Positions 1 through 64,000 of a DNA stretch of 64,000 nt are shown piece by piece. Positions within the stretch are counted from its first letter, which is position 1. Each line of letters starts with the position of its first letter. The DNA is from Cymodocea nodosa (taxonomy: Eukaryota; Streptophyta; Magnoliopsida; Alismatales; Cymodoceaceae), in NCBI GenBank assembly GCA_036874045.1, contig CM072347.1, forward strand, positions 5,396,501 through 5,460,500, read 5' to 3'. A program made the translations under genes and the position numbers. The notes under the pieces were generated by a model. That model ran no database searches and was not told the origin of the DNA. It saw only the letters and a list, made by a program, of their open reading frames with translations.

Positions 1-2102
1 TTTTATATATCCTATTGATATTGTAATTCTAGATTCCCAACAAATTAAGCATAAAAATAGTGATACATCTTTAATTTTGGGAAGACCATTTTTAGCAACA
101 TCAGGGGCTGTTATAAATTATAAAACTGGAGTAATGAAGTTAGCATATGGTAATGAGGATACTCAATTAAATATTTTCAAACCAAAAAGGTTTGAGGAGT
201 TAGAAATGTCCTTACATACCATAGACTTTTTAGAGAATGAAAGAGATATGTTAGATGATGTGATTCAAGAAGAATTAAATAGGCAAATCAATTTTGAAAC
301 TTTAGAAGAAAGTGAAAGCATAAATATAGAAGGAGATCAGAAAGAAATTAATTTAAAAAATGATGATGTTCAATTAGGAGCTCTAGCTTCTGATGGGCAG
401 CATTTAGAATTAAAACATTACCTCCTGAATTAACCTATATATTTCTGGAAGATAAACGGACCTGTCCAATCATTATTGCTTCAGATTTGAAAGAGGATCA
501 AATAGCTAAATTAAAAGAGGTAATAAAAAGTTATAAAGAAGTAATAGGATGGACTATGACTGATATAAAAGAATTAAGTTCAACTTTATGCTGTCACCAT
601 ATATATTTAGAAGAGAATGCTAAACCTGTTAGAATTCCTGAGAGGAGATTAAATCCAAACCTTAAGGAAGTAGTTAGGAAGGAAATAGTTAAATGGTTAG
701 ATAATGATATAATATATCCGATTTCTGATAGTTCGTGGGTTAGTCCAATCCATGTAGTTCCCAAGAAATCAGGATTAATAGTTATTAAGAATGAAAGTCA
801 AGACTTGATACCTACTAGAATTCAATCAAGTTGGAGAGTATGTATAGACTATAGAAAGCTGAATGTTGTGACTAGGAAAGATCAAGAGTAAAATATTACT
901 ATTGGGAAGACCCTTACTTATATAAGAAATGTCCTGATCTAGTTTTAAGGAGGTGTGTTCCAGAAACTGAATATTCGAGCATATTGTCTTTTTGTCATGA
1001 CCAAGCTTGTGGAGGACATTTTGGTTCAGGGAAAACTACTGCAAAAATTCTACAATGTGGGTTTTATTGGCCAACACTATTCAAAGATGTTCATAAATAT
1101 TGCTTAAGTTGTTTAAGATGTCAACAAATAGGAAGAATATCAAAGAGGAATATCATGACTCTTAATCCTATTGTTGAGGTTGAAATCTTTGATGTGTGGG
1201 GAATAGATTTTATGAGTCCATTTCCTATATCTAATCAATTTAATTACATATTGTTGAGGGTGGATTATGTATCTAAATGGATAGAAGCTATTCCTACAAA
1301 AACTAATGATAACAAAGTGGTAATACAATTTATAAGAACAAATATATTTGCCAGATTTGGAATACCTAAAGCTATTATCAGTGATAGAGGAACTCATTTC
1401 TGTAATAGAAGTTTTGAAGCCTTAATGAAAAAATATGGAGTAAACCACAAAATTGCAACATCATATCATCCGCAAACAAGTGGACAAGTAGAAAGTGCAA
1501 ACAAACAAATTAAATTAATCTTGAAAAAAGTAGTAAATCCTACTAGAACAGATTGGGCTAATAGATTGATTGATGCACTTTGGGCTTATAGAACTGCTTA
1601 TAAAACGAGCTTAGGTATGTCACCTTTTAGGCTAGTATATGGAAAAAGTTGTCATTTACCTGCTGAAATAGAACATAAAGCTTATTGGGCATTAAAAACT
1701 CTGAACACTAATTTAAATCAAGCTGCCGAAAATAGGAAAATGCAACTAATTGAATTAGAAGAATTTAGAAATGAAGCTTATTCGAGTACTGTAAGAGAAA
1801 AAGAGAAAATTAAATTCTGGCATGATAGAAAAATTATTCCTAAAAACTTTGAAATAGGACAAGAAGTATATCTTTATATGGCTAAACTCCATAACCATCT
1901 AGGAAAATTAAGATCTAGATGGGTAGGACCTTACATAGTTCGAAATGTTTATCCTTATGGAGCTATTGAAATTGAAAATTCTAAAAATCAGAATATATTT
2001 AAAGTAAATGGACAAAGACTTAAACCTATTCTGAAAACACCAAAAAGCTCTTTTGAAATTATAGAAGAAATCAGAGTAGAGGACTACTCGAGTTTTACTT
2101 AG
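1..2102 (+). pseudogene. pol: E1 pol (protease, partial reverse transcriptase, integrase), fossil
   Basis: The left part encodes the end of an Athila-type aspartic protease (GRPFLATSGAVINYKTGVMK; the same motif occurs intact in E3). It is followed by the N-terminal RT region (ESSWRVCIDYRKLNV-like motif, here SSWRVCIDYRKLN) and an integrase. The integrase shows the zinc-binding HHCC part ([11 protein letters not shown] then CLRCQQIG), catalytic-core motifs ([24 protein letters not shown]) and a C-terminal tail ending at 2102. The integrase half reads as one long frame of 372 residues. Pol is incomplete and broken in a few places. The protein would cleave the polyprotein, copy RNA to DNA and insert it. 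Confidence 0.9.
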
Positions 2103-2174
2103 TAAGAAATCAGTTTTTATGTTTATATATATATATAAAAAAAAAAACATTAAAAATATATATAAAACATAAAA

Positions 2175-2455
2175 ATAGTTGCGGTTCAACCGATTGGATC
2201 CATCGGTATGGCCGTAAAATTAAAAAAATATTTAGGTCTGACCGAAGCGTAGCATCAGTATGACCGGAACATAAAAAATATATATATTGGTTTTATCGAA
2301 GCATAGTATCGGTTAAACTAGGAAAAAAAATTGAATATTAATTTTCAAAAAAAAATTTGTTTTACCAAAACATAGTATCGATTCAACCGAAAGAAAGATA
2401 AAAAAATAAAAGAATATTTAGGTCTGACCGAAGCATAGTATCGGTTAAACCTGTA
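2175..2455 (+). repeat. AACCG/CGGTT interspersed inverted repeats
   Basis: Units of the form 'ggtctgaccgaagcatag' followed by 'tatcggttaaac' recur about four times with A-rich spacers. Each unit has a palindromic core made of ACCGA and TCGGT arms. The same array occurs at 38455-38700 and in reverse at 53200-53470. It is a family-specific noncoding repeat of unknown role. Confidence 0.75.
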
Positions 2456-2509
2456 AAAAAAATAGAAAAACTATTCTCTGTAATATTTTTATTATTATAT
2501 TTGCTTGTA

Positions 2510-2605
2510 CGAGTCCGTTGAGTTACGCTTAACTCAACAAGCTTACTCCGTTGAGTCTTGAGTTAGACAACGAGCTTATTCCATTGAGTTACTTGTAACA
2601 CAACG
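2510..2605 (+). repeat. Cluster of GTTGAGTTA / TAACTCAAC palindromic units
   Basis: Here 'ccgttgagttacg' is followed by 'cttaactcaacaagc', then two further half units. The arms GTTGAGTTA and TAACTCAAC are reverse complements separated by 3-6 bases, so each unit can fold as a short hairpin. The motif recurs in many noncoding places in this window, in both gypsy and copia elements. Confidence 0.8.
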
Positions 2606-2844
2606 GAGTACTGTAGCTAAGACCGCGGATAAAATAGTAATAGTTGGTTCGGAAAATGACCCGATTACCCACCTAAACTTAGTGCTTATTTAAACTAAAA
2701 CCTAGGGTTTTGGGGGCATTATTTGACAAATCATTTAGAATCTAGCACAGTAGAAATCAGAGCGATTACGTGCTGTTATGTAACTCCATGATGATGAAGA
2801 TGACGCCTGAATTCTAGGAAGATGTTGTTGATACATCAGAATTT

Positions 2845-5012
2845 TTGAAGGAATCAGAAGAGTGGCACACGCGGCAGAAGATCAGAAATACGACAAGAGA
2901 GAAAGAGCTACAGAAGGTAGAATCAGAACTTTTCAAGTTGAGAAGAGATTTAGTAGATATGGATATACGAATACCTCAAATGATGGAAACACGAATCAGA
3001 ATCGCAACAGAAATAGCACTAAGTAAAGAAAGACAAATAAGGCCAAGTAACGAAGTTGCCCTAGAATTAATCCAGCGTAAGTCCCGACTTTGGTTCAAAA
3101 GACGAATCTATAGACAAGCTAAACGGGTGATCTGGGAGCAAGAAAGGAAAGCAAATGAAGAGGCAACTAAAGAACGGGAGGAACCAACTGCTGAAAGACT
3201 TATTCTTGAGGAGCAGCAGTCTGGACCTTCAGTTCCACCAATTAAGTCATTGACACGAGCAGAAATGATGGGGCCTTCGACTGAAGAAGAAATAAGAGAA
3301 TTTGCAGAATTGGTTCAAGTTGGAAAAAACCAAGGAGAATCAGAAGACTTGGCAGTGGCTAAAGCACACCTGGTGTTTGATGCACTGTACAAAAAGAGGG
3401 CTGCAGAAAAGTTGAAAGCCCAATATAAAATCAAAGTGGAACAGCATCACGCAGCTACTGCCAGAACTGTTGCCAAACCTACTGCAAAAGGAGATGAAGC
3501 TGGTCCTTCGAGACCAATAATTAAAGTTAAACAGGAAGAGCTAGTACCTGTGACTTGAAGGCCTGTAGAGCCTATTGTTATAGATTTAATTTCAGAAGAT
3601 GAAGAGGAAGAACAGGCACAACTAATTAGAAAAAAGAAAGGAAAAGAAAAAGTGCCTAAATTTGAGGAAATTAAATCTGAAGTACCAATTTTTACAGGGC
3701 CTGTGGAGCAGATTTTTATTAACCTGCTATCCGATTCTGAGGAGGAGCAGGAGGAGCAAAGAAAAGAAAAAAATCAGGCTGAAATTAGTCTGCAGCTTGT
3801 ACAAGAAGAAACAGAAATTAGGGTAGAAACTGAATTGCCTGTGACTCCATCCCAATTGTTATAGAATCAGAAAGAACAGTAACAGAACAGATTGATAGTT
3901 AGGAGGAAGAAGAAAGAGTAGAAAATGAAGAGGTTGAAAGAAGCCATTTGGAAAAAAATAATTTCACAAATTCCACTGAAGAGCAAGAAACTCTTCAGCA
4001 AATTATGTAAAGAATTCAAGATAGAGTGGAGAGTTCTGCCGGCTCACCACCATAGATAGAAGCAAAAGCAAAAATTCAGGAATCTGAAGAGAATGTCCAA
4101 ATGCAGCCTATGCTGGAGGAAGAGCAAGAGCAAACCCCTTTGGAGCAACAAAGTCACCTTCCTAACCCGATTGAAACAACAATTTTGAATGAAGTACATT
4201 TTTGTAGTCAGGAAGCTTATATCAAATACCAAGAAATAAGGGGTTACGATATTATTTACAGTAGACCAGTAAATTGGGATGGAATGCAAGAAATCAAAGA
4301 TCTATTTGAATTCCAAGGTCTACTGCAATTTATATCTCAAGATAGAGGGCATGCAGTATATGAGAATTTAGTGCCCTATTTCTATGCAAATTTAAGAGAA
4401 GGAGAAGGAGAATTAATTTCAAATGTGGAGGAAGCTGATGTACAGATAACACCAGAGCTTCTCCACAACATATTTGGTTTAAAGAATGAAGGAACAAAAA
4501 TTTTGGAGGATACAACTGCAGTTGAATGGACTGAGCAGCAAATTAAGGATTGTTTAGCTATCAATCCTGGTGTGCCATTATTAAACAGATTGAAGCATTT
4601 AAATGGTAAAACACACATGGTAGCTAATATTCTGATTAAGAATGTCTATCAACGACAGGGTCATGACATAGAATTAAGTCAATTTGTCAAATGGGCCACG
4701 TATGCAGTTGTAAATAAAATCCAAATAAATTGGTCTGCAGTTTTTGTCTCTATGCTGAAAACAGTAAAGAAGAAATTATTTTATGGAGATTTGATTCCAC
4801 TGCTGATGGTGGATAGTATTGATTTCACTAAATGGACATCAAAAAGGAAAAGATCTAGAACCATTTCAGTGAAAGAATACAGAAATTTTGTAGCTGCGGA
4901 ACTAGCAGTACCTTCTAGAGGAATTACAGGAGCTGTAGAGAGGATTAATCAATTAGAACTTCAATTAGAAAAACTCCAGAAGGAAGTAGATGAACTTAGG
5001 CATAGAGATTAA
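2845..5012 (+). pseudogene. E1 env-like ORF (Athila third ORF), fossil
   Basis: The N-terminal third is a charged, probably coiled-coil segment (ESEEWHTRQKIRNTTREKE, then QRKSRLWFKRRIYRQ). A very acidic, Q/E-rich middle follows. The C-terminal 300 residues form a globular part with motifs IKDLFEFQGLLQFI, NIFGLKNEG, MVANILIKNVYQRQGHDIELS and KLFYGDLIPLLM. This resembles the putative plant transposon protein domain found in Athila-type elements (from memory; not searched). A coiled-coil is seen near the C-terminus (RINQLELQLEKLQKEVDEL). No signal peptide or clear membrane segment is seen, so 'env-like' refers to position only. It is broken in a few places. The same domain occurs in the copia ORF at 17879-20053. 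Confidence 0.8.
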
Positions 5013-5446
5013 ATTGTATTGTTCGTCTACTTGTGTAAAATTGTATGAAATTGTATGATGTACTTGTATTGTAATTGATTCATATTAATGAATGTAAATT
5101 TTTCAGATGCAATTTTCATACGTGTTTTGAATGTGAAATGAATGGAAATTATTGAATATTATGTTATTGTGAAACTTTATGAATGAATATGTAACAGATT
5201 TACAATTTGCTGAATGACAGGATAACTGCTTAAAAATTTCTACATGTTATAAGGTAAAATGTAAATTCTACATAACATAAAATGACCTACAATTTAAATC
5301 TTTATATAATGTTCAGATTTAAATGTATTTTAATCAAAATGAGGCATTAATGACAAAGATTTAACTTTATTACAATTAGTAGAATGACAAAAAAAAAAAA
5401 AACAGAATAGAAAACTTACGAGAGTGAAACTTAGAAGTTGCTAAGT

Positions 5447-5625
5447 GTTAACTCAACGAAGTAAGTCCATTGAGTTAACCGTAACTCCACGAGCTCAGTA
5501 ATATAATATAAGGTCACTCCGTTGAGTTATCTATAACTCGACGAAGTTAGTCCGTGGAGTTAGCAACAGTAACCGACTGTGTTCTGTTGAGTAATCTGTA
5601 ACTCAACAAGGTTAGTTCGTGGATT
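5447..5625 (+). repeat. Palindromic GTTGAGTTA/TAACTCAAC cluster upstream of the gag cassette
   Basis: About five imperfect units of the motif (for example 'ccgttgagttatctataact' and 'ctgtaactcaacaaggttag') alternate with CCGTGGAGTTAGC variants. The homologous cluster in E3 lies at 42795-43005 and in E5, inverted, at 49900-50160. Confidence 0.8.
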
Positions 5626-5789
5626 AAGCAGAACAGTTATTCTTTTAACCACAAACGAAACTTCGTCGGTTTAGCGGTTACCAAAATTTGAAATTAGTAG
5701 TGGTACACGTACCCATAAAAACAAGAACCACGATGCACGTTGCAAGCCACGTTCTTGCAACGAGATTTATTCACTTTATGGATGCGTAG

Positions 5790-5797
5790 TATATATA
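5790..5797 (+). promoter_or_regulatory. Candidate TATA box of an internal promoter for gag/F-box (E1)
   Basis: TATATATA lies about 135 bases before a good 5' splice site and 320 bases before the gag start. The E3 counterpart (43168-43175) is a better box, TATAAATA, and the flanking 'gaacagaatgttattta' is conserved between the two. A promoter inside the element is inferred from this; transcription starts are not known. Confidence 0.4.
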
Positions 5798-5932
5798 TGA
5801 AACAGAATGTTATTTACGAGTTACCAGCACTTTTAAGAGAAAGGAGAAAGCGTTGGAGGAACTGGAAGGAGAAGCAGCTGATTCAACCTTCATCCGATAA
5901 CAAATATTTATAGAATGGAAAGCTTCAAACAG

Positions 5933-6033
5933 GTATGTAATTAATCTTCTGCTATTTATTTATGAGCACATGGACTCGTTCTCTAAGCACTAAACGATTA
6001 GTAAGAACACCTACCTAGGAATTTTCATTGTAG
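5933..6033 (+). other. Candidate intron in the gag leader (E1)
   Basis: The donor context is AAACAG|GTATGTAATT and the acceptor is ATTTTCATTGTAG|AGG, about 101 bases apart. E3 has the equivalent at 43309-43424. In E2 the whole stretch is absent, and the leader runs from the primer-site region directly into the exon-like sequence AGTACTGAAAA. Confidence 0.45.
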
Positions 6034-6117
6034 AGGAGTACTGAAAAATTTTCTGAACTGAACTTTAACAAAATTCTTTAGGGTGTAGCTAACCTTTCTT
6101 TAAAAGAGAACGTAGAG

Positions 6118-7305
6118 ATGGCTGCTCCAGTAGAAAAACCATTAGGAGAGATTCTGTATCCTGAATTAATTGATGAACCTTCATGTATTCGATTGCCAAA
6201 CTTTGAGGGAGATAGGTTTGAACTGAAATCTAATTATATTAGTCAATTGCCACATTTTCATGGATTAGAAAGAGAGGATGCCTATTATTTCCTTAGAGAA
6301 TTTAACGAAGTTTGTCAAATGATGAGAATGTCGAACATGAGTATAGATGCTATTAAACTTAGATATATCCCTTTTGCTTTAAAAGATACAGCTAAGAGAT
6401 GGTTATATATTCTGTCGCCTGATTCAATTTCTACATGGACTGAATTTCGCTCTGTTTTTCTGAAAAAATACTATCCAACACATCAAACGATTAAAAAGAA
6501 GAAAGAAATATTAATGTGTAGCCAAAAACAAGGTGAATCATTCTGAAAATATTTTGAAAGATTTAAAGATTTACTGACTCAATGTCCACATCATGCAATG
6601 AGTATAGCACAATTAATAGGCATAATTTATGAAGGCATAGATGTTTCAACGAAATCTTTATTAGAATCTACTTGTCAAAATGGATTTTTAAAATTATGTA
6701 GTGAAGAAGCATGGGCATATTTAGAAAACTTTGCAAAAAGAACTGCATAGTGGGAAAATTCGGTTGAAGCTATTGCAGATAAAAGAATATTGTCAAGAGG
6801 AATGCATGAAATAGATTCCAATACTATGCTGGAGGTGAAATTAAATGAATTAACAAAGAAAATAGAAGAATTATCATTAAATCAAAAGCTAGCAGAAAAG
6901 AATACAAACATAAATAACTTAGATATTATTTATGCTAGAAACCAGAGAGATAACTTGGGAAATTCTTATAATCCTAATTAGAGAAATCTCCTGAATTTAA
7001 CTTGGAGAAACAACAATTTCCAGGGAGGAGAAAATATAAATGAGAAGAACATAAGTTATGAAGTATTAATTGAACAAGGAACTAGAATAGAGAAATTAGA
7101 AAAGATAATCCAACAAGTAAACAATCGTCTAGAATTTATATTTGGAAATGCTGCAAATCAAAATTAGAATAGAAATATATCACTTAGACAGAATGAACCA
7201 ATGGAAGTTAGACCTACTAGAGGATTGCCAATACAAGCTATACCTAATCCTGTCAATAGAACGGTTAATGAAATTGATACCTCTTTTGGGAGGGCAGCTG
7301 AATGA
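6118..7305 (+). pseudogene. gag: E1 gag (Athila-type capsid protein), fossil, placed after env-like ORF
   Basis: The start MAAPVEKPLGEILYPELIDE follows a leader shared by all three copies. Residues ~28-140 carry the Retrotrans_gag-type capsid core: LPNFEGDRFELKSNYISQL, HFHGLEREDAYYFLREFNEV, IKLRYIPFALKDTAKRWL and WTEFRSVFLKKYYP. ERFKDLLTQCPHH and the LESTCQNGFLKL region follow, matching Athila gag order. The C-terminal part (NSYNPNWRNHSNLSWRNNNF in the E2 copy) and a coiled-coil close the protein near residue 395. I see no zinc knuckle; that sits in a separate ORF next to the primer site in E3. It is broken in about three places. Position downstream of pol and env is the anomaly. Confidence 0.88.
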
Positions 7306-7330
7306 AGCAGCATATTTGAAGCAACTATTT

Positions 7331-7488
7331 GTATGTATATATGTTTTTATTTTTTTACGTTAATAGTATCGTAGAGTTAATTTTTAACTCAATGAACTTA
7401 GTCCATTGAGTTATGCCTTAACTCCACGAGGGTGTGTAGTAGTTATGTTAATTTTTGTCTCTACTAAATTTTTGTTTTTATTTTACAG
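7331..7488 (+). other. Candidate intron between gag and F-box gene (E1)
   Basis: The donor is GTATGTATAT and the acceptor is a pyrimidine-rich TTTTATTTTACAG|AATCG, ten bases before the F-box ATG. It contains a GTTGAGTTA-type palindromic unit (about 7370-7432). E2 has the same intron-like segment at 13548-13701. It could let one transcript deliver both proteins, or be an old 5' UTR intron of the captured gene. Confidence 0.45.
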
Positions 7489-7497
7489 AATCGACAA

Positions 7498-8637
7498 ATG
7501 GAATTAATGCAATTACCATTGGATGCACAAAGGGAAATACTAAGTAACTTGTCAGCTAAAGATCTGTGCAGGATGTATTGTGTATCAAAGGAAATTAAAG
7601 ACTGTATTGTAGAAAAATATTTTCAGGGACTACAAGCTGCAAAAATGACTAAGATTAGAGATAGATTCATATGGAGGTCATTTAATTGTAGTTCAAATAC
7701 CCATGAATATCTGGCTATGGAAGAAACTACTGGAATTCCACCCAATGCATTAGAAGGAATGAGTCATATTATGGGGATAGATGAAGGATTAATCATATAC
7801 AAGACGAGACCAAGGTATGCAAGTTTATAATTACTTGAGATTTTGATAAGAAATCCTATAACAGGAGAAGAATGTAATATAGGAAGACCTAATATATTTG
7901 AAGCACCAATTGAAAATTGTGGGTCATCTTTAATATTTTCTGATAAAAATTCTACAATTCCTGAAAAATTATATTATTGGAGACCTACAGGAAATTGGGG
8001 TGAAGATTTACGCTTAAGTGTGTATAATTTTCTGAATAGATCTTGGAATGAAAACATTATGATATATCTAGGACAGAAATCAGTAATTAACCAAACACAT
8101 GTCATACTTGATGGTTATATCTATTTAGTCACGGAGATATCAATAACATATAGATCTGATTTATACATAGTGAGCATAGACAGTTATGATGATTATATAG
8201 AAATTTTACCTATACCGAGTGAAATAGCTAAACCACCATCTGAAAAATTTAATGAAATTCAAATAGGAATGTGGTATAATGAAGAAGATGATCCTATTTT
8301 ATGTCTGATAAGATGGTGGGATGAACTGATGAAATTTCAAATATGGATTATGGAAGACATGAATGAATGGAAGTGGGAAGAGGAGTATATTGAAATAGAT
8401 GTAGAAATAGAAACTGCTACATTACCCTGGAACCAAAAAGGATCCCTTTCTGCATTACATATCATTAATGGTAATACACTCGTATTTGGAATTTATAATA
8501 TATTGCATGTTTACAAATTAAAAAGGAACGAAAACTTCATTAAAACAGAATTAATAGCAAGAAGAACTATGCCTAAAAAGTTTGCTTGGACTGATACATT
8601 TATTCTATTTGTTTCTACTTTTCAATCATGTTCTTAA
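7498..8637 (+). pseudogene. Captured F-box protein gene, E1 copy, broken
   Basis: The N-terminal ~40 residues fit an F-box: MELMQLPLDAQREILSNL, then SAKDLCRMYCVSKEIKDCI. F-box proteins bind SKP1 and choose targets for SCF ubiquitin ligases. The rest (about 340 residues) resembles plant F-box-associated domains: ILIRNPITGEEW-type motif, LSVYNFLNRSW, VILDGYIYLV, DLYIVSIDSYDDYIEILPIP and FQIWIMEDMNEW. The total coding span is about 379 codons, normal for this protein class. It is nearly whole with about one break. It sits between gag and the 3' noncoding region, in the element's sense orientation. No other retroelement protein looks like this, so capture of a host gene is the best reading. Confidence 0.85.
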
Positions 8638-9062
8638 GCTGTGATTTTGTGTGTTTAACGTGTGTATTCTGTATTTATTTTATTTTTTTTAAATAAAAAA
8701 AAAGGAATTTTGAAGTTTTTCATGTTCATTTTATAAAAAAAAAAAACAAACAAAACAAAATATCAATCCAGTTTGTTGGTATCTATTCTAGGAAACCAAC
8801 TGGCTTGCTTGTGAGCCACCAAAGGCATAGGAGCCTAGGTTCCACACAAGACACTGATTTATTAATATCTGTTAAATGTTATTTTGTTTTATATTCTGTG
8901 TTTATCTGGGAATGAAAAGTTTTTCAGAATCAAAAATCGAAATATGCAGAAAGAGATACAAATGGAACAAGGTATGTAACCAATTACTTATCCTGAATTT
9001 TAAATCAAACAAAACTTTATTCATGCCTGCTACAATTATTGTACTTATTGTCAAATCTTTTA

Positions 9063-9099
9063 CATTGAGGACAATGCAAAATGTAGGTATGGGGGGAGG
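9063..9099 (+). promoter_or_regulatory. Internal hairpin plus polypurine tract (E1)
   Basis: CATTGAGGACAATG forms a CATTG/CAATG stem. It is followed by GTAGGTATGGGGGGAGG. This is the arrangement that normally sits directly before the 3' LTR in Athila/Tat elements, yet the LTR here begins 1.3 kb downstream behind a second such signal. Equivalents are at 15270-15309 and 46546-46580. Confidence 0.7.
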
Positions 9100-9289
9100 T
9101 AATTAAAGTAACAGCCATGCAAGTTTGTTAATTAAAGGAATTAAAATGGTACTGCAAAGTTTTGAGGAAATTGAAAATTTTTCTGAACTTACTATAACTA
9201 TCCGATAATTGAGACTGTAAAATTTTTATAAACTACTTGAATGTTATATTTAGAAGGCTATAGAAGATGCTATAGAATTTATTATTTAT

Positions 9290-10200
9290 GTAAATCTAGA
9301 TATAGTATCTTATGATTTTTCTGAATTTCATGAGTTTAAAAGTTTCACGATTTTAAAATGAAATCAGAATATTTAATGCTTAATCAGAAAATTATCTGAA
9401 GTCCTGAAGGAGCTAAGATGTGAATTCTAGATTAAATGAAACGCATATGATGAAAGATACATTTACTTTGACTGATTGAACTTGTAGAATGATTTATGTG
9501 TAGATCTTATTAAACTACAGATAAAGTATGAGCTTATTATTATGGATTCATATTTTTAGTAAATGATAGAAGCAGGATTATATGAGATTGGTGTTTTACT
9601 GCATCTGTATTAATGAAATACATGCATATACAGTATGTGATTAATGCTTTGTTTTGTGTGTGCATTTGTTTTTTTTTTTGTTTTTTTTTAAAAAAAAAAA
9701 AAAGACTTTGAGAGTTTATTGACTTGTTTGATCACGAGCCTTTTGTACTTGAGTAGATAGGTATGTAAGGATTGTTGACCTAAAAAAGGACTCTGAAAAT
9801 CTAGCAACCTAAGATCTTGATCAGATCTGGGATTGTTGACTGAAAGCTCGTTACATGGGTACATTAGAAAGCTCTTGTATGATTCAAGCTTGTCAAATTA
9901 ACTTTTAAAGTACACAAAAAAAAAGAAAAAAAAAAAAAAAACATATACTATTCTGAAAAGATACAAGTGTTTTGTGAAATACAGATATCTTATGAATCGA
10001 GTATATTTTTTGTTATCTAGAATTGCTGAAATATGAATCTAGAATTGACTTTTGAAGTTGTTTAATGGAAATACAATTCTTTATTCTACTTGTCTTAATC
10101 AGATTGAATTGGATTGTACTTTGATTCGTATGTTGTTGAAATTTCTTCTAGAAAACTTGTTGGAAAATTCAGGATTACAAATGATGAAAAGAAGAACAAA
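9290..10200 (+). repeat. Noncoding block shared with the copia element (E1 copy)
   Basis: Landmarks such as 'gagcttatt', 'actgcatctgtattaatga', 'ttgatcacgagccttttgta', 'gtatgtaaggattgttg' and 'cttgtatgattcaagctt' occur in the same order in the copia element's spacer (20650-21500, minus strand). The sense is the same in both elements. Identity looks moderate, roughly three quarters or more by eye. No ORF of note runs through it. It lies between the two polypurine tracts of this element. Confidence 0.75.
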
Positions 10201-10387
10201 CGATAATATAATTAACACCTATATGAAGATGATATACTTTGTATGTAATTTACATATATTCTAAATATCTTTGCAGGTTGATTACTGAAACATACAGAAT
10301 ATATGTTTATGCTAAACAGAAGAAAAAAAACAAAAGGGGAAGAATTAATTCTAGCACTTTTTGAAAGACCAATTAATTAGATCTTAG

Positions 10388-10425
10388 TTTGCTAAGGGAC
10401 TAGCAAAATTTAGGTATGGGGGAAG
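10388..10425 (+). promoter_or_regulatory. E1 polypurine tract with upstream hairpin
   Basis: TTTGCTAAGGGACTAGCAAA forms a stem-loop, followed by TTTAGGTATGGGGGAAG directly against the LTR start TGTTTAG. It would prime plus-strand DNA synthesis. E2 (29690-29727) and E3 (47857-47894) have the same signal. Confidence 0.85.
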
Positions 10426-12212
10426 TGTTTAGAATGAAAAAGTGCATATTATTAACGGTTAAATGATGGTTAATTGCATAATATTTAGCTTATCATATGA
10501 GAATTAAGCCAATATGTTATAATTGCACTGTTATATGCTTTAATTGAAGAATCTACTAAATTTTGGGGAATTAATGTTAATTTAGTACATTTATGAACTG
10601 TCGGTAAATTGCAGGCTGTGAAATTCTTAAGTATCCAAAAATGCATCTAAGCATCGGATAGTTATACCTGTAACTCTCTGAAATGTTATTTTATGTTTAA
10701 ACTACTGCTGACACATGTCAAGATCTAGTAGATTTACTTAAGTTATAACTCATTAAGTTAGCATAACTGTACGCGTTGAGTTGCTATATTGAACACTAAG
10801 GCAACGCGTTAGGTTAGCGTTATAAACTTAAGTTGTTATTTTTGCACGTGTTTTATAGTTAAATCAATGAAGGAAGTCCGTTGAGTTATCTGTAACTCCA
10901 CGGACTATATATTTTCTAATATGCCACTGTAGAGGTTGCAAGAACAGACAATTGGAAGGAAAAACCACGTTTGCACGTATCACGTAGGAATTCAATCGCG
11001 CAGGGAGAAAGAAATCATCACCGTTGATCTGAAGGAAGGAAATCCAACCAACCATTCAAGTAGAAGCAGTTACTACTGAAGAAATATAAAAGAAAAGAAG
11101 AAAAAAAGAAGAGGTGTGTGATCGATGGACGGCTAGTGTATATAGAGGAGGAGCACCGAGCTTTCTGCAGACAGTATCGGCGATTCTCCGAAGTATCACA
11201 CCAACTATCGTTATCACCACCATAATCACCAATCATCAGAGGTCTGTGAGGATACTTGCCTGATGTCGGGTCGATTCCGAGCCAAACACAGTGCCTGACA
11301 ACCACTATAAGGAGTGATCGCGTCGCGGGAAGGAAAGACATTTTCACCAAGCGCCGACTCATATTTCAAGAGATCGTAAAGCTTTTCGCCTTGGCTTCGA
11401 GTTGATGCCTGTATGCTGAAGAGGAGATCATCTTGCAATTCTAGACTCGCGATTCTATAGGGAGAGGAGACAGGATTGTAAGTGGTTTAATTTTCAGTGG
11501 TGTAATCGCGTTGCAAGTAGTATCAGAATTATTTACTATCAAGTGAGATTACTTTACATTTCACCTATCGCCCATTTCCATGTTCACATCAAAACAAAAA
11601 TACCAAAAACAATTTATCTTTGTTTGTATGTTGTATTTGAGTGTTGTATTATTTGTGTTGTATCGTGATTAATGTTATCTATATTAGTTTTATGATTATT
11701 TTATGTTAGTTTTAATTTTACAGTTTACTGAAATTGGTTCGTACAAAACAACTTAAAGATTTTAATGGTTACTGTTTGAATCATCTAAATGTTAGCATTG
11801 CTTAATGATAAATCCAATGTTAACTAGCATTAAAAAGCTTAATTGATGTTATTTACAATCTGTGGAATCGCCCAATGGTTGGTCGAATTCCTCTGTAAAT
11901 AGCAGTATTATAAAGAAGAGACAGTCTCGTGGAGTTAACTTAAGTCCACGAGGATAGTCCGTTAAGTTAACTGTAACTCAACAGAGTGCTTATTGAATAT
12001 AAATTTGAATTGTTCATAATCAAACATTTCTTAAATTCATCAGCAATTCCCTATGGGATCGACCTGTACTTGCACACTGATACAATAGACATTGTGCACT
12101 TGTAGTTAAAGTACAAATTGGAATTAATATCTAAATTGTATTAAAGGTTGTTTGTTTACTTCTAAAAGAAAGAATAGGCATAAAGATAAATTAAGTAAAA
12201 ATAGAAGTAACA
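10426..12212 (+). repeat. LTR A1, shared between E1 (3') and E2 (5')
   Basis: The LTR starts TGTTTAGAATGAAAAAGTGC after the polypurine tract and ends near ...AGAAGTAACA, just before a primer-site-like sequence; 1787 bp. The U3 contains CACGTG-like and GTTGAGTTA motifs. A TATA box (TATAAAAG, 11085-11092) is followed by a GC-richer transcribed part. A candidate intron runs from GTAAGTGG at 11478 to a TTTTACAG acceptor ending at 11723. The R/U5 tail carries the conserved 'gggatcgacctgtacttgca' stretch. It is about 365 bp shorter than LTR A2, mainly in U3. Confidence 0.85.
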
Positions 12213-12334
12213 AATCCAAGTTTTTCTAGTGTACTGCTGGAAAAACACAAACAAGTACTGAAAAATTTTCTAAACTGAACTTTAACAAAATTCTTTGGGG
12301 TGTAGCTAACCTTTCTTTAAAAGAGAACGTAGAG
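12213..12334 (+). promoter_or_regulatory. E2 degenerate primer-binding site and gag leader
   Basis: 'tttttctagtgtactgctgg' lines up with the Athila-type tRNA-Asp primer site seen cleanly at 33661 (TGGCGTCGTTGCC), but is decayed. The leader then runs into AGTACTGAAAAATTTTC and on to the gag start at 12335. From AGTACTG onward it matches the E1 leader downstream of the candidate intron. Confidence 0.6.
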
Positions 12335-13522
12335 ATGGCTATTCCAGTAGAAAAACCATTAGGAGAGATTCTGTATCCTGAATTAATTGATGAACCTTCA
12401 TGTATTCGATTGCCAAACTTTGAGGGAGATAGGTTTGAACTAAAATCTAATTATATTAGTCAATTGCCACATTTTTATGGATTAGAAATAGAGGATGCCT
12501 ATTATTTCCTTAAAGAATTTAACGAAGTTTGTCAAATGATGAAAATGCCGAACATGAGTATAGAAGCTATTAAACTTAGATATATCCCTTTTTCTTTAAA
12601 AGATACAGCTAAGATATCATTATATACTCTATCACCTAATTCAATTTCTACATGGACTGAATTTTGCTCTGTTTTTCTGGAAAAATATTATCTAACACAT
12701 CAAATGATTAAAAAGAAGAAAGAAATATTAATGTGTAGCCAAAAACAGGGTGAATCATTCTAGAAATATTTTGAAAGATTTAAAGATTTACTAACTCAAT
12801 GTCCACATCATGTAATGAGTAAAGCACAATTAATAGGTATAATTTATGAAGGCATAGATGTTTTAACAAAATCTTTATTAGAATCTACTTGTCAAAATGG
12901 ATTTTTAAAATTATGTAGTGAAGAAGCATGGGCATATTTAGAAAACTTTGCAAAAAGAACTGCATAGTGGGAAAATTCGGTTGAAGCTATTGCAGATAAA
13001 AGAATATTGTCAAGAGGAATGCATGAAATAGATTTCAATACTATGCTGGAGGTGAAATTAAATGAATTAACAAAGAAAATAGAAGAATTATCATTAAATC
13101 AAAAGCTAGCAGAAAAGAATACAAACATAAATAACTTAGATATTATTTATGCTAGAAACCAGAGAGATAACTTGGGAAATTCTTATAATCCTAATTGGAG
13201 AAATCACTCGAATTTATCTTGGAGAAACAACAATTTCCAGGGAGGAGAAAATATAAATGAGAAGAACATAAGTTATGAAGTATTAATTGAACAAGGAGCT
13301 AGAATAGAGAAATTAGAAAAGATAATCCAACAAGTAAACAATCGTCTAGAATTTATATTTGGAAATGCTGCAATTCAAAATCAAAATAGAAATATATCAC
13401 TTAGACAGAAGGAACCAATGGAAGTTAGACCTACTGGAGGATTGCCAAAACAAGCTATACCTAATCCTGTCAATAGAACGGTTAATGAAATTGATACCTC
13501 TTTTGGGAGGGCAGCTGAATGA
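12335..13522 (+). pseudogene. gag: E2 gag, fossil
   Basis: Nearly identical to the E1 gag by eye, with the same start motif and capsid core (LPNFEGDRFELKSNYISQL, EEAWAYLENFAKRTAQWEN). The C-terminal part reads NSYNPNWRNHSNLSWRNNNF, then a coiled-coil (EQGARIEKLEKIIQQVNNRL) and a proline-containing tail ending FGRAAE. Here gag has the normal Athila position, directly after LTR and primer site. About two breaks. Confidence 0.88.
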
Positions 13523-13547
13523 AGCAGCATATCTGAAGTAACTATCT

Positions 13548-13701
13548 GTATGTATATATGTTTTATTTTTAGTTAATAGTATCGTAGAGTTAATTTTTAA
13601 CTCAACGAACTTAGTCCGTTGAGTTATGCCTTAACTCCATGAGGGTGTGTAGTAGTTAGGTTAATTTTTGTCTCTGCTAAATTTTTGTTTATGTTTTACA
13701 G
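13548..13701 (+). other. Candidate intron between gag and F-box gene (E2)
   Basis: GTATGTATAT donor and ATGTTTTACAG acceptor, conserved with E1. It carries the palindromic unit 'acgaacttagtccgttgagt' in near-consensus form (13585-13650). Confidence 0.45.
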
Positions 13702-13710
13702 AATCGACAA

Positions 13711-14850
13711 ATGGAATTGATGCAATTATCAATGGATGCACTAAGGGAAGTACTAAGTAACTTGTCAGCTAAAGATCTGTGCAGGCTGTGTTGTGTATCA
13801 AAGGAAATTAAAGGCTGTATTGAAGAAAAATATTTTCAAGGACTACAAGCTGCAAAAATGACTAAGATTAGAGAAGGATTCATATGGAGGTCATTTAATC
13901 GTAGTTCAAATACCCATGAATATCTGACTATGGAAGAAACTACTAGAATTCCACCCAATGCATTAGAAGGAATAAATCATATTATGGGGATAGATGAAGG
14001 ATTAATCATATACAAGATGAGACCAAGGTATGTAAGTTTATTATTACCGGACATTTTGATAAGAAATTCTATAACAGGAGAAGAATGGAATATAGGAAGA
14101 CCTAATAGATTTGAAGCACCAATTGTAAATTGTGGGTCAACTTTAATATTTTCTAATAAAAATTCTGCAATTCCTGAAAAATTATATTATTGGAGACCTA
14201 CAGGAAATTGGGGTGAAGATTTACGCTTAAGTGTGTATAATTTTCTAAACAGATCTTGGAATGAAAACATTATGATATATCTAGGACAGAAATCAGTAAT
14301 TAACCAAACACATGTCATACTTGATGGATATATATATTTAGTCACAGAGATATCATTTGCATATGGAGCTGATTTATACATAGTGAGCATAGACAGTTAT
14401 GATGAATATATAGAAATTTTACCTATACCGAGTGAAATAGCTGAACCACCATTTGCAGAATTTAATGAAATTCAAATAGGAATGTGGTATAATGAAGAAG
14501 ATGATCCTACTTTATATCTGATAAGATGGTGGGATGAACTGATGAAATTTCAAATATGGATTATGGAAGACATAAATGAATAGAAGTGGGAAGAGGAGTA
14601 TATTGAAATAGATGTAGAAATAGAAACTGCTACATTACCTTGGAACCAAAAAGGATCCCTTTCTGCATTACATATCATTAATGGTAATCCACTCGTATTT
14701 GGAATTTATAATATATTGCATGTTTACAAATTAAAAAGGAACGAAAACTGCATTAAAACAGAATTAATAGCAAGAAGAACTATACCTAAAAAGTTTTCTT
14801 GGACTGATACATTTATTCCATTTGTTTCTACTTTTCAATCATGTTCTTAA
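13711..14850 (+). pseudogene. Captured F-box protein gene, E2 copy, broken
   Basis: F-box at residues ~3-42 (MELMQLSMDALREVLSNL, then SAKDLCRLCCVSKEIKGCI). The F-box-associated-like region follows from about residue 110: LLLPDILIRNSITGEEWNIG, LYYWRPTGNWGEDLRLSVYN, VILDGYIYLVTEISFAYGAD, YIEILPIPSEIAEPP and MKFQIWIMEDINE. About three quarters of the protein reads in one frame, with about one break. It is closer to the E1 copy than to the E3 copy. F-box plus F-box-associated proteins are a huge, fast-evolving plant family; the specific host source is not recognised. Confidence 0.85.
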
Positions 14851-15679
14851 GCTGTGATTTTATGTGTTTAACGTTGTGTATTCTGCATTTATTTTTATTT
14901 TTATTTTTTTAAAAAAAAGGAATTTTGAAGTTTTCATGTTCATTTTATAAAATAAAAAAAAAAAACAAAATATCAATCCAGTTTGTTGGTATCTGTTCTG
15001 GGAAACCAACTAGCTTGCTTGTGAGCCACCAAAGGTATAAGAGCTTAGGTTCCACACAAGACACTGATTTAGTAATATCTGTTAAATGTTATTTTGTTCT
15101 ATATTTTGCTTTATCTATGAATGAAAAGTTTTTCAGAATCAGAAAATCGGAATATGCAGAAGGAGATACAAATGGAACAAGGTATGTAACCAATTACTTA
15201 TCTTGAATTTTAAATCAAACAAAACTTTATTCATGCCTGCTACAATGACTGTACTTGTCAAACTCTTTACATTGAGGACAATGAAAAATGTAGGTATAAG
15301 GGGGAGGTAATTAAAGTAACAGCCATGTAAGTTTGTTAATTAAAGAAATTAAAATAGTACTGTAAAGTTTTGAGGAAATTGAAAATTCTATGAACTTGCT
15401 GTAGCTATCCGATAATTGAGACTGTAATTTTTTTTATAAACTGCTTGAATGTTATATTTAGAAGGCTATATAAGATGCTATAGAATTTATTATTTATGTA
15501 AATCTAGATATAGTATCTTATGTTTTTTTTCTTAATTTCATGAGTTTAACAGTTTCACGATTTTAAAATGAAATCAGAATGCTTAATGAAAAATCAGTAA
15601 ATTATCTGAAGTCCTAAAAGAGCTGAGATGTGAATTCTAGATTAAATGAAACACATATGATTAAAGATACATCTAATTT
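14851..15679 (+). other. E2 3' noncoding region, left of the copia insertion
   Basis: It matches 8638-9470 of E1 nearly base for base, including the conserved 'ggaaaccaactagcttgctt' block. It also holds an internal hairpin (CATTGAGGACAATG) plus polypurine tract at 15270-15309. The left edge of the copia-shared block begins near 15440 and is cut by the insertion. Confidence 0.75.
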
Positions 15680-15684
15680 GACTG
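15680..15684. repeat. Target-site duplication GACTG, left copy
   Basis: GACTG precedes the copia LTR start TGTAGG. The right copy is at 28803-28807. E1 shows the uninterrupted site as TTTGACTGATTGAAC near 9468, which confirms the duplication. Confidence 0.97.
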
Positions 15685-17261
15685 TGTAGGATTGTATGGC
15701 TACACAAGAGGGGGGTGAATTGTATATCTTTAATATTTTCTGAAATATAGTTGAAACTTTAAAACTCAAAAACAAGTCGAGACATTGTTTTCATAAAATC
15801 ATTTTTATTCAAGGTTTCAATTACAATATACAATTCAATTCTCCTCAGAAATTGTAGATGCAATTATATTTCGATACCATGTATCATCTAAACAATTTCA
15901 TAACTACAAACAGAGAAAACTAATTTGCAGAATTTAAAACTTTTCTCCCTGTTTGAGATCTTTCTTCTTCTTCTTTTTCTTCTCCAGCAATTCTTCAGTG
16001 ACGAATATCTTGTCTTTTCATGCTTCACCGAATTTGCTTTCTTCTGATACTTCAAATCTTCAGTGACGAAAATCTTACCTTTTTATGCTTCACTGAACTT
16101 TCTTCCACTTGAGAGATTTTCCCTGAGAAGGTGTTTTTGATCCTTGAAAAAGATTTTTCTTTTGGTGTACAGGGATGGTTTGATCCTTGAAAAGATTTTT
16201 CGTTTTGTGTGCAAGGATAAATTGATCAACGAGAATTCTATGCCTTTTATACTGTATCTTCATTTCATGCATATCTTTCACGTTTAACCACCACCAGTTT
16301 TCCACTTCTCCATGTCTTTTCTTTTTCCTTCATCTAAACACACACGTTCTAACCCACGTTTATATTTCGAATTTTCTTTAATCATCAGTCTTGGATCTCT
16401 GAAAAATTTCCTACAAAATAAACTTTCTCGTCCAAAAGTTTTTCATCAGTGTAATAAGAAGTCGTTACTTTAATGTTAACTAAACGAGTAACACAAGTAT
16501 ATATATAACTTAACGTTTCTAACTTAACAAGTTCCTCATGTGCCATTTCACGTGACAAGTACTGTAGCTAACTCAACGAACTATGTCTGTGGTGTTATGC
16601 TATCTCAACGAACCATCTCTGTTGTGTTATGATAACTTAACGAACCAGTAATAAACAAATGTTTTTATAATAAGAATTTTACCACGTGCAAAAATAACAA
16701 CTTAAGTTTATAACGCTAACATAACGTGTTGCCTTAGTGTTCAATATAGCAACTCAACACGTTTAGTTATGTTAACTTAACGAGTTAAACATGTGCACCT
16801 CATGTGATACAATACAACATTCGTAACTTATAATTTCACCACGTGTATAACACTAACTTAACGAGTTCGTCTCTTCTTTTACTCACTAACTTAACGAGTT
16901 ATCACGTGACCTATTTTAACCTTTAAGCCTCTAACTTAACGAGTTCTCATGTGAATACAAACAAAATTCTAACTTAACGAGTTATCTAAACCTACACTGT
17001 TCATGATATAGAAGATATAACATTAAAACATATCACGCTTTTCAATAAAAAACACACGTTAACTTAACGTTTAGCTAAATGAGAAATTAATGCAACAAAA
17101 CGACTAGTTATTAACTTCAGATCCAATACAAACAAGTATTTATATCAGTAAGCTTTTTCTGTATTAATTGATGATTTTAATTTCTTTTCACAAGCAATAG
17201 TAATTGAGCAAATATGATTATTTTCATTCAGCACACATCATCAAAACAAAAATACTCAACA
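15685..17261 (-). repeat. Copia 3' LTR
   Basis: 1577 bp. On the minus strand it starts TGTTGAGTATTTTTG and ends CTACA. On the plus strand it opens with TGTAGGATTGTATGGC and the SIRE-typical AGAGGGGGGTGAATTG. It lacks one copy of a ~32 bp repeat unit that the other LTR has, and carries the U3 block shared with the gypsy LTR A2 at 16683-17116. Confidence 0.95.
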
Positions 17262-17287
17262 ATCTCCCCCTTTTTGATGATGACAAA
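17262..17287 (-). promoter_or_regulatory. Copia polypurine tract
   Basis: On the minus strand the sequence reads TCATCATCAAAAAGGGGGAG then AT, directly before the LTR start TGTTGAG. This is the classic SIRE/Maximus plus-strand primer. Confidence 0.95.
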
Positions 17288-17878
17288 ACCATATTAAATC
17301 AATTATGAAATATGTATAACTCAACAAAGCTCCTTCGTTGGGTTAACTTTTAATTCAACAAACTTGTTTGTTGACTTAAGTTCACTTAAGCTTATTTCTA
17401 TTGTTTGTGTAAATTTTACCTCTCAGAACTAAAACTCTCAAATGTCAATAATTATATAAGTATCAGTTTTCTAATTATCATCTGTCAGATTACAATAACC
17501 ATTTAAATAGCATCTCCTTTTATAATATATATATGCAATTAAGATCATAATCATCTTTTTATAATATTTCTCCCCCTTTTTGTCATTAATCAAAAAGATA
17601 ATTACAAAGAATATATATACATATATAAGAGATATAATTACAACAACTCTTTCTGTAAACAAGAATAATAATTGAAGACATTTATAGAAAAATGTATTAT
17701 TTAATGAATCAAACAAGTAATACAAACATTACATTTTGTATTCAGAAACAAACAAAAACAGTTAGCGACCCCTCCTAAGTATATCACTTATAGCAGTACA
17801 TATTTTATCTCCTAGATGCCTAATATCATTTCTAATGTCGTTAAGCACTACATCTAAGTCAGGAGGTAGCTGGGTTTG
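17288..17878 (-). other. Copia 3' noncoding stretch
   Basis: About 590 AT-rich bases lie between the third ORF and the polypurine tract. They include a second short G-rich tract (minus-strand AAAAAGGGGGAGAA near 17568-17581) and palindromic GTTGAGTTA-like pieces near 17320-17350. No gene seen. Confidence 0.7.
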
Positions 17879-20053
17879 CTATTCTGCTTGAACTAAATAA
17901 CTTTGTTGTTGTTGTTGTTGTATATGGTCTGTATCAGGTTGTTGTTGTTGTTGTCGTTGAGGTTTATGCATGGCCTGGAATTTTTGCAAATCTTTGACAC
18001 TAAATGCTCTCATGCCTTTAGTTTTAGAGGGCCAGTTGGATAAATTCAATTGGCTTGCAATGAGTCTACATACAGCATCACCATAAAATAACTTTGAACT
18101 CATATGCTGTAGTTGAGAAGTGAAAACATCAAACCAATTGATTTAAATTCTATTCAGCAAGCTATAAGTTGCATATAAACAACTTTTGCTGACTTCCATA
18201 TTGTGTCCAACTCTCTGAAATAAATTTGCATGCAATATATTTGCAATAAACCTTGCCTCTGCATTCAGATTTTCCATTAATCTCATTTCAGAATATACAT
18301 CTGGAATTTTTGATAAAGACTGAATGTTCCATTCCAGTTGTCTTATCATGTCAAATCTATTGGTAACAACAACACCTTCATTCTTTAATCCTAAAACTTC
18401 AAAAACTAATTCAGGAGACAATATAAACTCCTATTCATTTATTTGAGTTTTCAGAAAATTTCCATTCTTGACCAGATTGCTATAAAAAGCTGCAATAAAC
18501 TCTGTGTATTGCTTCCATTTCGTTCCTACTAGCAAGAATTTAATGAGGCCTTGAAATTCAAACAGATCTCTTATGTCCATCAAATTTCTAAATTTTATTA
18601 GACAAGCATGCAGAATCTGACATGTAATCAGATTATTGTATTTCTGCAATGCTTCTTCAGATCTAAAATGAATTGTATTACCTTGAATGTTTAACATTGT
18701 ACACAAAGAAGGTGATACCTGAAGCCGTGATTCAGAGTTTAATTCATCTTCAGGAACCTCTTCTTCAAAATGAATGTCATGTTGTTCCTCTTCCAAAATA
18801 TTATCTTGAAGCTGCTCAGGTAAGCTTGATTCTTCAGCTTCAACAGTGTTAGGAACATTGTCAATATGCTCAACATTCATCTGTTTAGTCTCTATAGAAT
18901 GTTCAGAGTACAATTTTTCTACAAATTCTACAGTCGGTGTATCTGTCGATAATTGTTCATTTTGTTCAACAGATATTTCCATTGATTCATGCTGTGAATT
19001 CTCAAACTTTGCTTCTATAGATTCCGTAGAAGGCTGGTTAACTTTTAGCTCTTCTAGAGTCTTAACAATTTCAATATCTGCTACTCCAAATAATTCAGCC
19101 TTTGAACTAGTTACTGCCTCAACATTGTCAATTATATCTGCAATAACTTGTTCAATGTCAGGTGCCTGATGCTCTGATTTGTCAATTTCTGCATCATCAA
19201 GACTTGTATTAATAGAAAAACTTGAGCTTATATTTGACTTGGATTTCTTCTCAAGCTTTCTAGCAAGGGAAAATAAAGTCTCATTATCTTCATCAGTTTC
19301 AGTGTGTTCGGAACTAATGAGTTTATCAGATGCACAATAAGGTACAATGTCTAGACATACATTATCCTTTGAAAATAAATTTTCATCTGATTTTCCTTTT
19401 TCAATAGACTTTGTTTCCTTAGACATAATTTTTCTAACTTTCCTTCTATAACATTTTTGTTTTTCCTTTTCAAGTATTGCTGTTTTCTTTTCAAATTGCT
19501 CCATAAAAGTTTTCTGCTTTAATTCTTCTAAGGCACTTTCTATTGCAATGGCCTTTCGAAGACTATTAACTTTTGTTTTGTCTACAGCAATATCTGATTC
19601 TACTTGTTTTGAATATAAAGGAGTAAGGATAGCTGATTCATGCTCTTCCTCAAATGCATGTAGTCTTGTACCATTTATAGGAGTTTGAGGAGTTCTATTT
19701 GATGAACCTACACCTTTTTCCAAATATTTTGCAAACTGTTCCAAAAATGCAATCTCAGCACATTTCATTCTGTATTCTCTATCATATTTGCTTCGAATAC
19801 CCATGTATGTAATACTTGCATCAGTATGTTGAAGTTCTTGTCTAACTTCATCTAATATATCCTGAGAAAAGAAGTAATCTCTATAAAGTTCTTCTAACCT
19901 TTTGTCCACTTGAAATATTTTCTTGAACCAAGTATGTGGAACTTCATCATTCTCTATTTCTTTTCCTTTTGCATCTCTTTTGCTTCTGCCTTTTCCTCTG
20001 CCACGACCTTTGTAGAACTTGGAGACCATCGTTGCAGATTGTAACAGCAACAA
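17879..20053 (-). pseudogene. Copia third (env-like) ORF sharing the Athila env-position domain, fossil
   Basis: It opens with a basic segment (KFYKGRGRGKGRSKRDAKGK), followed by a helical region and a long acidic E/S-rich middle. The C-terminal globular domain has motifs MDIRDLFEFQGLIKFL, FEVLGLKNEG, FIANILHANLFQRVGHNMEV and KLFYGDAVCRLI. A glutamine-rich tail (two Q runs from GTT repeats, 17897-17955) ends it. The C-terminal motifs line up one by one with the gypsy env-like ORF at 4190-4900. No signal peptide or clear transmembrane segment is seen. About two breaks. Most of the length (540 residues) reads in one frame. Confidence 0.82.
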
Positions 20054-21616
20054 GCGGGAAAGATTTTCTTGACAAAGTTTACAAATAACCTAAGTCCCCG
20101 TGTTATAAGTGTTTAAATAGGGTTTTTAGGCGTATAACTCAACGTGAAGATAAGTCGGGTTTAGAAATTAAATAAATATTGAATAAAGTTTATTCAATCA
20201 AGGTACTCGAAATATTCAAGTATAACTCGTTGAGTTAACTAACCTAACGAGTAAAACGCTGTCTAGAGGTAGTTTTACACGTTACCTTATCTAATATAAC
20301 GTCTAGTTAGTACACTTAAACAAGTTTCAGATGCTTCCAACTAAAACGTTCCGAAAACAACACACATGCTAAACTTAACATTATCTTGAGAACATTGTAA
20401 ACTATTTGAACATTTTGTCTTTTGAATCTAGAATAGTTTATTTGTCTTTTTAAATTATTTCATCAAGATTTTAAGAGGACATTAATTCAGATTAACTAAG
20501 ATTTGTATTTTAAATTATATTAATCTGTTTTTGACATTGTTAATGCTCCCCCTACAAATATACTTCAAATATATTCAATCAAAATACAAAATATACTTGT
20601 AGTGACAATAGATGTTAAGTATAACTATACTTTTACATTTTATTTTCAGAGACTTCCGTTATCCTGACATCATCAAAAATGATTTCCAGAATCAATTCCT
20701 ACTGTATATGAATCAAAACACAACTTTGAACTCAATTCGATTAATTCAAGGAGAATAAAAGAATGTATCTCAAATAAACGTTTTCAAAAGTACTAATGTT
20801 GATTCAATAAATCAGTAGTCATATTGGTATAAACTATATGCGATTCAAAGATATCTATAATTAATGAAACAACTTTTTCTTTTCAAAACAGTAAATATTG
20901 ATAATTTTCTTTAAAAGTTAGTTTGAAAAGCTTGAATCATACAAGAGCTTTCTAATGTACCCGTGTAATGAGCTTTCAGTCAACAATCCCAAATCTAATC
21001 AGGACCTTAGGTTGCCAGATTTAAAGAATCCTTGTTCAGGACAACAATCCTTACATACCTATCTGCTCAAGTACAAAAGGCTCGTGATCAAACTGATCAA
21101 TAAACTCTCAAAGATTTTCACTTTGTAAGCACTTTTCATTTTAAGTACAGTATATATGTATTCCATTAATACAGATGCAATAAAACATAAATCTCATACA
21201 ATTTTTACTTCTATGATTGTACTAAGAATATGAATCAGTTTCAATAAGCTTATACTTTTGATTAACAGTTTAAGATGAGTTACATATAACTTATTCTACA
21301 AGTTTAATCAATTAAGTCAAATTTATGCATGATCATATGCATTTTCCTTGATTCAAAGAAAACATTTAATCAAAATTTCAGAATGTTAGAAGTATTTAAT
21401 GTTTTTCATTTACACTTCCACTTAAAATCGTAAAAACCATTAAAATTGATAAACTACTTAAAATCAATAAGATACTACTATGATTTTACAATAAATACAT
21501 AGTATCTTAAGTAGTAGTTTAGATATTACTTTAGATATTTATAATAAGTATATAATATCTATGAGGTGAACAACATCATCAATAATATTTATCTTTTTAT
21601 GTGGAGTTTAAGCATT
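20054..21616 (-). other. Copia spacer between RNase H and third ORF
   Basis: A 1.56 kb noncoding spacer, AT-rich. It holds palindromic GTTGAGTTA pieces near 20150-20240 and the block shared with the gypsy family at 20650-21500. In SIRE elements the signal for splicing to the third ORF is expected here; I could not pick one acceptor. Confidence 0.7.
20650..21500 (-). repeat. Noncoding block shared with the gypsy 3' region (copia copy)
   Basis: On the minus strand it contains 'attgcatctgtattaatgg', 'gatcacgagccttttgtact', 'aggtatgtaaggattgttg', 'ctgggattgttgactgaaag'-like and 'gctcttgtatgattcaagct' in the same order and sense as E1 9290-10200 and E3 46740-47620. It continues past 'tttgagatacattcttttat'. 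This is too long and ordered for chance. Confidence 0.78.
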
Positions 21617-24600
21617 TTACACATCACATAGCCTACAAATACCTAAATTTAATCTAATGTTGTAGAATGTATTTTCGTCTAGAGGTTTTGTAAATATATC
21701 AGCTAATTGATTTTTACTAGACACAAATTCTAATTTAATTTTTCCTTTAATTACGTTATCTCTTAGAAAATGATGTTTAACCTCTATATGCTTTGCTCTT
21801 GAATGTAATACAGGATTTTTGGAAAGATTTATTGCAGAACTACTATCACAATAAATCTCAGTTGTATCATAAGATAATCCAAAATCTTCTAAAGTTTGCC
21901 TTATCCATAGAATCTGAGTGCAACACAGTGCAGCACCAACATATTCAGCTTCTGTAGTAGAAAGTGCTACACAGTTTTGCTTTTTACTAAACCATGACAC
22001 CAAATTATTTCCCAATAATTGACATGTGCCACTGGTACTCTTTCTATCAGATTTAGATCCTGCATAATCAGCATCAGTATATCCTATAAGATCTATTGAA
22101 CTATCCTTAGAATAATACAGTCCGAAATTTTTAGTTCCTTGTATATATCTAAATATTCTTTTAACTGCAATTAAGTGTGATTCTTTAGGATTAGATTAAA
22201 ATCTAGCACAAACACACACAACAAACATAATATCAAGTCTACTAGCAGTCAAATAAAGTAAAGAACCAATCATACTTCTGTATTTTCTTTGATCTATAGA
22301 TTTTCCTATGTCATCAATATCTAATTTAAAGTAGTACTCATAGGAGTTCCTCGAATCCTTGTATCATTAAAATTAAATTTCTTAAGCATTTCATCTGCAT
22401 ATTTTTCCTGATTTAAAAATATACCTTTATCCATTTGCTTAATTTGAAGTCCTAGAAAATATGAAAGTTCACCAATCATACTCATTTCAAACTGATTAGT
22501 CATCTCTTCAGAGAATATTTCTATCAACTTATCAAAGGTTGCTCCAAAGATTATATCATCTACATATATTTGAACAACAATCTGATCTTTACCATCTCTC
22601 TTAATAAATAGAGTATGATCCACTTTTCCCATGATATAGCCTTTTTCTATTAAAAAAGTAAACAATCTTTCATACCATGATCTAGGTGCTTGCTTCAAAC
22701 CATATAAGGCTTTCTTCAATTTATACACAAAGTTAGGATTTTTAATATCTTCAAATCTAGGTGGTTGTTTTACATAGACTTCTTCATTAATTAAACCATT
22801 TAGAAATGCACTCTTTACATCCATTTGATATAATTTAAAATCCATATAACAAGCATAGGCCAATAATATTCTAATACTTTCTAACCTATCCATAGGAGCA
22901 AATGTTTCATCATAATCTAATCCTCTTCCTGTGTATACCCTTGTGCAACTAATCTAGCTTTATTCCTTATAATTTGACCAGTTTCGTTAGTTTTGTTTCT
23001 AAAGATCCACTTTGTACCTATTATGGACTGATTTTCTAGTGGAGAGACTAATTCCCATACATCATTTCTGATGAATTGATTTAGTTCTTCTTGCATTGCC
23101 ACTATCCAATTTTCATCAGATAATGCTTCTTGTATATTCCTTAGTTCCACCATAGAAACAAACATACACATACTATTTAAATTTACTGAAGCTCTAGTTT
23201 TAACTCCCTCATTAATATTACCAATGACTTGAGTAATGGGATGTGATGAAGAATAATGCCAATTTCTCTGATTTTCCTCAATATTCTCATCAACATCTGA
23301 AAGTCCATCACTTTCATCCTTGGTTTGATCATTTAAGTTCATATTTTTGATTTTCTCAAATAAATCATCAATCTCTCTATTGATCTTTAACTCATTTGGA
23401 AAATTGATCAAGTCATCATTATCAACTTTAGATTGAGATTCTCTAAGAGAATTTTCATTGAAGCTTACATAGAGGGTTTCTTCAATAGTCCTAGAAGTCT
23501 TGTTATATACTCTATAGGCTTTACTTCTAGTAGAGTAACCTACAAAAATTCCTTCATCCGATTTGGCTTGAAATTTATCCTTTTTATCCTTAGTATTAAG
23601 AATAAAACACTTGCAGCCAAATGGTTTCATATAAGAAATTTTTGGAACCCTATTAAACATAATTTCAAAAGGAGTTTTATTAACATGAGGTCTTAAATGA
23701 CTTCTGTTAATAACATAACAAGCTGTATTTACTGCTTCAGCCCAAAGATTTTGAGGTAACTTATGTTCATTCAACATAGTTCTGGCCATTTCTTGAAGTG
23801 ATCTATTCTTTCTCTCAACAACACCATTTTGACACGGTGCTCTTGGAAAAGAAAATATGTGATCAATGTCATACTCATTACAATAGTTATCCATTTGATC
23901 ATTATCAAATTCAGTTCCATGATCACTCCTAAGTTTTTGAATAGAGACACTTTGCTCATTTTGAACAAAATTGCAAAATATTTTAAATTTTTCAAAAACT
24001 TCTGTCTTAGATGCTAGAAAATATACCCAAGTGTATCTAGAGAAGTCATCTACTAAAACAAATACATAGCATTTACCACCAAGACTCATGATTCTTGTTG
24101 GTCCAAATAGATCCATATGTATAAGTTCTAAGACTCTCTTGCTTGAAATATTAGTTTTGGATTTAAAAGAGTTTTTGTGAAGTTTACTTAACTCACATGC
24201 ATCATACATAAAGTTCTTTGAGTATTTAATCTTTGGTAAACCTCCCACTAAATGTTTTCTAGATAGTTTATGTAACAGTCTCATATTTATATGCCCATTC
24301 CTTCTATGCCATAGATATGCATCACTAGTTTCAGCTAGCAAACATGAATTTAAATCAACTGCACTAGAAGGTAAAGATAAAATACATAGAGAACCTTTTC
24401 TTTTTGCAATAAACTTAATTTCATCTGTATTTTTATCAATTATTTTGCATACATTATCTTCAAACACTACATAATATCCATTTTCAGTTAGTTTTATGAC
24501 ACTCAGCAAATTAAATCCTAGGTTTTCTACATATAGTACATTCGAAATAACACAAGTAGGAGTTATTTGAACATTGCCCGTACCTATGATTTTATCTTTG

Positions 24601-24728
24601 CTTTTGTTTCCAAATGTTACACTTCCTTTCATGGTATTTGTAAAATTTTGTAATAGACTTTTTTGTCCGGTCATGTGACTTGACGCTCCACTGTCCAAGA
24701 TCCATTTTGATGTTGTTTCCTCCTGCAA
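21617..24728 (-). pseudogene. pol: Copia pol: protease, integrase, reverse transcriptase, RNase H, fossil
   Basis: Protease active site WILDSGASSHMTG near the start. The GAG-pre-integrase zinc motif (LWHRRNGHINMRLL) is followed by integrase core residues in IHMDLFGPT, RSDHGTEFDN and GVVERKNRSL (D,D,E). RT has WIFRNKTNETGQIIRNKARL, QMDVKSAFLNG, ALYGLKQAPRSWYERL and the catalytic IYVDDIIFG. RNase H has STTEAEYVGAALCCTQILWI and ADIFTKPLDE. Protease through early RT is one open frame of 603 residues. About three breaks overall. Protease-integrase-RT order is diagnostic for Ty1/copia. Confidence 0.95.
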
Positions 24729-24734
24729 TACAAA

Positions 24735-26988
24735 TTAAGAAAAACTTTTTCTTGGTACCCAATGTTGTTGAGGACCAAGTTCATTAAACGCATATTTCTT
24801 CTTTTTGTTTAAAAATAGTTTAACATTTTCATTTATATTCTTATTAGTTGTAAGTACTATTGATTTATCATTAGCTTCATACTCACATATAGCATTATTA
24901 CTTTTGCAATCATTCTTTTTGTTTTCAGATGTAGTATAATCAAGACCAAACATATTTTTATCAGATGTTAATTTATTTTGGTCATGCTTATACATTTCTG
25001 TAAGTTCATACCAAGATTTTGTACTTGTATTAACACTTTCCGTAAATACAAAATCTTTTTCTGCACAAGAATTTTTTGTTTTATCACATGTAGAATGAGT
25101 AATTGGTCTAATACCAGTGTATTGAATTACATGCTCAGGTTTCTGAATTTTCAGTTTACTATAATTATCTGAAATTTTAGAAACACTAGAAACTGAATTT
25201 CCAAAACAAGAAACAAGATTTTTAGAAACATTTATAGTCATGTTAGAAGTACAATTTGACAAATCACATTGATTTATATTATTACTGCATGATTCATCCC
25301 TTGAAGTATCTACTTCTACATATTTATTACCTTGTTTCATAATAAAAGGAATTTTAGTCTTAGATTTACTTGAACTGCAACTAATAAATCCTTTATTGGC
25401 TTGAGATTCAGGATATTCAGGATAATCAAATCCTAAGCCAAATTTATAAGACACCGCAGGGGTACTAGTTAGTTTGTCTAACTTAGTTTGACTTAAATTC
25501 CATTTCTCAAAGGTAGAATTTAAATCTTGCTCTCTTAGTTTTAATTTATCTATCTCTAATTCAAGTTCATTTATATTGTTTCTCAACATTTCATTTTCAG
25601 ATTCTATCTTTAATTTTTCAGCATTTATATTTTGTATTTGTTCATGCAAGATACATTCATTAAATCTAAATTTTTGCAAATCTCTAGCATGATTTTCATT
25701 ATCACATTTAAACTTTTCTAAAGTAGTAGATAGGAAACAATTTTCTTCTTCCATGATGTATGAAGATTTTCTAATATTCTTATTTTCCAGTTTACATACT
25801 TTAAGTTTTTGTAATAATGCATGATAAGCACATAATAATTCATCAAAGTTGAAATCTGAATGACTTTCAAGATCAAATATTACCTCAAACTCATCTACCA
25901 TGAAGCACACATGAGCAACGTCTTCTAACTCTTGTTCTCCTTCTGAATGTGAAGATTTTGATACTGATTCCTTAGATTCAGACTCTTCAGACGTGTCATC
26001 CCAAGTGACCTTCAAAGCCTTTTTCTTGTAAAACTTTTTCTAAGTTTTCTAAGCCATCTTCTTCTGATTTGTCCTACTTTGTTTTTCATTTTTCCTCATA
26101 GGACAATCTGGAGAAAGATGTCCAGGTTTCTTACAGTTGTAACATACATACTTTCTAGATGAAGAATTCTTGTCATTCAATGATTTTGACATTGAGGGTT
26201 TATCATTTTTGTTCCTTTGTTGTTTCCTAACTTTCCATGCTTTCTTGAATTTCCTAGTCAGCAAAATCAAATCCTCGTCAGAATCAGTAGATATATCAGA
26301 ATCTGAATTAATTTCAAAGGCTATTTCTTTCTTCATTTTTAGTTTGTTGTGACTCAGTGATTCATTTAATTGAACTTCATAAGCTGTTAAATTTCCTATA
26401 AGTTCATTCATAGAATAAACATTTAAATCTCATGATTCCTCAATTGATGTTATTTTTTGAGACCATTTAAAACTTAGGGATCTGAGAATTTTCCTCACCA
26501 AATCCTTCTGTTCAAAATTCTTTCCTAAACATTTTAAAGAGTTTATGATATCAAGAAATCTGGAAAACATCTCAGAAATATTTTCGTCTTCATGCATCTT
26601 AAAGAGTTCATACTTATGAATCAACATGTTTATTTTTGTCTCTTTAACTTGAGAAGTACCTTCATGTGAAACTTCTAATGCATGTCACACCTCATAAGCA
26701 GATTTATATGCCGACACTTTACTGAACTGTTCATAACTCAATGCACAAAATAAAATATTTAAGCCCTTAGCATTCAGAGTTTCATTTTCTTTTTCAGTAA
26801 TTGTCCAATTATTATAAGGAGTATTTAACGGAGTATATAGAAATCATGAACCACAACTTATGATCTATACTTTGAAGAAAAACAGTCATCCTATATTTCC
26901 AATATTCAAAATGTATTCCATCAAATAACGGAGGACGATTAAGATTTTGGCCTTCATATAAAGAAAAATTACCATTTCCAGTAGCCAT
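24735..26988 (-). pseudogene. gag: Copia gag with zinc knuckle and long coiled-coil extension, fossil
   Basis: It opens MATGNGNFSLYEGQNLNRPP with the LFDGIHFEYWKYRM motif typical of copia gag (start chosen at 26988). A UBN2-like part (FKMHEDENISEMFSRFLDII) and the zinc knuckle CYNCKKPGHLSPDC follow. The long C-terminal extension is acidic and then coiled-coil rich (INELELEIDKLKLREQDLNS), as in SIRE elements. It directly precedes the protease region of pol. About five breaks. Confidence 0.9.
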
Positions 26989-27188
26989 TTTACCTTAGAT
27001 TTTTCAACCTATTTAATTTTAAACAGTCTAAAAACTTTAAAGCAACTTGAGCCTTAAATCAATAGAGTTAAATGTATGCTCAAATATTAATTTCTGTTTA
27101 AAAACAAGGAAGGTAGAATAAGCAATGATATTAAATAAGTTGGTATCGATTTTATATCAAAGATTATTAACAAAGCTCTGATACCACT
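26989..27188 (-). promoter_or_regulatory. Copia leader and initiator-Met primer-binding site
   Basis: On the minus strand TGGTATCAGAGC (27175-27186) is complementary to the 3' end of plant initiator-Met tRNA and lies two bases past the LTR end. The rest is a ~190-base leader to gag. Confidence 0.95.
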
Positions 27189-28802
27189 TGTAGGATCGTA
27201 TGGCTACACAAGAGGGGGGTGAATTGTGTATCTTTAATATTTTCTGAAATATAGTTGAAACTTTAAAACTCAAAAACAAGTCGAGACATTGTTTTCATAA
27301 AATCATTTTTATTTAAGGTTTCAATTACAATATACAATTCAATTCTCCTCAGAAATTGTAGATGCAATTATATTTCGATACCATGTATCATCTAAACAAT
27401 TTCATAACTACAAACAGAGAAAACTAATTTGCAGAATTTAAAACTTTTCTCCCTGTTTGAGATCTTTCTTCTTCTTCTTTTTCTTCTCCAGCAATTCTTC
27501 AGTAACGAATATCTTGTCTTTTCATGCTTCACCGAATTTGCTTTCTTCTGATACTTCAAATCTTCAGTGACGAAAATCTTACCTTTTTATGCTTCACTGA
27601 ACTTTCTTCCACTTGAGAGATTTTCCTTGAGAAGGTGTTTTTGATCCCTGAAAAAGATTTTTCTTTTGGTGTGCAGGGATGGTTTGATCCTTGAAAAGAT
27701 TTTTCATTTTGTGTGCAAGGATAAATTGATCAACGAGAATTCTATGCCTTTTATACTGTATCTTCATTTCATGCATATCTTTCACGTTTAAACACCACCA
27801 GTTTTCCACTTCTCCACGTCTTTTCTTTTTCCTTCAGCGAAACACACACGTTCTAACCCACATTTATATTTCGAATTTTCTTTAATCATCAGTCCTGGAT
27901 CTCTGAAAAATTTCCTACAAAATAAACTTTCTCGTCCAAAAGTTTTTCATCAGTGTAATAAGAAGTCGTTACTTTAATGTTAACTAAACGAGTAACACAA
28001 GTATATATATAACTTAACATTTCTAACTTAACGAGTTCCTCATGTGCCATTTCACGTGACAAGTACTGTAGCTAACTCAATGAACTATGTCCGTGGTGTT
28101 ATGCTATCTCAACGAACCATCTCCGTTGTGTTATGATAACTCAACGAACCATCTCCATTGTGTTATGATAACTCAACGAACCAGCAATAAACAAATGTTT
28201 TTATAATAAGAATTTTACCACGTGCAAAAATAACAACTTAAGTTTATAACGCTAACCTAACACGTTGCGTTAGTATTCAATATAGCAACTCAACGTGTTT
28301 AGTTATGTTAACTTAACGAGTTAAACATGTGTACCTCACGTGATACAATACAACATTCGTAACTTATAATTTCACCACGTGTATAACACTAACTTAACGA
28401 GTTTGTCTCTTCTTTTACTCACTAACTTAACGAGTTATCATGTGACCTATTTTAACCTTTAAGCCTCTAACTTAACGAGTTCTCACGTGACCTCTATACA
28501 AACAAAACTCTAACTTAACGAGTTGTCTAAACGTGCACTGTTCATGATACAGAAGATATAACATTAAAACATATCATGCTTTTCAATAAAAAACACACGT
28601 TAACTTAACGTTTAGCTAAATGAGAAATTAATGCAACGAAACGACTAGTTATTAACTTAAGATCCAATACAGACAAGTATTTATATCAATAAGATTTTTC
28701 TGTATTAATTGATGATTTTAATTTCTTTTCACAAGCAATAGTAATTGAGCAAATATAATTATTTTCATTCAGCACACATCATCAAAACAAAAATACTCAA
28801 CA
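27189..28802 (-). repeat. Copia 5' LTR
   Basis: 1614 bp, TG...CA ends. It is longer than its partner, mainly through one extra ~32 bp unit of the TAACTCAACGAACCATCTCC type (about 28104-28170). It contains CACGTG boxes and repeated TTAACGAGTT motifs in U3. Confidence 0.95.
28219..28656 (-). repeat. U3 block shared with gypsy LTR A2 (copia copy)
   Basis: About 438 bp from CACGTGCAAAAATAACAACT to the 'gcaacgaaacgactagttat' end matches 30073-30508 in reverse complement at roughly nine bases in ten. Because the copia element is on the minus strand, the block has the same sense in both LTRs. The other copia LTR has it at 16683-17116. Confidence 0.88.
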
Positions 28803-28807
28803 GACTG
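28803..28807. repeat. Target-site duplication GACTG, right copy
   Basis: GACTG immediately follows the copia LTR end CAACA. The host sequence then resumes as ATTGAACTTG, exactly continuing E2. Confidence 0.97.
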
Positions 28808-29727
28808 ATTGAACTTGTAGATTGATTTATGTGTAGATCTTATTAAACTACAGAAAAAGTATGAGCTTATTGAGATGGATTCATATTTTCAGTAAATGAT
28901 AGAAGTGGAACTATATGAGATTGGTGTTTTACTACATCTGTATTAATGAAATACATACATATATAGTATGTGATTAATGTTTTGTTTTGTGTTTGTAGTT
29001 TTGATTGAAAAAAAAAAAAAAAATTGAGAGTTTATTGACTTGTTTGATCACGAGCCTTTTGTACTTGAGTAGTTAGGTATGTAAGGATTGTTGACCTGAA
29101 AAATGACTCTTAAAATCTGACAACCTAAGATCCTGATCAGATCTGAGATTGTTGACTGAAAGCTCGTTACATGAGTACATTAGAAAGCTCTTGTATGATT
29201 CAAGCTTGTCAAATTAACTTTTAAAGTATGAAAAAAAAAAAAAAAATACATATACTGTTCTGAAAAGATACAAGTGTTTTGTGAAATACAGATATCTTAT
29301 GAATCGAGTATATTTTCTGTTATTTAGAATTGCTGAAATATGAATCTGTAATTGACTTTTGAAGTTGTTTAATGGAGATACAATTCTTTATTCTACTTGT
29401 CTTAATCATATTGAATTAGATTGTATTTTGATTCGTATGTTGTTGAAATTTCTTCTAGAAATCTTTTTGGAAAATTCAGGATGACAGATGATGAAAAGAA
29501 AAACAAACGATAATATAATTAATACATATATGATGATGATATACTTGGTATGTAATTTACATATATTCTAAGTATATTTGCAGGTTGATTACTGAAACAT
29601 ACAGAATATATTTTTATGCTAAATAGAAGAAAAACAAAAGGGGAAGAATTAATTCTAGCACTTTTAAAGACCAATTAATTAGATCTTAGTTTGCTAAGGG
29701 ACTAGCAAAAATTAGGTATGGGGGAAG
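28808..29727 (+). other. E2 3' noncoding region, right of the copia insertion, with polypurine tract
   Basis: It continues the block matched at E1 9470-10425, including the copia-shared landmarks (29030-29225). It ends in the hairpin TTTGCTAAGGGACTAGCAAA and TTAGGTATGGGGGAAG (29690-29727) against LTR A2. No gene. Confidence 0.8.
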
Positions 29728-31879
29728 TGTTTAGAATGAAAAAGTGCATATTATTAACGGTTAAATGATGGTTAATTGCACAATATTTAGCTTATCATAT
29801 ATGAATTAAGCCATTATGTTATAATTGCACTGTTATATGCTTTAATTGAAGAATCTGCTTAATTTGGGGGAATTAATGTTAATTTAGTACATTTATGAAC
29901 TGTCGGTAAGTTGTAGGGTGTGAAATTCTTAAGTATCCGAATTTTCTGATATTTCGGACATTTATGTTTAACATACCGAACAAATTTGGGCAGTTATGTT
30001 TAACAGACCGAATATGTATCGGATAGTTATGTTTAAATTGCCGAGCAGTTATGTTTTGAAAGTTTCCTGTAGTTAACAACTAGTTGTTTCGTTGCATTAA
30101 TTTCTCATTTAGCTAAACATTAAGTTAACATGTGTTTTTATTGAAAAGCATGATATGTTTTAAAGTTATATCTTCTGTATCATGAACAGTGCACGTTTAG
30201 ACAACTCGTTAAGTTAGAGTTTTGTTTGTAAAGAGGTCACCTGAGAACTCGTTAAGTTAAAGGATTAAAGGTTAAAATAGGTCACGTAATAACTCGTTAA
30301 ATTAGTGAGTAAAAGAAGAGACGAACTCGTTAAGTTAGTGTTATACACGTGGTGAAATTATAAGTTACGAATGTTGTATTGTATCACGTGAGGTGCACAT
30401 GTTTAACTCGATAAGTTAACATAACAAAATGCGTTGAGTTGCTATATTGAACACTAAGGCAATGCGTTAGGTTAGCGTTATAAACTTAAGTTGTTATTTT
30501 TGCACGTGTTTTATAGTTAAATCAACGAAGAAAGTCCGTTGAGTTATCTGTAACTCCACAAACTATATATTTTCTAATATGCCACTGTAATAGTTGCAGA
30601 AATAGGACAGTTGGAAGGAAAAACCACGTTTGCACGTATCACGCAGGAATTCAATCGCGTAGGGAAAAGAAATCATCGCCGTTGATATGAATGAAGGAAA
30701 TCCAACTAATCATTCAAGTAGAAGCAGTTACTACTGAAGAAATATAAAAGAAAAGAAGAAAAAAAGAACAAGTGTGTGATCGATGGACGGCCAGTGTATA
30801 CAGAGGAGGAGCACCGAGCTTTCTGAAGACAGTATCAGCGATTCTCTAAAGTATCACACCAACCATCGGAGGTCTGTGAGGATACTTGCCTGATGTCGGG
30901 TCGATTCCGAGCCAAACACAGTGCCTGACAACCACTGTGAGGAGTGATCACGTCACAGGAAGGGAAGCCATTTTCACCAAGCGTCAACTCATATTTCAGG
31001 AGATCGTAAAGCTTTTAGCCTTGGCTTTGGGTTGATGCCTATATGCTGAAGAGGAGATCATCTTGCAATTCTAGACTTGCGATTCTATAGGGAGAGGAGA
31101 CAGGATTGTAAGTGGTTTAATTTTCAGTGGTGTAATCGCGTTGCAAGTAGTGTTAGAAGTATTTACTATCAAGTGAGATTACTTTACATTTCACTTATCG
31201 CCCATTTCCATGTTCATATTAAAACAAAAATACCAAAAACAATTTATCTATGTTTGTATGTTGTATTTGAGTGTTGTATTATTTGTGTTGTATCGTGATT
31301 AATGTTATCTTTGTTAGTGTTGTGGTTATTTTATGTTTACTTTAGTTTTACAGTTTACTGAAATTGGTTCGTTCAAAAGACTTAAAGATTTTAATGGTTA
31401 CTGTTTGAATTATCTGAATGTTAGTATTGCTCAATGATAAATCCAATGTTAACTAACATTAAAGAGCTTAATTGATGTTATTTACAATCTGTGAAATCGC
31501 CCAATGGTTGGTCGAATTCCTCTGTAAATAACAGTATTAAAAAGAAAAGGCAAGCTCATGGAGTTAACTTAAGTCCACGAGGTTAGTCCGTTGAGTTATC
31601 CATAACTCAACGAACTTAGTCCGTTGAGTTAGCTGTAATTCAACGGAGAGCTTATTGAATATATAAATTTGATTTTTAACAAACGAACAGTTCTCAAATT
31701 CGTCAGTAATTCCCTATGGGATCGACCTGTACTTGCACACTGATACAATAGACACTGTGCACTTGTAGTTAAAGTACAAATTGGAATTAATATCTAAATT
31801 GTATTAAAGGTTGTTTGTTTACTTCTAAAAGAAAGAATAGACATAAAGATAAATTAATTAAGTAAAAACAAAAGTAACA
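29728..31879 (+). repeat. LTR A2 (3' LTR of E2)
   Basis: 2152 bp from TGTTTAGAATGAAAAAGTGC to ...AAAAGTAACA. TATA box TATAAAAG at 30743-30750. Candidate LTR intron GTAAGTGG (31108) to TTTTACAG (31353). GTTGAGTTA palindromes at 30537-30560 and 31560-31650. U3 holds a block absent from most of LTR A1 but shared with the copia LTR (30073-30508). It is followed by a decayed primer-site sequence. Confidence 0.85.
30073..30508 (+). repeat. U3 block shared with copia LTR (gypsy copy)
   Basis: A region with repeated AACTCGTTAAGTTAG motifs and CACGTG-type boxes, matching the copia LTR in the same sense. LTR A1 carries only its last ~115 bp (about 10740-10855). Confidence 0.88.
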
Positions 31880-31918
31880 AATCCAAGTTTTTCTAGTGTA
31901 GTGTTGGGAAAACCCAAG
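31880..31918 (+). other. Decayed primer site and leader stub after LTR A2
   Basis: 'agtttttctagtgtagtgtt' and 'gggaaaacccaagca' match the start of the E2 leader (12218-12255). The sequence then switches to the body of LTR B. This marks a recombination junction between an internal leader and another LTR. Confidence 0.65.
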
Positions 31919-33652
31919 CACATGTACCGAATAGCTATGTTTTTAATGATAGAAGAATATTTTATTATTTCCTAGAGTACACGTGTTGAAACCATAACAC
32001 GACTTAAGTGGTTTTTCGGTAAGTTATCTAGTAACTATCTAAAATGCATCTAAGCATTGGATAGTTAGATTTATAAGTATCTACAATATCTTTTTATCAT
32101 AAAACTGATTGAGGACACGTGTCGTATTCTGAAAACTTGACTTAAGTTATTTTTCGGAAGGTTAGGTGCTAACTATCCAAAATGCATATAAGTTTTGGAT
32201 ACTTATAGTGGTAACTATCCAAAACATCTGACTAGTTATTTCTTTATTGCATGTGTTTTATAGTTAAATCAACGAAGTAAGTCCATTGAGTTATTTGTAA
32301 CTCCATGGACCATTTATTTTCTAATATGCCATAGTAGCATTGTAGAAACAGGAAATTCGAAGGAAAACCACGATTACACGTATCACGTAGGAATTCACTC
32401 GTGGAATGAAGAAGAAATCACCATCGTTGATATGAAGGAAGGAAATCTAATCGATCAATTAAGTAGAAGCAGTTACTACAGAAAGAAATATAAAAGAAGA
32501 GGAGAAAGACAAGAAAGTATGTGTATAGAGGTGGAGAACCACGTTAACTGCAAGAAGCGTCGGAAGTTCCCTGAAGCTCCACACCACCACCAAAATCACC
32601 AACCATCAAGGTCTATGAGGATACTTTCCTAATGTTGGGTTGATTCTGAACCAAACACGATGACTGACAACCACTATGAGGAGTGATCGAGTCACGAGAA
32701 GGGAAGCCATTTTCACCAAACACCGACTCATATCTTAGGAGATCGTAAAGCTTCTAGTCTTGGCTTCAGGTTGACGCCAGTATGCTAAAGAGGAGATCAT
32801 CTTACAATTCTTGATTCACGATTCTATAGGGAGAGGAGGCAAGATTGTAAGTGATTAAGTTTTCAGTGGTGTAATCGCGTCATATGTAGTGATAGAAGTT
32901 TTTACTATCGATAGAGATTTTTACATTTCACCTTCCATTCATCTTCAAGAACATATCAAAACAAAAATATCAAAAATAACAAATTATCTGTGTTTACATT
33001 TAGTATTAAAGTATTGTATTGTTTATTTTGTATCGTGATTAATGTTATCATTGTTAGTATTGTGAATGTTTTATGTTTGTTTGATTCAGAAAATAGAAAA
33101 TAGTTTTATTATTTATCGAAATTGATTCGTTCCAAATACTTAAAGATTTTAATGGTTACTGTTTGAACTATTTGAATGTAAGTATTGCTTACTGATAAAT
33201 CTAATATTAACTAACATTAAAGAGCTTAATTGATGTTATTTACATTATGTGGAACTGCCCAATGGTTGGCTGAATTCCTTTGTAAATAGTAATATTTAAC
33301 TGGAAAGGTAGGCTCGTAGAGTTAACTTAAGTCCACGAGATCAGTCTGTTGAGTTAACCATAACTCCACGAACTAGGTCCATTATGTTAACTGTAACTCA
33401 ACGGAGTACTTACTGAACACATAAACTCCAATATAAAAATCGAAACAATACACAATTCTTACTCAATTTCTATGGGATCAACCTGTACTTGCACACAAAT
33501 ACAATATACATTGTGCACTTGCAGTTAAAATACAATTTGGAATTAATATCTAATTTGTGTGAAAGGTTGTTTTTTACTTCTAAAAGTAATTATTTATATA
33601 AGCATAAAAACAAATTAAACAAGTTTAAGAATTAACTTAACAACCCCAAACA
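31919..33652 (+). repeat. LTR B, 5' copy of E3 (incomplete at its start)
   Basis: Matches 48138-49849. TATA box TATAAAAG at 32489-32496. Candidate LTR intron GTAAGTGA (32847) to TTGATTCAG (33089). Palindromic units at 32275-32315 and 33310-33410. The end is near 33621 or 33652; the last ~30 bases before the primer site differ from the other LTR B copies. Confidence 0.8.
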
Positions 33653-33660
33653 AATTTTTT

Positions 33661-33680
33661 TGGCGTCGTTGCCAAGGATT
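33661..33680 (+). promoter_or_regulatory. E3 primer-binding site (tRNA-Asp type)
   Basis: TGGCGTCGTTGCCAAGGATT differs slightly from the TGGCGCCGTTGCCGGGGA site that Athila and Tat elements use with tRNA-Asp. It is the best preserved primer site of the gypsy copies here. Confidence 0.88.
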
Positions 33681-33732
33681 GAGAAACTAAGCAACTGTGA
33701 GTGCTGTTTTATTTTAATAGTAGGAGTGTTGT

Positions 33733-34740
33733 ATGTTTTATTTCATAATTAAAAATATGGCATATGCTTATGCTCAAAGATTTCTGAAACCTGTAGTTAG
33801 CATATGTGAATTCTACAATTTAGAAGGTCACAACATCTCTGATTGTTTGAAACTGAGACGATTGCAAATGGTTAGATCACATGAACAACAAATGAATTAT
33901 ATTCAATATAATAGAGCTGAGTATGAGAATCTTATAGTTTACCCAACTAATGGTCAATTTAGAATTTGTAATATGTTGAGAGACAAGGAAGTTTGGGATA
34001 GGTATGATAGACTAGAGCGTAGCTTAGAGCAAAACATGGACAAACTGGAATAATATATGTGTCAGCAACAAGAAGTTAACCAATTAAATAGGGAGGAATA
34101 TTCAAAACCTAAAATTGATATTATATACGAAACTGAAAAAACCATAATGAAAATTGATCAAAAATTGAATACAATGAGATTAGATGATCTAGAAAGAAAA
34201 CTAAAAGCATTAGACGAATTTACAAGGAAATTACAAGTTATGCAACAGGAAAACACAAATGAAAACTTTAATGTTACAGATTTACATAATTTGCAAGATA
34301 TATAGACAAAAGAAAATACCAATGCTATAGAATTTAAAGAATGCAATTTAAAACTAAAAATAGTTGAAGATCATAATTATGAAAATGAAATACAAGAACA
34401 TCATGAAAGTAATGAAAATCTAGAAGATGTATGTATAACATTAAGATCTGGAACTGATATACCACCAAAAATTCAAAAAGAAAGTAATATGAAGGTAGAT
34501 AAGAATAAAACTCAAAATGATAATAAAAATGTAATATCTGAAAATTTAGAAATCAATGAAGAAAAATCTAAATCTGAAAATGAGACTAAAAATGATCAAA
34601 CAAATGAAATGAGAGACAAAGAATCTAGTAAATCACAATCATTAACACCCTATCCTGAAAGATTATAACAAACATTTCCTGAAAAATAAAAAAAAATTAG
34701 AGAAATATTTGAAAAAGTACAAGTTAACATTCCTTTGTTA
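33733..34740 (+). pseudogene. E3 ORF1: gag C-terminal part without capsid core, fossil
   Basis: It contains a degenerate zinc-knuckle-like motif (CEFYNLEGHNISDC), a charged coiled-coil region, and then the Athila landmark LRSGTDIPPKIQKES and the PYPERL-type motif leading to the protease. The capsid core normally found upstream is not seen here. A capsid-type gag lies instead after the env-like ORF. Several breaks. Confidence 0.7.
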
Positions 34741-34754
34741 GACTTATTGTAGAA

Positions 34755-37700
34755 AATGCCACCTTATGCTAAATTTCTTAAAGATTGGTGTACTAAGAAA
34801 AGAGAGCAAAAAGTTTTAAGGAAGGTCTTTTTAGCTGAGCAAAGTAGTTTCCTATTTCTGCCATAAATTCCTAAAAAGTTATCTGATCCTAGAATCCTTG
34901 TTATATCATGCACCATAGGAAATACCATTCTAGAAAGAACTTTAATAGACTTAGGTGCAAGTATAAATGTTATGCCGAGTGATATATTTGCATCCTTAGG
35001 ATTAGAAGGCTTAATCCCTACTAAGATTGTTATTCAATTAGTTGATAGAAGTATAAGATACCCTAGAGGAAAAATAGAGGATGTCCTAATTAAAATCAAA
35101 AACTTCATATATCCTATTGATATTGTGATTTTGGATTTCCAACAAATTAAGCATCAAAATCATGATACATCTTTAATTTTGGGAAGGTCATTCTTAGCAA
35201 CATCAGGGGCTGTTATAAATTGTAAAACTAGAGTGATGAAGTTAGCATATGGTAATGAGGATACTCAATTAAACATTTTCAAACTAGAAAAGTTTGAGGA
35301 GTTAGAAATGTCCTTATATACTATAGACTTTTTAGAGGATGAAGTAGATATGCTAGATGATGCGATTCAAGAAGAATTAAATAGGCAACTAAATTTTGAA
35401 ACTTTAAGAGTAAGTGAAAGCATAAATATAGAAAGAGATCAAGAAGAGATTAATATTGAAAATGAAAATGTTCAATTAGGAGCTCTAGCTTCTGATGGGC
35501 AACATTTAAATTTAAAACTTTTACCTCCTGAATTAACCTATATATTTCTGAAAGAAAAACGAACATGTCCAATCATTATTGCTTTAGATTTAAAAGAAGA
35601 TTAAATTTCTAAATTAAAAGATGTAGTAAAAACTTATAAAGAGGTAATAGGATGGACTATGACTGATATAAAAGGGTTAAGTGCAACTTTATGCTGTCAC
35701 CACATATATTTAGAAGAGAATGCTAAACTAGTTAGAATTCCTGAGAGGAGATTAAATCCAAACATCAAAGAAGTAGTCAGGAAGGAAATAGTGAAATGGT
35801 TAGATAATGGTATAATTTATCCTATTTCTGATAGCTCAAGGTTAGTCTAATCCATGTAGTTCCCAAGAAATCAAGATTAATAGTTATTAGGAATGAAAGT
35901 CAGAACTTGATACCTACTAAAATTCAATCAAGTTGGAGAGTGTGTATAGACTATAGAAAGCTGAATGTTGTGACTAAGAAAGATCATTTTCTCTTACCTT
36001 TTATAGATCAAATGCTAGAGAAATTAGCAAGGCAAGAATATTTTTGTTTCCTAGACGGGTATTCAGGATATAACCAAGTGCCAGTAGCATTAGAGAATCA
36101 AGAGAAAACAACTTTCGCATGTCCTAATGGAACTTATGCTTTTAAGAGAATGCCATTTAGATTATGCAATGCACTAGCCACCTTTCAAAGGTGTATGTAG
36201 GGCATATTCACTAGAATGGCTAAAGATTTTTTAGAAATATTTATGGATGATTTTACTATATATGGAACTTCATATGAGGTGTGCTTAAACAATTTAGACC
36301 AAGTATTAAAACGCTATGTGGAAAAAAGTCTGATTCTAAATTGGGAAAAATGTCACTTCATGGTTAAACAAGGAATAGTCTTGGGACATATTGTTTCAAA
36401 GAAAGGGTTGGAAGTAGATAAAGCTAAAATAGAAGTAATTTCTAATCTACCAGAACCTAAATTAGTAAAAGATATTAGATCATTTCTAGGACATGTAGGA
36501 TTTTATAGAAGATTTTTTAAAGATTTTAACAAAATAGCTAGACCTTTAACTAATCTATTAAAAGATGTCCCATTCAACTTTGATAAAAATTGCAAAGAAG
36601 CATTTTTCAAGATTAAAACTAGCTTAATTTCAACTCCTATAATACAAGCACTTGATTGGAGCCATCCATTTGAATTAATGTGCGATGCATCTGATTTTGT
36701 TGTAGGAGTAGTGCTAGGATAGAAGATAGAAAAATCTCCTAGAGTGATTCATTATGCAAGCAAAACTTTAAATGATGCTTAGGTTAATTATACAACTACT
36801 GAAAAAGAGCTATTAGCTGTTGTGTTTGCTTTAGAAAAGTTTAGATCATATCTGATTAGAGTTAAAGTAATAGTATACACGGATCATTCAACTTTAAAAC
36901 ACCTAATAGCAAAAAAAGAGACTAAACCTAGATTGATCCGATGAATATTATTATTACAAGAATTTGATCTAGAAATTAAAGATAAAAAAGGTTGTGAGAA
37001 TGTAGTAGCAGATCATTTATCAAGATTACAAATAGAAAAATCAAATATTGAAATTAAAGATAATTTTCCTAATGAACAGTTAATGACCATCAACACAATA
37101 CCTTGGTATGCAGACATAGTTAATTACTTAGTTACTGGTTTAACACCTAAGGATTGGAATAGATAGGATAAGAAATTGTTCTTTTCAAGAGTAAAATATT
37201 ACTATTGGTAAGACCCATACTTATTTAAGAAATGTCCTGATCTGGTTTTAAGGAGGTGTATTCCAGAAACTGAATATCAGAGCATATTGTCATTCTCCCA
37301 TGACCAAGCATGTGGAGGGCATTTTGGTTCAAGGAAAACTGCTGCCAAAATTCTACAATGTGGATTTTCTTGGCCAACACTATTCAAAGATGCTCATAAA
37401 TACTACTTAAGTTGTTTAAGATGTCAACAAATAGGAAGAATATCAAAGAGGAATATGATCCCTCTGAATCCTATTATTGAGGTTGAAATCTTTAATATAT
37501 GGAGAATAGATTTTATGGGTCCATTTCCTATGTCTAATCAATTTAATTATATATTGTTGGGGGTAGATTATGTATCTAAGTGGATAGAAGTTATTCCTAC
37601 AAAAACCAATGACAACAAAGTGATAATACACTTTATAAGAACTAATATAATTTCCAAATTTGGAATACCTAAAGTTATTATCAATGATAGAGGAACTCAT

Positions 37701-38399
37701 TTCTATAATAGAAGTTTTGAAGCCTTAATGAAGAAATACGGAGTAAATCACAAAATTGCAACATCATATCATCTACAAACAAGTGGACAAGTAGAAAGTG
37801 CAAACAAACAAATTAAGTTAATCTTAGAAAAAGTAGTAAATCCTACTAGAAAAGATTGAGCTAATAGATTAATAGATGCACTTTGGACTTATAGAACTAT
37901 TTATAAGACAAACTTAGGTATGTCACCATTTAGGCTAGTATATGGAAAAAGTTGTCATTTACCTGTTAAAATTGAACATAAAGCTTATTAGGCATTAAAA
38001 ACTCTTAACACTAATTTAAATCAGGCTACTAAAAATAGGAAAATACAATTGATTGAATTAAAAGAATTTAGGAATGAGGCTTATTCGAAAACTCTAAGAG
38101 AAAATGAAGTTCTAGCATGACAAGAAAATTATTCTAAAAACCTTTGAAATAGGACAAGAAGTATATCTTTACATAACTAGACTCCATAATCATCTAGGAA
38201 AATTAAGATCTAGATGGGCAAGACCTTATATAATTTGTAATATTTATTCCTATGATGCTATTGAAATTGAAAATCCTAAAAATCAAAATATATTTAAAGT
38301 AAATGGACAAAGACTTAGATCTATTCTGAAGATTCCAAAAAGTTCCTTTGGAATTATAGAAGAAGTAAGAGTAGAGGACTACTTGAGCTTTACTTAGTA
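34755..38399 (+). pseudogene. pol: E3 pol: protease, reverse transcriptase, RNase H, integrase, fossil
   Basis: Lead-in MPPYAKFLKDW, then aspartic protease TLIDLGASINVMPSDIFASL (DLGA in place of the usual DSGA or DTGA, as is common in Athila). RT has SSWRVCIDYRKLNVV, YFCFLDGYSGYNQ and EIFMDDFTIYG (catalytic DD). RNase H has LMCDASDFVVGVVLG and ENVVADHLSRLQ. Integrase has [26 protein letters not shown] and [11 protein letters not shown], with a C-terminal tail ending near 38399. All domains are represented. About ten breaks. Confidence 0.92.
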
Positions 38400-39018
38400 A
38401 GAAATTATCTAAGTGTATTGGTTAAAAAAAAAACGTATTTAAACATAGTCACGGTTCAACCGAAAGAAATTATCGATTTTACTAAAACATATATTAAAAG
38501 AAAAACATCATTGTGGTTCAATCGATAGGATCCATCGGTCTAACCGAAACATAAAAACATAAAAAAATCTATATATTATATTAAGCAAAAATGTCGATTT
38601 CACCGAAGCATAGTATCGGTTCAACCAATATAGAAAAAAAGAGAGTATTTAATTTCAGTTCAACTGAGGAATATAAATTCTTCGGTCTTGACCGACATAA
38701 AAATTATTATTATAAGTATTTTTATTAGTTATAACTTTACAGGAAGTCCATTGAGTTACACTTAACTCAACGAACTTACTCCGTTGAGTTAACTGTAACT
38801 CCATAGAGAGGTAAGTGAGAGAATGAGAGTTTGCACGGGAAAATGACCCGATTACCTGCCAAAAACTTAGGGTTTATTTATACTAAAATTTAGGATTTGG
38901 GGGCATTATCCGCAGAATTATTTAGAACTTAGAATAGTAGATATCAAAGTGATTTCGTTCCGTTCCGACACACCACGAAGACAAGATGACGTTAGAGTTC
39001 TAGGAGGAAATAGACACC
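38400..39018 (+). other. E3 spacer after integrase
   Basis: Contains the AACCG/CGGTT inverted repeats (38455-38700) and one strong palindromic unit (38745-38800: 'gttgagttaactgtaactcc' preceded by 'cttaactcaacgaacttact'). Homologous to 2103-2844. No gene. Confidence 0.7.
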
Positions 39019-42000
39019 ATGAGATTTCTTAGAGAATTAGAAGAATGGCATACGAGACAAAAGATCAAGAACACAACAAGGGAAAAAGAATTCCAAAAGG
39101 TAGAATCTAACATTTTCTATTGGAGGAAAGTCTTAGTAGATTTAAATATTACCATACCACAAATTATGGAGACTAGGATTAAAGTAGCAACAGAAGTTGC
39201 TGTGAATAGAAAAAGAAAAATCAGGCCAAACAACGAAATTGCCCTAGAATTGATCTAGCGTAAGTCTAGATTATGGTTTGTACGACATATTGGTGGACAT
39301 GCTCAGTGAGCAATCTAGGAGCAACAGAGGAAAGTAGTTGAAGAACCAGCAATAGAAATGCTAGCTGCTGAAAGACTAGTTACTGAGGAACAGCAGCTAG
39401 GATCATCCATTCCACTACCAAGGCTGTAGGATCGTCTGTATCACAAGAGGGGGGTGAATTGTGTCTTTAATAATTAAATATTAGCGGATAAAACAAGAGC
39501 ACAAAACACTTGTAAATGAAATTCTATTCTTTATTTAAAAACAGAATTTATAATATATTTTCAGCTCAATTCCCTTCTTGACAGTTTTGATACAGAAATG
39601 TTCGATATACAATTCGAATATAACAATAAAGCTCTTATTGAAAACTAATTTCGAATTGTATAAAACCTGATCTTTCTTTGTCTTTGCTCAACTTCTGTAT
39701 CTCTTCTTCTCTAGTTGTCGAATTTCCAGACTTCTTACGTTTGCAGCTCCTTTTCTGAAATTGCTTGGAATTTTGAACTTCTTCTGATGTTGGAGAACTT
39801 TTCAAAATATGAATATTCAAACTTAACTTTTCAGTTAGGGATCTAGATTGAATATTCAGACTTGGTTTTCGAGATTGGGATCCCTTGTTGTAATGTAGCT
39901 CATACTCTCTATTTGTAGTCAAACTCTATTGTCTTTCACGTTCAACATATTCATCCACTTAATCCATAATCCACATACTAATTTTCTCTTTAATCCAAAT
40001 TACTTTCTATTTGAATTTCCACTTTCTCCACTAACATTTTGAATTTCCACGATCTCCACTTCGTAGATTCACCGAAACTTTATCTTCCTGGAGTCTTGTA
40101 GAATATCTTCTAAGTCTTCGATTTAGTCGAACACTTATCCTTTAAGTCCTGTAAAACTCGAATACTTATCTGTAACTCTTCGAGTTTTTGCACTTGCAAA
40201 ACACGTGACTAAATAAAGCAAACTTATTTGTTCGTTAGTCATTTTATAAAACTCGAACAGTTATCTAACTATTCGATTTTCATTACCGAATGCATATGGA
40301 AAACACGTGACAACTTAAAACATTAAAAGCACACGTGCAGATAACTTAACTATACGAGTTTTTAACATAAAGTATTCAACAAAAACGAAACGTTAACTAT
40401 CCAAAAGTTTAACTATTGCAAATCTAACTCTTCAGAAATCTTTAATTTATCCAACATAAAAATGAAACTTTTCGATAATCTATTAACTATTATACTTAGA
40501 GAATATTATGTAAACTTACTTAAAAACGTTAATGAAGCATATATCATCAAAATTAAATACCTAACAAAGGCCGAAAGAAAGAGTAACATTTTTGGGGCCA
40601 TCAACACTAGAGGAATGGAGAGAATTTGTAGAGCTTGTTAAATTTGCCAAGAGCCAAGGAAATTCTGAGGATATGGCTGTGGTAAAATCGCATTTGCTAT
40701 ACGATGCACTCTACAAGAAAAGGGTCGCAGATAAGTTGAAGGCCTAGTATAAAATTAAAGTAGAGCAGCATCAGGAAGCAGCTAGATCAATGACTACAAA
40801 AGAAATGGAAGCTAGTCCTTCGAGACCAATAGTTATAAAAAAATTAAAATAGAAAGAGCTAGTACCTGTGGCTCGAGGGCCTATAGAGCCTATTTTTGTA
40901 GATTTAATCTCAAAGGAGGAAGAGGAAGACCAGGCATAGCTATTTAGAAGAAGGAAAGGAAAAGAGATAGTGCTTGAAGCTCCTGTAGAGATTAAAATTG
41001 AGCTTAAAATATCAAAAGAGCCTGCAAACCCCATTTTGTAGACTTGCTATCTGAATCTGAGGAGGAGCAGGAGAAGCAGTAGCAAGAGCAAAGAGAAGAA
41101 GAAAAATAGGCTAAAATTATTAGTCTATAGCCTGTTCAAACAAAAGAAACTAAAATTAGGGCAGATGCTGATTTGCCCGTGACTCCATCCCAATCTGCCA
41201 TAGAATCTGAAAGAACAGTAACAATGCAGATTGATAGTCAGGAGGAAAAAGAAAGAGAAGAAACTGAACAAGAAGTTGAACAAGAGTAGAAGAAACAAGA
41301 AGGAAATATCTTGACAGATTCCACTAAAGAGGGAGAGACTCTTCAGCAAATTTTAGAGAGGATTCAAGAAAGAAGAGTGGAGAGTTCTATCAGCTCTCCA
41401 CCATAGACAGAAGCAAAAGAAAAAATGCAGGAATCTTCTGAGCATTTCCAACAAATTCAAGTTCAGCATATGGAGGAGAAAATTCAAGAACAAACCCCTT
41501 CGAAGCAACAAATTCAAATTCCTGACTTGGCTGAAACTACCATTCTAAATGAAGTACACTTTTGGGGTTAGGAAGCATACAATAAATATCAAAAGATGAA
41601 GGAGTATGATATTATTTATAGTAGGCTAGTAAACTAGGATGGTATGCAAGAAATTAAGGACTTATTTAAGTTCTAAGGTCTACTGCAATTTATTTCTCAG
41701 CAAAGAGGGCATGCAATATATGAAAATCTAGTGCCCTGTTTCTATGCAAATTTAAGAGAAGGAGAGAGTGGATTAATTTCCAATAGAGAGCAAGCTGATG
41801 TACAAATAACACTAAAACTTCTCCACAATATTTTTGAATTGAAAAATGAAGGGATAGAAATTCTGGAAAACACAACTATAGTCGAGTGGACAGAACAGAT
41901 AATAAAGGACTGTTTAGCTATTAATCCTAGTGTGTCATTATTAAACAGATTGAAGCACTTAAATGGTAAGGCACACATGGTAGCTAACATTTTGATTAAA

Positions 42001-42380
42001 AATGTCTACCAAAGACAAAGCCATGATATTGAACTAAGTCAATTTGTCAAGTGGGCCACATATGCAGTTGTGAACAGAATTCAAGTTAATTGGTACAAAG
42101 TATTTATCTCCAAACTAAGAGCAATAAAGAAGAAATTATTTTTTGGAGATTTGATTCCACTACTAATGTGGGCAATATTGATTTCACGAAATGGACATCC
42201 ACAAGGATAAGATCAAGAGTCATTTCAGTGAAGGAATATAGAAATTATAGTGCTACATCTACTGAGATATTTGGACCTTCTAGAGACATTATAGGAGCTG
42301 TTGAGAAGATAAATCAATTAGAACAACAACTAGAAAAGCTCTAAAAGGAAGTAGATGAACTTAGGAAAAAAGACTAAATG
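39019..42380 (+). pseudogene. E3 env-like ORF, fossil, interrupted by a solo LTR
   Basis: Charged N-terminal coil (EEWHTRQKIKNTTREKE), then the nested solo LTR (39425-40566). An acidic middle and the C-terminal domain follow (NIFELKNEG, MVANILIKNVYQRQSHDIEL, KLFFGDLIPLLM) with a final leucine-rich coil (INQLEQQLEKL). About eight breaks besides the insertion. Confidence 0.8.
39425..40566 (-). mobile_element. Solo SIRE-type copia LTR inside E3 env-like ORF
   Basis: It begins TGTAGGATCGTCTGTATCAC with the AGAGGGGGGTGAATTG signature and ends ...ATACCTAACA; 1142 bp, flanked by perfect AAGGC duplications (39420-39424 and 40567-40571). There is no internal region or second LTR, so it is a solo LTR left by recombination. 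Its body is rich in AACT-C-TTCGA and ACACGTG motifs rather than the GTTGAGTTA motif, so it is a different subfamily from 15685-28802. Confidence 0.92.
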
Positions 42381-43508
42381 TATTGTTCATCTACTTATAT
42401 TTGTATTGAAAAATATCTGACTATATGTAAATGTAAACTATTTATATAAATGAATATTTGAATTTCAGATGTTTTTGAATTCGTGTTTAAGAATGAATGA
42501 TATAATTGATGACTGTATTGAATATTATATAACTGTTTAAACAATGTGCAAGACTGTTTAAAAGATTTACAAATTTTATGAATGACATGATTAAATGCAC
42601 GACAATTGGTTAATGTTTGAATATATTTGCATGCTAAAAAGTAAAATGTAAATTCTACATAATAGGAAATAAACTATAAGTTAAATATGCATATAATGTT
42701 CAGATTCAAGTGAGTTACAATAGAACACTACATTAATGACATGTATTTAACTTTAATTAAGTTGACAAAATGTAGGAAAATATATATATAGAAGTTAGTC
42801 CGTGGAGTTAGCAAATAAGTGACGAAGCTAGTCCTTAAGTTAGCTATAACTCAACGAGGTTAGTTCGTTGAGTAAGAAACAATAACCGAAGCTAATCCGT
42901 TGAGCTAGTTGTAACTCAACGAGGTTAGTTTGTTGAGTAAGAAATAGAAACCGAAGCTAGTCCATTGAGTTAGTTGTAACTCAATGAGGTTAGCTCGTGG
43001 ATTAAGCTAAACAGTTATTCTTTTAGCCACGAACAAAACTTCATGGGTTTAGCGGTTATTGAAATTTGAAATTAGAAGTGGAACACATATCCATAAAAAT
43101 AGGAACCACACTGCACGTTACAAGACACGCTCTTGCAATGAGATTCATTTGTCTTATGGACGTGCATTATAAATATAGAACAGAATGTTATTTATGAGTT
43201 ACTAGCACTTTAGGAAGGAAAGAAAATTCGTTGGGGAACTGGAAGGAGAAGTAGTTGATTCAACTTCATCTGTCAACAACTATTTACTAAAAATAAAGCT
43301 TTAGACTAGTATGTAATTAATCTTCTACTATTTTACTTTATGTTAAGAGTTTATGAGCACATGGATTCGTTCTCCTAGCATTAAGCGATTAGTAAGAACA
43401 CCTACATAGGATTATTCAACACAGAGGCATACTGAAATATTTTTTGAATTGGACTTTAACAAAATCCTTAGGGGTGTAGCTAACCTTTCTTTAAAAGAGA
43501 ATGAAGAT
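42381..43508 (+). other. E3 spacer between env-like ORF and gag, with candidate promoter and intron
   Basis: AT-rich start, palindromic cluster (42795-43005), TATA-like TATAAATA (43168-43175), purine-rich leader, and a candidate intron from GTATGTAATT (43309) to CAACACAG (43424). The gag leader then reads to ATG at 43509. Same layout as E1 5013-6117. Confidence 0.65.
43168..43175 (+). promoter_or_regulatory. Candidate TATA box of an internal promoter for gag/F-box (E3)
   Basis: TATAAATA is a canonical plant TATA sequence placed as in E1, about 340 bases before gag. Conservation in two diverged copies is the main support. Confidence 0.45.
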
Positions 43509-44699
43509 ATGGCTGCTCCAGTAGAAAAACCATTAGAAGAAATTCTACATCCTGAATTAGTTGATGAACCTTCATGTATTTGATTGCCAAACTTTGAGGG
43601 AGATAGGTTTGAACTAAAATCTAATTATATTAGTCAATTGCCACACTTTCATGGATTAGAAAGAGAAGATGCTTATTATTTTCTTAGAGAATTTAACGAA
43701 GTTTGTCAAATGATGAAAATACTAAACATGAGTATTAATGCTATTAAACTTAGATATATCCCTTTTTCTTTAAAAGACACAACTAAGAGATGGTTATATA
43801 CTTTGTCGCCTGATTCAATTTCTGCATGGACTGAATTTTGCTCTGTTTTTTTGGAAAAATATTATCTAACACATCAAATGATTAAAAAGAAAAAGGAAAT
43901 ACTAATGTGTAGCCAAAAATAGGGAGAATCATTCTAGAAATATTTTGAAAGATTTAAAGATTTACTAACTCAATGTCCGCATCATGCAATGAGTAAAGCA
44001 CAATTAATAGGTATAATTTATGAAGGCATAGATATTTTAACAAAATCTTTATTAGAATCTACTTATCAGAATGGATTTTTAAAACTGTATAGTGAAGAAG
44101 CATGAGTATGTTTAGAAAACTTTGCAAAAAGAACTACACAGTGGGAAAACTCGGCTGAAGCTATTACAAATAAAAGAATATTGCCAAGGGGAATGCATGA
44201 AATAGATTCAAATACTATGCTTGAAGTTAAATTAACTGAATTAACAAAGAAAATAAAAGAGTTATCATTAAATCAAAAACTAGTAGAAAAGAATGCAAAC
44301 ATTAATGATTTAGATATTATTTATGCTAGAAACCAAAAAGATAACTTTGGAAATTCTTATAACCCTAATTAGAGAAATCACCTGAATCTATCTTGGAGAA
44401 ATAACAATTTCCTAGGAGAAAATATAAATGACAAAAATATAAGTTATGAAGCATTAATTGAACAAGGATCTAGAATAGAGAAGTTAGAAAAGATAATTCA
44501 ACAATTAAACAATCGTCTAGATCTTGTATTTGGAAATGCTACCATTCAAAATCAAAATATGAATAGAAATATACCCCCTAGACAGAAGGAATCAATAGAA
44601 GTTAGACCTACTGGAGGATTGCCAATGCAAGCAGTACCTAACCTTGTCAATAGAATTGTTAATGAAATTGATACCTCCTTTGGGAGGGAAATTGAGTGA
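43509..44699 (+). pseudogene. gag: E3 gag, fossil, placed after env-like ORF
   Basis: Same protein as in E1 and E2: MAAPVEKPLEEILHPELVDE, then NFEGDRFELKSNYISQLPHF, REFNEVCQMMKIL, IKLRYIPFSLKDTTKRWLYT and GMHEIDSNTMLEVKLTELTK. The end is a Gly/Pro tail (RPTGGLPMQAVPN). More diverged than the E1-E2 pair. About five breaks. Confidence 0.86.
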
Positions 44700-44922
44700 A
44701 GCAATATAACTAAAGTAACTATGTATAATATAGTAAATAAAATATATATAAAAAGAAAAAAAAATGTAAGTTTAATTATAGTTAGTAATATCGTAGAGTT
44801 ATTACTTAACTCAACGAACTTAGTTTGTTGAGTTATGACCTAACTCCACGAGGGTAAGTAAGTAGCTATGTTAATTTTATCTCTATTAAATTTTTTGTTT
44901 ATGTTAAATAGAATCATAACAA
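44700..44922 (+). other. E3 gag to F-box spacer with palindromic unit
   Basis: Equivalent of the candidate introns at 7331 and 13548, with the palindromic unit at 44795-44860. The acceptor is less clear in this copy. Confidence 0.5.
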
Positions 44923-46062
44923 ATGGAATTGATGAAATTACCACTAGATGTACTTAGGAAAGTAATGAGTAACCTGTTAGCTAAAGATTTGTGCAGATTG
45001 TATTGTGTGTTAAAAGAAATTAAAGACTGTGTTAGAGAAAAATATTGTCATGGACTACAAGTTGCAAAAATGACTAAGATTAGAGATGGACTTTTATGGA
45101 AGTTATTTAATTGTAGTTCAATCAACTATGAATATCTGAATATGGAAGAAAATGTTGGAATTCCACCCAATACATTAGAAGGAATAGATCATATTATGAG
45201 GATAGATGAAGGATTAGTTATTTACAGAACCAAACCAAGGTATGCAATTTTGTTACCTGATATTTTAATTAGAAATCCTATCACTAGAGAAGAATGGAAT
45301 ATAGGAAGGCCTAATAGATTTGAAGTACCAATTGAAAATTGTGGATCATCTTTAACATTTTCTAATAAAAATTCAACCATTCCTGAAAAATTGTATTACT
45401 AAAGACCAACTGGAAATTGGGATGAGGATTTATGCTTAAGTGTGTATAATTTTTTGAATAGATCTTAGACTGAAATTACGATGATATATCTAAGACAGAA
45501 AGCATTAATTAACAACATACATGTCATACTTGATGGATATATATATCTAGCCATAGATATATCAGTTACATTTAGATCTGATTTATACATAGTAAGTATA
45601 GATAGTTTTGATAATGACTTTATAGAAATATTGCCTATACCGAGTGATATAGCTAAACCACTATCTGTAGAATATGATAAAATTCAATTAGGAATGTGGT
45701 ATAATGAATATGATGATCCTACTTTATGTTTGATAAGATGGTAGGATGAATTAATGAAATTTCAAATATGAATTATAAAAGACCTAAATGAATGGAAGTG
45801 GGAAGAGGAATATATTGAAATCTATATAGAAATAGAAACAGCTACATTATCTTGGAACAAAAGAGGATCACTTTCTGCATTTTAATTCATTAATGGAAAT
45901 ACACTTATATTTAGTATAGATAACATACTGTAAGTTTACAAGTTAAAAAAGAAAACAGACTGCATTAAAATAGAATTAATAGCAAGAAGAATTATGCCTA
46001 AAAAGTTTACTTGAACTGACACGTTTATTTCATTTGTTACTACTTTTCAATCATGTTCTTAA
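44923..46062 (+). pseudogene. Captured F-box protein gene, E3 copy, broken
   Basis: F-box part MELMKLPLDVLRKVMSNLLA, then KDLCRLYCVLKEIKDCV. F-box-associated-like part LLPDILIRNPITREEWNIGR, VILDGYIYLAIDISV, YIVSIDSFDNDFIEILPIP. Same length and position as in E1 and E2. About six breaks, more than the other copies, consistent with E3 being older. Confidence 0.83.
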
Positions 46063-47856
46063 AGTGTGATTCTGTGCTTTTAATGTTGTGTGTATTCTAT
46101 ATTTATTTTTAGAAAAAAAAGAAAGAAAAATTTTACTTTTAGTTTTATTTTATAAGAAAAGAAAAACAAAATATCAATCTAGTTTGTTAGTATCTGTTCT
46201 GGGAAACCAACTAGCTTGCTTATAAGCCACCAAAGGCATAGGAGCTTGGGTTACACACAAGACACTGAATTAATAATTTATGTTTTGTTGTTAAATGTTA
46301 TTTTGTTATATATTCTGCTTTTATTTGTGAATGAAAAGTTTTTCAGAATCAAAAATCAGAAGATATTGAAGGAGATACAAAAGAATAAGGTATGTAATTG
46401 ATTACTGATCCTGAATTTACATTTAAACTTAGTACGTGGAGTTATTCATTAACTCAACAAATTAAGTTTGTTGAGTTAGGTGCTAAGTCAACGAAACAAT
46501 AATCATGTCTACTAACATTTACTATATTTACTATAAAATCTTTTTCATTGAGGACAATGCAAAATGTAGATAGGGGAAGAGGTAATTTGATTAAAAGCTA
46601 AGTAATTTTGTTAATTAGAGGAATTAGAATGGTACTGCAAAAATTCTAAGGAAATTGAAAATTTTTTCTGAATTTACTATAACTATCCGATAATTGAGAT
46701 TGTCAAATTTTTAAGAATTGTAACTGCTTGAATGTTATATTTAGAATCTTATATAAGATGCTACAAAATTCTAATATTAATACAAATCTAGATATAGTAT
46801 CTTATATTTTTGCTGAAGTTTATGAGTTTAACAGTTTCACGATTTTAAAAAGAAATCAAAATGCTTAATTGAAACTCAATAAATTATCTGAAATCCTAAA
46901 AGAGCTGAAATGTTGATTTTTGGATTAAATGAAATACATATGATCAAGGATACATTTAATTTGATTGATTAAACTTGTAGAATGATTTATGTGTAAATCT
47001 TATTAAAGTATAGAAAAAGTATGAGCTTATTGATATGGATTTATATTTTCAGTAAATAATAGAAGCAGAACTATATGAGATTTGTGTTTTATTGCATCTG
47101 TATTAATGAAATACATATATATACTGTGTTGAAAAAAAGAAAAAAAGAAAAGAAAAAACTTTAAGAGTTTATTGACTTGTTTGATCATGAGCCTTTTGCA
47201 CTTGAGTAGATAGGTATGTAAGGATTGTTGACCTAAAAAATGACTCTTTAAATCTGGCAACCTAAGATCCTGATCAGATCTGGGATTGTTGATTGAAATC
47301 TCGATACATAGGTACACTAGAAAGTTCTTGTATGATTCAAGCTTTTCAAATTAACTTTTAAAGTACAAATATGCATATACTGTTCTGAAAAGATAAAAGT
47401 GTTTTGTGAAATACAAAAATCTTTTGAATCAAGTATATTTTTTGTTATCTAAGATTATTGAAGTATGAATCTAGAATAAACTTTTGTAGTTGTTTATTTG
47501 AGATACAATTCATTATTCTACTTGTTTTAGTCACATTGAATTGGATTATGTTTTGATTCGTATGTAGTTGAAATTTATTCTGGAAATCATATTAGAAAAT
47601 TCAAGATAACAGATGTTTGAAAAGAAAGAAGAAAAAATGATAATATAATTAACACCTATGTGATGATAATATATTTTGTATGTAATTTACATATGTTTTA
47701 AATATATTTGCAGGTTGAAGAGGAGAAAACAATATTAAAATAGTTTACCGAAAAATATAGAATATCTATATAGTAATCTAATTTATGTATTCTGAAGAAG
47801 AACAAAATGAAGAATTAATTCTAGCACTGTAGAAATATCAACTAGTTAGATCTTAG
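46063..47856 (+). other. E3 3' noncoding region after the F-box gene
   Basis: Contains the conserved 'ggaaaccaactagcttgctt' block near 46201, an extra palindromic unit (46432-46495) missing from E1 and E2, an internal hairpin plus polypurine tract (46546-46580), and the copia-shared block (46740-47620). No gene. Confidence 0.72.
46432..46495 (+). repeat. Extra palindromic unit present only in E3
   Basis: 'cgtggagttattcattaact', 'caacaaattaagtttgttga' and 'gttaggtgctaagtcaacga' interrupt sequence that is continuous in E1 (near 9000) and E2 (near 15210). It is the clearest occupied-versus-empty site for this motif. Confidence 0.75.
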
Positions 47857-47894
47857 TTTGCTAAGGGACTAGCAAAATTTAAGTATAAGAAAAG
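47857..47894 (+). promoter_or_regulatory. E3 polypurine tract with upstream hairpin
   Basis: TTTGCTAAGGGACTAGCAAA hairpin followed by a weakened purine run (AAGTATAAGAAAAG) against the LTR start TGTTTAG. Confidence 0.8.
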
Positions 47895-49849
47895 TGTTTA
47901 GAATGAAAAAGTGCATAATATTAAGGGTTAAATGATGGTTAATTCCATAATATTTAGCTTATCATATGAGAATTAAGTCATTATGTTATAATTGCACTGT
48001 TATATGCTTTAATGAAATGAATCTACATAATTTCAGGGAATTAACGTTAATTAAGTATATTTCTGAACTGTCGATGAGTTGCAGACTTTGAAATTCCTAA
48101 GTATTTGAATTTTCTATTATTTCGAAGAGTTATATTGCATGTACCAGACAATTATGTTTTTAATTATAGAAGAATATTTTATTATTTCCTAGAGTACATG
48201 TGTTGAAATTGTAACACATGACTTAAGTGGTTTTTTGGTAAGTTATCTAGTAACTATCCGGAATGCATCTGAGCATTAGATAGTTAGATTTGTAAGTATC
48301 TAAAATATCTTTTTATCATAAAACTGATTGAGGACACGTGTCGCGTTCTAGAAACTTGACTTAAGTTATCTTTCGGAAGCTCAGGTGCTAACTATCTGAA
48401 ATGCATATAAGTTTCAGATACTTATAGTGGTAACTATCTGAAACATCTGAACTAGTTATTTCTTTATTGCACATGTTTTATAGTTAAGTCAACGAAATAA
48501 GTCCGTTGAGTTAACTATAACTTTGCGGACCATTTATTTTCTAATATACTACTATAGTAGTTGTAGAAACAAGAAATTCGAAGGAAAACCATAATTGCAC
48601 GTATCATGTAGGAATTCACTTGTAGAATGAAGAAGAAATCACTATCGTTGATATAAATGAAGAAAATCCAACCGATCATCTAAGCAGAAGCAGTTATTAC
48701 TGAAAGAAATATAAAAGAAGAGGAGAAAGACAAAAAAAAGTGTGTGTAGTAGTGGAGAATCACACTAACTGCAGGAAGCATCAGAAGTTTCCTGAAGCTT
48801 CATACCACCACCAAAATTACCAACCATTAGAGGTTTGTGAGGATACTTTCCTGATGTCGGGTCAATTCCAAGCCAAACATGGTGACTGACAACCATTGTG
48901 AGGAGTAATCGCGTCGCAGGAAGGGAAGCCATTTTCACTAAGCACCGACTCATATCTCAAGAGGTCGTAAAGCTTCTAGCCTTGGTTTCGGGTTGATGCT
49001 AGTATGTTGAAGAGGAGATCATCTTATAATTCTTGATTCGTGATTCTATAGGGAGAGGAGGTAAGATTATAAGTAATTAAGTTTTCAGTGGTGTAATCGT
49101 GTCGCATGTAGTGACAGAAGTTTTTACTATCGATAGAGATTTTTACATTTCATCTTTCTCTCATCTTCAAGAGCATATCAAAACAAAAAAATACTAAAAA
49201 CAACAAATTATTTGTGTTTACATTTAGTATTAAAGTGTTGTATTGTTTGTTTTGTATCGTGATTAATGTTATCATTGTTAGTATTGTGAATGTTTTATGT
49301 TTGTTTGATTCAGAAAAATAGAAAATAGTTTTATTGTTTATTGAAATTGATTTGTCATAGATACTTAAAAATTTTAATGATTATTGTTTGAAATATCTGA
49401 ATGTTAGTGTTGCTTAATGATAAATCTAATATTAACTAACATTAAAGAGCTTAATTGATGTTATTTACATTATGTGGAATCGCCTAATAGTTGGCCAAAT
49501 TCCTTTGTAAATAGCAGTATTTAACTAGAAAGGTAGGCTCGTGGAGTTAACTTAAGTCTACGAGGTTAGTACGTTGAGTTACCATAACTCCACAAACTAA
49601 ATCCGTTGAGTTAACTATAACTCAACAAATTGCTTAACTATACACATATAAACTCTAATATAAAAATCGAAATAGTACACAATTCTTACTCAATCTTTGT
49701 GGGATCGACCTATACTTGCACATAAATACAATATACACTATGCACTTGCAGTTAAAATACAAATTGGACTTAATATCTAATTTGTGTGAAAGGTTATTTA
49801 TTTACTTCTAAAAGAATTTATTAATATAAGCATAAAAACAAACCCAACA
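47895..49849 (+). repeat. LTR B (3' LTR of E3)
   Basis: 1955 bp from TGTTTAGAATGAAAAAGTGC to ...AACCCAACA. TATA box TATAAAAG at 48710-48717. U3 has TATCCGAAA/TTCGGATAGTTA-type repeats (48250-48450) in place of the LTR A2 block. Palindromic units at 48488-48520 and 49540-49630. Its inverted partner is 59440-61389. Confidence 0.85.
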
Positions 49850-49890
49850 AGTTTTTCTAGCATCGCCTAACAAATAGAAGTTCACAAATA
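49850..49890 (+). other. Decayed primer site and leader stub after LTR B
   Basis: AGTTTTTCTAGCATCGCCTA lines up with the primer site at 33654-33673. The following 'aatagaagttcacaaataaa' recurs inverted after the LTR at 59440. The sequence then passes into the minus-strand element E5. Confidence 0.6.
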
Positions 49891-50600
49891 AACAAACAAT
49901 AACCGTTCAGCTAACTCCACGAACTAACTTCGTTGAGTTACAGTTAACTCAATGGAGTGACCTCGGTTACTATTCCTAACTTAACGAACTAACCTCGTTG
50001 AGTTACAACTAACTTAATGGACTAGCTTCAACTTCTATTTGCTAACTTCATAGACTAACTTCATTGAGTTATAGTTAACTCAACAGAGTGACCTTATATT
50101 TTATTATTGACTTCATAGAGTTAAGGTTAACTCCACGAACTAACTTCGTTGAGTTAACACTTAGCAAATTTTCCTAAAAAACTTACTTCTCATATTAACT
50201 TCTATTTTTTTTTCCTACATATTATCAACTTAAATACATTACATTAATGCAATGTTTGGATTCAAACTCATTTAAATTCAAACATTATATGCATATTTAA
50301 CTTACAGTTCATTTCCTGTTATGCAAAAATTAAATTTTACTTTTCAGTATGTAGATATATTAAATTATTATCAAATCATCGTGCATTTAACCACATCATT
50401 CATAAAATTTTAAAACTTGTCCTGCAAAGCTTTAAACAAATAGATATACCAAATTTATCTTCAATACAGTTCTAAGTTAAATCATTCATTCACAAACATA
50501 TGAATTCAGTAGCATATTGATATTCAAACATTCATATATATAAATTGTTTACAATTATTTACAATCAGATATTTTTCAATAAAAGTAGATGAATAATACA
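49891..50600 (-). other. E5 noncoding region after env-like ORF
   Basis: Reverse counterpart of 42381-43030 in E3, with a dense palindromic cluster (49900-50160: GTTGAGTTACAGTTAACTCA and relatives). No gene. Confidence 0.7.
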
Positions 50601-52790
50601 TTTAATCTTTCTTCCTAAGTTCATCTACTTCCTTCTAAAGCTTTTCTAGTTGTTGTTCTAATTGATTTATCCATTCTACATCTCCTGTAAATTCTCTAAA
50701 ATGTCCAACAGTCCTAGCAGCAACATTAGCAACAAGACTTCTGTACTCCTTCACAAAAATGGCTCTAGATCTTATATTCTTAAATGTCCATTTTGTGAAG
50801 TCGATGTCTTCCACCATTAATTCTGGTATCAAGTCCCCAAAGAACAATTCTTCTTTGCATATTTTATCTTTGATAGAAAAGCTTGACACTAGTTAACTTG
50901 AATTTTATTAACAACTACATACATGACCCATTTGACAAATTATCTCAACTCTATATCATGGTCATGCCTTTGATAGACAGTTTTTACTAAAATGTTTGCT
51001 ACCATATGTGCCTTTCCATTTAGATTCTTTAGTTTGTTCAGAAGTGGCACACTAGAGTCGATGGCCAAACACTACTTGATTTCTTGGTCTGGCCATTCAG
51101 TTGCAATTATATTTTCAAGAATTTCAATCCCTTCATTTTTCAGTCCAAAAAGTTGTGAAGAAGCTTAGGTATTATCTGAATATTAACTTCCTCCACATTT
51201 AAGATTAATGCTCCTTCCTCTCTTAAATTTGCATAAAAACTAAGCACTAAATTTTTGTAGATTGCATGCCCACTTGTCTTTGAAATTATATTCAGTAAGC
51301 CTTGGAATTCAAATAGGTCTCTAATGTCCTCCATTCTTGTCCAGTTAACTGGCCTACTATATATAACATCATACCCCTTTATTTCCTGATATTTGTTGTA
51401 TGCTTCCTAACTTCAGAAATGAACTTCATTTAAAACTATTGCTCGAGATGGGTTAGGAAATTGAATTTCTTGCTCTAGAGGGGTTTGTTCTTGAATTTCT
51501 TCATTAGAAAGCTGAACTTGATGTTGAGGTTGTTGAAAATGTTCTGAAGATTCTTACTCTTCTACTTTGAATTGTGTTAGAGAGCTTGCAGAACTTTTCA
51601 CACTTTTATCTTGTATTTTTTTCATTAATTACTGAAGAGTTTCATTCTCTTTAGAGGAATCTATCGAATTCTTTTCTTTGTGTTCAGCTTCCTACTCAAC
51701 TTTTTCCATTTCTTCTTCCTCCTCACAACCAATCTCTATTGTTATTGTTTTTTCTAATATAGTGGTAGATTGGGATGGAGTCTCGGGCACAGCAAATTCT
51801 ACCCTTACTTCTTTTTCAAATTTTTTAGGTTGTAATTTTTTTTCAGCCTGTTTGTCTTCCCTTCTGTTCTCCTACTCTTCTTCTTCTTTAGATAATAAAT
51901 CAACAAAAATGGGCTCTTTATGCCCAACTGTAAATACTATAGACTTGGATTTCATTTCTTCTTGAGCCTCAAGTACTATTTCTTTTCCTTTTCTTTCTCT
52001 TAACAATTGTGCCTACTCCTCTTCTTCTTCCTCCTCAGATAGTAAGTCAACAAAAATGGGCTCTTTAGGCCCTCGAGCCATAGGAACTAGCTCTTCTTGT
52101 TTTACTTCCTCTATATTTATTGGTCTTGAAGGATTAGTCTCAACTTCTTTGGCAATTGGTATTCCAACTGCTTCCTGGAGCTTTTCCACCTTAATTTTAA
52201 ATTAGGCCTTTAACTTTTCTTCAGCCTTTCTCTTCTGAAGTGCATCAAACAAAAAGTATACTTTTGCTACTACCATGTCTTCTGATTCTCCTTAGATTTT
52301 TCCAAATCGAACCAGTTCTTCAAATTCTTTTAATTCTTCTTCAATAACTAAGCCCATAAATACTACCCTCTCTATAGGTTTAAGTGGTGGAACTAAAGGT
52401 TCTGCTTGTTACTCTACTTCTACAAACACTTCAATTTGTTCTCTTTCTTGTTGCTTATGTCGAATCCTCACATGTGCAACTATAGTTTGTATGAACCATA
52501 GTCGTGACTTCCTCCTTATGAGTTTTAAGGCAACCTCATTGTTTGGCCTAATTCTTCTTTCTCTATTTATAGTTGTTTCAGTAGCTACTCATATTCTAGT
52601 CTCCATTATTGCAAGTATTCTAACATTTAAATCAACTAAAACTTTCGTAAAAAAAGAAGAGGTCAGTCTCTACCTTTTCTAACTATTTTTCCCTAGTGGT
52701 ATTCCTGATTCTCTACCTTGAATGCCATTCCTCCAATTCTCTAAGGAATCTTGTAGTGTCAATGGAATCCTAGAAGTCTAGTGTCATCTT
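50601..52790 (-). pseudogene. E5 env-like ORF, fossil
   Basis: C-terminal motifs MEDIRDLFEFQGLLNI, HAIYKNLVLSFYANL, ELFFGDLIPELMVEDIDFTK and INQLEQQLEKL match the E1 and E3 proteins. The acidic middle and the charged N-terminal region lie toward 52790. Many breaks. Confidence 0.75.
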
Positions 52791-53519
52791 GGCCTTCGTG
52801 GTGTTACTGAACGAAATAAAATAGCTTTGACCTTTACTATTCTAAGTACTAAATGATTTCTACGGATAATGCCCCTAAATCCTAAGTTTTAGTCTAAATA
52901 AACCCTAAATTTTTGGCAAGTAATTAGGTCATTTTCTGCACAATCTATCGCTACTAACATGTACTACTCTGTGGAGTTACAGTTAACTCCATAGACTAAA
53001 TCTGTGGACTTACCTTAAGTACTCTATTGAGTTATATTTAACTCAATGGAGTGAGTTTATTAACTTATCATAGATTTAACAGAATAAGTTTGTTGAGTTA
53101 AGTTTAACTCAATGAACCTCTCGTAAAGTTATAACTAATAAAAATAATTATAATAATAATTTTTATTCAATCAAAACCTAAAAATCTTTGATTTAACCGA
53201 CTCTTGATTTTACTATTTTCTTAACTTTGGTCAAACCATTGTACATCCTTGGTTGAATTGAAATTACAATTTTTTTTTTAGATTCAATTGAACTAATACC
53301 ATGTTTTAGTTAAATCGACACTTTTACTTAATATAAAGAAAAATTCTTTTTTCTTTTAGTTTCGGTTAGACTAATGGATTCTTTTGGTGTGACCATTACA
53401 AAATTTTTCTTTTAATTTCCTACTTCAATAAAACTGATAATTTCTTTCGGTTAGACCATTACTTTATTAAAATAATAATAATAAATTATATATATATATA
53501 TATTACTTAATAGGACTCG
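52791..53519 (-). other. E5 spacer between integrase and env-like ORF
   Basis: Palindromic units (52965-53115) and decayed AACCG/CGGTT repeats (53200-53470), as in E1 and E3. A short TA run lies at 53489-53504. No gene. Confidence 0.68.
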
Positions 53520-56500
53520 AGTAGTCCTCTACTCTTACTTCTTTTATAATTCCAACGAAACTTTTTGGAAATTTCAGAACAAGTCTAAGTCTTTGTCCAT
53601 TTACTTCAAATATATTTTGATTTTAGGATTTTCAATTTTAATAGCTCCATAATAATAAATATTTTGAATTATGTAAGGTCTTGCCGATCTAGATCTTAAT
53701 TTTTTTGGATGGTTATGAAGTCTAATCAAGTAAAGATATACTTCTTGTCCTATTTCAAAAGTTTTTGGAATAATTTTCTTGTCATGCCAAAACTTCATTT
53801 TCTCTTTTTCTATTACAATTTTCGAATAAGCTTCATTCCTAAATTCTTTTAACTCAATTAATTGTATTTTTCTATTTTCAGTAGCTTGATTTAAATTAGT
53901 GTTTAGAGTTTTTAACGACCAATAAGCTTTATGTTCAATTTTAGTTGGTAAATGGTAACTTTTCCTATATACTATCCTAAAAGGTGACATACCTAAGCTT
54001 GTTTTATAAGCAGTTCTATAAGCCTAGAGTGCATATCAGTCTATTAGTCTAATCTTTCTAGTAGGATTTATTACTTTTTCTAAGATTAACTTAATTTGTT
54101 TGTTTGCACTTTTTATTTCTCCACTTATTTGCGGATGATATGATGTTGCAATTTTGTGATTTACTCCATATTTCTTCATTAAGGCTTCAAAACTTCTATT
54201 ACAGAAATGAGTTCCTCTACACTAATAATAGCTTTAGGTATTCCAAATCTAGCAATTATATTGGTTCTTATAAAATATATTACCACTTTGTTGTCATTAG
54301 TTTTTGTAGGAATAACTTCTATCCACTTAGATACATAATCTACCCCAAACAATATATAATTAAATTGATTAGACGTAGGAAATGGACCCATAAAATCTAT
54401 TCCTCATACATCAAAGATTTCAACCTCAACAATAAGATTTAAAGGCATCATATTCCTCTTTGATATCCTTTCTATTTATTGACATCTCAAACAACTTAAG
54501 CAGTAATTATGAGCATCTTTAAATAATGTCAGCTAGTAAAATCCACATAGTAGAATTTTGGCAACAATTTTCCCTGAACCAAAATGTCTTTCACATGCTT
54601 GGTCATGGCAGAAAGATAATATGCTCTGATATTCAGTTTCTAGAACACATATCCTTAAAACTAGATCAAGACATTTCTTAAATAAGTATGGGTCTTCCCA
54701 ATAGTAATATTTCACTCTTGAAAAGAACAATTTCTTATCCTATCTATTCCAATCTTTAGGTGTTAAACTTGTAACTAAGTAGTTAACTATGTCTACATAC
54801 CAAGGCATTGTGTTTATGGTTATTAATTGTTCATCAAGAAAATGATCCTTAATTTCAATATTTGATTTTTCTATTTGTAATCTTAATAAATGGTCTACTA
54901 CTACATTCTCACATACTTTTTTATCTTTAATTTCTAGATAAAATTCTTGCAATAACAATATCCAATGGATCAACCTAATTTTAGTCTCTTTCTTTACTAT
55001 TAGGTGTTTTAAAGCTGAATGATCCATGTATACTATTACTTTAGCTCCAATTAAATATGATCTAAACTTTTCTAAGGCAAGCACAATAGATAATAGTTCT
55101 TTTTCAGTCGTTGTATAATTAACTTAACATCATTTAAAGTTTTACTTGTATAATGAATCACTCTAGGAGATTTTTCTATCTTCTATCCCAACACTACTCC
55201 TAAAGCAAAATTAGATGCATTGCACGTTAATTCAAATGGATGCCTCCAATTACATGCTTGTATTATAGAAGTTGAAATTAAGCTAGTTTTAAGTTTGAAA
55301 ATTGCTTTTTGAAATTCTTATCAAAGTTAAATGGAACATCTTTCAATAAATTAGTTAAAAGTCTAGCTATTTTGCTAAAGTCTTTAATAAATCTCCTATA
55401 AAATCCTGCATGTCCTAGAAATGATCTAATATCTTTTACTAATTTAGGTTCTGCTAGATTAGAAATTACTTCTATTTTAGCTTTATCTACTTTCAGTCAT
55501 TTCTTTGAAACAACATATCCCAAGACTATTCCTTATTTAACCATGAAGTAACATTTTTCCCAATTTAGAACTAGATTTTTTTTCACACAGCATTTTAATA
55601 CTTGATCTAAATTGTTTAAACGCACTTCATATGAAGTTTCATATACAATAAAATCATCTATAAATATTTCTAAAAAATCTTCAATCATTCTAGTGAATAT
55701 ACATTGCATACACCTTTAAAAGGTAGCTAGTGCATTGCATAATCCGAATAGCATCCTCTTAAAAGCATAACTTCCATTAGGACATGTGAAAGTTGTTTTC
55801 TCTTGATCTTCTAATGCTATTGAAACTTGGTTATATCCTAAATACTCATCTAGGAAACAAAAATATTCTTGCCTTGCTAATTTCTCTAGCATTTGATCTA
55901 TAAAATGTAAGGGAAAATGATCTTTCCTAGTCACAAATTCAGCTTTCTATAGGCTATACACACTCTCTAGCTTGAGTGAATTCTAGTAGGTATCAAGTCT
56001 TGACTTTCATTCCTAATAATAGTTAATCCTGATTTCTTAAGAACTACATAGATTGGATTAACCTATGAGTTGTCAGAAATCGGATAAATTATGTCATTAT
56101 CTAACTATTTCACAATTTCCTTCCTGACTACTTCTTTAAGGTTTAGATTTAATCTCCTCTTAGGAATTTTAACTAGTTTAGTATTTTCTTCTAAATATAT
56201 ATGGTGACAGCATAAAGTTGAACCTTTTTATGTCAACCATAGTATTGTTAGGAACATATGGCTTCACTAGAGGGGGGTGAATGGTGTGAACAGTGTGAAA
56301 TTATGACTATTTTTAACTTTACTAACTAATTTGATTAATCAGTTTGCACAAGTAATAATCAGATATAAATAACATACATAGTAGAAATAAAAGTAAGAAA
56401 CACAAGGGAATTTTAGGTGGTTCACCAACTCGGCTAGTCCACCCCCAAGGGTCACTTGGGCTTCACTAAGTGTCTCAACACTTACACACTTGCTTTCAGG

Positions 56501-58890
56501 TCGAAGCAAGAACCAACCATACAGAAGTTTTCAGGTATAAACTCTAGAAAACTAACACTCAAAAGTTTTCAAGTATAAACTCCAGAAAACCAACCTCTTG
56601 AGTTTTCAGGTTGAAACTCAAACCAACAACTGAATGAAGCTTTAAGGCTGAAGCCATGAACCAAATGATCCTTCTTGGATCAAACTTTCAGCACATGGAG
56701 AGCTTTAAGAATCTTCTTGTAAATCTAGCTTTCAATCGATTCTTTGTTGAATTGAATTTGAGTTTTCTTCTATATGAGTAATTGATCTGCAATGTATACT
56801 GTATTTCTGTATGTAATTGTATCTGTAATCTCACATCTCAACTCTTTCCGAATACTAAATGATCTAACTGTATATATGCTTGAATATCCAATGATCATAT
56901 TTTCTCCTCAACAGATTTATTTTGTTGTACTTGCTAAGTTTGCAGATCCAAATATGATAAGTTACCGTTTAGAAAGGTATCTCAAGATAACCTTCCGATC
57001 TTCTCAAACTTTTGAATAGTTAGTAGTGTAACTCTCCGAAGGATGATCTTAACTCACCGAAAATCCACTTAAGTTTATTTGTCACGTGAGTTTTAAGTCA
57101 TATACATAAAGTACTTAAAGTTCAGATACCTACAATTGTAACTCATCAAAATTCTCCTGACTATCGGATAGTTAGCTACAGTAACTCTCCAATTTTTCCT
57201 TTTAAGCTTCTGATAACTGTCTTCTCATTTCTACACGTGCATAAAAGAATAACTTAAGTTTTAGATAGTTAAAACTGTAACTCACTAAAACTTCCTATTT
57301 TTCTGATAATTAGCTTTCTAACTCTTCGAAAACTCATTTACACTTCTGTCTAGATTTCTGCACGTGGGAAATTCAATGACTTAAGTTTTGGATAGTTAAA
57401 CTGTAACTCACTGAAACTCTCTTGAAATTTCAGATAGTTATCTAACTCTCCGATTTTTCCTTTTAAGCTTTTAACTATCGTCTTCTCCATTATGCACGTG
57501 CGTAATAGGATAACTTAAGTTCTGAAAAGTTATACCTGTAACTCACTGCTAACTCTCCGAAAAATCCTTTAAGCTTCTGTTCTGAATTTCTACATGTGGT
57601 TAATTGAATGACTTAAGTTTCAGATAGTTAGCCTTTCTAACTTTTCAATTTTCCTTTTGCTTTCGGAAAGTTAACTCCTTAACTCTCCAATCATTCAACC
57701 AACTGCCTTTCATAACTCTCCGAAGGCTTTATAATTTCGGATAGTTATTCTTCTAACTGTCCGATAGTATTGCTGCTGCTTTAAACTTACTCTTCGAATA
57801 CTTAGACTTGTAACTGTCTGATTTTCCTATAGCTCTATAGAGTATCTTCTAGAACTTTCTCTATCTGTTCGTCTACTTTCTGATCTTTTGTTGAGCTATC
57901 ATATCTGTGAAATACAATTTGATTTCTTCACATAGGTTTTTGCATTATCAAAATACTAGGGTCCTAACAAGTCTATTCTATTACTTCTTTATATGACTTT
58001 ACTACATCTTTTAATTTAGATATTTGATCCTCTTTTAAATCTAATGCAATAATGATTGGACAAGTTCGTTCTTCTTCTAGAAATATATAGGTCAATTCAA
58101 GAGGTAAAGGTTTTAAATCTAAGTGTTGACCATCAAAAGCTAGAGCTCCTAATTTAACATTTTCATCTTTGATATTAAACTTTTCTTGATCTCCCTCTAT
58201 ATCTATGTTTAAGTCTCCATCTATATTTTCACTTACTTCTAAAGTTTTAGTATCTAATTGCTTATTTAATTTCTCTTGAATCACATCATCTAGCATGTCT
58301 CCTTCATCCTCTAAAAATTCTATAGTATGTAAGGACATTTCTAACTCATCATCCCTTTCTGGTTTAAAAATATTTAATTGAGTATCCTCATTACCATATG
58401 CTAATTTCATCATTTCATTTTTACAATTTATAACAGCCCCTGATGTTGCTAGAAATGGCCTTCTCAAAATTAAAGATGTATCATGATTTTGATGCTTAAT
58501 TTGTTGGGAATCCAAAACCACAATATCAATAGGATATATAAAGTTCTTTACTTTAATTAGGACATCTTCTACTTTTCCTCTAGGGTATCTTATACTTCTA
58601 TCTACTAATTGAATGATAGTCCTAGTAGGGATTAAGCCTTCTAATCCTAAGGAAGCAAATATATCACTAGGCATAACATTTATACCTGCACCTAGGTCTA
58701 TTAAGGTTCTTTCCAAAATGGTATTTCCTATAATGCATGATATAACAAGAATTCCTAGATTAGATAACTTTTTAGGAATCTGTGGCAAAAATAGAGAACT
58801 ACTTTGCTTAGTTAAAAAGACTTTTCTTAAAACTTTTCGCTCACTTTTCTTTATATACCAATCCTTAAGAAATTTAGCACAATGTGGCAT
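53520..58890 (-). pseudogene. pol: E5 pol (protease to integrase), fossil, interrupted by a solo LTR
   Basis: Protease TLIDLGAGINVMPSDIFASL, then the nested LTR (56246-57969). RT has YFCFLDEYLGYNQVSIA, RNase H has [20 protein letters not shown] and [12 protein letters not shown], and integrase runs [20 protein letters not shown] to the C-terminal tail. Closely similar to E3 pol. Many breaks. Confidence 0.88.
56246..57969 (-). mobile_element. Solo SIRE-type copia LTR inside E5 pol
   Basis: It starts TGTTAGGAACATATGGC with AGAGGGGGGTGAATGG and ends GGTCCTAACA; 1724 bp. The flanks are AGTAT (56241-56245) and AGTCT (57970-57974), a near-perfect 5 bp duplication. Its body is full of TAACTCTCCGAA / TTCGGATAGTTA repeats and CACGTG boxes. 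No internal coding region, so a solo LTR. Confidence 0.88.
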
Positions 58891-58921
58891 TTTTTACAAT
58901 GTCTAATAAAGGAACGTTAAC

Positions 58922-59240
58922 TTATACTTTTTCAAAAATTTCTCTAATTTTTTCTTGTTTTTCAAGAAATGTTTGTTTTAATCTTTCAGGATAGGATGCT
59001 AATGATTGTGATTTACAAGATTCTCTTTCTTTCATTTCATTCTTTTGATCACTTTTAGTCTCATTTTCAGATTCAAATTTTTCTTCATTGATTTCTAAGT
59101 TTTCAAATATTACATGTTCATTTTCATTTTGAATTTCTTTCTTACTTGCCTCCACTTTGCTTTCTTTTTGAATTCTTGGTGGTACATCAATTCCAGATCT
59201 TAATATTATACGTACATCTTCTAGATTTTCATTACTTTTA
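58922..59240 (-). pseudogene. E5 ORF1 tail (LRSG region), fossil
   Basis: Reads ENLEDVRIILRSGIDVPPRI, a charged linker and SYPERLKQTFLEKQEKIREI, as in E3 34400-34740. Capsid core not seen. Confidence 0.7.
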
Positions 59241-59439
59241 GATATGAAGTCCAATTTGTATTTTAACTGCAAGTGCATGGTATATTTGTATGCAAGTACA
59301 GGTCAATCCCACTGAGATTGAGTAAAAATTGTGTATTGTTCCGATTCTTATATTGGAGTTTATATGTGTTTAGTACAGCTAAACAGTTATTGTTTATTTG
59401 TTTGTGAACTTCTATTTGTTAGGTAGTGCTAGAAAAACT
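59241..59439 (-). other. E5 leader with a second copy of an LTR tail
   Basis: After the LTR and decayed primer site, the minus strand repeats an LTR-end-like stretch (about 59232-59380, including 'gacctgtacttgcatacaaa') before ORF1. This shows an internal rearrangement. Confidence 0.65.
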
Positions 59440-61389
59440 TGTTGAGTTTGTTTTTATGCTTATATTAATAAATTCTTTTAGAAGTAAACAAACAACCTTT
59501 CACACAAATTAGATATGAAGTCCAATTTGTATTTTAATTGCAAATGCACAGTGTATATTGTATTTGTGTGCAAGTACAAGTTGATCCCATAGAGATTGAG
59601 TAAGAATTGTGTACTATTTTAGTTTTTATATTGGAGTTTATATGTGTTCAGTTAAGCACTTCGTTAAGTTACAGTTAATTCAACGGATTTAGTTCGTGGA
59701 GTTATGGTTAACTCAACAAACTAACCTCGTGAACTTAAGTTAACTTCATGAGCCTATCTTTTTAGTTAAATACTGCTATTTATAGAGGAGTTCAGCCAAC
59801 CATTGGGCGGTTCCACAAAATGTAAATAACATCAATTAAGCTCTTTAATGTTATTTAATATTAGATTTATCATTAAGCAACACTAATATTCAAATATTTC
59901 AAATAGTAATCATTAAAATCTTTAAGTATCTAAGATGATTCAATTTCAGTAAACTATAAAACTATTTTCTATTTTTTGAATCAAACAAACATAAAACATT
60001 CACAATACTGACAATGATAACATTAATCACGATACAAAACAAACAATACAACACTTTAATACTAAATGTAAACACAGATAATGAGTTATTTTTGATATTT
60101 TTGTTTTGATATGTTCCCGAAGATGAGCGAAAGGTGAAATGTAAAAATCTCTATCAATAATAAAAACTTCTATCACTACATGTGACGCGATTACATCACT
60201 GAAAACTTAATCACTTACAATCTTGCCTCCTCTCCCTATAGAATCACGAATCAAGAATTGTAAGATGATCTCCTCTTCAGCATACTACCATAAACCTGAA
60301 ACTAAGGCTAGAAGCTTTACGATCTCCTGAGATATGAGTCGGTGCTTGGTGAAAATAGTTTCCCTTCTTGCGATACAATCATTCTTCACAATGGTTGTCA
60401 ATCACCATGTTTGGCTCGGAATCGACCCGACATCCGAAAAATATCCTCACAAACCTCCGATGGTTGGTGATTTTGGTGGCGGTGTGGAGCTTCAAGGAAC
60501 ATCCGACGCTTCATGTAGTTAGCGCGATTCTCCACCTACACACACACTTCTTCGTCTTTCTCTTCTTCTATTATATTTCTTTTCAATAATAACTACTTCT
60601 GCTTAAATGATTAATTGGATTTCCTTCATTCATATCAACGATGGTGATTTCTTCTTCATTCTACAAGTGAATTCCTGTGTGATACGTGCAATCATGGTTT
60701 TCCTTCGAATTTCTTGTTTCTATAACTGCTATAGTGGCATATTAGAAAATAAATGGTCCATGGAGTTAGTGTAACTCAACGGACTTACTTCGTTGATTTA
60801 ATTATAAAACACATGCAATAAAGAAATAACAAGTTTAGATGTTTCGGATAGTTATAACTATAAGTATCCGAAACTTATATGCATTTCGAATAGTTAGTAC
60901 CTAACCTTCCGAAATATAACTTAAGTCAAGCTTCCAGCACGCGACACGTGTCCTCAGGTTGTTTTATGATAAAAAGGTCTTTCAGATACTTGCAAACCTA
61001 ACTATTTGATGCTTAGACACATTTCGGATAGTTAATAGATAACTTACCGAACATTCACTTAAGTCATGCATTAATGTTTTAACACATGTATTCTAGGAAA
61101 TAATAAAATATTCTTTAAGTGTTTAAAACATAACTGTCTGATACATGAAATATAACTCTCCGAAATAATAAAAAATTCAAATACTTAAGAATTTCAAAGT
61201 CTATAATTCACCGATAGTTCAAAAATATACTTAATTAACATTAATTTCCTCAAATTATGTAGATTCTTTCATTAAAGCATATAATAGTGCAATTATAACA
61301 TAATAACTTAATTCTCATATGATAAGTTAAATATTATGCAATTAACCATCATTTAACCCTTAATATTATGCATTTTTTCATTCTAAACA
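59440..61389 (-). repeat. LTR B-type, 5' LTR of E5, inverted partner of 47895-49849
   Basis: 1950 bp on the minus strand from TGTTTAGAATGAAAAAATGC to ...AAACTCAACA. It shares U3 TCGGATAGTTA motifs, the palindromic unit near 60755-60800 and the 'gatcaacttgtacttgcaca' tail with the other LTR B copies. Confidence 0.83.
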
Positions 61390-61676
61390 TGTATTCAAGT
61401 AATTCAATAAGTTGGTACCATGCACTATACATGATATAAATATGTGCAAATAAAATAGATCATGCTTAATACTATAAAACCACACTTAAATCAAGTTTTC
61501 AATCTTTTAGAAATGATATTTAATTAACGTTAATTCCTTAAAATTATGTCATTCTATAATTAAGGCATATAATCGTGCAATTGTAACATAATGGCTTAAT
61601 TCTCATATGATAGACTAAATATAATGCAATTAACCATTATTTAACTATTAATATTATGTATTTTTTATTCTAAACA
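61390..61676 (-). repeat. LTR start fragment of another gypsy subfamily
   Basis: On the minus strand it begins TGTTTAGAATAAAAAATACA and matches the first ~150 bases of LTR B loosely, then diverges. It abuts E6 integrase on one side and the E5 LTR on the other. Confidence 0.65.
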
Positions 61677-63787
61677 GGAGTATTTGTTCATTTACTTTAA
61701 ATAAATTTTGATTTTTAGGATTTTCAATTTCAATTACTCCATGGGAATAAATATTTCAAACTATGTATGGTCTTGTCCATCTAGATCTTAATTTCTCTAG
61801 ATGGTTATGAAGTCTAGACATGTAAAGATATACCTTTTATCCTATTTTAAAGATTTTTAGGATAATTTTTCTATTATGCCATAACTTCATTTTTTCTTTT
61901 TCCACTACTATTCTTGAATAAGCTTCATTTCTAAACTCTTCTAATTCAATTAGTTGTAACTTTCTATGCTTAGTAGCTTGACTTAGTCAATATTTAAAGT
62001 TTTTAATGCCCAATAAGCCTTATGTTCTAATTTAGTAGGTAAATGACAACTTTTTCTATATACCATCCTAAAAGGTGACATTCCTAGATTAGTTTTATAA
62101 GCAGTTTTGTAAGCCCAAAGTGCATCTATTTAACCTATTTGCCTAATCTTTTTTAGTAAGATTAACTACTTTTTCTAGAATTAGTTTAATTTGTTTATTT
62201 GCACTTTTAACTTATCCACTTGTTTGAGAATGATATGGAGTTGCAATCTTATGATTTACTCCATATTTCTTCATTAAAACTTTAAAAACTTTTATTACAA
62301 AAGTGAGTTCCTCTATCACTAATAATAGCTTTAGGCACTCCAAATCTAGCAATTATATTAGTTTTTATAAAATGTATTACTGCTTTGTTATCATTTTTTT
62401 TTTAGGAATTGCTTCTATACATTTAGACACATAATCCACATCCAACAATATATAGCTAAATTGATTAGATATAGAAAATGGACCTATAAAATCAATTCCC
62501 TACACATCAAAAATTTTAACTTCAATAATAGGATTTAAAGGCATCATGTTTCTTCTTGATATTCTTCCTATTTGTTGACATCTAAGACAACTCACATAAT
62601 ATTTGTGAGTATTTTTAAATAATGTTGGCCAATAAAATCCACATTGTAAAATTTTAGTAGTAGTTTTTCCTGAACCAAAATGTCCTCTACATGCTTAGTC
62701 ATGATAGAAAAATAATATACTTACATATTCAATTTCAAGAATACACCTCCTTATAACTAAATCAAGACATTTATTAAATAAGTACAGGTTTTCCCAATAG
62801 TAATACTTCACTTTGGAAAAGAACAATTTTCTATTCTGTTTATTCCAATCCTTAGGTATTAAACCTGTAACTAGATAATTAACTATGTCTACATACCAAA
62901 GCATTGTTTCTAATGTCATCAATTGTTCATCAAGGAAGTGATCCTTAATCTCAATTTTTGATTTTTCTATTTATAACCTTGATAAATGATCAGCTACTAC
63001 ATTCTCACATTCTTTTTTATCTTTAATTTCTAAGTCAAATTCTTACAATAATAATATCCACTAAATTAGTCTAGACTTAGTTTCTTTTTTTGCTATTAAG
63101 TGTTTTAAAGTTGAATGATCAATGTGTACTATTACTTTAGTTTCAATTACATATGATCTACATTTTTCCAAGACAAACACAATAGCTAATAACTCTTTTT
63201 CAGTAGTTGTATAATTTACCTGAGCTTCATTTAAAGTTTTACTTGCATAATAAATTACTCTAGGAAATTTTCCTATTTTTTGCCCTAACACAGCTCCTAT
63301 AGTAAAATCAGATGCATCACACATTAACTCAAATGGGTGATTTCAATTAGGTATTTGTATTATAGGAGTTGTAATTAAGCTAGTCTTAAGCTTAAAGAAA
63401 GTTTTTCTACATTTTCCATCAAAGTTAAAAGGAATATCATTTAATAAATTGGTCAATGGTTTAGCTATTTTGCTAAAATATTTAATAAATCTCTTGTAAA
63501 ATCTTACATGCCCTAAAAATAATCTAATATCTTTTACTATTTTAAGTTCTAGTAAATTTAAAATAACTTCTATTTTGACTTTGTCTACTTCTAATCCTTT
63601 CATAGAAACAATATGTCCTAAGACTATTCATTGTTTCATCATAAAGTGGCATTTTCCCTAATTCAAAATCAAATTTTTCTCTACACAACGCCTCAACACT
63701 AGTTCTAAATTCTTCAAACATACTTCAAATGAAGTATCATATACTGTAAAATCATTTATAAATATTTTTAAAAAATCATCAATCATT
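61677..63787 (-). pseudogene. pol: E6: Athila-like pol fragment (RT, RNase H, integrase), fossil
   Basis: RT/RNase H motifs GLEVDKVKIEVILNLLELK, FLGHVRFYKRFIKYFSKIAK, LMCDASDFTIGAVLGQKIGK and [20 protein letters not shown]. Integrase is recognisable from about 62730 to 61680 by similarity to E3. More diverged from E3 than E5 is. Many breaks. Confidence 0.85.
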
Positions 63788-64000
63788 TGTAAGATTGGGT
63801 AATCAATACTTTTCTTTTTTTTCATCATTTTTTTTTCTCACACTCCTTAAGCCTCTACCCTTAAGAGTGTCTCCTACATCATTGTGTAGGAATAAGCAAT
63901 ATAATATTAACTCTTTTTATTCTACCCTTCTTATGGAACAACCTCAAGATATATCCCTAAGTTTTTGCCTAAGTTTTCCTTAGGAGTGGTTTCTTCCTAG
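63788..64000. other. Unassigned sequence at window end
   Basis: Similarity to RT stops at about 63787. The remaining 213 bases are pyrimidine-rich and contain two similar 'cttaag' pieces ('ccttaagcctctacccttaa' and 'cctaagttttccttagga'). This could be the edge of another insertion whose body lies outside the window. No coding signal recognised. Confidence 0.4.

Follow-up and report, generated by a model that had tools for sequence, protein, structure and literature searches.

Three F-box open reading frames lie on the forward strand of the window, by which we mean the whole 64,000-nucleotide stretch of the Cymodocea nodosa genome analysed here, and each belongs to a copy of an LTR retrotransposon, designated A, B and C (Table 1). 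The ORFs, of 379 codons each (380 with the final stop), were found where the initial annotation had placed them, and its reading of the element-sense order as gag, F-box and polypurine tract was correct, the tract being followed by the LTR. As they stand, all three are dead, broken by stops. A feature that goes beyond that annotation is the position of gag; in A and C, two of the three F-box copies, a capsid-type gag lies downstream of the integrase and of a further ORF, and adjoins the F-box gene. In copy A this further ORF occupies the position of the Athila env-like ORF.

Table 1. Features of element copies A to D, and of a nested element, in the window
Feature	Positions	Strand	Remarks
Copy A, integrase part of pol	984..2102	+	PF00665 4.3e-16, PF17921 4.1e-12; element runs past left window edge
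Copy A, extra ORF region after pol	2845..5012	+	PF20167 (Transposase_32) 1.3e-5, 25.6 bits, under 45-bit cut-off
Copy A, pre-gag region	5400..6117	+	Palindromic repeats, TATA-like stretch near 5790, leader exon
Copy A, splice donor CAG/GTATGT	after 5932	+	Possible gag acceptor at ~6033
Copy A, capsid-type gag	6118..7305	+	Downstream of pol; PF03732 1.7e-9; common stop at codon 396
Copy A, spacer	7341..7497	+	Palindrome and F-box splice acceptor TTTTACAG/AATCGACAAATGG
Copy A, F-box ORF	7498..8637	+	379 codons, one internal stop (codon 111)
Copy A, 3' untranslated region	8638..10425	+	Polypurine tract at end
LTR common to A (3') and B (5')	10426..12253	+	TGTTT..AAACA
Copy B, gag	12335..13522	+	PF03732 1.6e-6
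Copy B, F-box ORF	13711..14850	+	PF00646 7.5e-8; one internal stop (codon 291)
Copia-type element nested in B 3' region	15682..28802	-	Outside the F-box element; RVT_2, rve, SH3_retrovirus
Copy B, 3' LTR	29728..31919	+	Insert ~30067-30508
Copy C, 5' LTR	31920..33652	+	Start truncated
Copy C, primer site	33661..33678	+	3 mismatches of 18 to tRNA-Asp type
Copy C, 5' ORF region	33760..35604	+	Knuckle-like CEFYNLEGHNISDC (by eye, no profile match) and protease
Copy C, reverse transcriptase, RNase H, integrase	36216..38405	+	
Copy C, extra ORF region	40565..42341	+	Weak PF20167
Copy C, gag	43509..44699	+	PF03732 2.4e-6 for 43584-43919
Copy C, F-box ORF	44923..46062	+	Seven internal stops
Copy C, 3' LTR	47895..49897	+	End point uncertain
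Copy D, LTR, protease, pol, extra ORF	50227..61389	-	Inverted; similarity stops before any F-box

The LTRs form two groups, A/B and C/D, approximately 23% apart, and copy C may be a mosaic, since its two LTRs are not mutual closest relatives in the LTR tree. A and B are 95-96% alike in gag and F-box; with this likeness, a common LTR and no selection apparent between the two, B could be a tandem derivative of local origin. It begins right after its LTR, at 12254, with neither primer site nor pol. This start looks like a microhomology deletion, and an origin of B as a copy of spliced RNA was rejected, its start having AGT in common with what follows other LTRs and B lacking a primer site. Tandem LTR-internal-LTR layouts recur, both at the LTR common to A and B (12253/12254) and in the dispersed copy L012, whose 3' LTR is followed by primer-site-like sequence. 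Supposed primer-site remnants after each LTR were discarded once the LTR ends had been fixed. The nested copia-type element has a target site duplication (TSD), GACTG, and LTR segments which are 94-98% similar; its 540-amino-acid ORF at 18431-20053 gave no Pfam match at E 0.1.

A profile search found no capsid domain in the 5' ORF region of copy C. By eye, only the knuckle-like part of gag is kept at this end (33724-35604 compared with 6118-7305), and the capsid-type gag at the 3' end has no clear knuckle; a split of gag into two ORFs is thus possible, as read by eye from one 5' end, that of copy C. Palindromic repeats with a core like TAACTCAACGAACTTAGTCCGTTGAGTTA stand at ORF boundaries (2517-2538, 5449-5607, 7419-7427, 13598-13626, 38763-38791, 42802-42920 and 44807-44849) and in the LTRs, and similar motifs occur inside the nested copia-type element. 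Their core 9-mers number 56 in the window against 0-5 in ten first-order Markov sequences, three folded examples gave z values of -3.2 to -8.2, and they are possibly recombination or regulatory sites. A candidate middle LTR before gag was rejected, the similarity found lying in these repeats.

The general traits are those of an LTR retrotransposon, with two LTRs bearing TG..CA ends, a primer site and a polypurine tract; the exceptions are B and the dispersed copy L017, which have no primer site, and L013, whose 5' LTR starts TATTT. Protease, reverse transcriptase, RNase H and integrase are present in gypsy order with gypsy-type profiles, the protease matches lying under their cut-offs. An 18-mer which we take to be the tRNA-Asp primer-site sequence was matched with 0-3 mismatches at eight of nine 5' ends (L017 being the ninth), and 4,999 of 5,000 random window places had seven or more mismatches to it. 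No chromodomain was matched in the integrase ORF by profile search, and the 120 integrase relatives listed include Malus, Tanacetum, Vitis and others, one of them under a bacterial name. Passages of PMC1142308 describe the Athila lineage as primed by tRNA-Asp; the primer site and the gypsy-type pol domains, rather than a tree against named Athila sequences, thus support placing the element as Athila-like Ty3/gypsy, in keeping with the initial annotation. Like the Athila lineage (Athila, Calypso, Diaspora), it combines a gypsy-type pol, a tRNA-Asp primer site a few bases past a TG..CA LTR and an additional sense ORF located after pol and before the 3' LTR, but it differs in having an F-box gene, an adjoining capsid-type gag after pol and splice sites that skip gag. 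Athila gag is expected 5' of pol, whereas the capsid-type gag of A and C lies 3' of it.

The N-terminal F-box proposed from the letters alone was confirmed by Pfam profile search. PF00646 scored 32.4 bits in copy B against a cut-off of 20.5 and 18 bits, under the cut-off, in copy C, and was matched by 10 of the 11 members (best 8.7e-11) of an alignment that combined two pieces of C with nine dispersed copies whose frame is uninterrupted, which places the N-terminal F-box above the Pfam cut-off. The proposal that the C-terminal half is F-box-associated-like held in part; TIGR01640 was matched at 7843-8634 (E 3.6e-7, 29.8 bits, cut-off 37.9) and, at E 1 or better, by 9 of the 11 members, and PF07734 by three of 11 (best 6.3e-4; 15.1 bits against a cut-off of 21.1 in the member shown), so that the resemblance is weak and lies below the curated cut-offs in the members shown. 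Two dispersed copies, L029 (24.5 bits) and L030 (24.1 bits), exceed the PF07734 cut-off. Searched with the F-box ORF, a protein database which does hold plant pol proteins yielded no relative at E 1e-3 among 230 candidates or at E 10 among 3,691, viral contigs gave five pattern matches with none confirmed, and solved structures gave none at E 1; both F-box structure predictions were too poor for use (mean pLDDT 32). Across the host genome PF07734 had two matches, both the F-box element itself, whilst 150 of 4,219 PF00646 candidates were scored, at least 10 of these 150, by eye, at the spliced leader/F-box junctions described below. No host donor gene was picked out by these two profile searches, and capture of the F-box from the host is presumed.

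The family is dispersed throughout the host assembly (374.6 Mb, 28 contigs). A search for the F-box ORF gave 135 scored matches from 6,303 candidates, distributed over 20 contigs, and oligonucleotide counts with up to three mismatches found 3,362 F-box 3' ends and 4,040 polypurine/LTR ends, with 0 in each reversed-pattern control. Twenty dispersed copies, taken as 10-kb stretches and hand-picked by F-box similarity across the ranking of the 135, all have a full F-box, then the 3' untranslated region (3'UTR), then the LTR start, in this order (with partial probe coverage of 79% for the 3'UTR in L024 and 39% for the LTR start in L028); gag is full in 15, partial in four and absent in one. An approach not conditioned on the F-box gave the same arrangement: among the first 100 exact polypurine/LTR ends of contig C1, 24 were preceded on the same strand by an exact F-box end (controls 1 and 0), in 23 cases at 1.73-1.83 kb. 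The pairing drew on 68 of the 93 F-box ends listed for C1 (those up to 17.84 Mb), and the figure of 24 is a minimum, since only exact marks could count on either side. At nine loci inspected for TSDs, perfect 5-bp duplications were found in L013, L017 and L021 and four of five bases in L020 and L009; L010 and L023 had none, L012 is a tandem LTR, and the 3' end of L014 was not found. LTR pairs, measured in seven copies and in some across part of the LTR, diverge by 4.3-5.7% in the five copies with a perfect or four-of-five TSD, by 7.7% in the tandem L012 and by 11.4% in L010, which has no TSD. In L023 a solo LTR of the family with the TSD AGAAC lies at 320-2275 in element orientation. The association is therefore not peculiar to this locus, and a chance neighbour multiplied by local duplication, suggested by the LTR common to A and B, their 95-96% likeness and the lack of selection between them, is rejected as a full explanation and is vanishingly improbable against matches on 20 contigs, TSDs at distant loci and a constant spacing of the integrase, F-box and LTR marks.

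The gag gene is flanked by splice signals. A donor, the leader end followed by GTATGT, is present in 16 of the 20 dispersed copies; in L017, which has a TSD and no primer site after its 5' LTR, the leader end CAGACTG is joined to AATCGACAAATGG and exactly the GT-AG segment that includes gag is absent, the acceptor ACAG lying directly before the F-box ATG exon in other copies. The same CAGACTG/AATCGACAAATGG junction was found at 191 places genome-wide (91 + 100, with up to two mismatches; control 0). Starting from integrase matches chosen independently of the F-box, at least 12 of the best 110 (of 12,603 candidates) were followed on the same strand, at 4.7-5.3 kb, by a spliced junction (both controls 0), 100 listed junctions of the 191 having been used. 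As the integrase-to-F-box distance is approximately 6.3-6.4 kb in most full sampled copies and the missing piece is approximately 1.56 kb, this spacing fits the loss of gag alone, thus suggesting, from 12 of the 100 listed junctions, that the spliced template was an integrase-bearing RNA and not a short internal transcript. From the exact GT-AG loss in L017 and the 191 junctions it follows that the F-box protein is probably made from a spliced RNA which was also reverse-transcribed; judging from these integrated copies, we regard expression of the F-box by splicing as very likely. The 191 junctions could have arisen from few splicing events followed by amplification. Passages of PMC1142308 state that, as of 2005, neither retroviruses nor LTR retrotransposons had been reported to have an intron upstream of gag. 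A strong donor-like motif, AAGGTATGTAA, was also seen downstream of the F-box (window position 8970; approximately 7960 in sampled copies) in 18 of 20 copies, and may mark an additional splice within the 3'UTR. The 191 junctions without gag might instead be read as the older, intron-less state into which gag was inserted later; however, gag occupies the corresponding position in the diverged copy C, together with sites that resemble a donor and an acceptor, L017 is near A-like copies in sequence, and the missing piece ends precisely at GT and AG, which makes this order of events very improbable.

That coding similarity persists across the diverged copies, as had been noted, reflects a selected ORF. 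Between the subfamilies dN/dS is 0.37 for the F-box (A-C; B-C 0.44) and 0.29 for gag (A-C and B-C alike), and C compared with 24 copies gave a median F-box value of 0.37 (range 0.26-0.44); between A and B no selection on the F-box is visible (1.12; gag 0.72). In a frame test, which counts amino-acid changes per frame after a shuffle that preserves the base-change spectrum, such changes are depleted in the true F-box frame (A to C z -4.8, C to A -3.5), more weakly for B and C (B to C z -2.7; C to B -1.7, p 0.06), and are not depleted in the other two forward frames for A-C, although one antisense frame is mildly depleted too (F-box A to C z -2.3; gag -3.0). Indels among A, B and C in F-box and gag are all multiples of three, whereas 14 of the 15 3'UTR indels between A and C have other lengths.

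The same signal was found among dispersed copies when differences were separated into common and private ones, leaving out C, columns missing in B and sites with more than two states. Common F-box differences in 24 copies comprised 69 amino-acid, 46 silent and three stop changes (expected 84, 24 and 9, the last being 9.2), silent changes making up 46 of 115 against 22% expected (p 2.5e-5); private ones comprised 94, 38 and 12 (expected 102, 30 and 11), with 38 of 132 silent against 23% (p 0.12), and are near neutral. For gag in 17 copies the corresponding counts were 62, 38 and 8 (expected 75, 23.5 and 8.9) for common and 98, 38 and 9 (expected 102, 29 and 13) for private differences. The pattern in both genes is that of genes kept in active elements and released after insertion, as read from the integrated copies. 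In 25 copies, namely the 20 sampled together with A, B, C, L006 and L008 (L007 is not among them, and L002-L005 coincide with four of the 20), nine F-box frames are uninterrupted and 16 broken, as would be expected for old insertions, and only three carry a frame-shifting indel. A stop at gag codon 143 in A, B and C was considered as a programmed stop and rejected, since 15 dispersed gag copies have TGG in 10, TTG in one and a stop in four. F-box distances follow those of the adjacent 3'UTR (Mantel r 0.55 without C, 0 of 2,000 shuffles) and, more weakly, those of the next stretch, the LTR start (r 0.35, 104 of 2,000 shuffles). The gag/F-box block is part of the mobile unit, and the F-box frame is kept by selection during movement; that the F-box gene is a selected part of the element we hold to be highly likely. 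The many broken copies and the neutral appearance of the A-B and private changes are what would be seen if a transduced piece of a host gene were carried unused, and transduction of gene pieces by LTR elements is known, at low copy, from passages of a review (PMC7264820). Such a passive hitchhiker is quite improbable, however, with purifying selection on common changes, three stops against 9.2 expected, a dN/dS of 0.37 between subfamilies, frame-shifting indels in just three of 25 copies, a splice donor kept in 16 of 20 and thousands of copies.

Some copies raise the question of whether the gag/F-box block is a separate non-autonomous element, inserted in the 3' part of a pol-bearing family. 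Copy B consists of LTR, gag, F-box and LTR alone, LTR-like palindromic repeats precede gag, and in L012, L013 and L014 (three of 20) the F-box is kept with 0.6-0.7 kb from the 5' LTR to a deletion junction, so that these copies have no room for pol. The deletion concerned, in the extra ORF, is common to six of the 20 copies, its junction exact in five and with two mismatches in L017. L012, L013 and L014 have this same deletion with different gag deletions, and the F-box has an internal stop at codon 378 in L012, at codon 313 in L013 and none in L014. Against a separate element, A and the C subfamily, though 23% diverged, have the same extra-ORF/gag junction, the LTR similarity before gag lies in repeats, and integrase and F-box occur at fixed spacing in 12 copies; we consider it unlikely.

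Plant LTR elements often have unexplained extra ORFs. The F-box is the substrate-picking part of a ubiquitin ligase, and its usual partner is SKP1; because the extra ORF here is an F-box with a known usual partner, the hypothesis of host manipulation is directly testable. In the explanation which we propose, and consider probable as a whole, an Athila-like family would carry, in thousands of copies, a second block of coding sequence, lying between pol and the 3' LTR and composed of the extra ORF, a capsid-type gag and the selected 379-codon F-box gene. The F-box protein would be translated from the spliced leader/F-box RNA, and that RNA would sometimes be packaged and reverse-transcribed, as the integrated copies suggest. 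By analogy with F-box proteins in general, its N-terminal F-box would bind host SKP1 and so join an SCF ubiquitin ligase, whilst the C-terminal half would pick a target whose loss aids the element; we rate the chances that the protein is an SCF adaptor as evenly balanced. The most likely target would be a factor of silencing or of virus-like-particle restriction, as with polerovirus P0, and a silencing factor is put forward tentatively, by analogy. The initial annotation had already suggested that such a gene might act on silencing factors or on host immunity. If the explanation is true, retrotransposons join plant viruses in exploiting the ubiquitin system. The genome moreover preserves fossil traces of a spliced accessory RNA, as well as of a gag apart from the 5' end of its element.

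The F-box protein may instead serve to regulate the element that encodes it, rather than a host silencing factor, for instance through degradation of Gag, its own or that of rivals, as copy-number control. The F-box adjoins gag, and since both lie downstream of the same leader the two could come from alternative RNAs; yet the F-box is kept in four copies without part or most of gag, and self-regulation appears doubtful. Host manipulation could also take a more elaborate form, in which the family resembles a complex retrovirus, its genomic RNA accompanied by a spliced accessory mRNA whose product, an F-box protein, hijacks SCF to destroy a silencing factor, the spliced form being re-inserted to give two interdependent kinds, one with pol and F-box without capsid and one with capsid and F-box, which may complement each other in trans. 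This form, too, seems rather unlikely.

Parallels to host manipulation have been described among plant parasites. Polerovirus P0 and crinivirus p22 are reported to use an F-box-like motif to reach SKP1, the P0 of some poleroviruses targeting ARGONAUTE1, and the element, known here from sequence alone, would resemble these plant genetic parasites in its route to SKP1; in the published descriptions theirs are F-box-like motifs within viral suppressors, whereas the element has a 379-residue F-box protein with an F-box-associated-like half. Another parallel is an orchid gypsy family with an AlkB (m6A demethylase) domain, which passages of PMC9289625 propose to act against host control; a host-type regulatory domain is likewise kept across many gypsy copies, but the domain is a different one. 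Extra ORFs and acquired domains in plant gypsy elements are, as passages of several papers indicate, a known kind of feature (PMC7264820, PMC9289625, PMC6317226, PMC11963269, PMC1142308). The initial annotation knew of no Athila lineage with an F-box gene, and likewise no F-box-carrying LTR element was found in searches of an open-access library; the term has 0 occurrences in the main texts of PMC9289625, a screen of 121 angiosperm genomes, PMC11963269, PMC13317346, PMC6317226 and PMC1142308. The Retand gypsy elements, according to passages of PMC11963269, have a long post-pol region with extra ORFs and tandem repeats, and some clusters without gag; those of their extra ORFs with known domains are antisense and mostly TRP28, whereas the extra ORF of the F-box element is in sense.
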